From Malikia granosa (GTDB lineage Bacteria > Pseudomonadota > Gammaproteobacteria > Burkholderiales > Burkholderiaceae_C): a stretch of DNA of 45,625 bases. This document shows, piece after piece, positions 1-45,625 of this stretch. The position numbers and the translations under genes are program-made. Under the pieces are notes generated by a model. That model worked only from the letters and a program-made list of their open reading frames with translations, made no database searches and was not told the origin of the DNA. The stretch spans positions 1-45,625 of the forward strand of contig NZ_PVLQ01000073.1 in NCBI RefSeq assembly GCF_002980595.1. Reading direction: 5' to 3'. Each line of letters starts with the position of its first letter. Position 1 is the first letter of the stretch.

Positions 1-20
1 CGGCCAGCGCGATCGAATGA
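1..20 (+). CDS. Possible 3' end of an upstream gene
   Basis: A reading frame open from the window edge ends ...A-S-A-I-E and stops at TGA 18-20, about 20 bases before the livG start. The close spacing and shared strand would fit the last codons of a preceding gene in the transporter operon. Five codons cannot be assigned to any family, so this is only a position marker. Confidence 0.2.
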
Positions 21-40
21 CGCCCCGCGCGGAAGGACCC

Positions 41-789
41 ATGAACAAAGACATCATTCTGCAGACCCGGGGCCTGACCAAGGAGTTCCTGGGCTTCAAG
101 GCGGTCTCAGACGTCAACCTCGAGGTCGAGCGCGGCAGCATCCATGCGCTGATCGGCCCCAACGGCGCCGGCAAGACCACGGTGTTCAACCTGCTGACCA
201 AGGTGCACCAGGCCAGCAGCGGCCAGATCCATTTCAAGGGCGTCGACATCACGCGCGAGAGCCAGGTCCAGGTGGCGCGGCGCGGCATGATCCGCTCGTT
301 CCAAATCTCGGCCACCTTTGCCCACCTGACGGCGCTCGAGAACGTGCGGGTAGGGCTGCAGCGCAAGCGCTCGGACTCGTTCAACTTCTGGTCCTCGCAG
401 AAGCGGCTCGACGCGCTCAACGGGCGCGCGATGGAGCTGCTCGAGGCGGTGGACCTCGGCAGCTTCGCCGATACCGTGACGGTGGAGATGCCCTACGGCC
501 GCAAGCGCGCGCTCGAGATCGCCACCACGCTGGCGCTCGACCCCGAACTGATGCTGCTCGACGAGCCGACCCAGGGCATGGGCCACGAGGATGTCGGCCG
601 CGTGGTCGAGCTGATCCAGAAGATCTCGGCCAACCGGACCATCCTGATGGTGGAACACAACCTGTCGGTGGTCGAGACCCTGTGCGACCGCATCACCGTG
701 CTGCAGCGCGGAGCCGTGCTGGCCGAGGGCGATTACGCCACGGTCTCGAAGGACCCGCGCGTGCTGGAAGCCTACGTAGGAGTCGACGC

Positions 790-793
<4 letters not shown>
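41..793 (+). CDS. livG: Branched-chain amino-acid type ABC transporter, ATP-binding protein LivG
   Basis: Cytoplasmic ATPase of a HAAT-family importer (250 aa). Walker A GPNGAGKT lies near residues 40-47, and Walker B with the following loop reads LMLLDEPTQGMG. In place of a canonical LSGGQ signature there is MPYGRKRALEIA, as is normal for LivG, which typically carries a YG-Q-R-LEIA version. I start it at ATG 41 because GGAAGGA (31-37) sits just upstream; an in-frame ATG at 17 would add eight residues with no ribosome site. The stop overlaps the livF start (ATGA), so the two ATPases are probably translationally coupled. The substrate cannot be read from the sequence: such systems carry branched-chain amino acids, but also amides, urea and aromatic acids. 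Confidence 0.93.
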
Positions 794-1512
<719 letters not shown>

Positions 1513-1548
1513 CGCCCGACCCATTCCCATAACGACCCGGAGACAAGC

Positions 1549-2757
1549 ATGAAACTCAAACATATCGCCCAAGCCGCCGCCCTCTCGGCATTGATCGTCG
1601 GCACGGCACAGGCCCAGGTGTCCGACGGCGTGGTCAAGATCGGCGTGCTGACCGACCTGTCCGGCACCTATTCCGACCTGGCGGGCAAGGGCGCCGTGCT
1701 GGCGACCAAGATGGCGATCGACGACTTCGTCGCGGCCGAGAAGCCGGGCTTCAAGGTCGAGCTGGTCTCGGCCGACCACCAGAACAAGGGCGACATCGCG
1801 GCCAACAAGGCGCGCGAATGGTTCGAGAAGGACAAGGTCGACGCGGCCAGCGAGCTGGTGACGACCTCGGTCGCGCTGGCGGTGCAGAAGATCGCCAAGG
1901 ACAAGAACAAGATCGTGCTGATGTCGGGCCCGGGCTCGACCGCGATCACCAACGAGAACTGCAACGATGTCTCGGTGCACTGGACCTACGACACCTACGC
2001 GCTGGCCAACGGCACCGCGAAGGCGGTGACCCAGGCCGGCGGCAAGAAATGGTTCTTCCTGACAGCGGACTACGCCTTCGGCCATGCGCTCGAGAAGGAT
2101 GCCTCCGACGTGGTCAAGGCCAATGGCGGCGAGGTGGTGGGATCGGTGCGCCATCCCTTCCCGGGCAACGACTTCTCGTCCTACCTGCTCAAGGCCCAGT
2201 CCTCGGGCGCCCAGGTGATCGGCCTGGCCAACGCCGGCGGCGACACCGTCAACGCGATCAAGCAGGCGGCCGAGTTCGGCATCACGCCCAAGCAGTCGCT
2301 CGCCGGCCTGCTGGTCTTCATCACCGACGTGCATTCGCTGGGCCTGAAGAACACCCAGAACATGTACCTGACCGAAGGCTTCTACTGGGATCTCAACAAC
2401 GAGACCCGCGCCTGGTCCAAGCGCTTCTTCGACCTGCACAAGCGCATGCCGACCATGGTGCAGGCGGGCCAGTACTCCTCGACCATGCATTACCTGAAGG
2501 CGGTCAAGGCCATCAACAGCGACGACACCGCCAAGGTGATGGCGCAGATGAAGAAGACGCCGGTCAACGACTTCTTCGCCAAGAACGGCAAGATCCGCGA
2601 TGACGGCCGCATGGTGCACGACATGTACCTGCTGCAGGTCAAGAAGCCGTCCGAGTCGAAGACGCCTTGGGATTACTACCATGTCAAGGCGACCATTCCG
2701 GCGGCCGAGGCCTTCCAGCCGCTGTCGGCCTCGCGCTGCGCGCTGATCAAGAAATAA
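1549..2757 (+). CDS. ABC transporter substrate-binding protein (LivK-like, Peripla_BP_6)
   Basis: Periplasmic ligand-binding protein (402 aa) that feeds the LivHMGF importer. It opens with a Sec signal peptide: MKLK, a hydrophobic core, and a likely cut after AQA near residue 22. The mature protein starts VSDGVVKIGVLTDLSGTYSD, the beta-strand/loop opening typical of type I periplasmic binding proteins of this class. GGAG at 1539-1542 supports the ATG at 1549. Its place between the ATPase genes and the permease genes is common for these operons. The ligand cannot be inferred from the residues visible, so the leucine/valine label is only a family label. Confidence 0.9.
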   Translation: MKLKHIAQAAALSALIVGTAQAQVSDGVVKIGVLTDLSGTYSDLAGKGAVLATKMAIDDFVAAEKPGFKVELVSADHQNKGDIAANKAREWFEKDKVDAASELVTTSVALAVQKIAKDKNKIVLMSGPGSTAITNENCNDVSVHWTYDTYALANGTAKAVTQAGGKKWFFLTADYAFGHALEKDASDVVKANGGEVVGSVRHPFPGNDFSSYLLKAQSSGAQVIGLANAGGDTVNAIKQAAEFGITPKQSLAGLLVFITDVHSLGLKNTQNMYLTEGFYWDLNNETRAWSKRFFDLHKRMPTMVQAGQYSSTMHYLKAVKAINSDDTAKVMAQMKKTPVNDFFAKNGKIRDDGRMVHDMYLLQVKKPSESKTPWDYYHVKATIPAAEAFQPLSASRCALIKK

Positions 2758-2829
2758 GGCCTGTGCCCGACCCGCGCCGGGTCCGCTCGACCCGGCGCTC
2801 CTGCCCCACCCGCTTCAAGGTCACAAGCC

Positions 2830-3714
2830 ATGGAAATCTTCGGCATCCCGTCGCAGGCCTTTTTCGGCCAACTGCTGCTGGGCCTGATCAACGGCTCCTT
2901 CTATGCCGTGCTGAGCCTGGGACTGGCCATCATCTTCGGCCTGCTCAACATCATCAACTTCGCCCATGGCGCCCAGTACATGCTCGGTGCCTTCGGCGCC
3001 TGGCTCGGACTGAACTACCTGGGCATCAACTACTGGCTGGCGCTGATCCTGTCGCCGCTGCTGGTCGGCGCGCTGGCGGTGGTGATCGAGCGCACCATGC
3101 TCAAGCATCTCTACAAGCTCGACCACCTGTACGGCCTGCTGCTGACCTTCGGCCTGGCGCTGATGGCCGAGGGCCTGTTCAAGAACTTCTTCGGTGTCTC
3201 GGGCGAGTCCTACGAGGCGCCGGAACTGCTGCAGGGCGGCGTGCACCTGGGCTTCATGTACCTGCCGATCTACCGCGGCTGGGTGGTGGTCGCGGCTCTC
3301 GCGGTCTGCCTGGCAGCCTGGTATGTGATCGAGCGCACCAGCCTGGGCGCCACCCTGCGCGCCGCGACCCAGCGTCCCGACCTGGTGCAGGCGCTCGGCA
3401 TCAACGTGCCGGTGCTGGTGACCGCGACCTATGCCACCGGCGCCGCGCTGGCCGCCTTTGCCGGCGTGCTGGCCGCGCCGATCATGCAGGTCAATCCGGT
3501 CATGGGCTCGAACCTGATCATCGTGGTCTTCGCCGTCGTGGTGATCGGCGGCATGGGGTCCATCCTGGGCTCGATCGTGACCGGCCTGGGCCTGGGCGTG
3601 ATCGAGGGCCTGACCAAGGTGTTCTACCCGGAAGCCTCGGCGGTGGTGATCTTCCTGATCATGGTGCTGGTGCTGCTGGTCAAACCCGCCGGCTTGTTCG
3701 GCAAGCAGGCCTGA
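2830..3714 (+). CDS. livH: Branched-chain amino-acid type ABC transporter permease LivH
   Basis: Inner-membrane permease (294 aa) with about eight hydrophobic segments. The start of the conserved domain reads LLLGLINGSFYAVLSLGLA followed by IIFGLLNIINFAHGAQYMLGA, which is diagnostic for LivH. The C-terminal half carries the ATPase-coupling stretch LGATLRAATQRPDLVQALGIN and then VVVIGGMGSILGSIV. The gene follows the binding protein by 72 bases, with AAGG just upstream of ATG 2830. It ends 9 bases before livM, so the two permeases are co-translated and should form the heterodimeric channel. Confidence 0.93.
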   Translation: MEIFGIPSQAFFGQLLLGLINGSFYAVLSLGLAIIFGLLNIINFAHGAQYMLGAFGAWLGLNYLGINYWLALILSPLLVGALAVVIERTMLKHLYKLDHLYGLLLTFGLALMAEGLFKNFFGVSGESYEAPELLQGGVHLGFMYLPIYRGWVVVAALAVCLAAWYVIERTSLGATLRAATQRPDLVQALGINVPVLVTATYATGAALAAFAGVLAAPIMQVNPVMGSNLIIVVFAVVVIGGMGSILGSIVTGLGLGVIEGLTKVFYPEASAVVIFLIMVLVLLVKPAGLFGKQA

Positions 3715-3723
3715 GGAATCCCG

Positions 3724-4677
3724 ATGACAACCCGTAACAACTCCTACTCCAGCAGCCAGACCGCGCTGCTGTTCGGCGGCCTGATCCTGGTCGGCGTGAT
3801 CGCGCCCTTCCTGGTCTATCCGACCCTGCTGATGAAGCTGCTGTGCTTCGCACTGTTCGCCTGTGCCTTCAACCTGATGCTGGGCTTTTCCGGCCTGCTG
3901 TCCTTCGGCCATGCGGCCTTCTTCGGTGGCTCGGCCTACATCACCGGCTACCTGTGCCGCGACCTCGGAAGCTCGCCCGAGATCGGCCTGCTGGCCGGCA
4001 CGCTGTTCGGCGGCCTGCTCGGCGCCGTGTTCGGCCTGGTCGCGATCCGCCGCGCCGGCATCTACTTCGCGATGATCACGCTGGGCCTGGCCCAGATCGT
4101 GTACTTCCTGGCGCTGCAGATGGGCTTCACGGGCGGCGAGGACGGCATGCAGGGCATCCCGCGCGGCCAGCTGTTCGGCCTGGTCGACCTGTCCGACAAC
4201 CTCGCGATGTACTACTTCGTGCTGGCGGTGTTCCTGCTCGGCTTTGCGCTGGTGCACCGCACCATCCACTCGCCGTTCGGCCAGATCCTGAAGGCGATCC
4301 GCGACAACGAGGCGCGCGCGACCTCGCTCGGCTACGACGTGGCACGCTTCAAGCTGATCGCCTTCGTGCTGTCGGCCGCGCTGACCGGCCTGGCCGGCTC
4401 GACCAAGTCGCTGGTGTTCCAGCTGGCCTCGCTTGGCGACGTGCACTGGCATACCTCGGGCCAGGTGGTGCTGATGACGCTGCTCGGCGGGCTCGGCACC
4501 CTGCTCGGTCCGGTGGTCGGCGCCATCACCATCATCGGTCTCGAGAACCAGCTGGCCGACAAGGTCGGCTCCTGGGTCACGGTCATCATGGGCGCCATGT
4601 TCGTGGTCTGCGTGCTCGCGTTTCGCCGCGGCATCGTCGGCGAGATCAAGGCGCTGCTGCAGGGCAAGGGCCGCTGA
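3724..4677 (+). CDS. livM: Branched-chain amino-acid type ABC transporter permease LivM
   Basis: Second permease subunit (317 aa), predicted to be a polytopic inner-membrane protein. LMLGFSGLLSFGHAAFFGGSAY near the N-terminus is the LivM hallmark, and SPFGQILKAIRDNEARATSLGYD is the cytoplasmic coupling helix that docks the ATPases. The C-terminal VLMTLLGGLGTLLGPVVGA is also typical. It is the last gene of the operon; a strong hairpin terminator follows within 25 bases. Confidence 0.93.
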   Translation: MTTRNNSYSSSQTALLFGGLILVGVIAPFLVYPTLLMKLLCFALFACAFNLMLGFSGLLSFGHAAFFGGSAYITGYLCRDLGSSPEIGLLAGTLFGGLLGAVFGLVAIRRAGIYFAMITLGLAQIVYFLALQMGFTGGEDGMQGIPRGQLFGLVDLSDNLAMYYFVLAVFLLGFALVHRTIHSPFGQILKAIRDNEARATSLGYDVARFKLIAFVLSAALTGLAGSTKSLVFQLASLGDVHWHTSGQVVLMTLLGGLGTLLGPVVGAITIIGLENQLADKVGSWVTVIMGAMFVVCVLAFRRGIVGEIKALLQGKGR

Positions 4678-4697
4678 GTCCACAGGCCCCACAGCGG

Positions 4698-4731
4698 AAA
4701 AAGCCGCACCCGTTTCCGGGTGCGGCTTTTT
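4698..4731. terminator. Bidirectional rho-independent terminator
   Basis: A perfect 10-bp stem (GCCGCACCCG at 4703-4712 with CGGGTGCGGC at 4717-4726) closes a four-base loop. It is flanked by five A on the left and five T on the right, so it works in both directions. It separates the livM end from the convergent DUF3579 gene. Confidence 0.92.
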
Positions 4732-4764
4732 CTTGGCCGGGGTGCGCCGGCCGGAGCGAAGGGT

Positions 4765-5082
4765 TCAGGGCTTGGCGACTTCGGGCAGCAGGCAGGCCTC
4801 GACCACCTGCAGGTCGTTGTCGCGCGCGAAGCCCAGCACGAAGTTCCAGGCCATCAGGTCGAAGTCGCGCAGGTCGGTATGCACGACCACGCACTTGACG
4901 CCGTTGATGACCTTCGGGATGCACCAGGGCGAGTAGCTCAGGTGGGCACCCGGCAGATTGCCGCCCGGCCTGAACTGGCTCATCACGCCCGCCAGCCGCT
5001 CCGCCCAGTCGCTGGGCCGGAAGGTCCGGCCGCTATGGGTGATACCCTGGATGAAGACTTCTTTGGCGGAGGGGGAAAGCAT
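4765..5082 (-). CDS. DUF3579 domain protein
   Basis: Small soluble protein (105 aa) of the uncharacterised DUF3579 family. Recognition rests on the N-terminal FIQGITHSGRTFRPSDWAERL, the central YSPWCIPKVINGVKCVVV and the C-terminal Asp-rich segment. From memory this family is confined largely to betaproteobacteria and is often found beside arginine-biosynthesis genes, as here where argD diverges from it. I start it at ATG 5082 (MLSPSAKEV); an upstream in-frame ATG at 5136 would add 18 residues that look non-conserved. It has no signal peptide or membrane segment. Function unknown. Confidence 0.82.
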   Translation of the reverse strand: MLSPSAKEVFIQGITHSGRTFRPSDWAERLAGVMSQFRPGGNLPGAHLSYSPWCIPKVINGVKCVVVHTDLRDFDLMAWNFVLGFARDNDLQVVEACLLPEVAKP

Positions 5083-5142
5083 CGGGATGAGTCCTCGGGT
5101 AGGAACGAAAGCTGCGCATCCGGGATCTTCCGGCACCTGCGC

Positions 5143-5174
5143 TTGCTGACGGCAAAATTCTATCTTATATAAGA
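5143..5174. promoter_or_regulatory. Candidate promoter with palindromic operator, argD / DUF3579 divergent region
   Basis: TCTTATATAAGA at 5163-5174 is a perfect 12-bp palindrome and one of the few AT-rich patches in this region. A possible sigma-70 promoter toward argD, TTGCTG (5143-5148), 17 bases, TATATA (5166-5171), overlaps it, so a dimeric repressor on the palindrome could block it. Being symmetric, it could also serve the divergent DUF3579 gene. The match to -35 is poor; the call rests on the palindrome. Confidence 0.35.
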
Positions 5175-5345
5175 CTTGCGGTAGCTGATATCACCTATGC
5201 CGTCATGATATGAGCATGCGGCCATTCCTGCGTCAAAAGAGCGTCCAGGACTGGACCTAAAATGCCAATAGACGCGATCCGGTCACGGCCCGGGTCCGGC
5301 CCACCACCGACTTACCGTTTTTTCACGTTTTTTGGAAAGCTCGCC

Positions 5346-6545
5346 ATGTCCAACGCTGCTCCGGTCGAACCGCATGTCATGAACACCTACGGCCGCCTGC
5401 CGATCGCGCTGTCGCACGGCCGCGGCTGCCGGGTCTGGGATGTCAACGGCAAGGAATACCTGGATGCGTTGGGCGGCATCGCGGTCAACACCCTGGGCCA
5501 CGCCCACCCCAAGCTCGTTCCCGCGCTGCAGGAGCAGATCGGCCAGCTGATCCACACCAGCAACTACTACTACACGCCCAATGCCGAGAAGCTGGCCGCC
5601 CTGCTGTGCGAGCGCTCGGGGCTGGACAAGGTGTTCTTCTGCTCCAGCGGCCTGGAGGCCAACGAGGCTGCGCTGAAGCTGGCGCGCAAGTTCGGCCATG
5701 ACAAGGGCATCGACAAGCCCGAGATCGTGGTCTACGAGAAGGCCTTCCACGGCCGCTCGATCGCCACGCTGAGCGCCACCGGCAACCCCAAGGTGCAGGC
5801 CGGCTTCGGCCCGCTGGTCGAGGGCTTCATCCGCGTGCCGCTCAACGATGTCGCGGCCATCCGGCAAGCGACCGCCGGCAACCCGAACGTGGTGGCAGTG
5901 TTCTTCGAGGCGATCCAGGGCGAAGGCGGGGTCAATCCGGTCGATGCCGACTACATGCGCGAGGTGCGCGCGCTGTGCGACGCCAACGACTGGCTGCTGA
6001 TGATCGACGAGGTGCAGTGCGGCATGGGTCGCACCGGCAAGTGGTTCGCGCACCAGTGGGCCGGCATCCAGCCCGACGTGATGCCGCTGGCCAAGGGCCT
6101 GGGCTCGGGCGTGCCGATCGGCGCGGTCGTCGCCGGCCCCAAGGCCGCCAGCATCTTCCAGCCCGGCAACCACGGCACCACCTTCGGCGGCAACCCGCTG
6201 GCGGTGCGCGCCGGCGTCGAGACGATCCGCATCATGGAGGAAGAAGGCCTGCTCGAGAACGCGGCCCAGGTCGGCCAGCATCTGCAGACCGCCCTGCTGA
6301 CCCAGCTGATGGGCGTGGCCGGCGTCAAGCAGGTGCGCGGCAAGGGCCTGATGATCGGCATCGAGCTCGATCGTCCCTGTGGCGTGCTGGTGAACCGCTG
6401 CGCCGAGGCCGGCCTGCTGCTGAGCGTGACCGCCGACAGCGTGGTGCGCATGGTGCCGCCGCTGATCCTGTCCGTCGCCGAGGCCGACGAGATCGTCGCC
6501 AAGCTGGTCCCGCTGATCAAGGCCTTCCTGGCCGAACAAGCCTGA
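5346..6545 (+). CDS. argD: Acetylornithine aminotransferase ArgD
   Basis: PLP-dependent class III aminotransferase (399 aa) that converts N-acetylglutamate semialdehyde to N-acetylornithine, and may also act on succinyl-diaminopimelate. Visible landmarks are the substrate-side NTYGRLPIALSHGRGCRVWDVNGKEY opening in part (residues about 12-37), FCSSGLEANEAALKLAR, the PLP-binding IDEVQCGMGRTGKWFA, and PLAKGLGSGVPIGA with the Schiff-base lysine. ATG 5346 gives the usual family N-terminus; the frame is open further upstream, but that part does not look like protein. argF follows 10 bases later, so the two arginine genes are one transcription unit. Confidence 0.95.
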   Translation: MSNAAPVEPHVMNTYGRLPIALSHGRGCRVWDVNGKEYLDALGGIAVNTLGHAHPKLVPALQEQIGQLIHTSNYYYTPNAEKLAALLCERSGLDKVFFCSSGLEANEAALKLARKFGHDKGIDKPEIVVYEKAFHGRSIATLSATGNPKVQAGFGPLVEGFIRVPLNDVAAIRQATAGNPNVVAVFFEAIQGEGGVNPVDADYMREVRALCDANDWLLMIDEVQCGMGRTGKWFAHQWAGIQPDVMPLAKGLGSGVPIGAVVAGPKAASIFQPGNHGTTFGGNPLAVRAGVETIRIMEEEGLLENAAQVGQHLQTALLTQLMGVAGVKQVRGKGLMIGIELDRPCGVLVNRCAEAGLLLSVTADSVVRMVPPLILSVAEADEIVAKLVPLIKAFLAEQA

Positions 6546-6555
6546 ATCCCGACCC

Positions 6556-7527
6556 ATGAACGCGTCCATCACTCCCCCGGTGCCGGTCCGGCATTACCTG
6601 CAGTTCAAGGACTTCAGCGCCGATGAATACGCCTACCTGCTCGAGCGCATCTGGCTGATCAAGCGCAAGTTCAAGACCTACCAGAAGCACCACACGCTGA
6701 CCGACCGCACGCTGGCCATGATCTTCGAGAAGGCCAGCACCCGCACCCGCGTGAGCTTCGAGGCCGGCATGTACCAGCTCGGCGGCAGCGTGGTGCACCT
6801 GACCACCGGCGACAGCCAGCTGGGCCGCTCGGAGCCGATCGAGGACAGCGCGCGCGTGATCAGCCGCATGACCGACATCGTGATGATCCGCACCTTCGGC
6901 CAGGAGAAGATCGAGCGCTTCGCGGCGCACTCGCGGGTGCCGGTGATCAACGGCCTGACCAACGAGTTCCACCCCTGCCAGATCCTGGCCGACCTGTTCA
7001 CCTGGCTCGAATACCGGGGCCGGCGCGCCGACGGCAGCATCGATCCGCAAGCGCTGCGCGGCAAGACCGTGGCCTGGGTCGGCGACGGCAACAACATGGC
7101 CAACACCTGGCTGCAGGCGGCCGAGCTGCTGGGCTTCAAGGTCCATGTCAGCACGCCGAGCGGCTACGAGGTCGACCCGCAAGTCGCCGGTGTCGGCCAG
7201 GGCGAGTTCTGGCAGGTGTTCGACGACCCGATGGAAGCCTGCCGCGGCGCCGACCTGGTCACGACCGATGTCTGGACCAGCATGGGCTGGGAGGCCGAGA
7301 ACGAGAAGCGCATGAAGGCCTTCGCGGCCTGGTGCGTGACGCCCGAGATGATGGCGATGGCCCAGCCCGACGCGCTGTTCATGCATTGCCTGCCGGCGCA
7401 CCGCGGCGAGGAAGTCACGGCCGACGTGATCGACGGCCCGCAGAGCGTGGTCTGGGACGAGGCCGAGAACCGCATGCATGTGCAGAAGGCGCTGATGGAG
7501 TACCTGCTGCTGGGCCGTCTGGCCTGA
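6556..7527 (+). CDS. argF: Ornithine carbamoyltransferase ArgF
   Basis: Makes citrulline from ornithine and carbamoyl phosphate (323 aa, cytoplasmic trimer in the family). The carbamoyl-phosphate motif FEKASTRTR, the FHPCQILADL motif and the ornithine-loop HCLPAHRGEEV are all intact, and the VAWVGDGNNMANTWLQAA domain-2 opening is present. The length is at the upper side of the family range because of a short N-terminal extension (MNASITPPVPVRHYLQ) before the conserved FKD. It is directly downstream of argD. Confidence 0.96.
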   Translation: MNASITPPVPVRHYLQFKDFSADEYAYLLERIWLIKRKFKTYQKHHTLTDRTLAMIFEKASTRTRVSFEAGMYQLGGSVVHLTTGDSQLGRSEPIEDSARVISRMTDIVMIRTFGQEKIERFAAHSRVPVINGLTNEFHPCQILADLFTWLEYRGRRADGSIDPQALRGKTVAWVGDGNNMANTWLQAAELLGFKVHVSTPSGYEVDPQVAGVGQGEFWQVFDDPMEACRGADLVTTDVWTSMGWEAENEKRMKAFAAWCVTPEMMAMAQPDALFMHCLPAHRGEEVTADVIDGPQSVVWDEAENRMHVQKALMEYLLLGRLA

Positions 7528-7538
7528 GCGCGCAGCCG

Positions 7539-8471
7539 ATGCAAGCCCTGCTCGACGCGATTGCGCGTGCCGAACGGCCGCTCGATGCCCAACGGATCTT
7601 CCACGGCCGCGGCGGCCTCCATCCGGGCTGCGAGCACCTGGCACTCGACGCCTATCCGCCGGCCTGGCTGCTGACCAGCTTCCAGCCGCTCGACGAGGCC
7701 GAGCTGGCCCGGGTCGGGCAGGCGCTGGCGGCGCGCTGGCAGCAGATCGCCCCGGACGAGCCGCTCAACTGGGTCTACCAGTGCCGCTTCGAGGGCAGGA
7801 CCGAGACCCGGCTGATGGCCGGCAGCCTGCCCGAGCCGCATGTGGTGACCGAACAGGGCGCGCGCTACCTGGTCCATCTGCTCAGAGGCCAGAACCACGG
7901 GCTGTTCCTCGACATGGCCGAGGGCAGGGCCTGGGTGCGCGACTACGCGGCCCGCCAGCCGCGGTTGAAGATGCTCAACCTGTTCGCCTACAGCTGCGCC
8001 TTCTCGGTCGCGGCGCTGCAGGGCGGCGCGCGCCAGGTCGTCAACGTCGACATGAGCGCGGGCGCGATCGGCCTGGGCCAGCAGAACCATGCGCTCAACG
8101 GCCTGCAGGGCCAGGCCAGCTTCCTGGCGCACGACATCTTCAAGACCTGGGGCAAGATCACGCGCGGCGGCCCCTACGGCCTGGTGGTGGTCGACCCGCC
8201 GAGCTACCAGAAGGGCAGCTTCGTCGCGACCAAGGACTACCTCAAGTTGATGCGGCGCCTGCCCGACCTGCTGATTCCGGGCGGCCATGCGCTGCTCTGC
8301 CTCAACGCGCCCGAGCTCGGGCCCGAATTCCTGCAGCAGCAGATGGCCGAGGCCGCACCGGAGCTGGTGTTCGAGCAGCGGCTGCCGAACCCAGCGGCGT
8401 TTGCCGACATCGCGCCCGAGCGCGCGCTCAAGGTGCTGGTCTACCGCGCGCCTGAGCTGCCATCCCGCTGA
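7539..8471 (+). CDS. Class I SAM-dependent methyltransferase (RlmI-like)
   Basis: Predicted methyltransferase (310 aa) related to the catalytic half of the 23S rRNA m5C methyltransferases RlmI/RlmK. The SAM-binding motif I is LNLFAYSCAFSVAALQGGA, the acidic motif II is VVNVDMSAGAIGLGQQNHALNG, and the catalytic-region motif is LVVVDPPSYQKGSFVATKDY. It lacks the N-terminal PUA domain of RlmI, so its RNA target is uncertain. ATG 7539 lies 11 bases after the argF stop, suggesting readthrough transcription from the arg genes. Confidence 0.83.
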   Translation: MQALLDAIARAERPLDAQRIFHGRGGLHPGCEHLALDAYPPAWLLTSFQPLDEAELARVGQALAARWQQIAPDEPLNWVYQCRFEGRTETRLMAGSLPEPHVVTEQGARYLVHLLRGQNHGLFLDMAEGRAWVRDYAARQPRLKMLNLFAYSCAFSVAALQGGARQVVNVDMSAGAIGLGQQNHALNGLQGQASFLAHDIFKTWGKITRGGPYGLVVVDPPSYQKGSFVATKDYLKLMRRLPDLLIPGGHALLCLNAPELGPEFLQQQMAEAAPELVFEQRLPNPAAFADIAPERALKVLVYRAPELPSR

Positions 8472-8502
8472 TCCCCCCGACCTTCGCCAGAACTTCCCCA
8501 CC

Positions 8503-8811
8503 ATGTCGCATTGCCAGAGCTGCGGCGCCTGCTGCGCCAACTTCCGCGTCGACTTCTCGATCTACGAACTCGACACCGAGGGCGGACCGGTGCCCGCCGG
8601 CCTGACGGTCGAGGTCAATGGCAACACCGCGCGCATGCGCGGCACCGACCATGTGCCGATCCGCTGCGCGGCGCTGACCGGCAAGCTCGGCGAGAAGGTC
8701 GGCTGCGGCATCTACGAGTGGCGGCCCTCGCCCTGCCGCGAGTTCGAGGAAGGCAGCGATGCCTGCAACCGCGCCCGCTCCCGGCACGGCCTGCCGGCGA
8801 TCGAGGCCTGA
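8503..8811 (+). CDS. YkgJ-type cysteine-cluster protein
   Basis: Small cytoplasmic protein (102 aa) of the YkgJ/CxxCxxCC family. The N-terminal CQSCGACCANF is the characteristic cluster; further cysteines are at IRCAAL, VGCGIY, SPCREF and DACNRA, giving a likely zinc or iron-sulfur site. Family function is not established. It begins at ATG 8503, 31 bases after the methyltransferase, on the same strand. Confidence 0.82.
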   Translation: MSHCQSCGACCANFRVDFSIYELDTEGGPVPAGLTVEVNGNTARMRGTDHVPIRCAALTGKLGEKVGCGIYEWRPSPCREFEEGSDACNRARSRHGLPAIEA

Positions 8812-8826
8812 GCCGGACCGGCGGCC

Positions 8827-9480
8827 ATGGACGGCTTGATCGACATCTCGCCGCCCATCGGCCCGTCCAGTCCGGTCTATCCAGGCGACCAGCCCTGGCA
8901 GCGCGACTGGCAAAGCCGGATCGGCCCGGACTGCGCGGTCAACCTGAGCGCGATCAGGCTGTCGCCGCATGTCGGCGCCCATGCCGATGCGCCGCTGCAT
9001 TACGACGCCGCAGGCCAGTCGGCTGGCGAAATGGAGCTGGCACCCTTCATCGGCCACTGCCGCGTGATCCATGCCATCGGCTGCGGCCCGCGCGTGCAAT
9101 GGCAAGACATTGCGCCGGCGCTGCCCGCCGGCCAGGCGGTTCCGCCGCGCCTCCTGGTCCGCACCTACCGGCAGCAGCCCCGGCACTGGGACCCGGAGCT
9201 GGCCGGCATAGCCCCCGAAGCGATCGAGCGGCTGGCCGAGCTCGGGGTGCGGCTGATCGGCATCGACAGCGCCAGCGTGGACCCGGCCGACAGCGTGCTG
9301 CTGGAGAGCCACCAGGCGCTGCGCCGCCATGGCCTGCGCGTGCTGGAGAACCTCTGCCTCGAGGCGGTGGACGAAGGCGACTACGAGCTGATCGCGCTGC
9401 CGCTCAAGCTGATGGACTGCGAGGCCAGCCCGGTGCGCGCGGTGCTGCGGCCCTGGCCGGGCCAGCCGCAGTCCGGCTGA
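8827..9480 (+). CDS. kynB: Kynurenine formamidase-like cyclase-family hydrolase (KynB)
   Basis: Metal-dependent hydrolase (217 aa) that would convert N-formylkynurenine to kynurenine and formate in tryptophan breakdown. The opening IDISPPIGPSSPVYPGD, the metal motif SPHVGAHADAPLHY (H-x-G-x-H-x-D), the late IGIDSASVDP and the C-terminal DYELIALPLKLMDCEASPVRAVL match KynB. The customary partners kynU and kynA are not adjacent, so a related cyclase-family activity cannot be excluded. It starts 15 bases after the YkgJ gene. Confidence 0.85.
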   Translation: MDGLIDISPPIGPSSPVYPGDQPWQRDWQSRIGPDCAVNLSAIRLSPHVGAHADAPLHYDAAGQSAGEMELAPFIGHCRVIHAIGCGPRVQWQDIAPALPAGQAVPPRLLVRTYRQQPRHWDPELAGIAPEAIERLAELGVRLIGIDSASVDPADSVLLESHQALRRHGLRVLENLCLEAVDEGDYELIALPLKLMDCEASPVRAVLRPWPGQPQSG

Positions 9481-9577
9481 GCCACAGCGCCTTGCGGCGC
9501 GCCTGGCAGGATGCGGCTAGGCGCAAGGCCGCTGCGCTCCTATGATGGCGCTTACAGCTGGCAAAAGGAGAAATCGC

Positions 9578-10153
9578 ATGAACATCATGTCCGCCCTGGC
9601 GCTGGGCCTGCTGGCGGCAGTCGCGGTCTACGCGGTCGTCGCCTACAACGGCCTGGTCGGGCTCAAGCACGGGGTGGCGCGCGCCTGGTCGAACATCGAC
9701 GTGCTGCTGCGCCAGCGTCACGAGGAACTGCCCAAGCTGGTCGAGACCTGCCGCCAGTACCAGCAGTTCGAGGCGACCACACTGGCGCGGGTGACCGAAG
9801 CGCGCGCCAGCGTCGCGGCCGCGCGCGAACGGCAGGACCTGCCCGCGCTGGGCGCGGCCGAGGGCCTGCTGCGCAGCGGCCTGGGACAGATCTTCGCGGT
9901 GGCCGAGGCCTACCCCGAACTGCGCGCCAACGAACAGTTCATGCAGCTGCAGGCGCGCATCAGCACGCTCGAGAACGCGATTGCCGACCGGCGCGAGCTC
10001 TACAACGAGGCGGTCAACCTCAACAACACCCGCATCGAGCAGTTCCCCGAGCTGCTGCTGGCGCGCGGCTTCGGCTTCCAGGCCAGCCCGCTGCTGCAGT
10101 TCACGGCGGAGCAGACGGCCGATGTCGACCTCAAGGCCCTGTTCAAGGGCTGA
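9578..10153 (+). CDS. LemA family membrane protein
   Basis: 191-aa protein with one N-terminal membrane helix (residues about 3-22) followed by the YNGLVGLKHGVARAWSNIDVLLRQRHEELPKL signature region of LemA (positions about 23-54), then long amphipathic helices. The bulk should be extracytoplasmic or periplasmic. Start at ATG 9578 is fixed by AAAAGGAG (9563-9570). It is followed 15 bases later by a GIDE-domain gene, a pairing I know from other proteobacteria. Family role is unclear (envelope stress or signalling has been proposed). Confidence 0.9.
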   Translation: MNIMSALALGLLAAVAVYAVVAYNGLVGLKHGVARAWSNIDVLLRQRHEELPKLVETCRQYQQFEATTLARVTEARASVAAARERQDLPALGAAEGLLRSGLGQIFAVAEAYPELRANEQFMQLQARISTLENAIADRRELYNEAVNLNNTRIEQFPELLLARGFGFQASPLLQFTAEQTADVDLKALFKG

Positions 10154-10168
10154 ACCGGCTTGCGCACG

Positions 10169-11092
10169 ATGCCGCCACGCCTGCTGCGCGACCGCCTGGG
10201 ACTGAGCCTGCCCGGTCTGCAGTTCGCGCTGCTGGCCTGGGTGCTGCACCCGGAACTGGGTCGGCCGACTTGGCCGCCCTTGACGCTGCTGCTGTGCAGC
10301 GGACTGTTCGGCTTCTGGCGCTCGCTGCGCCATGCCAGGCTGGTCGATGACACACCGACCGCGCGCATCGCTTCGGCCGCGCAGGGCTATGCCGAACTGC
10401 GCGGCCAGGGCCAGCCGCTGGCCGGACTGCCCCTGCTGTCGCCGCTGAACGGACTACCCGTGCTCTGGTGGCGCCTGCTGACCGAGAAGCGCAACGAGAA
10501 AGGCAAGTGGCAGCAGGAGAGCCTGGAGCAGAGCCAGGCCAGCTTCCTGCTCGACGATGGCAGCGGCAGCTGCCTGGTCGACCCGGAAGGCGCCGAGATG
10601 CTGGTGCAGCGGCGCGAGATCAGCGAGCGGGACGAGCGGCGCTACACGCTCTGGACGTTGCTGCCGCATGACCCGGTCTATGTGCTGGGCGACTTCCGCA
10701 CCCTGGGACCGCTCGATGGCACGAAGGAAGATCCGATGGGCGAATCGCGGCGACTGGCCGAACGGCTGGAACAATGGAAGGCCGACCAGGCCGGATTGCT
10801 GGCACGCTTCGACCTCGACGGCAACCGCGAGATCGACCTGAAGGAATGGGAGCTGGCGCGCCAGCAGGCCAGGCAGGAGCTGCGCCAGCAGCAAGCCGAC
10901 GAAGCCGCGACGGCCGCGGCAGCGGAACTGCAGCGCGTCGTGGCGCCCGGCGACGGCAGGCTGTTCCTGATCTCGGACCTGGAGCCGGCCGGGATCGCGC
11001 GCCGCTTCAAGCTCTGGGCCGGCTTTCACCTGCTGGTGCTGCTGGGCAGCGCGGCGGCGCTGGGCCGCCTGGTGCAACTGGGCCTGCTCTAG
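10169..11092 (+). CDS. GIDE-domain membrane protein with an EF-hand loop
   Basis: 307-aa protein downstream of lemA. Hydrophobic segments lie near residues 12-50 and at the C-terminus (LLVLLGSAAALGRLVQLGLL), which suggests both ends are membrane-bound. The middle (residues about 70-190) resembles the bacterial GIDE / MUL1-type domain: PLLSPLNGLPVLWWRL, SFLLDDGSGSCLVDPEGA, then YVLGDFRTLG. At residues 215-226 it carries a textbook EF-hand calcium loop, DLDGNREIDLKE, with acidic or amide ligands at positions 1, 3, 5, 9 and 12. I chose ATG 10169; a TTG at 10160 is possible. Its last bases overlap the convergent PRPP-synthase-like gene. Confidence 0.78.
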   Translation: MPPRLLRDRLGLSLPGLQFALLAWVLHPELGRPTWPPLTLLLCSGLFGFWRSLRHARLVDDTPTARIASAAQGYAELRGQGQPLAGLPLLSPLNGLPVLWWRLLTEKRNEKGKWQQESLEQSQASFLLDDGSGSCLVDPEGAEMLVQRREISERDERRYTLWTLLPHDPVYVLGDFRTLGPLDGTKEDPMGESRRLAERLEQWKADQAGLLARFDLDGNREIDLKEWELARQQARQELRQQQADEAATAAAAELQRVVAPGDGRLFLISDLEPAGIARRFKLWAGFHLLVLLGSAAALGRLVQLGLL

Positions 11093-11997
11093 CCGGCCAC
11101 TGCGCCTGGCCCGCCCGGCTCATGGACCGTCAAGGCGCGTAGCGCCTGCGCCAGCAGCGGCGCCATCGACACCACATTGCTGGCATGCGGGATGCAGTCG
11201 GTGCTCCAGACCGCGCCGACGCCGGCCTCGTGCAGCGTCTGCTCGGCGCCCGCGGCGAACAGCGCATGGGTGACCGCGACATCGACCGAGGCCGCGCCGG
11301 CCGCCAGCGCCAGCCGCGCCGCCTGCGCCACCGTGTGGCCGGTGCTGGCCATGTCGTCGAGGATCACGACCGCGCGACCACGCAGCTCGACTCCGGGCAG
11401 CTCGACCGCGACCGCGCGGTCGCCATGGCGCACCTTGCGGCAGACGGCACTGTCATGGCCGATGCGCGCGGCCGCCTGGCTGACCCATTGGCCGGCCTCC
11501 TCGTCGGGACCGAGCAGCAGCGCGCCCGGGCGCTCGCGGGCGATCCAGTCGGCCAGCGCCGGCGCACCGCTGATCCAGACCGGATCGGGGATCGGGATCG
11601 CCTCGCCCAGGGTCGCGATGCGGTGCAGGTGCGGATCGACCGTGATCACGGCATCGAACAGGTCGGCCAGGAAGGCGCCTACCACGCGCTGGCTGACCAC
11701 CTCGCCGGGCGAGAACGCCATGTCCTGCCGCATATAGGCCAGGTAGGGCGTGACCAGGGTGAGGTGGCGCGCGCCGAGCTCGCGTGCGCTGCGCGCCACC
11801 AGCAGCAACTCGACCAGCTTCTCGTTGGGCTGCTGCAGGCCGCGCAGCAGCACGACGCGCTCGGGCAGCTGTGGCGGCAGCTTGAGCTTGAGCTCACCGT
11901 CCGGGAAGCGGTGCCGCACGATGGCGACCGGGGTCAGGCCGGATTCGGCGGCCAGGCGCGAGGCCATCAAGGCCTCGTCTTCGAAATGGAGGAGCAT
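11089..11997 (-). CDS. PRPP-synthase / phosphoribosyltransferase family protein
   Basis: 302-aa relative of ribose-phosphate pyrophosphokinase. N-terminal RHRFPDGELKLKL and PYLAYMRQD, the metal-site VITVDPHLHR and the PRPP loop VVILDDMASTGHTV are all recognisable. The region that is SPDAGG in ordinary Prs reads GPDEEAGQW, so this is a divergent paralogue rather than the housekeeping enzyme. Its ATG (11997-11995) overlaps the TGA of the upstream phosphorylase-family gene as TGATG, which implies translational coupling and a joint role in nucleotide or pentose-phosphate salvage. Confidence 0.85.
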   Translation of the reverse strand: MLLHFEDEALMASRLAAESGLTPVAIVRHRFPDGELKLKLPPQLPERVVLLRGLQQPNEKLVELLLVARSARELGARHLTLVTPYLAYMRQDMAFSPGEVVSQRVVGAFLADLFDAVITVDPHLHRIATLGEAIPIPDPVWISGAPALADWIARERPGALLLGPDEEAGQWVSQAAARIGHDSAVCRKVRHGDRAVAVELPGVELRGRAVVILDDMASTGHTVAQAARLALAAGAASVDVAVTHALFAAGAEQTLHEAGVGAVWSTDCIPHASNVVSMAPLLAQALRALTVHEPGGPGAVAG

Positions 11998-13607
11998 CAG
12001 AATTCCACGAAAACATGGGGCAGCTGGCCCGGCGTCCCGAGCTGGTAGCCGCTGGACTTGTCGCTGGCCTGGCGCGCGAAGTCGAGGTCGGACTGGAAGC
12101 CGGCGTGCACGCGATACAGCAGATCGCCCGCCGCCACCGCATCGCCGAGCTTGCGCGCCAGGTCGACCCCGGCGGTGCGCACCTTGGGCGCGCCCGCCAG
12201 CCGCGCGATGCGCGCGATCTGCAGATTGTCGATGCCGGTGACCACGCCGGCCTGCTCGGCCCGGACCTCGAAGCTCAGGGCACCCAGGCCAGGCCGCTCG
12301 TGCTCGAAGGGCTTGGCACCCTGGGCCTCGATCAGCGCGCGCATCTTCTCGAGCGCGCGGCCCGAATCGAGGATGTCGCGCGCGATCGCGAAGCCGTCGC
12401 CGCCGCGGATGTCGGGATCGCACTCGAGCAGCCGGCCGGCCAGGCGCAGCGCCTTCTGGCGCAGGTCCTGCGGCGCGAGCGGATGGTTCTCGAGCACGCG
12501 CATGACGTCGCGCGCCTCCAGCACCGGTCCGATGCCGTTGCCGATCGGCTGGCGGCCGTCGGTGATCACGACATCGAGCGAGAGGTCGAGCCGGCGCGCG
12601 ACATATTCGAACAGCCGGCGCAGCTTCTGCGCCTCGGGCATCGAGCGCACCTTGGCGGTCGGCCCGATCGGGATGTCGAGCACCAGGTGGTTCGAGCCGG
12701 CGGCGATCTTCTTCGACAGGATGGAAGCCACCATCTGGCCCGGCGAGTCGAGCGAGAGCGGGCGCTCGACCGAGATCAGCACGTCGTCGGCCGGCGACAG
12801 GTCGGCGGTTCCGCCCCAGGCCAGGCAGGCATGGTGCTCGCGCACGATTTCCTGCAGGCGCGCCAGCGGCAGCTCGACATCGGCCAGCACCTCCATGGTG
12901 TCGGCGGTGCCGGCCGGCGAGGTGATGGCGCGCGAACTGGTCTTGGGACAGACCAGGCCATGCGCGGCGACGATGGGCACGACCAGCATCGAGGTCCGGT
13001 TGCCCGGGATGCCGCCGATGCAATGCTTGTCGACCACCAGGCGCTCGTGCCAGTCGATGCGGCGGCCGGAGGCGATCATGGCCTCGGTCAGGAAATAGAC
13101 CTCCTCGCGGTCGAGCTCGCCGCGGTTGGTCGCGACCACGAAGGCCGACAGCTCGATCTTGGAATAGCGGTGCTCGGCGATGTCGCGCACGATGGACTCG
13201 AAGTCGGCGCGCCCGAGCCGCTCGCCATCGATCTTGCGGTGCAGCGCCGCGATCGAGGCCGGCGGCTCGGCCTGCGAGATCGTCACCGGATGGCCCTTGG
13301 GCACCCCGAGCTGGTCGAAGGCATCCTCGGACAGGCCGACCTCGTGGCATTGCACGATGCGCGGGTCGCTCGTGACATTGAGCGTGGCCAGGATGCGGCG
13401 GCCATTGGCCCTGACCTCGACCTTGGACAGGGCCTGGAAACCCTCGGCGCGGTAAACCGCGCAGTCGCGGTTCAGGTAGGCGACGTTCTCGCGGTAGGTG
13501 TCGATCGCGACGCGGCGCAGCCTGAGCGGCGACACGGCAGCCAGGACATCAGCAGGGACGGCCTGGTCGGCTGGCGGTGCTGGCGAGGTGGCGGGAGTCT
13601 GGCTCAT
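11997..13607 (-). CDS. Thymidine/AMP phosphorylase family protein
   Basis: 536-aa protein with the layout of the archaeal AMP phosphorylase type: an extra N-terminal domain (residues 1-100), then Glycos_trans_3N, the phosphate-binding catalytic domain and a PYNP-like C-terminal domain. Key motifs are [19 protein letters not shown] and [21 protein letters not shown] in the nucleoside/phosphate sites. Classic DeoA is about 440 aa and lacks the N-terminal domain. Archaeal homologues convert AMP and phosphate to ribose 1,5-bisphosphate; whether this one acts on NMPs or on thymidine cannot be decided by eye. It is coupled to the PRPP-synthase-like gene. Confidence 0.88.
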
Positions 13608-13622
13608 GTCTTGCCCCTGCGC

Positions 13623-14639
13623 TCATTGCGGCCGGATCTGGTTGCGCTCGATGATGGCACGCATCTGCCGGGTGTCGAGCTGGATGCGGCGCGCCAGGCC
13701 CTCGGCCGAAGCGCCGGCCACCTGCCAGCCCTGGGCAAACAGTTTCTCGCGGATCTCGGGCCGGCGCACGATCTCGGCCAGCAAGGCCGACAGGCGATCG
13801 ACATGGGCCCGGGGTTGCGTGGCCGGCGCGGCCAGCGCGTCCCAGATTTCCAGCTGAAAGCCCTTCAGGCCCGACTCCGCGAGGCTGGGCACTTCGGGCA
13901 CCAGGGTGCTGCGTCCGGGCGAGGTCACGCCCACGGCCTGCAGCCTGCCGGCACGCACCTGAGGCATCGCGAGGCCCGGCGGCAGCAGCGCCAGCTGGAT
14001 GTCGCCCGCGATCATGGCGTTGATCACCTGGGGGTTGCCGGGATAAGGCACATGCACCGCCTTCAAGCCCGCGCTGGCGTTGAAGAGTTCCATGCCCAGG
14101 TGCGCCACCGTGCCCACGCCCGGCGAGCCATAGCTCCATTGCGCGCCGGCCTGTCGTCCTGCCGCCAGCAGGGCGGCCAGCTTGCCGGGGAGCTTGGCGG
14201 ACGCCACCAGCACCAGCGGCGCCGTGGCGAGCAGGGAAATGGGCGCCAGATCCAGCAGCGGATCGTAGCGCAAGGCCGGATTCAGGATCTTGGCGATCGT
14301 CAGGTTGCCATTGATCATCAGCCCCAGCGTATGCTGATCGGTCGAGTGGGCCACCAGATCCGCGGCGATGTTGCCGCCGGCCCCGGGACGGTTTTCCACC
14401 ACCACCGGCTGGCCCAGCGCCAGCGACAAGGGTTCGGCCAGGGTACGCGCCATCAGGTCGGGCGACGAGCCCGCCGGAAAGCCCACCATCAGCTTGACGG
14501 GACGGTTGGGCCAGGGCGCCGCCGGCTTGGCAGCCTGGGCCCAGATCTGGCCTGAGGCGGCGGACAGGGCCACCGCCCCAAGCGAATGGAGTGCGCGGCG
14601 GCGCGTCGGGATGGTCGAGGGCGTGGCGGCAGTTTTCAT
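13623..14639 (-). CDS. Bug-type tripartite tricarboxylate transporter substrate-binding protein
   Basis: 338-aa secreted binding protein of the Bug/TctC family. A twin-arginine-like signal (TRRRALHSLGAVALSAASGQIWAQ in part, residues about 9-32) precedes the mature WPNRPVKLMVGFPAGSSPD, the standard Bug opening, and LGQPVVVENRPGAGGNIA is the conserved ligand-loop motif. I start at ATG 14639, giving MKTAATP; an upstream ATG at 14675 lies in the intergenic spacer. No TctA/TctB membrane genes are nearby, which is common for the expanded Bug families of Burkholderiales. Its upstream neighbour on the same strand is a flavoprotein monooxygenase, hinting at uptake of its aromatic substrate. Confidence 0.9.
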   Translation of the reverse strand: MKTAATPSTIPTRRRALHSLGAVALSAASGQIWAQAAKPAAPWPNRPVKLMVGFPAGSSPDLMARTLAEPLSLALGQPVVVENRPGAGGNIAADLVAHSTDQHTLGLMINGNLTIAKILNPALRYDPLLDLAPISLLATAPLVLVASAKLPGKLAALLAAGRQAGAQWSYGSPGVGTVAHLGMELFNASAGLKAVHVPYPGNPQVINAMIAGDIQLALLPPGLAMPQVRAGRLQAVGVTSPGRSTLVPEVPSLAESGLKGFQLEIWDALAAPATQPRAHVDRLSALLAEIVRRPEIREKLFAQGWQVAGASAEGLARRIQLDTRQMRAIIERNQIRPQ

Positions 14640-14695
14640 CGGATTCTCTCTGGATATTGAGCCCCTGGCTGACACAAGGCCTGGAGCGGAAAGGG

Positions 14696-15907
14696 TCAGT
14701 TCGGTGCCGGCGGCCCTTGGTACAGGCGCGGCAGATCGAGCAATCCCTCACCCAGCGCAGCCATGGCCAGGTTGCGGCCCCAGCGCAGCGGGCCCGCGGC
14801 ATGGAAGATCTGGCCGTTGCGGCGCGAGCGCTGCTGGATCCAGGCATTGCGGCGCCAGCGCGTCTGCGCCAGCGCCTGCAGCAGCCCGGGCCAGGCGATG
14901 TCTTGAGCGGCAGGCCCCTTGCGCCAGCCTGGCTGCGCCAGCAGCTGGCCCAGGGTCCAGGCGTCCTCGAGCGCCATCGCGGCGCCCTGGGCCAGATAGG
15001 GCCGGGTCGGATGCGCCGCATCGCCGAGCAGCGCCACCCTGCCCTGCGCGTGTTCCTGCGGGCCGCGCATCGGCGCGCGGGCATTGAGCGGCCACAGCCG
15101 CCAGTCGGGCACGGCCTGCAGCAGGCGGTCCAGGTCGCCATGCACGGGGCCGAGCGCGCGGCGCAGCTGCGGCGCCTGCGCGGCCTGGTCCCAGCTCTCG
15201 GGGTCGGGCGGGATCGGGCCCTCGACCACCACGATCACGTTCATCGCAGTACCGGCGCGCACCGGGTAATGCACCGCGTGCAGCCCGGGCGCGAGCCAGG
15301 CCGTGACCTGGTTACGGCGCAGCTCGGGCGGCAGCTCGGCCATCGGCACCAGGCCACGGTAGGCCAGGTCGCCGCTGAAGACCGGCGCGCCATCGGCCAG
15401 CAGCTGGCCGCGCACCCGGCTCCAGAGGCCGTCGCAGCCGAGCAGCGCGCCGGCCTGGTAGCGGCTGCCGTCCTCGGTCCTCAGCCTGACGCCGGCATCA
15501 TCCTGTTCGAAAGCATGCAGGCGCTGGCGCAACCGGCAATCGACCTGACTGCTGCCCTGCAGCTGGCGCAGCAGGATCTGGTGCAGGTCGGCACGGTGGA
15601 TGGTCGCGTAGGGCTGGCCGTAGCGCTGCTGCATCGCTGCGCCCAGGGTCAGGCCGCCGAGCTGACCGCCCGAGCGGGCGTCGCGCACGCTCAAGCGCTC
15701 GGGGAAGGCCGCGACCGCGCGCAACTCCGGCAACAGGCCCCAGTCGTGCAGCACGCGCACCGCGTTGGGGCCGAGCTGGATGCCGGCCCCGACCTCGGAG
15801 AAGGCCTCGGCCTGCTCGAGCAGCGTCACCTGCAGCCCGGCACGCCGCGCCACCAGGGCCGCGCTCAGGCCCGCCATGCCGCCACCGATCACCAACAAGT
15901 CATCCAT
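14696..15907 (-). CDS. FAD-dependent aromatic-ring monooxygenase (salicylate hydroxylase-like)
   Basis: 403-aa class A flavoprotein monooxygenase. The dinucleotide fold is VIGGGMAGLSAALVARRAG, the NAD(P)H-related motif is LLGCDGLWSRVR, and the FAD ribityl motif is ALLGDAAHPTRPYLAQGAAMALEDA. Sequence style is that of salicylate / 3-hydroxybenzoate hydroxylases, but the substrate cannot be fixed. It is probably co-transcribed with the Bug binding-protein gene 56 bases downstream. No other ring-cleavage gene is in sight. Confidence 0.85.
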   Translation of the reverse strand: MDDLLVIGGGMAGLSAALVARRAGLQVTLLEQAEAFSEVGAGIQLGPNAVRVLHDWGLLPELRAVAAFPERLSVRDARSGGQLGGLTLGAAMQQRYGQPYATIHRADLHQILLRQLQGSSQVDCRLRQRLHAFEQDDAGVRLRTEDGSRYQAGALLGCDGLWSRVRGQLLADGAPVFSGDLAYRGLVPMAELPPELRRNQVTAWLAPGLHAVHYPVRAGTAMNVIVVVEGPIPPDPESWDQAAQAPQLRRALGPVHGDLDRLLQAVPDWRLWPLNARAPMRGPQEHAQGRVALLGDAAHPTRPYLAQGAAMALEDAWTLGQLLAQPGWRKGPAAQDIAWPGLLQALAQTRWRRNAWIQQRSRRNGQIFHAAGPLRWGRNLAMAALGEGLLDLPRLYQGPPAPN

Positions 15908-15952
15908 GGACCTATTGTGCCGGATCGGGGCCGGGGTCTGGCCCGGCCAGCC

Positions 15953-16945
15953 TCAGCGCAGGGCCGGCACCGCGCGCTGCATCAGGTGCATGGCGCTCTC
16001 GCCGACGCCGGCGCCAAAGCGCTTGGCCAGGCGCGAGGCCACGTTCTCGTGCTGGGTGTAGTCGATGATGTCCTCGGCCTTGACCACCTCGCGCGCGACC
16101 TGGTCCAGGCTGCCGAAGTCATCGGCCAGGCCGAGCTGGATCGCCTTCTGGCCGCTCCAGGCCAGGCCACTGAACAGCTCGGGAGTTTCCTTGAGCCGGT
16201 CGCCGCGCCCGGTCCTGACCACGGCGATGAACTGGGCGTGGATCTCGTTGAGCATTTCCTGCGCGTAGGCGCGGTGGGTCGCGTTCTGCGGACTGAAGGG
16301 ATCGAGGAAGCCCTTGTTGGCGCCCGCCGTCAGCAGCCGGCGCTCGACGCCGACCTTGTCCATCAGCCCGGTGAAGCCGAAGCCGTCCATCAGCACGCCG
16401 ATGCTGCCGACGATGCTGGCCTTGTCGACATAGATCCGGTCGGCCGCCGCCGCGATGTAGTAGGCCGCCGAGGCGCAGGTCTCCTCGACCACGGCATAGA
16501 CCGGCTTGCCATGCAGCTTCTTGAGCCGGTGGATCTCGTCGTTGATGATGCCGGCCTGCACCGGGCTGCCGCCGGGCGAGTTGATCAGCAGCACCACGGC
16601 CTTGGCGCCCTTGTCCTCGAAGGCCGAGCGCAGCGAGCCGAGCAGGAACTGCGAGCTGGCCTCGGTGTCGGCCGCGATCTCGCCGCGGATCTCGATCAGC
16701 GCGGTATGCGGCGTGCTGACCGAGGCGCTGTCGGGCATCTCGCGGTAGACCATCCAGAGCAGCACCGCGAGCAGCGCCAGCCAGAGCAACCGGATCCTGA
16801 CCTTCCAGCGCCTGGCGGCACGCTGCTCCTCGAGGGCGGCGAATGCCAGCCGCTCCAGCGTCTTGCGCTCCCAGGAGGCATCGGCGGGGGGGGTGGACGC
16901 GGGCGGGCTGACGCTGCCGGCGGAATCCTGTACGGGGTCTTGCAT
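15953..16945 (-). CDS. S49 family signal-peptide-peptidase-like protease (SppA type)
   Basis: 330-aa membrane-bound serine protease. A proline-rich cytosolic leader and a membrane helix at about residues 50-67 (RIRLLWLALLAVLLWMVYR) precede the protease domain. INSPGGSPVQAG is the oxyanion region; Ser159 in ETCASAAYYIA and Lys211 in LLTAGANKG form the expected Ser/Lys dyad, 52 residues apart as in short SppA. The family cleaves remnant signal peptides in the inner membrane. In related genomes I recall a Rieske protein gene directly upstream; here only a remnant of it remains. Confidence 0.92.
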   Translation of the reverse strand: MQDPVQDSAGSVSPPASTPPADASWERKTLERLAFAALEEQRAARRWKVRIRLLWLALLAVLLWMVYREMPDSASVSTPHTALIEIRGEIAADTEASSQFLLGSLRSAFEDKGAKAVVLLINSPGGSPVQAGIINDEIHRLKKLHGKPVYAVVEETCASAAYYIAAAADRIYVDKASIVGSIGVLMDGFGFTGLMDKVGVERRLLTAGANKGFLDPFSPQNATHRAYAQEMLNEIHAQFIAVVRTGRGDRLKETPELFSGLAWSGQKAIQLGLADDFGSLDQVAREVVKAEDIIDYTQHENVASRLAKRFGAGVGESAMHLMQRAVPALR

Positions 16946-16953
16946 GGGGAGAA

Positions 16954-17238
16954 TCAGGTAGCGGCGGGCAGGAAGTCCGGCCCTGACTGCCAGTACCGGA
17001 CTCCATCCCGCTCCAAGAGGGGTATTTTCGCCAGCGGACCCCGGCCGGGACCGCCGATGCAGGCCCCAGTGTCGGGTAAAAACAACGCTCCAGGCGCGGT
17101 GCAGACCAGATACTGGCCCGAGGCAGCGAAAAAGCGCGCGTGACGCCCGGCAAGCTCGAGTGCGACCTGGCCAGCGACCTCAATCGAAGCGCGCTGAAAA
17201 AATCCTGACAATAGCGGCCATGACGCAACAACACCCAA
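16954..17238 (-). pseudogene. Decayed, truncated Rieske [2Fe-2S] protein remnant
   Basis: A 94-codon frame just upstream of the S49 gene still reads like the C-terminal two-thirds of a Rieske protein: QVALELAGRHARFFAASGQY, LVCTAPGALFLPDTGACIGG, LAKIPLLERDGVRYW. Intact homologues have a CAHV(A)xEL motif, a CxTHG motif and GGPC. Here the first Cys and His are Ala and Gln (AGQVALEL), the second His is Pro (CTAPG) and GGPC is GGPG, so three of four cluster ligands are gone. There is no ATG; the only possible start, TTG 17238, lies inside divergent maf. The 5' end seems to have been deleted where maf now begins. Confidence 0.6.
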
Positions 17239-17828
17239 TGTCCCAAGGCGCGCGCGCGCTGGTGCTGGGCTCGACCTCGCGCTACCGGCGCGAGCTGCTC
17301 GAGCGGCTGCGCCAGCCCTTCGAGGTGCTGGCCCCCGAAGTCGACGAAACCCCGCTGCCCGGCGAGGCCCCGGCCGCGCTGGCGCAGCGTCTGGCGCTGG
17401 CCAAGGCGCGCGCCGTCGCCGCGCAGCGCCCCGGCGCGATCGTGATCGGCAGCGACCAGGTCGCCGACCTCAATGGCGAGCCGCTCGGCAAGCCCGGCAA
17501 CCACGAGCGCGCCGTGGCCCAGCTGCGCCGCATGAGCGGCCAGACCGTGCTGTTCCAGACCGCGCTGGCGGTGGTCTGCCAGGAAACCGGCTTCGAGGCC
17601 AGCGAGCTCGCGCTGGTCAAGGTCGTGTTCCGCCAGCTCGACGACGCCACCATCGAGCGCTACCTGCGCGCCGAGGAGCCCTACGACTGTGCCGGCAGCG
17701 CCAAGAGCGAGGGGCTGGGCATCGCGCTGCTCGAGCGCATCGACAACGACGACCCGACCGCGTTGATCGGCCTGCCGCTGATCCACACCGCCCGCCTGCT
17801 ACGCCAGGCCGGGCTGCAGCTGCCATGA
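17220..17828 (+). CDS. maf: Maf family nucleoside-triphosphate pyrophosphatase
   Basis: 202-aa house-cleaning pyrophosphatase, closest in style to the YceF (m7GTP) branch. LVLGSTSRYRRELLERL at the N-terminus, EVDETPLPGE, the catalytic-region IGSDQVADLNGEPLGKPG and the C-terminal EGLGIALLERIDNDDPTALIGLPL are family hallmarks. Two starts are possible, ATG 17220 and ATG 17238 (MSQGAR); I give the longer. The stop overlaps the next start as ATGA. Confidence 0.92.
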   Translation: MTQQHPMSQGARALVLGSTSRYRRELLERLRQPFEVLAPEVDETPLPGEAPAALAQRLALAKARAVAAQRPGAIVIGSDQVADLNGEPLGKPGNHERAVAQLRRMSGQTVLFQTALAVVCQETGFEASELALVKVVFRQLDDATIERYLRAEEPYDCAGSAKSEGLGIALLERIDNDDPTALIGLPLIHTARLLRQAGLQLP

Positions 17829-18598
17829 GCGCGGCGAAGCCACGCGGCAGGCTGTACCTGGTGCCGACGCCGCTGGACTTCGGCTGCGAGGTCGATGCCG
17901 GACTCGGCGCCGCCCTGCCCGCCCAGACGCTGGCCATCGCCGCCGGGATCACGCACTGGATCACCGAGAACGCCAAGAGCACGCGCGCCTTCCTGAAGCG
18001 GGTCGGCGGCCTGCACGAGCTGGCCGCGCCGCTGCAGGAGCAGCAGATCACCGAGCTGCCGCGCCAGGTGCACAAGAAGGGCGACCACGACGCGGGCAGC
18101 TTCGATGCCAAGCCGCTGCTGGCGGCTGCGCTGCAAGGCCAGGACATCGGCCTGGTCAGCGAGGCCGGCATGCCGGCGATCGCCGACCCGGGCAGTTCGG
18201 TGGTGCGCGCCGCGCACGCGCTCGGGCTCGAGGTGGTGCCGCTGGTCGGGCCGATCTCGCTGCTGCTGGCGCTGGCCGCCAGCGGCTTGAATGGCCAGAA
18301 CTTCGCCTTCGTCGGCTACCTGCCGGCCGACGCGAGCGGGCGCGCGCAGCGCATCCGCGAACTCGAGGCCTTGGCGCAGAAGACCGGCCAGACCCAGCTC
18401 TTCATCGAGACCCCCTACCGCAACGCCGCGCTGCTGCAGGGCCTGCTGCAGACGCTCAAGGGCTCGACAAGGCTGGCCGTCTGCTGCGGCCTCACGTTGC
18501 CGCAGCAGCGCATCCAGAGCGGGCTGGTGACGGACTGGAAGACGCGTGCCGCCAACCTGCCGCTGGAGCTGCCGGCGGTGTTCCTGATCGGCAAGTAA
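17825..18598 (+). CDS. SAM-dependent methyltransferase, tetrapyrrole-methylase fold (RsmI-like)
   Basis: 257-aa protein of the tetrapyrrole (corrin/porphyrin) methylase superfamily, closest to RsmI, which 2'-O-methylates 16S rRNA C1402. LYLVPTPLDFG at the start, LVSEAGMPAIADPGSSVVRAAH and VPLVGPISLLLALAASGLNGQ are the cofactor-site motifs. It is shorter than RsmI and lacks its C-terminal extension; Burkholderiales carry this short form next to maf. Coupled to maf by a 4-base overlap. Confidence 0.87.
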   Translation: MSAAKPRGRLYLVPTPLDFGCEVDAGLGAALPAQTLAIAAGITHWITENAKSTRAFLKRVGGLHELAAPLQEQQITELPRQVHKKGDHDAGSFDAKPLLAAALQGQDIGLVSEAGMPAIADPGSSVVRAAHALGLEVVPLVGPISLLLALAASGLNGQNFAFVGYLPADASGRAQRIRELEALAQKTGQTQLFIETPYRNAALLQGLLQTLKGSTRLAVCCGLTLPQQRIQSGLVTDWKTRAANLPLELPAVFLIGK

Positions 18599-18640
18599 GG
18601 TCGCCCGGCCGGCAGCGCCTTGCCTGAACCGGCCCAGCCG

Positions 18641-18676
18641 GAGCCGGTCGGCGCCGGAGAGCATGGCGCCGGCTCA
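18641..18676. terminator. Possible hairpin between convergent genes
   Basis: GAGCC plus GGCGCC on the left (with a GGTC bulge) can pair with GGCGCC plus GGCTC on the right around a nine-base loop, giving an 11-bp GC stem between the RsmI-like gene and the end of folB. There is no T-run on either side, so if it terminates transcription it does so weakly or with Rho. Confidence 0.3.
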
Positions 18677-19117
18677 GCTCGCCGGGCGCGGGTTCCAGCA
18701 GCCGGTCTCCATGCAGATGGCGACCTCGCAGTCGTCGAAGATGTGCAGCTTCGCGACCTTCACCCGGACACCGAGGATGCCGGGCAGGCCGCCCAGGCGC
18801 AGCGCGAGCTGGCCGGCCAGGCTCTCGAGCAGGTTGACATGGCCGGCCGTGCATTCGCTCACGATGAGCTGGCGCACCTCGCGGTAGTCCAGCACCTGCT
18901 CGATATGGTCGCCCGGGTGCAGCGGCTGCAGGCCCTGGTTGAGCTCGACATCGACCCGGATCGCCTGCGGTGCGGTCTTCTCGTGCGCGAGGATGCCGAT
19001 CGGCGCCTCGATGCGCAGCCCGGAAAAGCTCAGCCGCTGCTGCCCGAAGGCAGGCACCGGCGGCCGGCTGGCCGCGGGTGCCTGCGCCTTGGGCGCCAGG
19101 ACGACGTCGGCCATCAT
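18674..19117 (-). CDS. folB: Dihydroneopterin aldolase-family protein (FolB)
   Basis: 147-aa FolB-fold protein, last gene of the methylamine/one-carbon operon. FSGLRIEAPIGILAHEK, the active-site stretch LDYREVRQLIVSEC and HVNLLESLAGQLALRL match dihydroneopterin aldolase, which cleaves 7,8-dihydroneopterin in tetrahydrofolate synthesis. About 27 residues rich in Ala/Pro precede the domain. Start ATG 19117 overlaps the folD stop (ATGA); ATG 19114 is equally usable. In this setting it may enlarge the folate pool for the demethylases. It could also be a second, specialised copy beside a housekeeping folB elsewhere. Confidence 0.83.
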   Translation of the reverse strand: MMADVVLAPKAQAPAASRPPVPAFGQQRLSFSGLRIEAPIGILAHEKTAPQAIRVDVELNQGLQPLHPGDHIEQVLDYREVRQLIVSECTAGHVNLLESLAGQLALRLGGLPGILGVRVKVAKLHIFDDCEVAICMETGCWNPRPAS

Positions 19118-20019
19118 GGCGACTGCACGGTCGGCGCTTCCCAGGCCTGGAACGCCACCTCGTCGGCCGCCTTGAAGGCGCGCTCGGCCGAACGCAAGGT
19201 GTTCTCGATCAGCATCGTGACCGTCATCGGGCCGACGCCGCCGGGCACCGGCGTGATCCAGGAGGCCTTTTCCCTCACCTCGTCGAAGCACACGTCGCCG
19301 ACGATGCGCCCGTCCGGCAGCCGGTTGATGCCGACGTCGATCACGATCGCCCCCTCCTTGACCATCTGCGGCACGATCAGGCCGGGCTTGCCCGCGGCCA
19401 CGATCAGGATGTCGGCCAGGATGGTGTGCTGGGCCAGGTCGCGCGTCTTGGCATGGCAGATCGTCACCGTGGCTTCGCGCTGCAGCAGCATCAGGCCCAT
19501 GGGCTTGCCGACGATGTTGCTCGCGCCCACCACCACCGCGTTCTTGCCGGCCACGTCGATGCCCGTGGTATCGAGCAGCAGCTGCACGCCATAGGGCGTG
19601 CAAGGCGGAAAGATGCTGTTGCCGCTGACCAGCGCGCCCACGTTGTAGAGGTGAAAGCCGTCCACGTCCTTGTGCACCGAGATCGCCTGCAGCACCCGGG
19701 CCAGCTCGATGTGCGGCGGCAGCGGCAGCTGGATCAGGATGCCGTGGATGCTGTCGTCCTGGTTCAGCTGCTCGATCGTGCGCAGCACCTCGGCCTGGCT
19801 GACATCGGCGGCCAGCCCCAGGTGCAGGGAACGCACGCCGCATTCCTCGCAGGCCTTGATCTTGTTGCCGACATAGACCCGGGAGGCCGGGTTGTCGCCG
19901 ACCAGGATCACGGCCAGTCCGGGCGCGACGCCGCGCGCCTTGAGCTGCTCGACGCGCTGGCGAAAGCCGACGCGCAGCTGTTTGGCCAGGGCCTTGCCGT
20001 CGATGATCTGTGCGCTCAT
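19114..20019 (-). CDS. folD: Methylene-tetrahydrofolate dehydrogenase / cyclohydrolase FolD
   Basis: Bifunctional cytoplasmic enzyme (301 aa) oxidising 5,10-methylene-THF to methenyl- and then 10-formyl-THF. VILVGDNPASRVYVGNK with the catalytic Lys, IQLPLPPHI, KDVDGFH, the Rossmann motif VVVGASNIVGKPMGL and the C-terminal TPVPGGVGPMT are all present. Sited 10 bases after purU and overlapping folB, it should process the methylene-THF released by the N-demethylases. Confidence 0.95.
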   Translation of the reverse strand: MSAQIIDGKALAKQLRVGFRQRVEQLKARGVAPGLAVILVGDNPASRVYVGNKIKACEECGVRSLHLGLAADVSQAEVLRTIEQLNQDDSIHGILIQLPLPPHIELARVLQAISVHKDVDGFHLYNVGALVSGNSIFPPCTPYGVQLLLDTTGIDVAGKNAVVVGASNIVGKPMGLMLLQREATVTICHAKTRDLAQHTILADILIVAAGKPGLIVPQMVKEGAIVIDVGINRLPDGRIVGDVCFDEVREKASWITPVPGGVGPMTVTMLIENTLRSAERAFKAADEVAFQAWEAPTVQSP

Positions 20020-20029
20020 GGCCGGCCCT

Positions 20030-20893
20030 TCAGCGGAACACCACGGTCTTGTTGCCGTCGATCAGCACCCGGTCTTCCAGGTGGTAGCGCAGGCCGCGCG
20101 CGAGCACCGCCTTCTCGACGTCCTTGCCGCTGCGCACCAGCTCCTCGGGCACGTCGGAGTGATCGATGCGGATCACGTCCTGCTCGATGATCGGGCCCTC
20201 GTCGAGGTCGGAGGTCACGTAGTGGCAGGTCGCGCCGATCAGCTTGACACCGCGCTTGAAGGCCTGGTGGTAGGGCTTGGCACCGACGAAGCTGGGCAGG
20301 AAGCTGTGGTGGATGTTGATGATCTGGCCGGGGAACTTCTCGCACAGATCGGGCGAGAGGATCTGCATGTAGCGCGCCAGCACCATCACGTCGCCTTCGG
20401 CCTCGCGGTACAGGCGTTCCACCTCGGCATAGGCCGCGGCCTTGTTGTCGGGCGTGACCGGCACATGATGGAACGGAATGCCGTGCCATTCGACCAGGCC
20501 GCGGAAGGTCTCGTGGTTGGAGATCACGCAGGGGATGTCGATGTCGAGCTCGCCCGACTGCCAGCGTCCGAGCAGGTCGTAGAGGCAATGCTCCTGCTTG
20601 CTGACCAGGATCACGACGCGCTTCTTGCGCGCGCTGTCCGAGATGCGCCACTTCATGTCGAAGGGCTCGGCGATCTTGGCGAACTCGGCGCGCAGGGCAT
20701 CGATGTCGAGCGTCAGCGAGTCGGCCAGCAGCTCCTGGCGCATGAAGAACATCTGCGACTCGGTGTCGGCGTGGTGGCTGGCCTCGGTGATCCAGCCGCA
20801 GTGCGCAGCGAGGAAATTGCTGACGGCAGCGACGATGCCGACGCGGTCGGGGCAGGACAGCGACAGGGTATAGCGGCGGGTGGTGGTAGTCAT
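20030..20893 (-). CDS. purU: Formyltetrahydrofolate deformylase PurU
   Basis: 287-aa enzyme hydrolysing 10-formyl-THF to formate and THF. An N-terminal ACT domain (LSLSCPDRVGIVAAVSNFL) is followed by a formyltransferase-like catalytic domain with VISNHE, INIHHSFLPSFVGAKPYHQAF and the catalytic Asp in LDEGPIIEQD. Start at ATG 20893 gives MTTTTRRYTLSL. In methylotrophic gene sets PurU recycles THF after FolD, which is the context here (8 bases downstream of the GcvT-like gene). Confidence 0.95.
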   Translation of the reverse strand: MTTTTRRYTLSLSCPDRVGIVAAVSNFLAAHCGWITEASHHADTESQMFFMRQELLADSLTLDIDALRAEFAKIAEPFDMKWRISDSARKKRVVILVSKQEHCLYDLLGRWQSGELDIDIPCVISNHETFRGLVEWHGIPFHHVPVTPDNKAAAYAEVERLYREAEGDVMVLARYMQILSPDLCEKFPGQIINIHHSFLPSFVGAKPYHQAFKRGVKLIGATCHYVTSDLDEGPIIEQDVIRIDHSDVPEELVRSGKDVEKAVLARGLRYHLEDRVLIDGNKTVVFR

Positions 20894-20901
20894 GGCTTGA
20901 A

Positions 20902-22032
20902 TCAGTCCTTGGCCGTGCGTTTGGTTTTCTGGGGATCGTCGAAGGGCAGGCTGGCCGTCGTGGCGGCACAGGTCAGCGCGGCGCCGCGCAGCTCGAGCGC
21001 GCGGCCCGGCACGGCGTAGGCCGGGTCCAGCCGGGCGATCGCCATCGAGCGCTGGGTCAGGCGCGAGACCATGCCGCAGGTCACGAAGCCGACCTTCCGG
21101 TCGCCGTCCCACAGGCCGTCGCCGGCCTGCGCGGCCTCGAGCTGCTGCAGCTCGACGCCGAAGATCTTGAAGCGCTCCTTGCCCTGCAGGCGGTAATGTT
21201 CGGCCGCGCCGCGGAACTCGGTCTTGCCCGGCGAGACCGTGAAGTCCAGTCCGAGCTCCCAGAGCGTGTCGCCGATCGGCTCGCCCTCCATCGGGTACAT
21301 GTCGGAGTTGTCGTAGGGATAGAACATCAGCGAGCTCTCGACGCGCAGCCAGTCCAGCGTGGTGAACGAGCAAGGCACGATGCCCATCGCCTTGCCCTCG
21401 GCCAGCACCTTGTCCCAGATGGCGGGCGCATCGGCGGCCTTGCAGAAGATCTCGTAGCCGCGCTCGCCGGTGTAGCCGGTGCGCGAGAGCATGACCGGCG
21501 CGCCGAACAGCGTGGTGTGCATGTGGTGGAAGTACGGCAGCTGGCGCAGGCCGGGCACGAACTGCTCGAGGAAGTTCACCGCCAGCGGGCCTTGCAGCGA
21601 CAGGTCGTGCAGGTCGTCGTCGAACAGCACCGCGACGTTGCGGCCGAGCGCGCCGCGGGTCAGGATCTCATGGCCCTGGCCCGCGCCATGCACCACCATG
21701 AAGGCGTTGGGCGAGATGCGGTAGATCACGCAGTCGTCGATGAACTTGCCGGCCTCGTTGAGCATGCAGGCATAAACCGACTTGCCCGGGTAGAGCTTGC
21801 TGACGTTGCGCGTGGTGGCCTGGTTCAGCAGGGCTTCGGCATGCGGGCCGACCAGGTGCATTTTCTTCAGGCCCGACACGTCCATCAGGCCGGCCCTGGT
21901 ACGGATGGCTTCGTGTTCGTCGGCCAGGTCGGCGGCATAGGTCCAGGCCGTGCCCATGCCGTTCCAGTCGCCCAGGTTAGAGCCGAGCGCGCGATGGCGG
22001 TCGGCCAGGGCGGAGATGCGCCAAGAGGTCAT
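20902..22032 (-). CDS. GcvT-family folate-binding subunit of dimethylamine N-demethylase (DmmD / HODM delta type)
   Basis: 376-aa aminomethyltransferase-fold protein. ALMDVSGL-type stretch (AGLMDVSGLKKMHLVGP), ACMLNEAGKFIDDCVIYR, the folate-site SRTGYTGERGYEIFC and LDWLRVESSLMFYP mark the GcvT family. Its position directly after the DUF3445 heme subunit and before purU and folD suggests it binds THF and traps the formaldehyde produced by N-demethylation as methylene-THF. That role is known for the folate-binding subunit of the heme-dependent oxidative N-demethylase. A plain glycine-cleavage T-protein is unlikely because gcvH and gcvP are absent. Confidence 0.82.
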   Translation of the reverse strand: MTSWRISALADRHRALGSNLGDWNGMGTAWTYAADLADEHEAIRTRAGLMDVSGLKKMHLVGPHAEALLNQATTRNVSKLYPGKSVYACMLNEAGKFIDDCVIYRISPNAFMVVHGAGQGHEILTRGALGRNVAVLFDDDLHDLSLQGPLAVNFLEQFVPGLRQLPYFHHMHTTLFGAPVMLSRTGYTGERGYEIFCKAADAPAIWDKVLAEGKAMGIVPCSFTTLDWLRVESSLMFYPYDNSDMYPMEGEPIGDTLWELGLDFTVSPGKTEFRGAAEHYRLQGKERFKIFGVELQQLEAAQAGDGLWDGDRKVGFVTCGMVSRLTQRSMAIARLDPAYAVPGRALELRGAALTCAATTASLPFDDPQKTKRTAKD

Positions 22033-22084
22033 GTGATGCTCCAGTCAGAAGGTGGATAGGGAGAGGGGGGAAGGGAAAGAGGAT

Positions 22085-23164
22085 TCAGGCGCTGGCGACC
22101 AGCTCGCGGGTCTCGGCCTCGGTGCCCGGGCTGGTCGCGCCGCCATCGTCGAAGGCGGCGAGGTAGTCCAGTGCCGTGGGCAGGTAGCGGCTCAGGCCCT
22201 TGTATTCGACCAGCGGCTGCGGCAGCGTGGAGAGCACGCGCGACAGGCGCTTGCCCCACTTGGGCACCCGCACCAGCTCGTCGAGCGAGGCCAGGTAGCA
22301 GCGGATCGGGAACAGCAGGGCGTTGCTGCGCGGCAGCCGCCACAGGGTCTGCAGCTCGACGCGCAGGTGCAGCTTGCGGCCGACGTTCTCGGGCGTGAGC
22401 GAGGCGCGTTCCGGGCCCCATTCGGGGAAGGTCTCGGGCGCGGTGTCCAGGCGCGGGTTCACCGTCATGGTCCAGTTCAGGCGGCGCACCGGCTGGCCCT
22501 GGCGGATCATCAGCAGGTACTTCAGGGCGCGCTCGAACACGCCGGCCTGGTGCGCCAGCGGCACCGGGCCGTGCCACTGCATGAAGCTCATGCCGACGTT
22601 GAAGTCGAGCGACCAGTCGGCCTGCGAGGTCACCATGCCGGCGTCGAGGAACAGGTTGTCCTCGCGCTGGTCGCAGATCGCGAAGTCGCCCTGGGCCTGG
22701 CGCGTGATGTACTCGAACGGGCCGCAAGGCAGGGTGGCGGCATCGCCGAACACGAACTCCTGCTCGATGCCCAGCGGGCGGTTGATCCAGCTCCAGCGGG
22801 CGCCGAAGCCGGGGCCGGTCTTGCTGAGCGAGAAATGCTCGGGGTAGTCGGTGCTCAGGCTGTCCATCAGCAGCTCGAGCGTGTCCCACTCGGCCAGCTC
22901 CATGTGGGGCAGCACCTGGCAGCGCCCCGGGTCGCGCTCGAGCGTGATCGCCTTGTCGCGGCATTCCGCGATGTAGTGCTCGTCGACGTCGAAGGCGTGC
23001 TCATAGACCGAGCTCTCGCCCTTGGGCTGGTGCGGCTCCATGTTGACGCTGTACATGTACTGGTCTTCCGGGAAGGGAAACGGAAAACGCAGGATGGCCG
23101 CCTCGCTGTTGCGGTAGCTGTAGTCGCCGCGGAAGGTCTCGTCGGGTTTGAAAACGATGGACAT
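22085..23164 (-). CDS. Heme-dependent oxidative N-demethylase catalytic subunit (DUF3445, dimethylamine monooxygenase)
   Basis: 359-aa DUF3445 / HODM alpha-type protein. The family carries a PAS-like heme domain that oxidatively demethylates secondary amines, here most likely dimethylamine to methylamine. Recognisable stretches are RFPFPFPEDQYMYSVNM, AFDVDEHYIAECRDKAI, GARWSWINRPLGIEQEF and the Arg-containing MIRQGQPVRRLNWTMTVNPRLDT. No signal peptide or membrane segment. It sits between the reductase (30 bases upstream) and the folate subunit (52 bases downstream). In the Dmm nomenclature the letters for subunits vary, so I give no symbol. Confidence 0.88.
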   Translation of the reverse strand: MSIVFKPDETFRGDYSYRNSEAAILRFPFPFPEDQYMYSVNMEPHQPKGESSVYEHAFDVDEHYIAECRDKAITLERDPGRCQVLPHMELAEWDTLELLMDSLSTDYPEHFSLSKTGPGFGARWSWINRPLGIEQEFVFGDAATLPCGPFEYITRQAQGDFAICDQREDNLFLDAGMVTSQADWSLDFNVGMSFMQWHGPVPLAHQAGVFERALKYLLMIRQGQPVRRLNWTMTVNPRLDTAPETFPEWGPERASLTPENVGRKLHLRVELQTLWRLPRSNALLFPIRCYLASLDELVRVPKWGKRLSRVLSTLPQPLVEYKGLSRYLPTALDYLAAFDDGGATSPGTEAETRELVASA

Positions 23165-23194
23165 GGTGGTCTGGGCCTTGAAAGAGGAAAACCT

Positions 23195-24148
23195 TCAGAG
23201 ATCGAGCACGAGGCGGGAGCCGCGGGCGCGCGAGACGCAGGGCATGATCAGCCGGCCCTGGGCCTTGTCGGCGGCGCTCAGGTAGTGGTCGCGGTGCTCG
23301 GCCTCGCCTTCGAGCAGCGGGGTCACGCACACGCCACAGGCGCCGCCACGGCAAAGGCAGGGCGCGGCCACTCCCAGGCGCTCGATCGCCTCGAGCAGGG
23401 TCTCGTCCTCGCCGACCTGCACGCGCTGGCCGCTCTTTTGCAGCACCGCCTCGAACGGGGCGCCGCCGCTGCTCGCAGCGCCGAACAGTTCGCTGTGCAC
23501 CTGGCTGGCGGGCCAGCCCAGGGCCTGGGCCGCGTCCAGCACCGACTGGTTGAGCTCGGCCGGGCCGCAGACATAGAGATGGGTGCCGGCCGGCTGCTCG
23601 GCCAGCAGCGCCGGGATGTCGAGGCGATGGCCATCGGCGTCCCAGTGGAAGGACAGCCGCGGGTCGCCGGCCGGCAGCCAGGGCGCGAACACCTCGCGTT
23701 CGGATTCGCGGCAGCACAGGTGCAGCGCATGGTCGCTGGCCCTGACGCCCGGGTCCTGGAGGTAGGACAGGAAGGGCGTGATGCCGATGCCGCCCGCGAT
23801 CATCAGGTGGCGGCGCGCGCGGCGCTGCGGCGGGAACAGGTTGGCCGGCCACTGGGCCTCGATCACGTCGCCGACCTGCAAGCGCTCGTGCACCGCGGCC
23901 GAGCCGCCGCGCGAGGCCGGCACGCGGCGCACGATCAGGTCGTACTGGCTGCGGCTGCCCGGCTCATTGATCAGCGAATAGGCATTGCGGTGCACGCGGC
24001 CCTGGCCCGGCAGGCTCAGCAGCAGGTGCGCGCCCGCGCCATGGGGTGGCAGCATCGCTCCGTCGGCACTGGCCAGGCTGAGCTGGCGCAGGCTGGGGGC
24101 GATGTCGTTGATCGCCACCACCTTGAGTTTCAAACCACTGGCGCTCAT
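23195..24148 (-). CDS. Flavin/[2Fe-2S] reductase subunit of dimethylamine N-demethylase
   Basis: 317-aa phthalate-dioxygenase-reductase-type protein passing electrons from NAD(P)H to the heme subunit. Domain order: flavin-binding barrel with RNAYSLINEPGS (residues about 55-66), nucleotide domain with AGGIGITPFLSYL and HLYVCGPAELNQSV, then a C-terminal plant-type ferredoxin with the cluster motif CRGGACGVC and a last cysteine in MPCVSRARG. It overlaps the preceding small-subunit gene by four bases (ATGA). Family knowledge: HODM/Dmm enzymes use such a reductase subunit. Confidence 0.87.
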   Translation of the reverse strand: MSASGLKLKVVAINDIAPSLRQLSLASADGAMLPPHGAGAHLLLSLPGQGRVHRNAYSLINEPGSRSQYDLIVRRVPASRGGSAAVHERLQVGDVIEAQWPANLFPPQRRARRHLMIAGGIGITPFLSYLQDPGVRASDHALHLCCRESEREVFAPWLPAGDPRLSFHWDADGHRLDIPALLAEQPAGTHLYVCGPAELNQSVLDAAQALGWPASQVHSELFGAASSGGAPFEAVLQKSGQRVQVGEDETLLEAIERLGVAAPCLCRGGACGVCVTPLLEGEAEHRDHYLSAADKAQGRLIMPCVSRARGSRLVLDL

Positions 24149-24729
24149 GGAAACAGCTCCTCACGCACGGGCCGCTGGCCCGGCACTTCGGCATCGACCA
24201 TCACGCCCATGAAGGCGCCATGGCGACGGGAAAAATGGTCGCGCACCAGCAGCTCGCGGCCGCAGCCGGCACAGGCCACGGTCGAGCTGCTCACGTCCTC
24301 GGTGCAGCCATGGCAATGGGTGCACCAGACGCGCCGGCGCTGGCTGCCCGCATGGGCGAGCTGGATCTGGCCCTCGGCCAGGCCCAGCTCGCGCGCGGCC
24401 AGGAACACCGACCAGGCCCAGGACTCGCGGCCCTGCACGCAGAGCCGGTCGCTCACGCGCAGCGGTGCCTGGCCGGCCAGCGCGCCGACCAGGGCCTGGA
24501 GATCGGCCAGCTCGGTGACCGGGCCCAGGCCTGCGGCCGGCGGCAGCGGACCGAGCGACCAGACCTGCAGGCGCTCGGCCACCGGGGCGAAGGCCGTGGC
24601 CAGATCGGCGAGCAGGGCCTGGTCCATCGACGCGGCATCGAGCACCAGCCAGTGACGACCGGCTGCCAGCTCGGGCGCGAGCGGCAGGTAGACCGGCCGG
24701 CTGGTGACCTCGGAGGGCGGTAGCTTCAT
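24145..24729 (-). CDS. Small zinc-ribbon subunit of dimethylamine N-demethylase (DmmA-like)
   Basis: 194-aa protein with no enzyme motif. The C-terminal part has a zinc-ribbon/rubredoxin-like CTHCHGC ... CAGCGREL, then LLVRDHFSRRHGAFMGVMVDAE. The N-terminal part (PVYLPLAPELAAGRHWLVLDAAS) fits the family I know as dimethylamine monooxygenase subunit DmmA. It lies between mgsC (15 bases) and the reductase (4-base overlap), so it must be made in step with the reductase. Its role in the complex is probably structural or electron-transfer related. Confidence 0.78.
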   Translation of the reverse strand: MKLPPSEVTSRPVYLPLAPELAAGRHWLVLDAASMDQALLADLATAFAPVAERLQVWSLGPLPPAAGLGPVTELADLQALVGALAGQAPLRVSDRLCVQGRESWAWSVFLAARELGLAEGQIQLAHAGSQRRRVWCTHCHGCTEDVSSSTVACAGCGRELLVRDHFSRRHGAFMGVMVDAEVPGQRPVREELFP

Positions 24730-24744
24730 GGTGCGCTCCTGGGT

Positions 24745-26112
24745 TCAGCCGAGGTTTTGACCCGGAATCCAGTGGGTGCCGGCCAGCGGCACCTGGGCCA
24801 TGGCGGCGGCTTCCACCGTCAGGGCCACCAGGTCTTCCGGCTCCAGGTGGTGCACGTCCTGCTTGCCGCAGGCGCGCGCCAGCGTGGTCAGCTCCATGGT
24901 CAAGGTCTTGAGGTAGTTCTTGACATGCTTGGCGCCGTTCTCGGGCTCGAGACGTTGCTCCAGGATCGGGTCCTGCGTCGTCACGCCGACCGGGCATTTG
25001 CCGGTGTGGCAGTGGTGGCAGAAACCGGCCTGGGTGCCGAGGGCGGTGTAGTCGGCCTCGGCGCTGTGGCTCTGGCCGCCCTGCTGGTAGGAGTCGCGGT
25101 TGCAGCCCAGGGCCATCAGCACGCCCTGGCCGATCGCCACGGCATCGGCGCCCAGGGCCAGGGCCTTGGCCACGTCGGCGCCGGTGCGGATGCCGCCCGA
25201 GACGATCAGCTGCACCGTGCCGATCATGTCCAGGTCCTGCAGCGCGGCCACGGCCTGGCGCACCGCCGCCAGCGTGGGAATGCCGGCATGCTCGATGAAG
25301 CAGGTCTGGGTCGCGGCCGTGCCGCCCTGCATGCCGTCGACCACCACCACGTCGGCGCCGGCATGGACCGCCAGCTTGACGTCGTTGTAGACCCGGGTCG
25401 CACCGACCTTGACATAGATCGGCTTTTCCCAGTCGGTCAGTTCACGCAGCTCCTGGATCTTGATCGTCAGGTCGTCCGGACCGGTCCAGTCGGGGTGGCG
25501 GCTGGCCGAGCGCTGGTCCACGCCTTGCGGCAGGGTGCGCATCGCGGCGACGCGCGGGTTGACCTTCTGGCCCAGCAGCATGCCGCCGCCGCCCGGCTTG
25601 GCACCCTGGCCGAGCACGATCTCGATCGCGTCGGCGCGACGCACGTCGTCGGGGTTGAAGCCGTAGCGCGAGGGCAGGCACTGGTAGACCAGGGTCTTGG
25701 ACGACTGGCGCTCCTCCGAGGTCATGCCGCCGTCGCCGGTGGTGGTGGTGGTGCCCATGGCGGTCGCTGCCTTGCCCAGGGCCTCCTTGACGTTGGCCGA
25801 CAGGGCGCCGAAGCTCATGCCGGCGATCGTGATCGGGGTGTCGAGCACCACCGGCTTCTTGGCGAAGCGGGTGCCCAGCACGGTCCTGGTCGAGCATTTC
25901 TCGCGGTAGCCCTCGAGCGGGTAGCGCGACAGCGAGGCGGTCAGGAACAGCAGGTCGTCGAAATGCGGCAGCTTGCGCTTGGCGCCCAGGCCGCGGATCT
26001 CGTACAGGCCGGTGCTGGAGGCGCGGTGGATGTAGTCCAGCGTGCTGCGGTCAAAGCTGGCCGACTCTTCGCGCTGCAGGCGCTTGAAATGGATGGGGTG
26101 TTCGGTGCTCAT
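24745..26112 (-). CDS. mgsC: N-methylglutamate synthase, FMN glutamate-synthase-like subunit MgsC
   Basis: 455-aa FMN-dependent alpha-subunit domain of the glutamate synthase family. SFGALSANVKEALGKAATAMGT and TGDGGMTSEERQ are the FMN and 2-oxoglutarate region, then GQGAKPGGGGMLLGQKV, VVVDGMQGGTAATQT and the 3Fe-4S site CHHCHTGKCPVG. In NMG-pathway bacteria MgsABC moves methylamine from gamma-glutamylmethylamide to 2-oxoglutarate, giving N-methylglutamate. ATG 26112 has GAGGAG upstream. The three-gene split of GltB domains next to gmaS separates this from ordinary glutamate synthase. Confidence 0.9.
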   Translation of the reverse strand: MSTEHPIHFKRLQREESASFDRSTLDYIHRASSTGLYEIRGLGAKRKLPHFDDLLFLTASLSRYPLEGYREKCSTRTVLGTRFAKKPVVLDTPITIAGMSFGALSANVKEALGKAATAMGTTTTTGDGGMTSEERQSSKTLVYQCLPSRYGFNPDDVRRADAIEIVLGQGAKPGGGGMLLGQKVNPRVAAMRTLPQGVDQRSASRHPDWTGPDDLTIKIQELRELTDWEKPIYVKVGATRVYNDVKLAVHAGADVVVVDGMQGGTAATQTCFIEHAGIPTLAAVRQAVAALQDLDMIGTVQLIVSGGIRTGADVAKALALGADAVAIGQGVLMALGCNRDSYQQGGQSHSAEADYTALGTQAGFCHHCHTGKCPVGVTTQDPILEQRLEPENGAKHVKNYLKTLTMELTTLARACGKQDVHHLEPEDLVALTVEAAAMAQVPLAGTHWIPGQNLG

Positions 26113-26122
26113 GGGGGACTCC

Positions 26123-26812
26123 TCAGTAGGTCTGATCAGCGTCGGCGTTCCAGTGGTACAGGCTGCGGGCCGAGGCCACGCGCTTGAAGTCCGTCGGGGC
26201 ATGGGACAGGCCGGCCTGGGCCAGCAACCCGGTCAGCGCGGTGATGTCGGCATCGGTCAGGGGCTCGAGCTGGGCATCGGCGCCCAGGCTCTTGATCTCG
26301 CCCCTGACGTAGATCACGGCCTCGTACAGCGAGTCGCCGAGCGCGTCGCCGGCGTTGCCGCAGATCACCATGCGGCCGGCCTGGGCCATGAAGCCCGAGA
26401 AGCTGCCGACCGAGCCACCGACCACGATGTCGGCGCCCTTGAGCGAGATGCCGCAGCGCAGGCCGGCATCGCCGTCGATCACCAGCAGGCCGCCATGGGC
26501 CGAGGCGCCGGCGCCGTTGGAGGCGAAGCCCTTGACATGGACCTTGCCGCTCATCATGTTCTCGGCGACGCCGGTGCTGGCGCTGCCTTCGATCGTGACG
26601 TTGGCGAACTTGTTCATGCCGGCGGCGTAATAGCCCGCATGGCCCTTGATGGTCACGCTGACCGGCGCGTTGATGCCGACCGCGATGTTGTGCGCGCCGT
26701 CGGGGTGCAGCACCTCGACATGCTGGCCTGCCAGCGCTTCGGGACTGCCGTGCAGGTGCAAGTTGAGCTCGCGCACGCTCTGGCGGCTCAGGTCGAAAGT
26801 CAGATTTTCCAT
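26123..26812 (-). CDS. mgsB: N-methylglutamate synthase, GXGXG-repeat subunit MgsB
   Basis: 229-aa protein matching the C-terminal GXGXG beta-helix domain of glutamate synthase. Glycine-spaced repeats run from about residue 55 to 175 (GHAGYYAAGMNKFANVTIEG, GGLLVIDGDAGLRCGIS, GRMVICGNAGDALGDSLYEA). It has no catalytic site of its own and packs against the other Mgs subunits. Its start overlaps the mgsA end by 13 bases and mgsC follows after 10 bases. Confidence 0.9.
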   Translation of the reverse strand: MENLTFDLSRQSVRELNLHLHGSPEALAGQHVEVLHPDGAHNIAVGINAPVSVTIKGHAGYYAAGMNKFANVTIEGSASTGVAENMMSGKVHVKGFASNGAGASAHGGLLVIDGDAGLRCGISLKGADIVVGGSVGSFSGFMAQAGRMVICGNAGDALGDSLYEAVIYVRGEIKSLGADAQLEPLTDADITALTGLLAQAGLSHAPTDFKRVASARSLYHWNADADQTY

Positions 26813-27708
26813 ACGTACATCTCCTCGGGAGCGGGTTCAAAGACGGTCGCGTGCTCGATGCCCGGCAGGTGGGCGAGCGAACGGAATTCGGAGGCAATGG
26901 CGACGTAGTCGTCGGTCTCGGCGACCACGGCGGGCTTGCAGGCGAAGGGATCGCGGATCAGCGCCAGCTCGGTCGGCGTGCCCATCAGGAAGGTGTAGAA
27001 GCCGTCGAGCGCCTCGAACGCCTTCTGCAGCGCGGTGTGCAGGTCGTCGCCCTCGCGCAGCCGCCATTCCAGGAAGCGGCAGGCGGCCTCGGTGTCGTTG
27101 TCGGTCTCGAACTTGATGCCGCGCGGCTCGAGCATGCGGCGCACCCCGTTGGGGTTGGACAGCGAGCCGTTGTGCACCAGGCAGAAGTCCTCGCCGGCGG
27201 TGAAGGGGTGGGCACGGTCCGGGGTCACGGCCGACTCGGTGGCCATGCGGGTATGGCCCACCAGGTGGCTGCCGGTCAGCTGGCTGAAGCCATAGCGCTC
27301 GGCGACCTGGGCCGGCGTGCCGATGTCCTTGTAGAGGTCGATGCGGCGACCGGTCGACAGGATGTGCAGCTTGCCCTCGAAGGCATGGACGAAGGCCTTG
27401 ACCGGATCGGCCGGGCCGTCGAAGGTGAAGATGGCATGGTTGCCCCGGGTCTGGACCTGGGCATTGACCTTCAGCTCCGCGTTCAGGGCATCGGCCAGGC
27501 CGATCCAGTCATAGGCCGCGCCGGCTTCGGTCAGGCCCGAATACAGGCTGATCTTGCGCTGACCCTCGGGCAGCGGCTGGCCGAAGACGGCCATGCCGGC
27601 CGAATCCGGGCCCCGGTCATGCATGCCGATCAGCATCGGCACCATGAGCTCGCCGAGCCGGCTGTAGAGCTCGGGCTTCTTCAACAACAGTCCAACAATT
27701 CCACACAT
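26800..27708 (-). CDS. mgsA: N-methylglutamate synthase, class II amidotransferase subunit MgsA
   Basis: 302-aa class II glutamine amidotransferase. The mature N-terminus is MCGIVGLLLKKPELYS, with Cys2 as nucleophile, so ATG 27708 is the only sensible start. GMHDRGPDSAGMAVFG, VGHTRMATESAV, and FCLVHNGSLSNPNGVRR are the conserved Ntn-hydrolase motifs. In the methylamine pathway it hydrolyses gamma-glutamylmethylamide and hands methylamine to MgsC. It lies 10 bases downstream of gmaS. Confidence 0.9.
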   Translation of the reverse strand: MCGIVGLLLKKPELYSRLGELMVPMLIGMHDRGPDSAGMAVFGQPLPEGQRKISLYSGLTEAGAAYDWIGLADALNAELKVNAQVQTRGNHAIFTFDGPADPVKAFVHAFEGKLHILSTGRRIDLYKDIGTPAQVAERYGFSQLTGSHLVGHTRMATESAVTPDRAHPFTAGEDFCLVHNGSLSNPNGVRRMLEPRGIKFETDNDTEAACRFLEWRLREGDDLHTALQKAFEALDGFYTFLMGTPTELALIRDPFACKPAVVAETDDYVAIASEFRSLAHLPGIEHATVFEPAPEEMYVWKI

Positions 27709-27718
27709 GATTGCTTCC

Positions 27719-29116
27719 TTAAAAAAATTCGAGGTACTGCTTGACTTCCCACTCGGAGACATGGCGCATGTACTCGATCCACTCCATGCGCTTGAACTTG
27801 AGGAACTCGTCCGTGACCGGGCCCAGGGCCTCGCGGATCACGCTGTCGGCCTCCAGGGCATCGAGCGCGGCGTTCAGGTTCTGCGGCAGCAGTCCGATGC
27901 CGGCCTCCTTGAGCTGCTCCTCGCTCCACTGGTAGAGGTTGACGTTGCGCGGCGTGCCCGGGTCCATCTTCTTGGCGATGCCGTCCAGGCCGGCCGCGAT
28001 CACGGCCGCCGTCGCCAGGTAGGGGTTGCAGGCGCCGTCGGGCAGGCGCAGCTCGAGCCGGCCCTTCGGGATGCGCACCATGGTCGAGCGGTTGTTGTCG
28101 CCGTAGCTGATGTAGGCCGGGGCCCAGGTGGCGCCGGTCAGTGAGCGGCCGACCACCAGGCGCTTGTAGGAGTTGACGGTGGGTGCGCACAGGGCGGTCA
28201 GTGCCGGGGCGTGGTGCAGCAGACCGGCCAGGAACTGGTAGGCCATCGGCGAGAGCTCCAGGCCGCTGGGGTCGCTCTTGTCCTGGAACAGGTTGCGCTT
28301 GCCGTCGCCGATCGACAGGTGCATGTGCATGCCGTTGCCCGGGCGATTGGCGAAGGGCTTGGGCATGAAGGAGCAGATCAGGCCGAGCTCGTTGGCGATC
28401 TCGCTGGCCGCCATCTTGAAGAAGACGAAGTGGTCGCAGGAGGTCAGGCAGTCGGTATAGGTGTAGTTCAGCTCGAACTGGCCGTTGGCGTCCTCGTGGT
28501 CGATCTGGTAGACATCGATGCCGGTGCCGCGCATCGCCTCGGACAGCTTCTCGAGGAAGAGCCGGGTGCGCGACAGGCCCTTGTAGTCGTAGCAGGGCTT
28601 GGCCAGGTTGTCGCTGGCGTCATGCGGCACGATGCCGCCGTTGGCATCGCGGCGCAGCAGCGAGAACTCGGGCTCCAGGCCGGTGAACAGGGTCAGGCCC
28701 TGCTCGGCCAGGCGCGCGACCTGCTGCTTGAGCACGACGCGGCTGTCGAACTTCCAGGGCTCGCCCTCGACATGGCCGTCGCAGATGATGCGTGCCAGGC
28801 CGGGCTGCCAGGGCACGAGCGAGACGGTCTGCAGGTCGCCGACCGCCATGAAGTCCGGGCCATGCGGCTCGATCCCCATGCCGGAGATGGCAAAACCCGC
28901 GAAGCCTGCACCATCGGTCAGGATGGTGTTCAAATGATCCACCGGCACCGACTTGGCCTTGGCCACGCCGTGGATGTCGACGAACTGAGCCAGCACATAG
29001 CCAATGCCCTGGGACTTGAGATAGGCCTGGGTGTCCTCGACGTTGCTGAAGCGTTTCGGGAGTACCAGCCCGCCCGGATCGGGCTGGCTGGCGAATGGGG
29101 CGGCAAGTGTGTTCAA
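27719..29116 (-). CDS. gmaS: Gamma-glutamylmethylamide synthetase GmaS (type III glutamine-synthetase-like)
   Basis: 465-aa ATP-dependent ligase joining methylamine to glutamate, first step of the N-methylglutamate pathway. Glutamine-synthetase fold motifs: [56 protein letters not shown] and [28 protein letters not shown]. The best start is TTG 29116, with AAGGAG (29124-29129 on this strand) seven bases before it and no in-frame ATG nearby. It heads an eleven-gene unit running to folB. A GlnT-type glutamine synthetase is the alternative reading, but the mgsABC neighbours argue for GmaS. Confidence 0.9.
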
Positions 29117-29206
29117 GGGAAAACTCCTTCGGTTGGCAATCAGGGTTCGGCTACTGGTCTCGATGGCGTCGATCTTGGTGCGTGGTCGACTCCATGTTTC
29201 TTCTTA

Positions 29207-29222
29207 TGCAACATTTGTGCCC
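29207..29222 (-). promoter_or_regulatory. Sigma-54 promoter of the gmaS operon
   Basis: Read on the - strand: GGGCAC, five bases, TTGCA, with the required GG-N10-GC spacing. Only the first base differs from the TGGCAC-N5-TTGCW consensus. Transcription would start about 80 bases upstream of the TTG start codon. A GGTGCG half-site lies at 29177-29182. Confidence 0.7.
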
Positions 29223-29286
29223 GGTAGGAATTTTTTTGCTGCCGCCACGTACACTTTTTTCCAGCCACAAAAACAAGGAGCGGGTT

Positions 29287-29889
29287 TTGAACAAGCAGGG
29301 TGACAAGCCGGCGATCTCGATCGAGGAATCGGTCGGATCGGCCATCAAGGAGCTGCGCCAGCGCCATGGACTGACGATTGCGCAGGTCTCGGAGCAAGCC
29401 AGCATCAGCCGCGGCATGCTCTCGAAGATCGAGAACGGGCAGACGGCGGCCGGCATGGAGACACTGGCGCGCATCGCGCGGGCGCTGGGGGTCTCGATGT
29501 CGATGCTTTTCAGCAAGTACGACGTGTCGGCGAGCACCGCGCAGCACATCAAGAAGGGCAAGGGCATGGAGGTGGTGCGTCGTGGCACCAAAAGCGGGCA
29601 TACCTACCACCTGCTCGCCTATGACCAGGGCCCGGTCAAGCTGTTCGAGCCCTTCCTGATCACGATGGAAGACGACACGGAGCAGTACCCCACCTTCCAG
29701 CACCCGGGCACCGAGCTGCTCTACATGCTCGAGGGCAAGCTGGAATACCGCTGCGGGCCGGATACCTATCTGCTCGAGCCCGGCGACTCGCTGACCTTCC
29801 AGGGCGAGGTGGCCCATGGCCCCGAGAAACTGCTGAAGTTCCCGATCAAGTTCCTGTCCTTCATCGTCTATCCGCGCGGCGCGGAGTAG
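29287..29889 (+). CDS. XRE-cupin transcriptional regulator
   Basis: 200-aa regulator diverging from gmaS. The N-terminal helix-turn-helix (LRQRHGLTIAQVSEQASISRGMLSKIENGQTA in part, residues about 20-51) is XRE type; the C-terminal cupin has HPGTELLYMLEGKLEYRCG and LEPGDSLTFQGEVAHGP. The start is TTG 29287: AAGGAG at 29275-29280 is six bases away, and no ATG is near. XRE-cupin regulators of this layout often sit beside glutamine-synthetase-like ligases (PuuR with PuuA is the known case), so the effector may be methylamine or gamma-glutamylmethylamide. It converges on the hutD-like gene. Confidence 0.87.
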   Translation: MNKQGDKPAISIEESVGSAIKELRQRHGLTIAQVSEQASISRGMLSKIENGQTAAGMETLARIARALGVSMSMLFSKYDVSASTAQHIKKGKGMEVVRRGTKSGHTYHLLAYDQGPVKLFEPFLITMEDDTEQYPTFQHPGTELLYMLEGKLEYRCGPDTYLLEPGDSLTFQGEVAHGPEKLLKFPIKFLSFIVYPRGAE

Positions 29890-29910
29890 CGCGCGGACCG
29901 CGCGCGGCGG

Positions 29911-30507
29911 TCAGCGCAGGACCGTGAGCAGCAGCAGGCTGTCCGCTGCGCGAGCGACCAGGGAGCCTGGTGTCGCCAGGTCCTGCAGCTGCAGGCCTTC
30001 GCCGGGCAGCAGCAGCAGCGGCTCGGCCCCGGGCAGGGCCAGCTCGAATCGACCGCGCAGGACCAGCGCCAGCAGATCGGGCGCAGACGGCAGCGATACC
30101 GTATCCTCGTCGGCGATCAGCAGATCGGCCTGGGCCTGGCCGCGCTGCACCATCACGTTCCACAGCTGGGTCGGCTGCTGCGGAGCCTCGCACTGCAGGT
30201 CCAGCTCGCCGGGAAACTGCGCGTAGGAACCCGGCCCGTCGAAGCGCCAGGCCTGGTGCTGGCCGATCAGGCCCAGTGCGCCGCCCTGGACCATGACGGC
30301 GGTGCGGTCCATGCCCTCGAAACGCGAGAACGGCCCGGCCGCGCCGATGTCGGCCACGCTGACGCGCCAGCGCAAGCGGCCCTGCTGCTCGCGGCTGGCG
30401 ACCGTGCGTGTCCAGCCGCCACCGTTCTTCCAGGCCTCGCGCGGCAAGGTCTCGATGGCAAAGCGGCGCAGCACGGGCGGCCGCGACAGCAACGAACTGC
30501 CGCTCAT
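29911..30507 (-). CDS. HutD family protein
   Basis: 198-aa bicupin-like HutD protein. RFAIETLPREAWKNGGGWTRTVAS at the N-terminus (residues about 13-36) is the family hallmark, followed by WRVSVADIGAAGPFSRFEGMDRTAVMVQGG. HutD is linked to histidine utilisation in pseudomonads, where it is thought to act as a governor of the pathway, not an enzyme. Here no hutH, hutU or hutI is in the window. Its ATG overlaps the etfA stop (ATGA), so it belongs to the FAD-dehydrogenase/ETF operon. Confidence 0.85.
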   Translation of the reverse strand: MSGSSLLSRPPVLRRFAIETLPREAWKNGGGWTRTVASREQQGRLRWRVSVADIGAAGPFSRFEGMDRTAVMVQGGALGLIGQHQAWRFDGPGSYAQFPGELDLQCEAPQQPTQLWNVMVQRGQAQADLLIADEDTVSLPSAPDLLALVLRGRFELALPGAEPLLLLPGEGLQLQDLATPGSLVARAADSLLLLTVLR

Positions 30508-31454
30508 GCGCCAGTCGCCGCGCGCGGCAGGCCAGCGCTGAGCGCGGGCAGGACCTCGAACAGGTCGCCGACCAGGCCCACATCGGCGACCGAGAAGATC
30601 GGCGCGTCGGGGTCCTTGTTGACGGCCACGATCACGCCGGCGTCCTTGATGCCGGCCAGGTGCTGGATGGCACCCGAGATGCCGAAGGCGAAATAGACAT
30701 CGGGCGCCACGGTCTTGCCGGTCTGGCCGACCTGGATGGCGTTCGGCGCGAAGCCGGCATCGACCGCCGCGCGCGAGGCCCCGACGGCGGCCCCCAGGTG
30801 GTCGGCCAGCTGCTCGACCAGGGCCATGTGCTCGCGCGCGCCGACGCCGCGCCCGGCCGCCACCACCACGCGGGCGCGGCTCAGGTCGGGGCGACCGCTG
30901 TCCATGGCCTCGCGGCTCTCGAGCTGGCTGCGGCCATCGGCGCTGACCGAGTCCAGCGTCAGCACGGGGCAGGCCGGCTGCATGCCGGCGGCCGGGGCAT
31001 GGGCCGCGGGGCGCAGGGTCAGCAGCGTCTTGGCGGCCTGGGCCTCGACGCAGGCCAGCACGCTGCCGGCGTACAAGGGGCGCAGGAAGCGGGGGCCGGC
31101 CTCGATCGCCACCACATCGCTCAGGTAGGCCGCCTGCAGGCGGGCCGCGGCGCGCGGCAGGGCGCCGCGGTACAGCATGCGGTGCGCGGCCAGCAGGATG
31201 TCGTAGTCGGGCATCAGCGCCTCGAGCTGCAGCGCCAGGGTCTCGGCCGAAGGCTGGTCCCACTGCGGATGCGGCGCCAGCAGCACCTGCGAGACGCCGG
31301 CCAGCGTGGCTGCGGCCTGGGCGACTGCTGCAGCGCCCTGCCCCAGCAGCAGCAGATGCACCGGGGCGCCGATCTGCAAGGCCGCGCCCAGCAGGTTCAG
31401 GGTGGAAGGATCGAGCTGGGTGCCGTCGTGTTCAGCGATGACGAGGGTGGTCAT
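30504..31454 (-). CDS. etfA: Electron transfer flavoprotein alpha subunit (pathway-specific paralogue)
   Basis: 316-aa FAD-carrying ETF subunit. The C-terminal FAD domain is clear: GRGVGAREHMALVEQLADHLG, GASRAAVDAGFAPNAIQVGQTGK, APDVYFAFGISGAIQHLAG and VIVAVNKDPDAPIFSVAD. The N-terminal half is divergent (MTTLVIAEHDGTQLDPST). It follows etfB by 27 bases and precedes hutD. Its place behind an FAD amine dehydrogenase, not an acyl-CoA dehydrogenase, suggests a dedicated ETF rather than the housekeeping pair. Confidence 0.9.
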   Translation of the reverse strand: MTTLVIAEHDGTQLDPSTLNLLGAALQIGAPVHLLLLGQGAAAVAQAAATLAGVSQVLLAPHPQWDQPSAETLALQLEALMPDYDILLAAHRMLYRGALPRAAARLQAAYLSDVVAIEAGPRFLRPLYAGSVLACVEAQAAKTLLTLRPAAHAPAAGMQPACPVLTLDSVSADGRSQLESREAMDSGRPDLSRARVVVAAGRGVGAREHMALVEQLADHLGAAVGASRAAVDAGFAPNAIQVGQTGKTVAPDVYFAFGISGAIQHLAGIKDAGVIVAVNKDPDAPIFSVADVGLVGDLFEVLPALSAGLPRAATGA

Positions 31455-31481
31455 GGTGGGGAAGCTTTCAGGATGACAGGG

Positions 31482-32237
31482 TCAGGCGCCGAACGCGGGC
31501 AGGCCGCGCAAGCGGTCGAGCAGCGGCGCGATGCCGTCGACGCGCACGCCGGCGGCGCGCGCCGGTGGCGTGGCGCAGCGGACGATGCGGAAGCGGGCAG
31601 CCTGCTCGGCCGCGAGCTCGCCCAGCGCCAGCGTCGTGATCGGCGCCTTCTTCGCCTTCATCATGTTGGGCAGGCTGATCGCGCGCGGGTCGCACAGGCG
31701 CAGGTCGACGCCGAGCACGGCGGGCAGCGGCAGGCGCCACTGCTCCAGGCCCAGGTCGCCGTCGCAGTGGACCCGCAGTCCGCCATCGACCGCTTCCAGC
31801 CGGTTGACCGACATCGCCTGCGGCCAGTCGAGGCGCGCGGCGAGCATCGGCGCCAGGTCGCCCAGGTCGTCGTCGATCGCCTGCTTGCCGCACAGCACCA
31901 GGTCCACCCCTTCGCGCTGCACCAGCTGGCTCAGCGCCTCGGCCAGCGCCGGGGCATCAGCCTCGCTGCTGCCCGGATCGAGCAGGATCGCCGCATCCGC
32001 CCCCATGGCCAGCGCCGTGCGCAGCACGTCCTGCGCCACCGGGGCGCCGCAGCCGACCACCGTGACCCGGCTCGCCTGGCCGGCCTGGCGCAGGCGCACG
32101 GCCTGCTCCACGGCAACCTCGTCGAAGGGGTTGAGCGACATCTTGAGGCCGGCGGTGTCGACCCCGGAGCCGTCGCTGCGCACGCGCACCTTGACGTTGT
32201 AGTCGACCACGCGCTTGACAGGTACCAGTATGTGCAT
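31482..32237 (-). CDS. etfB: Electron transfer flavoprotein beta subunit (pathway-specific paralogue)
   Basis: 251-aa ETF subunit. MHILVPVKRVVDYNVKVRV is the family N-terminus, MSLNPFDEVAVEQAVRL follows, and SLPNMMKAKKAPI is the recognition loop that docks on partner dehydrogenases. GKQAIDDDLGDLAPMLA replaces the usual GKQAIDDDxNQTGQMLA, so it is a divergent copy. I start at ATG 32237, six bases after GGGAG; ATG 32243 directly abuts that site and is less likely. It lies 19 bases after the FAD dehydrogenase gene. Confidence 0.9.
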   Translation of the reverse strand: MHILVPVKRVVDYNVKVRVRSDGSGVDTAGLKMSLNPFDEVAVEQAVRLRQAGQASRVTVVGCGAPVAQDVLRTALAMGADAAILLDPGSSEADAPALAEALSQLVQREGVDLVLCGKQAIDDDLGDLAPMLAARLDWPQAMSVNRLEAVDGGLRVHCDGDLGLEQWRLPLPAVLGVDLRLCDPRAISLPNMMKAKKAPITTLALGELAAEQAARFRIVRCATPPARAAGVRVDGIAPLLDRLRGLPAFGA

Positions 32238-32256
32238 GTCCATCTCCCTCTGCGGT

Positions 32257-33441
32257 TCAGGACACCGCGCCCAGGCCGTAGCGGCCGGAGAGCAACTGGC
32301 CGCTGCGGAAACGCTCGTGCGCGTAGGGCGCGAGCGAGACCTCGGTCGGCAGGCCCAGCGCTTCCTGGGCCAGCACCAGGCCGACGCCGGGCGAGAGCTT
32401 GAAGCCATGACCCGAGAAGCCGTAGCCCACCACCAGGCCGGGCACGTCGGGCAGGCGGCCGAGCACCGGGTTCCAGTCGGGCGTGACGTCGTAGACGCCG
32501 GTCCAGGAGGAAGCCAGCCCGGCCTCGCCGAACGAGGGGAAGCGCTCGGCCACCTGGCCGCCGACCTCGACCACATAGTCCATCGAGATGTCGCCCTGCT
32601 CGTTGTCGGGCAGCGCCAGGGTCTCGCCCACCGTGCCTTCGCTGACCAGCATCTGGTTGCCGCCGTAGCTGCGGCAGTACAGCATGCCCGGCGAGCCCAG
32701 GTCCTTGAACACCGGCATCTTGAAGCTGTAGGCCTCGGGGCCCTCGAGCGCGAGCACGGCATGGCGCTCGGCCTTGACCGGGGTCGGGACACCGGTCCAG
32801 CGCTCGATGTCGCCGGCCCAGATGTTCTGGGTGCTGATCACGGTCTGGCTGCGGAAGCTGCCCTGGTTGGTCTCGACGCCGACCACGCGGCCGTTCTCCA
32901 TCAGCAGGCGCTCGACATTGACGCCCTCCATGATCTTCACGCCCAGGCGGCGTGCGGCGCGGGCAAAGCCGGTGGCCACCAGATAGGCATCGGCAAAGCC
33001 GGCCTCGGGCTCGTAGCCGATCAGCGCCGCATCGTCGAACTGGGCGATCGGCAGCAGCTCGCGCGCGGCGGCCTGGTCGAGCAGGCGCACCTCGACGCCC
33101 ATGCGCTCCTGGCCGGCCAAGGCCTCACGCAGGGGCTCGAGCTTGGGGCCGTCGGGCGCGCAGATCAGGTAGCCGCACTTGACCAGGCCGGCCGAGGCTT
33201 CCTCGTCGCCAAGGTAGCCGGAGAAGTCGTTGAACACCGACCAGGAGTGCTTGGCCAGCTCCACGTTCTCGATCACCGAATAGTGGGTGCGCAGGATGCC
33301 CGAGGACTGGGTGCTGGTGCCCGAGCCGATCTGCAGCCGGTCCAGCACCAGGACCCGGGCGGCCCCTAGGCGCGCGAGGTGGTAAGCGACCGAACTTCCG
33401 ATCACGCCGGCACCGATCACGATGGCGTCATAACTCTGCAT
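32257..33441 (-). CDS. FAD-dependent amine dehydrogenase (DAO / sarcosine-dehydrogenase family)
   Basis: 394-aa flavoprotein of the glycine/D-amino-acid oxidase family. The FAD site is VIGAGVIGSSVAYHLARLG; SSGILRTHYSV matches the position of the RxNY-type motif of sarcosine oxidase beta subunits; the C-terminal VVGYGFSGHGFKLSPGVG is the second FAD contact. I start at ATG 33441 (MQSYDAI). It heads an operon with etfB, etfA and hutD, so electrons probably go to ETF and not to oxygen. In this island the obvious missing step is N-methylglutamate oxidation, for which it is the candidate. Sarcosine or dimethylglycine are alternatives. Confidence 0.85.
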   Translation of the reverse strand: MQSYDAIVIGAGVIGSSVAYHLARLGAARVLVLDRLQIGSGTSTQSSGILRTHYSVIENVELAKHSWSVFNDFSGYLGDEEASAGLVKCGYLICAPDGPKLEPLREALAGQERMGVEVRLLDQAAARELLPIAQFDDAALIGYEPEAGFADAYLVATGFARAARRLGVKIMEGVNVERLLMENGRVVGVETNQGSFRSQTVISTQNIWAGDIERWTGVPTPVKAERHAVLALEGPEAYSFKMPVFKDLGSPGMLYCRSYGGNQMLVSEGTVGETLALPDNEQGDISMDYVVEVGGQVAERFPSFGEAGLASSWTGVYDVTPDWNPVLGRLPDVPGLVVGYGFSGHGFKLSPGVGLVLAQEALGLPTEVSLAPYAHERFRSGQLLSGRYGLGAVS

Positions 33442-33594
33442 GGGGGAAACCTTTCTGGGCTTGGGGGTTGGCAATGGAGTCAAGCTTAGGAGCCACTGGC
33501 CGGCCGCCTGACAACTGAAGCAAATCTGATGCTATGTTTTGGTTTTTCGAATGCTCCGGCGACTGCCGGCCCTCCCCCCTACCATCGAGCCACC

Positions 33595-34617
33595 ATGTCG
33601 CCCAGTACCCCTGCTGCCCGTCCATCCCGCCGTTCGCGCCAGCTGCCCGACCTGCAGCTGCTCGAGGCCTTTGTCGCCGTCTGCGACGCGGGATCGATGG
33701 CGCTGGCCGCGCAGCAGCTGGGCCTGAGCCAGAGCGCGGTCAGCCAGTCGATCAAGACGCTGGAGACCGAACTCGGCCTGCAGCTGCTCGACCGCGAGGT
33801 GCGTCCCGCCGTCGCGACCCACGCCGGTCGCGTGCTGCGCGAGCGCGCCACCCGCCTGCTCGGCCAGGCCCGGGTGCTGGTCGAGCAGGTGCGCGCGAGC
33901 GCGCGCCAGCAACACACACAGATCCACCTGGGCTGCGTCGATTCGTTCGCGGCCACCGTGGGCCCGCGGCTGATCCGCGCGCTGTCGGGCTCGGCACAGC
34001 AGATCCTGATGTGGTCGGGCCTGACGCCCACGCTGACCGAGCAACTGCGCGGACGCGAGCTCGATTTCGCGATCTGCACCGACTCGGCCATCGATGACCC
34101 GCGCATCGTGCAGCGCCTGCTGTTCTCCGAATCCTGGGTCGCGGTGTTCCCGAAGGCCCATCCGGTCAGAGCCCTGGCAGCGGCGCGCGAGCTGTCGGCC
34201 CTGCCCGGCGCGCTGCCGCTGATCCGCTACAGCCAGCGCTCGGTGATCGGCCAGCAGATCGAGCGCTTCCTGCGCCATATCGGCGTGCAGGCGCCGCGCA
34301 GCTACGAGTTCGACGCCACCGACCCGTTGCTCAGCCTGGTGGCCTCGGGCCTGGGCTGGGCGCTCTCGACGCCGCTGTGCCTGTGGCAGTCGCGCCAGTA
34401 CCTCGACGAGGTGGTCGTGCTCCCGATTCCCGCCACCCGGCTCGGCCAGCGCCATTTCTTCCTGCTCTCGCGCGAGGACGAATGGGCCGGCCTGGACGAG
34501 CATATCGCCCGCGTCACGCGCGACGTGATCCGCCAGGACACGAGCACCGCCATCCACCGTTCCATGCCCGGCCTGCCGCCGGACGCCCTGTTCTGCCCCC
34601 AAGAAGAGACGCCATGA
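33595..34617 (+). CDS. LysR family transcriptional regulator
   Basis: 340-aa LysR regulator. The winged HTH is FVAVCDAGSMALAAQQLGLSQSAVSQSIKTLE in part (residues about 24-55), followed by a periplasmic-binding-like effector domain. It diverges from the FAD dehydrogenase operon across 153 bases and overlaps hutG (ATGA), so it likely controls both the dehydrogenase-ETF side and the hutG/ETF-QO side. ATG 33595 gives a normal family length apart from a basic leader of about 16 residues. Effector unknown. Confidence 0.9.
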   Translation: MSPSTPAARPSRRSRQLPDLQLLEAFVAVCDAGSMALAAQQLGLSQSAVSQSIKTLETELGLQLLDREVRPAVATHAGRVLRERATRLLGQARVLVEQVRASARQQHTQIHLGCVDSFAATVGPRLIRALSGSAQQILMWSGLTPTLTEQLRGRELDFAICTDSAIDDPRIVQRLLFSESWVAVFPKAHPVRALAAARELSALPGALPLIRYSQRSVIGQQIERFLRHIGVQAPRSYEFDATDPLLSLVASGLGWALSTPLCLWQSRQYLDEVVVLPIPATRLGQRHFFLLSREDEWAGLDEHIARVTRDVIRQDTSTAIHRSMPGLPPDALFCPQEETP

Positions 34618-35423
34618 CCCTAGACACCCCCACCTACACCCTGCAGCAGGGCCGCCTGCCGCTGTTGATCTCGATCCCGCACCTGGGCACCGAGCTGCCG
34701 CCCGAGTTCGCCGCCGGCATGAGCGACAGCGCGCCGATCAAGCAGGACACCGACTGGCACCTCGACCGGCTCTACGGGTTTGCCGCCGGCCTGGGCGCCT
34801 CGGTGCTGCAGGCCAAGGTCTCGCGCTACGTGATCGACCTGAACCGACCGCCCGGCGGCGAGAGCCTCTACCCCGGCCAGACCACCACCGGCCTGTGCCC
34901 GACCGAGACCTTCCGCGGCGAACCGCTCTATGAACAGGCACAGGCCCCCGACGCGGCGCAGCAGGCCGATCGCCTGGCGCGCTACTGGCGGCCCTACCAC
35001 GACGCGCTGCGGACCGAGCTCGACCGGCTCAAGGCGCAGCACGGCGCGGTGCTGCTGTGGGATGCCCACTCCATCGCCAGCATGCTGCCGCGGCTGTTCG
35101 AGGGCAAGCTGCCCGACCTGAACTTCGGCACCGCCGACGGCCGCAGCTGCGCCCCGGCCATCATCGAGCGCGTGGTCGCCGAGGTCGGCGGCAGCGGATT
35201 CAGCCATGTGGTCAATGGCCGCTTCAAGGGCGGCTACATCACGCGCCACTACGGCTCGCCCGCCGACCGGGTGCACGCGATCCAGCTCGAGATGGGGCAG
35301 GACCTCTACATGCTCGAGGACCCACCGTTCAGCTACCTGGAATACAAGGCCACCTCGGTCCAGCCGCTGCTGCAGAAGATGCTGCTGACCGCGCTGAGCG
35401 AGCTCGACCGCCTGACTGCCTGA
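34614..35423 (+). CDS. hutG: N-formylglutamate amidohydrolase HutG
   Basis: 269-aa hydrolase releasing formate and L-glutamate from N-formylglutamate. PLLISIPHLGTELPPEF, QDTDWHLDRLYGF, YVIDLNRPPGGESLYPGQTTTGLCPTETF and LLWDAHSIAS are strong HutG landmarks with the expected metal-binding His/Asp. It overlaps the LysR stop and precedes ETF-QO by 34 bases. No other histidine-degradation enzyme gene is near, so a histidine role is doubtful here. Confidence 0.9.
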   Translation: MTLDTPTYTLQQGRLPLLISIPHLGTELPPEFAAGMSDSAPIKQDTDWHLDRLYGFAAGLGASVLQAKVSRYVIDLNRPPGGESLYPGQTTTGLCPTETFRGEPLYEQAQAPDAAQQADRLARYWRPYHDALRTELDRLKAQHGAVLLWDAHSIASMLPRLFEGKLPDLNFGTADGRSCAPAIIERVVAEVGGSGFSHVVNGRFKGGYITRHYGSPADRVHAIQLEMGQDLYMLEDPPFSYLEYKATSVQPLLQKMLLTALSELDRLTA

Positions 35424-35457
35424 CCCGCCCGCCCCCTCTCCTATCCGATCAGTCCCC

Positions 35458-37140
35458 ATGAGCCCAGAAGACCTCCTCGGCCGCTACGGCCCGCGCGAAG
35501 CGATGGAATACGACCTGGTGGTCGTCGGCGCCGGCCCCGCCGGCCTGGCGACCGCGATCCGCCTCAAGCAGCTGGCCGCCCAGCAGGGCAGCGAAGTCAG
35601 CGTCTGCGTGCTGGAAAAAGGCTCGGAACCCGGTGCCCATATCCTGAGCGGCGCGGTCATGGACCCGAAGGCCCTGGCCGAGCTGTTCCCGGACTGGCAG
35701 GCACTCGGCGCCCCGCTGCACCAGCCCGTGACCGGCGACGAGCTGCTGCTGCTCAGCGAAACCGGCACCCGGCGCACCCCCGGCTGGCTGATGCCGCGCA
35801 ACTTCGACAACCACGGCTGCTACGTCATCAGCCTGGGCGCCGTCACGCGCTGGCTGGCCGAACAGGCCGAAGCGCTGGGGGTCGAGATCTTCCCGGGCTT
35901 TGCCGCCGCCGAGCTGCTGTACCACGAGGATGGCTCGGTCAAGGGCGTGGCCACCGGCAACCTGGGCCTGGGCAAGGACGGCGAGCCGACCGAGGCCTTC
36001 CAGCTCGGCATGGAACTGCACGCCAGGTACACCGTGTTCGCCGAAGGCGCGCGCGGCCACCTGGGCAAGCAGCTGATCGCGCGCTATCGGCTCGACGAAG
36101 GCCGGGACGCGCAGACCTTTGCCATCGGCATCAAGGAACTGTGGGAGATCCCGGCCGAGCAGGCCAGGCCCGGCCTGGTGCTGCACACCGCCGGCTGGCC
36201 GCTGAACGACGAGGCCTTCGGCGGCGGCTTCCTCTATCACCTCGAAGGCAACAAGGTCACGCTGGGCTACGTCGTCGGCCTGGACTACCAGAACCCCTGG
36301 CTGTCGCCGTTCGAGGAAATGCAGCGCTGGAAGACCCACCCGAGCATCAGGGCCCATATCGAGGGCGGCAAGCGCCTGGGCTATGGCGCGCGCGCGCTCA
36401 ACAACGGCACGCCCCAGGCCCTGCCCCGGACCGTGTTCCCGGGCGGCGCGCTGGTCGGCTGCGACGCGGGCTACCTGAACGCCGCGCGCATCAAGGGCAG
36501 CCACGCCGCGATCAAGAGCGGCATGCTGTGCGCCGAGGCGGCGTTCGAGGCCTTGAGCGCCGGTCGCAGCAGCGATGAACTGACCGGTTTCGAGACCCGC
36601 TTCAAGGCCAGCTGGCTGCACGAGGAACTCTGGACCTACCGCAACTTCAAGAACTGGTTCAAGAAGAGCCCGCTGCTGGGCAAGCTCATGACCGGCATCG
36701 AGCACTGGCTGCTGCCCAGGGTTGGCGTGGCCCAGCCGCCCTGGACCCTGCACAACCGGGTCAAGGACCACGGCAAGCTGCGCCCGGCGGCCGAAAGCCG
36801 CAAGATCGACTATCCCAAGCCCGACGGCAAGCTGAGCTTCGACCGCCTGAGCTCGGTATTCATCAGCAACACCAACCACGAGGAGAACCAGCCGGCGCAC
36901 CTGACGCTGAAGGACGCCAGCGTGCCGGTCAAGGTCAACCTGGCCAGGTTCGCCGGTCCCGAGAGCCGCTACTGCCCGGCCGGCGTCTACGAGTTCGTCA
37001 ACAAGGACGGCGCGGACCAGCTGGTGATCAACGCGCAGAACTGCGTGCACTGCAAGACCTGCGACATCAAGGACCCGACGCAGAACATCGTCTGGGTCAC
37101 GCCCGAGGGCGGCGGCGGCCCCAACTACGCCGGCATGTGA
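35458..37140 (+). CDS. Electron transfer flavoprotein-ubiquinone oxidoreductase (ETF-QO)
   Basis: 560-aa membrane-associated flavoprotein passing electrons from reduced ETF to ubiquinone. The FAD site is LVVVGAGPAGLATAIRLK, followed by EKGSEPGAHILSGAVMDP; the C-terminal ferredoxin-like domain binds a 4Fe-4S cluster through CPAGVYEF and NCVHCKTCDIKDPTQNI. It is full length. Together with the EtfBA pair across the LysR gene it completes a route from the FAD dehydrogenase to the quinone pool. It could also serve acyl-CoA dehydrogenases if it is the only copy in the genome. Confidence 0.94.
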   Translation: MSPEDLLGRYGPREAMEYDLVVVGAGPAGLATAIRLKQLAAQQGSEVSVCVLEKGSEPGAHILSGAVMDPKALAELFPDWQALGAPLHQPVTGDELLLLSETGTRRTPGWLMPRNFDNHGCYVISLGAVTRWLAEQAEALGVEIFPGFAAAELLYHEDGSVKGVATGNLGLGKDGEPTEAFQLGMELHARYTVFAEGARGHLGKQLIARYRLDEGRDAQTFAIGIKELWEIPAEQARPGLVLHTAGWPLNDEAFGGGFLYHLEGNKVTLGYVVGLDYQNPWLSPFEEMQRWKTHPSIRAHIEGGKRLGYGARALNNGTPQALPRTVFPGGALVGCDAGYLNAARIKGSHAAIKSGMLCAEAAFEALSAGRSSDELTGFETRFKASWLHEELWTYRNFKNWFKKSPLLGKLMTGIEHWLLPRVGVAQPPWTLHNRVKDHGKLRPAAESRKIDYPKPDGKLSFDRLSSVFISNTNHEENQPAHLTLKDASVPVKVNLARFAGPESRYCPAGVYEFVNKDGADQLVINAQNCVHCKTCDIKDPTQNIVWVTPEGGGGPNYAGM

Positions 37141-37211
37141 GCCGGCAGCCCGCGCCGGGGGCGCGACTTGCAGCCGCAAGCGCGCTCCCGGTGCGGCATG
37201 CGCCCCAGCAA

Positions 37212-37229
37212 GGCCGCCCGAGGGCGGCC
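37212..37229 (+). terminator. Inverted repeat after ETF-QO
   Basis: GGCCGCCC (37212-37219) and GGGCGGCC (37222-37229) form a compact GC-rich hairpin about 70 bases after the ETF-QO stop. No T-run follows. It is a plausible weak terminator separating this unit from the amtB promoter. Confidence 0.4.
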
Positions 37230-37274
37230 TTCGGCCTTCCAGGCCCGGGCGGAATCGGGGCGGCACCGAGCGCC

Positions 37275-37324
37275 GCGCCAAAAAGGTGAAGAAAGGCGCA
37301 AGTTGCCGCGCGATGGCGGTGCAT
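37275..37324. promoter_or_regulatory. NtrC-like enhancer block upstream of amtB
   Basis: A 50-bp block whose sequence recurs at 43312-43361 upstream of tmm, with 41 of 50 bases identical and no gap. It includes GCGCC-AAAAA-GGTGA, close to the TGCACC-N5-GGTGCA type of NtrC site, and ends in GGTGCAT. A further TGCGCACC lies at 37345-37352. The block stands roughly 70-120 bases upstream of the amtB sigma-54 promoter, the normal range for an enhancer. Confidence 0.6.
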
Positions 37325-37392
37325 AGCCTGGATTTGCAGCATTCTGCGCACCAGTTTCTTGCAGTGAATCCAATATTAACCAAGGGAAACTT

Positions 37393-37408
37393 TGGCACAT
37401 TCCTTGCA
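37393..37408 (+). promoter_or_regulatory. Sigma-54 promoter of amtB-glnK-tdm
   Basis: TGGCAC (37393-37398), ATTCC, TTGCA (37404-37408): an exact match to the sigma-54 consensus with GG-N10-GC spacing. The start of transcription would be near 37420, leaving about 27 bases of leader to the TTG start codon at 37447. Nitrogen-limitation control through NtrC is implied. Confidence 0.85.
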
Positions 37409-37446
37409 CGCTTGAGACCGTCCACAACCGCCCTATGGAGCTCCCC

Positions 37447-39144
<1,698 letters not shown>

Positions 39145-39145
<1 letters not shown>

Positions 39146-41520
39146 TGAGCAGCCCCGACGATGCCGCGCCCGTGGCGGCACGCGCCCCGGTGGCGACCCA
39201 TGTGCGCGAACCCGCGCTGTCGCGCCGCACGCCGACGCTGGAGCGCTACCGCGTGAGCGGCGGCGGCGCGACAGTCGTGCGGCTGGCCGCGGGCGATGCA
39301 CTGGAAGTGATCGACCCCGAGGGCCTGCAGGCCTGCGAGCTGATGGCATGGGATGCCGAGGGGCGCGCCGCCCTGCCGGCGCTCGGCCTGCAGGCATCGC
39401 CCGGGGCCAGCGGCTTGGCCAGCCTGCTGCAGCGCCAGCGGCCCGAGCTGCGCATGCTGCAAGCCGGGCTGCGGCGCCACGGCGTGGACCTTGAGCAACT
39501 ACCCGACGCCTGCCAGCTCTGGGCCGGCGACGGCCCGGCGGGGCAGCGGCAACGCTGCACCGCGAGCGCCGAGCTGCTGGTGCTGGTGGCGGCACCGGGC
39601 CAGGACAGCCAGGTGCACGAGCAGAACGCCCCGACGCCACTGGCCCTGCAGGTGCAGCGCCACGGCCGCGATGTCCTCGCTGCCCCACCGCTGCCCGAGC
39701 CGCTGGGCGAGGTGGTCGACGAGTTCACCATCGCGCCGGGCACGGCGCGCAGCTACACCGTCGCCAAGGGCCAGTACATCCAGATCATCGATGTCGCCGG
39801 GCGCCAGTGCTCCGACTTCGTGGCCTTCAACCGGCAGGCGCTCGAGCGCGGCATCGAGCAAGAGCTCGATCCCACGGTCACGCGCACGCTCGGCGGACGC
39901 GCCTACCCGGGGCCTGGCCTGCACTCGCGCTTCTTCGATCGCGAGATGCAGCCCATGCTCGAGCTGGTGCAGGACACCGTAGGCCGGCACGACACCTTCG
40001 GCCTGGCCTGCGCGGCGCGCTACTACGAAGGCATGGGCTACTTCGGCCATGCCAATTGCAGCGACAACCTCTCGCGCGAGCTGGCGCCCTACGGCGTGCG
40101 CGCGCGGCCGGGTTGGCCCGCGATCAATTTCTTCTACAACACCGGCGTCGATGCGCACGACCAGCTGACCATGGACGAACCCTGGTCCAGGCCGGGTGAC
40201 CATGTGCTGCTGCGCGCGCTCGACGACCTGGTCTGCGCCAACACCTCTTGTCCGGACGACATCGACCCCGCCAACGGCTGGATGCCGACCGACATCCACG
40301 TCCGCCTCTACGCCGCCCAGGAGCGCTTCAGCATGGCACTTGCCCACCGACCCACCCCCGACGCCGAACCCACCATGACCCGCGAAAGCGGCTTCCACGG
40401 CGCCACCTCGGCGCTCACGCGGCAGTTCGGCGACTACCGCGGCTGGTGGACGCCGATGCGCTACGACGGCTACGGTGCGGTGGCCGAATACCAGGCCTGC
40501 CGCGAGCAGGTCGCGCTGATGGACCTGTCGGCGCTGCGCAAGTTCGAGATCATCGGCCCCGATGCCGAAGCCCTGCTGCAGTACTGCCTGACGCGCGACG
40601 TCAAGAAGCTGGCGGTCGGCCAGGTGGTGTATTCGGCCATGTGCTATCCGCACGGCGGCATGCTCGACGACGGCACCCTGCTGCGGCTGGGACCGGACAA
40701 CTTCCGCTGGATCTGCGGCGAGGACTACAGCGGCATCTGGCTGCGCGAGCAGGCCGAGCAGCTCGGCATGAAGGTCTGGGTCAAGTCGGCCAGCGACCAG
40801 ATCCACAACGTCGCGGTGCAGGGCCCGCGGGCGCGCGAGCTGCTGCGCCAACTGGTCTGGTCGCCCGGCACGCAGCCGGCGCTGGAGAACCTGGGCTGGT
40901 TCCGCTTCCTGGTCGGCCGCCTCGACGATCACAACGGCTGCCCGCTGATGGTCTCGCGCACCGGCTACACCGGCGAACTCGGCTACGAGGTCTGGTGCCA
41001 CCCGAGCGACGCGCCGCGCGTCTGGGCCCGGCTGTGGGAACTGGGCCAGCCGCTCGGCCTCGCGCCGCTGGGCCTTGACGCGCTCGATACCCTGCGCATC
41101 GAGGCCGGCCTGGTGTTCGCTGGCCACGAGTTCTGCGACCAGACCGATCCCTTCGAAGCTGGCATCGGCTTCTGCGTGCCGCTCAAGAGCAAGAGCGACG
41201 ACTTCATCGGCCGCGCGGCGCTGCTCGAGCGCAGCGCACACCCGCAACGCAAGCTGATGGGCCTGCTGCTCGATGGCAATGAAATGGCGGCGCACGGCGA
41301 CGGCGTCTACATCGGCCATGCCCAGGTCGGCGTGGTCACCAGCGCCACCCGCTCGCCGCTGACCGGACAGAACATCGCGCTGTGCCACCTGAGCGTGTCC
41401 CACGCGACGCCCGGCACCCGGGTCGAGATCGGCAAGCTCGACGGACACCAGAAGCGCCTGCCCGCTGCCGTGAGCGCCCCGATCTTCTACGATCCCGACA
41501 AGAGCCGCGTGCGCGCCTGA
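39145..41520 (+). CDS. tdm: Trimethylamine-N-oxide demethylase Tdm (DUF1989-GcvT fusion)
   Basis: 791-aa two-part enzyme: an N-terminal DUF1989 half (to about residue 410) that splits TMAO into dimethylamine and formaldehyde, and a GcvT-like half (about 420-780; VSRTGYTGELGYEVWC, LDALDTLRIEAGLVFAG) that captures the formaldehyde on THF. Cys289, Cys305 and Cys369 (C-x15-C-x63-C) are candidate ligands for the zinc site known in this family. ATG 39145 overlaps the glnK stop. The length agrees with described Tdm proteins, allowing a slightly longer N-terminus. Tmm, which supplies TMAO, is encoded convergently next door. Confidence 0.92.
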
Positions 41521-41787
41521 GCACCGCCCTGGCCGCTGCCCGGCGCAGCCGGCCGGGGGGCGCATCATTCGACGGGCGCGTCGCCCCAGACGCCCGAGAC
41601 CCGTCATCCCGATCCCCCAGCTCAAGCGACTGCGGCCCTGGTTCCTGGACGACACCAGAGCCACGGGCCGTGCCCGCTCGGCTGGCGTCTGGCGTCTGGC
41701 GTCTGGCGTCTGGCGTCCGATCTTGGTCGCGCTGGGGCACGCCCGGCTCTCCCCGCTCTCTCCATGCCGCCGCCTGCAGCCGGGATG
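41521..41787. other. Intergenic spacer between tdm and tmm
   Basis: The stretch between the convergent tdm and tmm genes (to 41843) shows no credible coding frame. It holds the heptanucleotide tandem repeat at 41683-41717 and, at its right end, the tmm terminator. I see no clear terminator for tdm itself; GC-rich inverted sequences near 41530-41560 (GCCCGGCGCAGCCGGCCGGG region) are only suggestive. Confidence 0.5.
41683..41717. repeat. Five tandem copies of a heptamer (TGGCGTC)
   Basis: TGGCGTC is repeated five times without a mismatch. Units of seven with five copies can slip during replication, so copy number may vary between strains. It is outside genes, between tdm and tmm. Confidence 0.95.
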
Positions 41788-41820
41788 AAAAAAGCCCGGG
41801 GCGCAGTTCGCGCCCCGGGC
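41788..41820 (-). terminator. Rho-independent terminator of tmm
   Basis: An 11-bp perfect GC stem (GCCCGGGGCGC with GCGCCCCGGGC) around a short AGTTC-type loop is followed on the - strand by six T. It lies 24 bases after the tmm stop and is oriented to end tmm transcription. Confidence 0.9.
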
Positions 41821-41843
41821 CGGCTCAGGTCAGCACGACCCGA

Positions 41844-43187
41844 TCAAGGTTGCGCGAGGTAGTTTTCCAGCGAATCGTCCAGCGCCTCCTGCCACGGCGT
41901 GTGGTGTGGCGTCGCCATGGTGCCGGTCATCAACGAGGGATAGCACTTGTTGCGATAGCCCATGATGTCCTCGTACTTGTCCTTCTTCCATTCGAGGAAG
42001 GTCTTGTTGACGGCGGCAATGTCGAAGCTCGGGTAGTCGGTGGCATCGATCAGCTGGCCGATGTACTTGCCCTGGAATTCGAACATCTGCTGCGCGTCCT
42101 CGAGCGCCAGTTCCTCCTCGCGCCACGCCAGGTTCTCCGCGTGCATCACGTCTTGCGCGGGCAGCGGGATGCGGCCGAGGATGACGTCGCGCGCATACCA
42201 GGCCTGGGCATCGAACATGTTGAAGCTGTACCACTGGTCCTGCATGCCCAGGTAGACCAGCTGCGGGTTGTCCTCCCAGAACACGCCCTTGTACAGGTTC
42301 AGCGGCCAGAGCCGGTTGCTGGTCTTCAGGCGCAGTTCTTCCGGCAGGAAGGGGAAATGGTGCTTGTAGCCAGTGCACAGGATGATGGCGTCGATGTGCT
42401 TGCTGCTGCCGTCGGCGAAATGCGCGGTGTTGCCCTCGACCTTGAGCAGCTGCGGCTTCTCCTCCCAGTTGGCCGGCCACTTGTAGCCCATCGGGCTGCT
42501 GCGGTAGCAGCTCGTGATCGAGCGCGCACCGTACTTCCAGCATTGGGAGCCGATGTCCTCGGCCGAGTAGCTCGCGCCGACCACCAGCACGTCCTTGTCC
42601 TTGAACTCGAGCGCGTCGCGGAAGTCATGCGCGTGCAGCACGCGGCCACCGAAGGTCTCGAAGCCCGGGAAATAGGGCACGTTCGGCGTCGAGAAATGCC
42701 CGCTGGCGACCACCACCCAGTCGAACTGCTCCGAATAGGTCAGGTCCTGGTCATAGCTGTGCACGGTGACGGTGAACTGGCGGGTGCTCTCGTCGAAGCT
42801 CACGTCGCGCGCGACCGTGTTGAAGCGGATGTGCTTGCGCACGCCGGCCTTCTCGACCCGGCCCTTGATGTAGTCCCACAGCACCTCGCGCGGCGGGTAG
42901 GACGCCATCGGACGGCCGAAATGCTCGTCGAAGGTGTAGTCGGCGAATTCCAGGCATTCCTTCGGGCCGTTCGACCACAGGTAACGGTACATGCTGCCAT
43001 GCACCGGCTCGCCATGCTCGTCGAGGCCGGTGCGCCAGGTGTAGTTCCACATGCCCCCCCAGTCGGACTGCTTCTCGAAGCACACCAGCTCCGGAATCTC
43101 GGCTCCCTGGGCCTGGGCAGACTGGAAAGCCCGCAGTTGCGCCAAGCCGCTGGGGCCTGCGCCAATGATGGCAACACGCTTGTTCAT
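41844..43187 (-). CDS. tmm: Trimethylamine monooxygenase Tmm
   Basis: 447-aa flavin-containing monooxygenase oxidising trimethylamine to TMAO with NADPH and O2. The FAD site is [16 protein letters not shown], then [18 protein letters not shown], the FMO fingerprint [11 protein letters not shown] and the NADPH site [17 protein letters not shown]. The stretch [20 protein letters not shown] and the C-terminal [18 protein letters not shown] match bacterial Tmm so closely that I regard the assignment as firm. ATG 43187 has AGGAG upstream. It has its own sigma-54 promoter and terminator, and faces tdm. Confidence 0.96.
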
Positions 43188-43245
43188 GCAAGTACTCCTA
43201 TCGATGACATGGTTAAACACAGTGAAACTTTGATTCCCCATATGA

Positions 43246-43261
43246 AGCATAAGACATGCCA
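43246..43261 (-). promoter_or_regulatory. Sigma-54-like promoter of tmm
   Basis: Read on the - strand: TGGCAT, GTCTT, ATGCT, keeping the GG-N10-GC core of sigma-54 promoters, with one deviation in the -12 element (ATGC for TTGC). The transcript would begin about 45-50 bases before ATG 43187. Confidence 0.6.
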
Positions 43262-43311
43262 GCTCGAGCAGGACGATAGAACTATCTAGACGCAGGAAAT
43301 GGGGCTTTCCT

Positions 43312-43361
43312 GCGCCAAAAGGGTGAGAAAAGACGCACGATGCCGTGCGATGCCGGTGCGT
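43312..43361. promoter_or_regulatory. NtrC-like enhancer block upstream of tmm
   Basis: Counterpart of the 37275-37324 block (41/50 identical, ungapped). It contains TGCGCC-AAAA-GGGTGA and two further TGC/GGTGC half-sites. It lies about 50-115 bases upstream of the tmm sigma-54 promoter. Relative to its gene the block is inverted compared with amtB, which a palindromic activator would tolerate. Confidence 0.6.
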
Positions 43362-43789
43362 GAACGGGAGATTGGACGAGGCCGGTGCATGGGCACCGCC
43401 CCCTGGCTGGGACGGGCGCGCAACGGGCGCTGCCTCAGCGGCAGTGACGGCTGGAGCGGCTGGAACGGCACGGGCCACCACCGGATCACCTGGGCGGCGC
43501 AACAACCTGCAGGCGATCGGCATTGCCTCAGGCAGGCGGTGTCGCCAGGGCCGGGATTCGGATCTTGGGAGAGAGAGGGAGAAGAGACGCCTGGCGCACG
43601 AACGGCAGGCGCGAGCCAGGCGGCGTCACATCAAGTGACGGCTGGCTCTGGTGCGGGCTGGAGAACTGGCCCTGCGCGGGCCAGGGGCGCGGGGCCCTGC
43701 TGCGGCTGGCTGGGCCGCCAGGCGCCGCAGCCTTCACGCACCAGCCGCCGGTGGGCGTGCGGGTGCCGGCTGCGGCTGGCGGCGCTCGA
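43362..43789. other. Intergenic spacer between tmm control region and the acyl-CoA dehydrogenase gene
   Basis: About 430 bases with no believable gene on either strand; the frames that stay open give Arg/Gly/Ala-rich translations without family resemblance or ribosome sites. Short direct repeats occur (GTGACGGCTGG near 43442 and near 43635). No clear terminator for the acyl-CoA dehydrogenase is seen. Confidence 0.5.
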
Positions 43790-45571
43790 TCAGAACAGCT
43801 CGACCGCCATCCGATCGACCGTGGCGCCACTGGTCCGCACCGAGGCGGACAGCGCCTGCGCCTGGGGCAGCAGCGCCTCGGCGTAGAAGCGTGCGGTCAC
43901 CAGCTTGGCGTCGAAGAAGGCCGGGTCCTGCTCGCGCTGCTCGAGCGCTGCCAGCATGGCGCGCGCCATCTGCCAGCCGCCCAGCACGAGGCCGGCCAGG
44001 CGCAGGTAGTTGACCGCGCCGGCATAGACCGGCTTGACCTGGGTCTTGGCATTCGCGACCAGATAGTCGATCGTAGCCTCGAGCGCCAGACGGCCCTGCT
44101 GCAGCGCCTCGCGCATCACCAGGCCATCTTCCTGCCCCAGGGCCAGCAGATCCTGCTCGGTCGCGGCGATGCGCGCGCACAGCGACTTGGCCACCGCGCC
44201 ACCGTCGCGCACCGTCTTGCGGCCCACCAGGTCATTGGCCTGGATCGCGGTCGTGCCCTCGTAGATGGTCAGGATGCGCGCGTCGCGGTAATGCTGGGCC
44301 GCGCCGGTCTCCTCGATGAAGCCCATGCCGCCGTGGATCTGCACCCCCAGGCTGGTCAGCTCGATCGAGAGTTCGGTCGAATGGCCCTTGACGATAGGCA
44401 CCAGGTAGTCGTAGAGCGCCTGGTTCTCGCGTCGCACCGACTCGTCGCCGGCATGGTGTGCCAGGTCGCTGGTCGCTGCCGTGCAATAGGCCAGCGCGCG
44501 CGCGGCCTCGGTATGCGCCTTCATCGTCAGCAGCATGCGCTTGACGTCCGGGTGCTGGATGATCGCGACCGGGCCTGCCGATCCGGCCAGGTCGCGGCTC
44601 TGCACGCGGTCCTTGGCGTAGCCGAGCGCCTGCTGGTAGGCCCGCTCGGACACCGCGATGCCCTGCATGCCGACCGCGAAGCGCGCCGCGTTCATCATCA
44701 CGAACATGTACTCGAGGCCGCGGTTCGGCTCGCCGACCAGCTCGCCGATGGCGCCGCCATGGTCGCCGAACTGCAGCACCGCGGTCGGGCTGGCCTTGAT
44801 GCCGAGCTTGTGCTCGATGCTGACGCAATGCGCGTCATTGCGCTCGCCCAGACTGCCATCGGCATTGACCAGGAACTTGGGCACCACGAACAGGCTGATG
44901 CCCTTGACGCCTTCGGGCGCGTCGGGCAGTCGGGCCAGCACCAGGTGGACGATGTTCTCGGCCAGGTCATGCTCGCCGTAGGTGATGAAGATCTTGGTGC
45001 CGAAGATGCGGTAGGTCCCGTCGGCCTGCGGCTCGGCGCGCGAACGCACCGCCGCCAGGTCGGAGCCAGCCTGAGGCTCGGTCAGGTTCATGGTGCCGGT
45101 CCACTGGCCCGAGATCAGCTTGGGCGCGTACTTCTGCCGCAACTCGTCGCTGGCGGCGGTCAGCAGCGCCTCGATCGCGCCATCGGTCAGCATCGGGCAG
45201 AGCGCGAACGACAGGCTCGACGCATGCAGCATCTCGGTGCAGGCGGTCGCGATCAGCTTCGGGAAACCCTGGCCGCCGTACTCGGCCGGATGGATCACGC
45301 CCTGCCAGCCGCCGGCGATGAACTGCTCGTAGGCCTGCTTGAAGCCGGGCGTGGTCGTGACCTGGCCGTCCTGGAAGGAGGAGGGATTGCGGTCGCCTTC
45401 CCAGTTCAGCGGTGCGACGATGTCCTGGCAGAAGCGGGCCGACTCGTCGAGCACGGCCTGGGCGGTATCGAGGCCGTAGTCCTCGAAGCCGGGCAAGGCC
45501 GCGACCTGGCTGATGCCGGCCAGGTCCTGCATGACGAACAGCATGTCTTTGATGGGGGCTTGGTAGCTCAC
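43790..45571 (-). CDS. Acyl-CoA dehydrogenase with C-terminal extension
   Basis: 593-aa FAD enzyme of the long acyl-CoA dehydrogenase group. LTEPQAGSDLAAVRS is the FAD/substrate motif, IHGGMGFIEETGAAQHYRDARILTIYEGTTAIQANDL the C-terminal domain with the catalytic Glu (in the LTIYEGTT stretch), and an extra C-terminal domain of about 130 residues follows, as in the FadE-like Burkholderiales enzymes. The start codon is GTG 45571 (MSYQAPIKD). It delivers electrons to ETF, so it may draw on the ETF genes in this window or on a housekeeping pair that could lie just upstream. It shows no visible tie to amine catabolism. Confidence 0.92.
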   Translation of the reverse strand: MSYQAPIKDMLFVMQDLAGISQVAALPGFEDYGLDTAQAVLDESARFCQDIVAPLNWEGDRNPSSFQDGQVTTTPGFKQAYEQFIAGGWQGVIHPAEYGGQGFPKLIATACTEMLHASSLSFALCPMLTDGAIEALLTAASDELRQKYAPKLISGQWTGTMNLTEPQAGSDLAAVRSRAEPQADGTYRIFGTKIFITYGEHDLAENIVHLVLARLPDAPEGVKGISLFVVPKFLVNADGSLGERNDAHCVSIEHKLGIKASPTAVLQFGDHGGAIGELVGEPNRGLEYMFVMMNAARFAVGMQGIAVSERAYQQALGYAKDRVQSRDLAGSAGPVAIIQHPDVKRMLLTMKAHTEAARALAYCTAATSDLAHHAGDESVRRENQALYDYLVPIVKGHSTELSIELTSLGVQIHGGMGFIEETGAAQHYRDARILTIYEGTTAIQANDLVGRKTVRDGGAVAKSLCARIAATEQDLLALGQEDGLVMREALQQGRLALEATIDYLVANAKTQVKPVYAGAVNYLRLAGLVLGGWQMARAMLAALEQREQDPAFFDAKLVTARFYAEALLPQAQALSASVRTSGATVDRMAVELF

Positions 45572-45607
45572 GGTCTTGACTTCCAGATGAATGGGTTGAG
45601 GAAAGGC

Positions 45608-45625
45608 TCAGAGCGCCTTGGTCAG
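45608..45625 (-). CDS. 3' end of a gene running off the window
   Basis: The last codons of a - strand frame read L-T-K-A-L then TGA, 36 bases upstream of the acyl-CoA dehydrogenase start. In Burkholderiales an etfA gene often stands here, but five residues cannot show it. Confidence 0.35.
   Translation of the reverse strand: MTKAL

Follow-up and report, generated by a model that had tools for sequence, protein, structure and literature searches.

The window, a stretch of 45,625 nucleotides (positions 1-45,625, forward strand, of contig NZ_PVLQ01000073.1 in the Malikia granosa assembly GCF_002980595.1), carries an island of genes leading from trimethylamine to glutamate (tmm, tdm, dmm, gmaS and mgsABC; Table 1), and its GmaS scores over the cut-off of the family model. 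Beside the gmaS cluster lies the gene of an FAD-dependent oxidoreductase (dao, encoding DAO), followed after 13 bp by etfB and, 27 bp further on, by etfA, which overlaps a hutD-like gene by 4 bp. Divergent from dao, at a distance of 153 bp, a LysR-type regulator gene overlaps hutG by 4 bp, and the gene of an ETF:ubiquinone oxidoreductase (ETF-QO) follows 34 bp later. Gaps and overlaps this short make dao-etfB-etfA-hutD and lysR-hutG-etfQO look like two divergent operons. The original prediction had placed dao in one operon with etfB-etfA and ETF-QO across the LysR gene, and Pfam matches to all five genes, together with the gaps, bear this out. Both hutD and hutG lie within the stretch that it described and were absent from its account. 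The DAO layout is found again in many genera and on annotated plasmids, and thus is not a chance neighbourhood. Elsewhere in the window, purU and folD adjoin the dmm genes, 11-14 kb from dao. Tdm and a GcvT-like protein, which from its gene position we take to be DmmD-like, bear GcvT folate domains, and DAO bears none. Rfam models gave no match in the window.

Table 1. Features of the trimethylamine-to-glutamate island in the window.
Feature	Position	Strand	Evidence
folD	19114-20019	-	PF02882/PF00763
purU	20030-20893	-	PF00551
GcvT-like folate protein, presumably DmmD-like	20902-22032	-	GCV_T E 3.1e-63
dimethylamine monooxygenase, 3 genes (HODM alpha-like, reductase, DmmA-like)	22085-24729	-	PF11927, Fer2/FAD_binding_6, NF041259, PF22289
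mgsC, FMN glutamate-synthase-like subunit	24745-26112	-	PF01645 E 1.5e-94
mgsB, GXGXG (glxC-like) subunit	26123-26812	-	PF01493
mgsA, class II amidotransferase subunit	26800-27708	-	GATase_6/7
gmaS, gamma-glutamylmethylamide synthetase, start uncertain	27719-29116	-	TIGR03105 641.9 bits, cut-off 469.6
XRE-cupin regulator of the gmaS cluster, start codon uncertain	29194-29889	+	HTH_3, Cupin_2
hutD-like bicupin	29911-30507	-	PF05962 E 3e-29; matches solved HutD 5fcc, E 1.3e-9
etfA	30504-31454	-	PF00766 E 1.1e-34, PF01012
etfB	31482-32243	-	PF01012 E 1.6e-39; 13 bp after dao
dao, 394-aa FAD-dependent oxidoreductase, proposed N-methylglutamate dehydrogenase	32257-33441	-	PF01266 E 3.9e-61
LysR-type regulator, divergent from dao	33595-34617	+	PF00126, PF03466
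hutG, N-formylglutamate deformylase, DAO-linked clade	34614-35423	+	TIGR02017 355.5 bits, cut-off 278.75
ETF:ubiquinone oxidoreductase (ETF-QO)	35458-37140	+	PF05187 E 3e-50, PF21162 E 1.3e-40
amtB + glnK	37435-39145	+	amtB: TIGR00836 above cut-off; glnK: by reading and annotated counterpart adjoining amtB
tdm, trimethylamine N-oxide demethylase	39142-41520	+	NF053776 1183.6 bits, cut-off 1100
tmm, trimethylamine monooxygenase	41844-43187	-	NF058570 840.3 bits, cut-off 675

The island had been described as encoding GmaS and MgsABC and lacking mgdABCD, and both parts hold: profile matches to the former lie at 24745-29116, and no mgd genes were found within the window. An intact mgdABCD elsewhere in the genome, needed for methylamine growth, had been named as one finding that would refute the original prediction; as to its presence in the genome, a profile search of this genome (99.7% complete) with the MgdC/SoxA model TIGR01372 found no mgdC. 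The only matches are to the GcvT part or of Rossmann type (the best of 182 bits, at model positions 616-995), with none to a SoxA-like, GcvT-bearing MgdC subunit encoded with a SoxB-like one; the MgdC-type genes of other genomes reach 524-884 bits with this model.

Among 50 genomes with gmaS (49 from our order sample of Burkholderiales, plus G033), an MgdC-type match occurs in 35 and DAO in four, while none has both and 11 have neither. The same exclusion is seen on plasmids, where 25 of 31 records with gmaS carry MgdC (at least 45% identity, on the same record as gmaS) and six carry DAO, 1.5-5.1 kb from gmaS, with none carrying both. The Fisher value for DAO versus MgdC in the 50 genomes (0.006) ignores kinship and, like the one given below for HutG, is not read as a probability, since genomes of common descent are no independent samples and HutG is frequent in the family to which the window belongs (7 of 10 genomes in the order sample). 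Of 85 DAO rows, counting the window, 33 have gmaS no more than 10 kb from DAO, and no SoxA/MgdC match was found near gmaS in the 24 searched genomes with gmaS-linked DAO; in seven of these a SoxA match exceeds the cut-off for sarcosine oxidase, always away from gmaS, and G456, also with gmaS-linked DAO, has a partial SoxA-type match elsewhere (597.8 bits, positions 499-996). Some genomes occur under several handles (G157 = G472 = L043; G336 = G448 = L032; G033 = L030).

Where mgd genes adjoin gmaS-mgsABC in the Mgd-type islands, the DAO module takes the same place. None of the 20 such islands compared (out of the 35) has a HutG, HutD, EtfA, EtfB, ETF-QO or LysR match at E<=1e-3, and purU or folD occurs in 7 of the 20 versus none of 33 gmaS-linked DAO loci (counted with the window left out and with L010 and L030 being one genome). 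The gene set also recurs in shuffled order in Derxia and on a Cupriavidus plasmid, and its being kept despite the shuffling argues for function rather than descent alone. On this genome context it is well supported that DAO with ETF stands in for MgdABCD, as a predicted activity. It also seems that many Burkholderiales with genes for methylamine use have exchanged the four-subunit enzyme for a small flavoprotein, one that frequently has an electron carrier of its own. The original prediction, of a single-subunit flavoprotein working through ETF and ETF-QO on N-methylglutamate or a related N-methyl amino acid, is therefore partly supported: it stands as regards the replacement itself, with N-methylglutamate as the likely substrate.

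DAO falls below the cut-off in each of the 25 NCBIfam families listed, of 40 that matched, and only DAO and related FAD-binding models match the protein. The nearest solved structure is the Pyrococcus horikoshii L-proline dehydrogenase (1y56_B; TM 0.86, 25% identity), an FAD dehydrogenase closest in fold but distant in sequence; we take 1y56_B to be a subunit of a complex, the other parts of which are not among the Pfam matches of the dao operon. The fold relatives of DAO are N-methyl amine oxidases and dehydrogenases, DMGDH among the matches, and domain, fold and a conserved Arg51/Lys348 pair, whose counterparts presumably hold the substrate carboxylate, mark it as a SoxB/MSOX-like amine dehydrogenase of the DAO superfamily. 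Mitochondrial dimethylglycine and sarcosine dehydrogenases are likewise DAO-fold N-demethylases that feed ETF and ETF-QO, yet these carry a C-terminal folate (GcvT) domain, whereas the window protein is a DAO domain only. With etfB-etfA directly behind dao and ETF-QO in the divergent operon, ETF reduction is predicted, and ETF is very likely the electron acceptor.

DAO resembles the MgdABCD system in its predicted place as the last step after GmaS and MgsABC, in its likeness to the SoxB-like FAD subunit MgdA (23-27% identity in aligned pieces) and in the Arg/Lys pair, which MgdA shares. It differs in having one subunit against four and no SoxA/GcvT subunit, in often adjoining ETF and ETF-QO genes, and in being accompanied by HutG rather than PurU/FolD. 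The FMN histidine is also lost: in an alignment to 2gag_B, alanine (Ala152) stands in 85 of 85 DAO rows at the position where 20 of 20 MgdA have histidine, which from SoxB structures we assume to be the FMN-attachment residue. DAO as an orphan MgdA is therefore rejected. Three other residues (Arg226, Lys246 and Arg257) are invariant in 84 of 84 DAO sequences, the long-branched L075 being dropped, and are replaced by others in MgdA; one or more of them might hold the side-chain carboxylate of N-methylglutamate. At the site of MSOX Lys265, presumably the residue of O2 activation, all 85 DAO rows have Leu265/Val266 in an alignment of low identity. Because this lysine is missing, an oxygen-using flavin oxidase of the MSOX/MTOX type is unlikely, and the residues fit a dehydrogenase instead.

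HutG of the window, over the cut-off of the TIGR02017 equivalog model, is the only HutG match in its genome, in which a search for urocanase (hutU, TIGR01228) gave no match; a role in histidine degradation is therefore rejected for this genome. HutG exceeds the cut-off in 50 of 51 DAO genomes (G464, with no HutG, is the exception), and hutU in 27 (28 with any match). Among the 23 DAO genomes lacking hutU, our own included, HutG is present in 22 and within 10 kb of DAO in 17 (Fisher value 1.8e-25, kinship ignored and so not read as a probability). In a tree of 97 HutG rows (89 different, with pairs of identical rows), 55 of 57 DAO-linked rows fall into one clade with a support of 97 and no hutU-linked row inside, and this clade tracks DAO both with and without gmaS.

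HutG (TIGR02017) and HutD (PF05962) nevertheless belong to the families of the histidine utilisation proteins. Of the 74 HutG positions conserved in 18 or more of 19 hut-operon sequences, 63 are likewise conserved in at least 95% of the 51 DAO-linked sequences compared (the long-branched L057 dropped). All six plasmid loci with gmaS and DAO have HutG and HutD beside DAO, and five of them have etfBA and ETF-QO as well. A urocanase-less HutG is not in itself proof of DAO chemistry, a reading we rejected: of the 11 genomes of this kind that the order sample holds, just four have DAO in the same island, and the other seven have none in the region examined (a region of 10.4 kb in one case and of 6.9 kb in another; G196 alone was searched whole). 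The ligand of HutD is, we assume, N-formylglutamate, and HutG and HutD together suggest N-formylglutamate as the product rather than glutamate and formaldehyde.

In the mechanism that we propose, GmaS and MgsABC would convert methylamine to N-methylglutamate, and the single-subunit DAO would oxidise its N-methyl group, with electrons passing through its own ETF and ETF-QO to ubiquinone. A second oxidation of the enzyme-held imine, or of its hydrate, is in our opinion the most likely sequel; it would yield N-formylglutamate, a product to which we give roughly even chances. HutG would then release glutamate and formate, and HutD might sense or limit N-formylglutamate, a role put forward tentatively. 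The methyl carbon would thus exit as formate carried on glutamate, with free formaldehyde and tetrahydrofolate unneeded. We assign a probability of about 0.55 to this explanation as a whole, in which the module takes over from MgdABCD the final reaction of methylamine use, via N-formylglutamate. The wider idea falls slightly short of an even bet: glutamate itself would be the C1 carrier, with two flavin steps from N-methylglutamate to N-formylglutamate, a dedicated HutG paralogue giving formate and neither free formaldehyde nor folate nor methanopterin, and the DAO-HutG pair, which catabolic clusters lacking gmaS have as well, would replace MgdABCD and PurU/FolD in many Burkholderiales. We know of no flavoenzyme that converts an N-methyl to an N-formyl group, and the literature that we searched contains no work pairing methylglutamate with formylglutamate, nor any joining N-methylglutamate, electron transfer flavoprotein and methylamine.

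DAO and ETF might also replace MgdABCD and yield glutamate plus free formaldehyde, in the manner of a folate-less sarcosine oxidase, with HutG and HutD there otherwise, for example to clear N-formylglutamate from a side reaction. The fold relatives and the lack of a GcvT or folate domain agree with this, HutG is not within 10 kb in 11 of 33 gmaS-linked DAO rows, and passages of two papers discuss even MgdABCD as a source of free formaldehyde (PMC5023228, PMC5023235). We nevertheless hold it rather unlikely: one HutG clade accompanies DAO whether gmaS is present or not, two proteins of N-formylglutamate metabolism sit in the two operons of a genome without urocanase, and it is the neighbours Tdm and DmmD-like protein, not DAO, that bear folate domains. 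That gene order alone misleads us, HutG and DAO hitch-hiking on a mobile island while methylamine is used otherwise, for example by a methylamine dehydrogenase elsewhere, is very improbable; the island is plasmid-borne in some hosts and the congener G051 has no DAO, but the gene set recurs even where its order is shuffled.

DAO might instead act on another N-methyl or secondary amino acid (sarcosine, dimethylglycine or a proline-like compound), with gmaS a neighbour in a broader nitrogen island and the N-methylglutamate enzyme unrecognised. L-proline dehydrogenase is its best structural match, and many DAO loci have no gmaS: of 50 DAO genomes, 16 lack a GmaS match even at E 1e-120 and 19 have none over the cut-off. 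In Achromobacter, Bordetella, Pandoraea, Variovorax and Limnohabitans (class B) gmaS is absent or far, and some gmaS-less loci contain ABC transporters, of NMT1 type or otherwise, along with an amidase and an M24 peptidase. G489 and G491 have DAO plus an MgdC-type gmaS cluster elsewhere in the same genome, and P. phymatum has the two on different replicons. The methylamine pathway therefore cannot be the sole role of DAO, and such cases point to a family with another or a wider substrate. For the gmaS-linked proteins this reading is quite improbable, as DAO is complementary to MgdC in genomes and on plasmids, the module adjoins gmaS-mgsABC as mgd genes do, and we saw nothing else in the window that might carry out this step.

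The replacement of MgdABCD by DAO would provide a second ending of the N-methylglutamate pathway, distributed over numerous genera of Burkholderiales as well as plasmids. Methylamine oxidation in methylotrophic Proteobacteria has been studied along two routes, of which this pathway is one, and passages of the same paper describe a survey that sought gmaS, mgsC and mgdC together (PMC5023228). Surveys requiring these three genes jointly would miss the DAO type. If the formyl step is true, it would be a new oxidation of methyl to formate without formaldehyde, pterin or folate carrier, and would bear on formaldehyde handling in organisms with this pathway, a matter left unsettled for Methyloversatilis in the excerpts of PMC5023235.

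The companions of DAO vary in frequency. In 46 DAO rows the sequence extends 9 kb or more to either side; of these, HutG is within 10 kb in 31 and etfB in 28, and for the 19 that are gmaS-linked the counts are 14 and 10. The LysR ORF cluster occurs in 66 of 80 DAO loci, and the XRE-cupin regulator of the gmaS cluster is also present in 17 of 20 Mgd-type islands.

The genome of the window (3.83 Mb, 99.69% complete, the window being one entire contig, C134) carries an aerobic methylated-amine island whose genes are listed in the table below. As the original prediction held, the synthesis of N-methylglutamate (NMG) is encoded in the window, since gmaS and mgsABC are both present, and the expected next enzyme, MgdABCD, was not found within it. 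A search of the whole genome with the SoxA model, to which MgdC is related, likewise returned only parts of GcvT proteins and unrelated Rossmann stretches. PMC13390433 and PMC5023235 give the products of MgdABCD as glutamate and 5,10-methylene-tetrahydrofolate, and formaldehyde is also under discussion (PMC5023228, PMC5023235).

Features of the window, whose island spans 19 to 43 kb, and of three plasmid loci
Feature	Position	Model or basis
dao (394-aa FAD flavoprotein, DAO)	32257-33441 (-)	
Trimethylamine monooxygenase	island, 19-43 kb	NF058570
TMAO demethylase	island, 19-43 kb	NF053776
Dimethylamine monooxygenase genes, GcvT-like protein, purU, folD	island, 19-43 kb	
gmaS, mgsABC, amtB, glnK	island, 19-43 kb	glnK named by reading
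Acyl-CoA dehydrogenase	43790-45571 (-)	Pfam Acyl-CoA_dh domains
Five genes flanking the DAO module, Aquabacterium olei pTB101	L198:19438-24304	
Five genes flanking the DAO module, Paraburkholderia sprentiae pl1WSM5005	L201:18435-23280	
Cluster adjoining DAO, Paraburkholderia phymatum pBPHY02	L204:16147-24106	

The DAO module consists of two operons that diverge around a 153-bp gap, dao-etfB-etfA-hutD leftward (intergenic gaps of 13, 27 and -4 bp) and lysR-hutG-etfQO rightward (-4 and 34 bp). The flavoprotein, the ETF and the ETF-QO had all been recognized in the original prediction, which passed over two genes: hutG, encoding an N-formylglutamate deformylase (above the TIGR02017 cut-off) and overlapping the LysR gene, and hutD, the last gene of the ETF operon. 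Directly beyond the island edge lies an acyl-CoA dehydrogenase gene, the product of which is another usual ETF donor.

In the simplest reading, DAO would oxidise NMG and pass electrons via ETF and ETF-QO to ubiquinone. Because HutG and HutD belong to N-formylglutamate metabolism (HutD reportedly binds this compound), we suggest that a second oxidation would yield N-formylglutamate, then hydrolysed to glutamate and formate; choline oxidase is a precedent for two-step oxidation in a single flavin site. Unlike Tdm and the DmmD-like protein of the same island, DAO has no GcvT folate domain, and forming N-formylglutamate would let it avoid free formaldehyde. In the literature searched, which covered few subscription journals, no ending of the pathway linked to ETF or to N-formylglutamate was described. 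Methylamine oxidation is presented as two non-orthologous routes in PMC5023228, and we class the DAO system as a variant of the NMG pathway in which the last enzyme is non-orthologous.

DAO and MgdC are distributed in a complementary manner. GmaS is above cut-off in 49 of 349 genomes drawn across the order, and these were searched for both proteins together with G033, whose gmaS was seen by synteny mapping, and the congener G051, which stands outside the gmaS count. Among the 50 gmaS genomes, 35 have an MgdC-type match, four have DAO (G000, G033, G157, G336), none has both and 11 have neither. In 32 of the 35, no more than 1 kb separates the MgdC match from gmaS, the matches in G190, G195 and G243 being partial and on a different contig; the DAO genome G157 has a SoxA match above the sarcosine-oxidase cut-off on a contig other than that of gmaS. 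A scan of GTDB contigs returned 185 relatives, the best 80 of which were retained as loci; among these, Malikia spinosa is the closest named relative at locus level (DAO identity 98%). Fifty genomes picked from these loci (24 with gmaS near DAO, 26 without) formed a second set, in which GmaS is above cut-off in 31. An MgdC-type match lies beside gmaS only in G489 and G491, where DAO is away from gmaS, and in the 24 genomes with gmaS near DAO, SoxA is above cut-off in seven and partial in one (G456), always distant from gmaS. On plasmids, window-type GmaS was found at E 1e-150 in 31 records, 25 of which also carry MgdC at ≥45% identity, records that are not independent since 20 are from Acinetobacter. 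In the other six, DAO lies 1.5-5.1 kb from gmaS and no MgdC at ≥45% identity was among the matches listed; one of them, from Burkholderia stagnalis, also has a 38.7% SoxA-type match 408 kb distant, and the remaining five may have weaker SoxA-type matches among the 342 rows beyond those listed. Plasmid records of Paraburkholderia caribensis differ within the species, MBA4 carrying gmaS with MgdC, and MWAP64 and 852011 gmaS with the DAO module (NZ_CP012748.1, NZ_CP013104.1, NZ_CP015960.1; loci L202, L203).

Twenty of the 35 Mgd-type genomes supplied control islands, taken as the surroundings of gmaS (4-13 kb per side); none of these gave a match to HutG, HutD, EtfA, EtfB, ETF-QO or LysR, even at E 1e-3. 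purU or folD occurs in 7 of the 20, versus none of 33 gmaS-linked DAO loci, many of them truncated and two (L010, L030) from one genome; the window's own purU and folD adjoin dmm, 11-14 kb from dao. The classic Mgd order is seen on the Acidithiobacillus caldus megaplasmid (XRE, purU, mgd genes, gmaS, mgsABC, folD). This comparison suggests that carbon can exit via formyl-tetrahydrofolate and PurU in the Mgd type, the DAO type often having formylglutamate deformylase instead.

DAO is present in 4 of 100 genomes drawn from the window's family. Mapping the window proteins on the 80 loci revealed a gmaS-mgsABC-XRE block adjoining LysR-DAO, often with etfBA, HutD, HutG or ETF-QO, in Malikia, Hydrogenophaga, Rhodoferax, Aquabacterium, Lampropedia, Aquariibacter, Paraburkholderia, Burkholderia and other genera, and Derxia has the same gene set in shuffled order. 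When the window and four additional genome loci are included (85 rows), gmaS is ≤10 kb from DAO in 33. The companions are frequent but not constant: among the 46 rows whose flanks reach 9 kb or more in each direction, HutG lies within 10 kb in 31 and etfB in 28 (14 and 10 of the 19 gmaS-linked ones). On p1, a conjugative plasmid of Cupriavidus metallidurans BS1, the order is hutG, lysR, dao, etfB, etfA, hutD, etfQO, XRE, gmaS, mgsABC, a block resembled by those of pl1WSM5005 and pTB101, the latter without etf genes. On these last two plasmids the module is flanked by five identically annotated genes (amino acid synthesis family protein, alpha/beta hydrolase, flavin reductase, LLM monooxygenase, aldehyde dehydrogenase), with no NCBIfam match above cut-off among the matches listed; in gene content this flank is reminiscent of trigonelline degradation, a route expected to liberate methylamine.

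HutG is above cut-off in 50 of 51 DAO genomes (the window's own and the 50), and urocanase, which marks histidine degradation, in 27 (28 with any match). The window's genome has a single HutG match, the island copy, and no urocanase match; urocanase has no match in 23 of the DAO genomes, of which 22 have HutG, 17 of them no further than 10 kb from DAO. A HutG tree was built from 97 rows, 89 of them different. One clade of 56 (support 97) takes in 55 of the 57 DAO-linked rows; its remaining member, L187, has neither link, and no hutU-linked row belongs to it. The two DAO-linked rows outside this clade come from G160 and G204, where DAO is more distant (65%). At these loci (L192, L193) DAO adjoins etfBA and ETF-QO as well as a divergent HutG, the second in genomes that also have a urocanase-linked one. 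In hut-operon HutG, 74 positions are retained in 18 or all of the 19 sequences, and 63 of these are retained in ≥95% of 51 DAO-linked HutG (the long-branch L057 dropped), which suggests that the latter probably still act on N-formylglutamate. The order sample of 349 genomes sets limits to this evidence: HutG occurs in 46 (7 of 10 from the window's family) and urocanase in 62; 11 have HutG without urocanase, with DAO on the same island only in four (G000, G157, G237, G336) and not found in the examined region in the other seven.

The AlphaFold model of DAO (41 sequences, pLDDT 88.4, pTM 0.90) is nearest in a structure search to L-proline dehydrogenase (1y56_B), followed by sarcosine oxidase beta subunits, glycine oxidase, monomeric sarcosine oxidase (including Lys265 mutants) and dimethylglycine dehydrogenase. 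In monomeric sarcosine oxidase the counterparts of Arg51 and Lys348 presumably bind the carboxylate of the substrate; both residues are retained in DAO and in 20/20 MgdA. The position of the SoxB histidine that we take to attach FMN is Ala in 85/85 DAO and His in 20/20 MgdA, and the DAO alignment shows no equivalent of Lys265, the lysine with which monomeric sarcosine oxidase presumably activates oxygen. Candidate residues to bind the side-chain carboxylate are Arg226, His227, Lys246 and Arg257, invariant in 84/84 DAO (long-branch row L075 excluded) and different in MgdA.

Other DAO loci, designated class B, have no gmaS nearby. Achromobacter, Bordetella, Pandoraea and some Paraburkholderia carry DAO with etfBA and HutG (hutD between dao and etfB being confirmed in L059, L084 and P. 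phymatum), Variovorax has DAO with HutG, and Limnohabitans has neither HutG nor etfBA. At six loci, mostly of Limnohabitans (L061, L065, L071, L072, L083, L096), DAO is accompanied by a LysR gene only, with no HutG, ETF or gmaS match in the flanks. Counted over 60 rows of the DAO tree, linkage to gmaS requires a minimum of four changes, which suggests that the module probably joined or left the methylamine pathway repeatedly. Some class B loci adjoin NMT1-type or other ABC transporters, and the substrate there may be NMG or another compound taken from outside. A role of Mgd in homarine catabolism is also reported, as cited in PMC13390433, and homarine, as a possible outside source of NMG, could account for DAO clusters without gmaS. 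On pBPHY02, the cluster adjoining DAO, a HutD-like gene and etfBA comprises a divergent formylglutamate amidohydrolase (116 bits, under cut-off), an ABC transporter, an AtzE-like amidase and an M24 (ectoine-hydrolase-like) peptidase.
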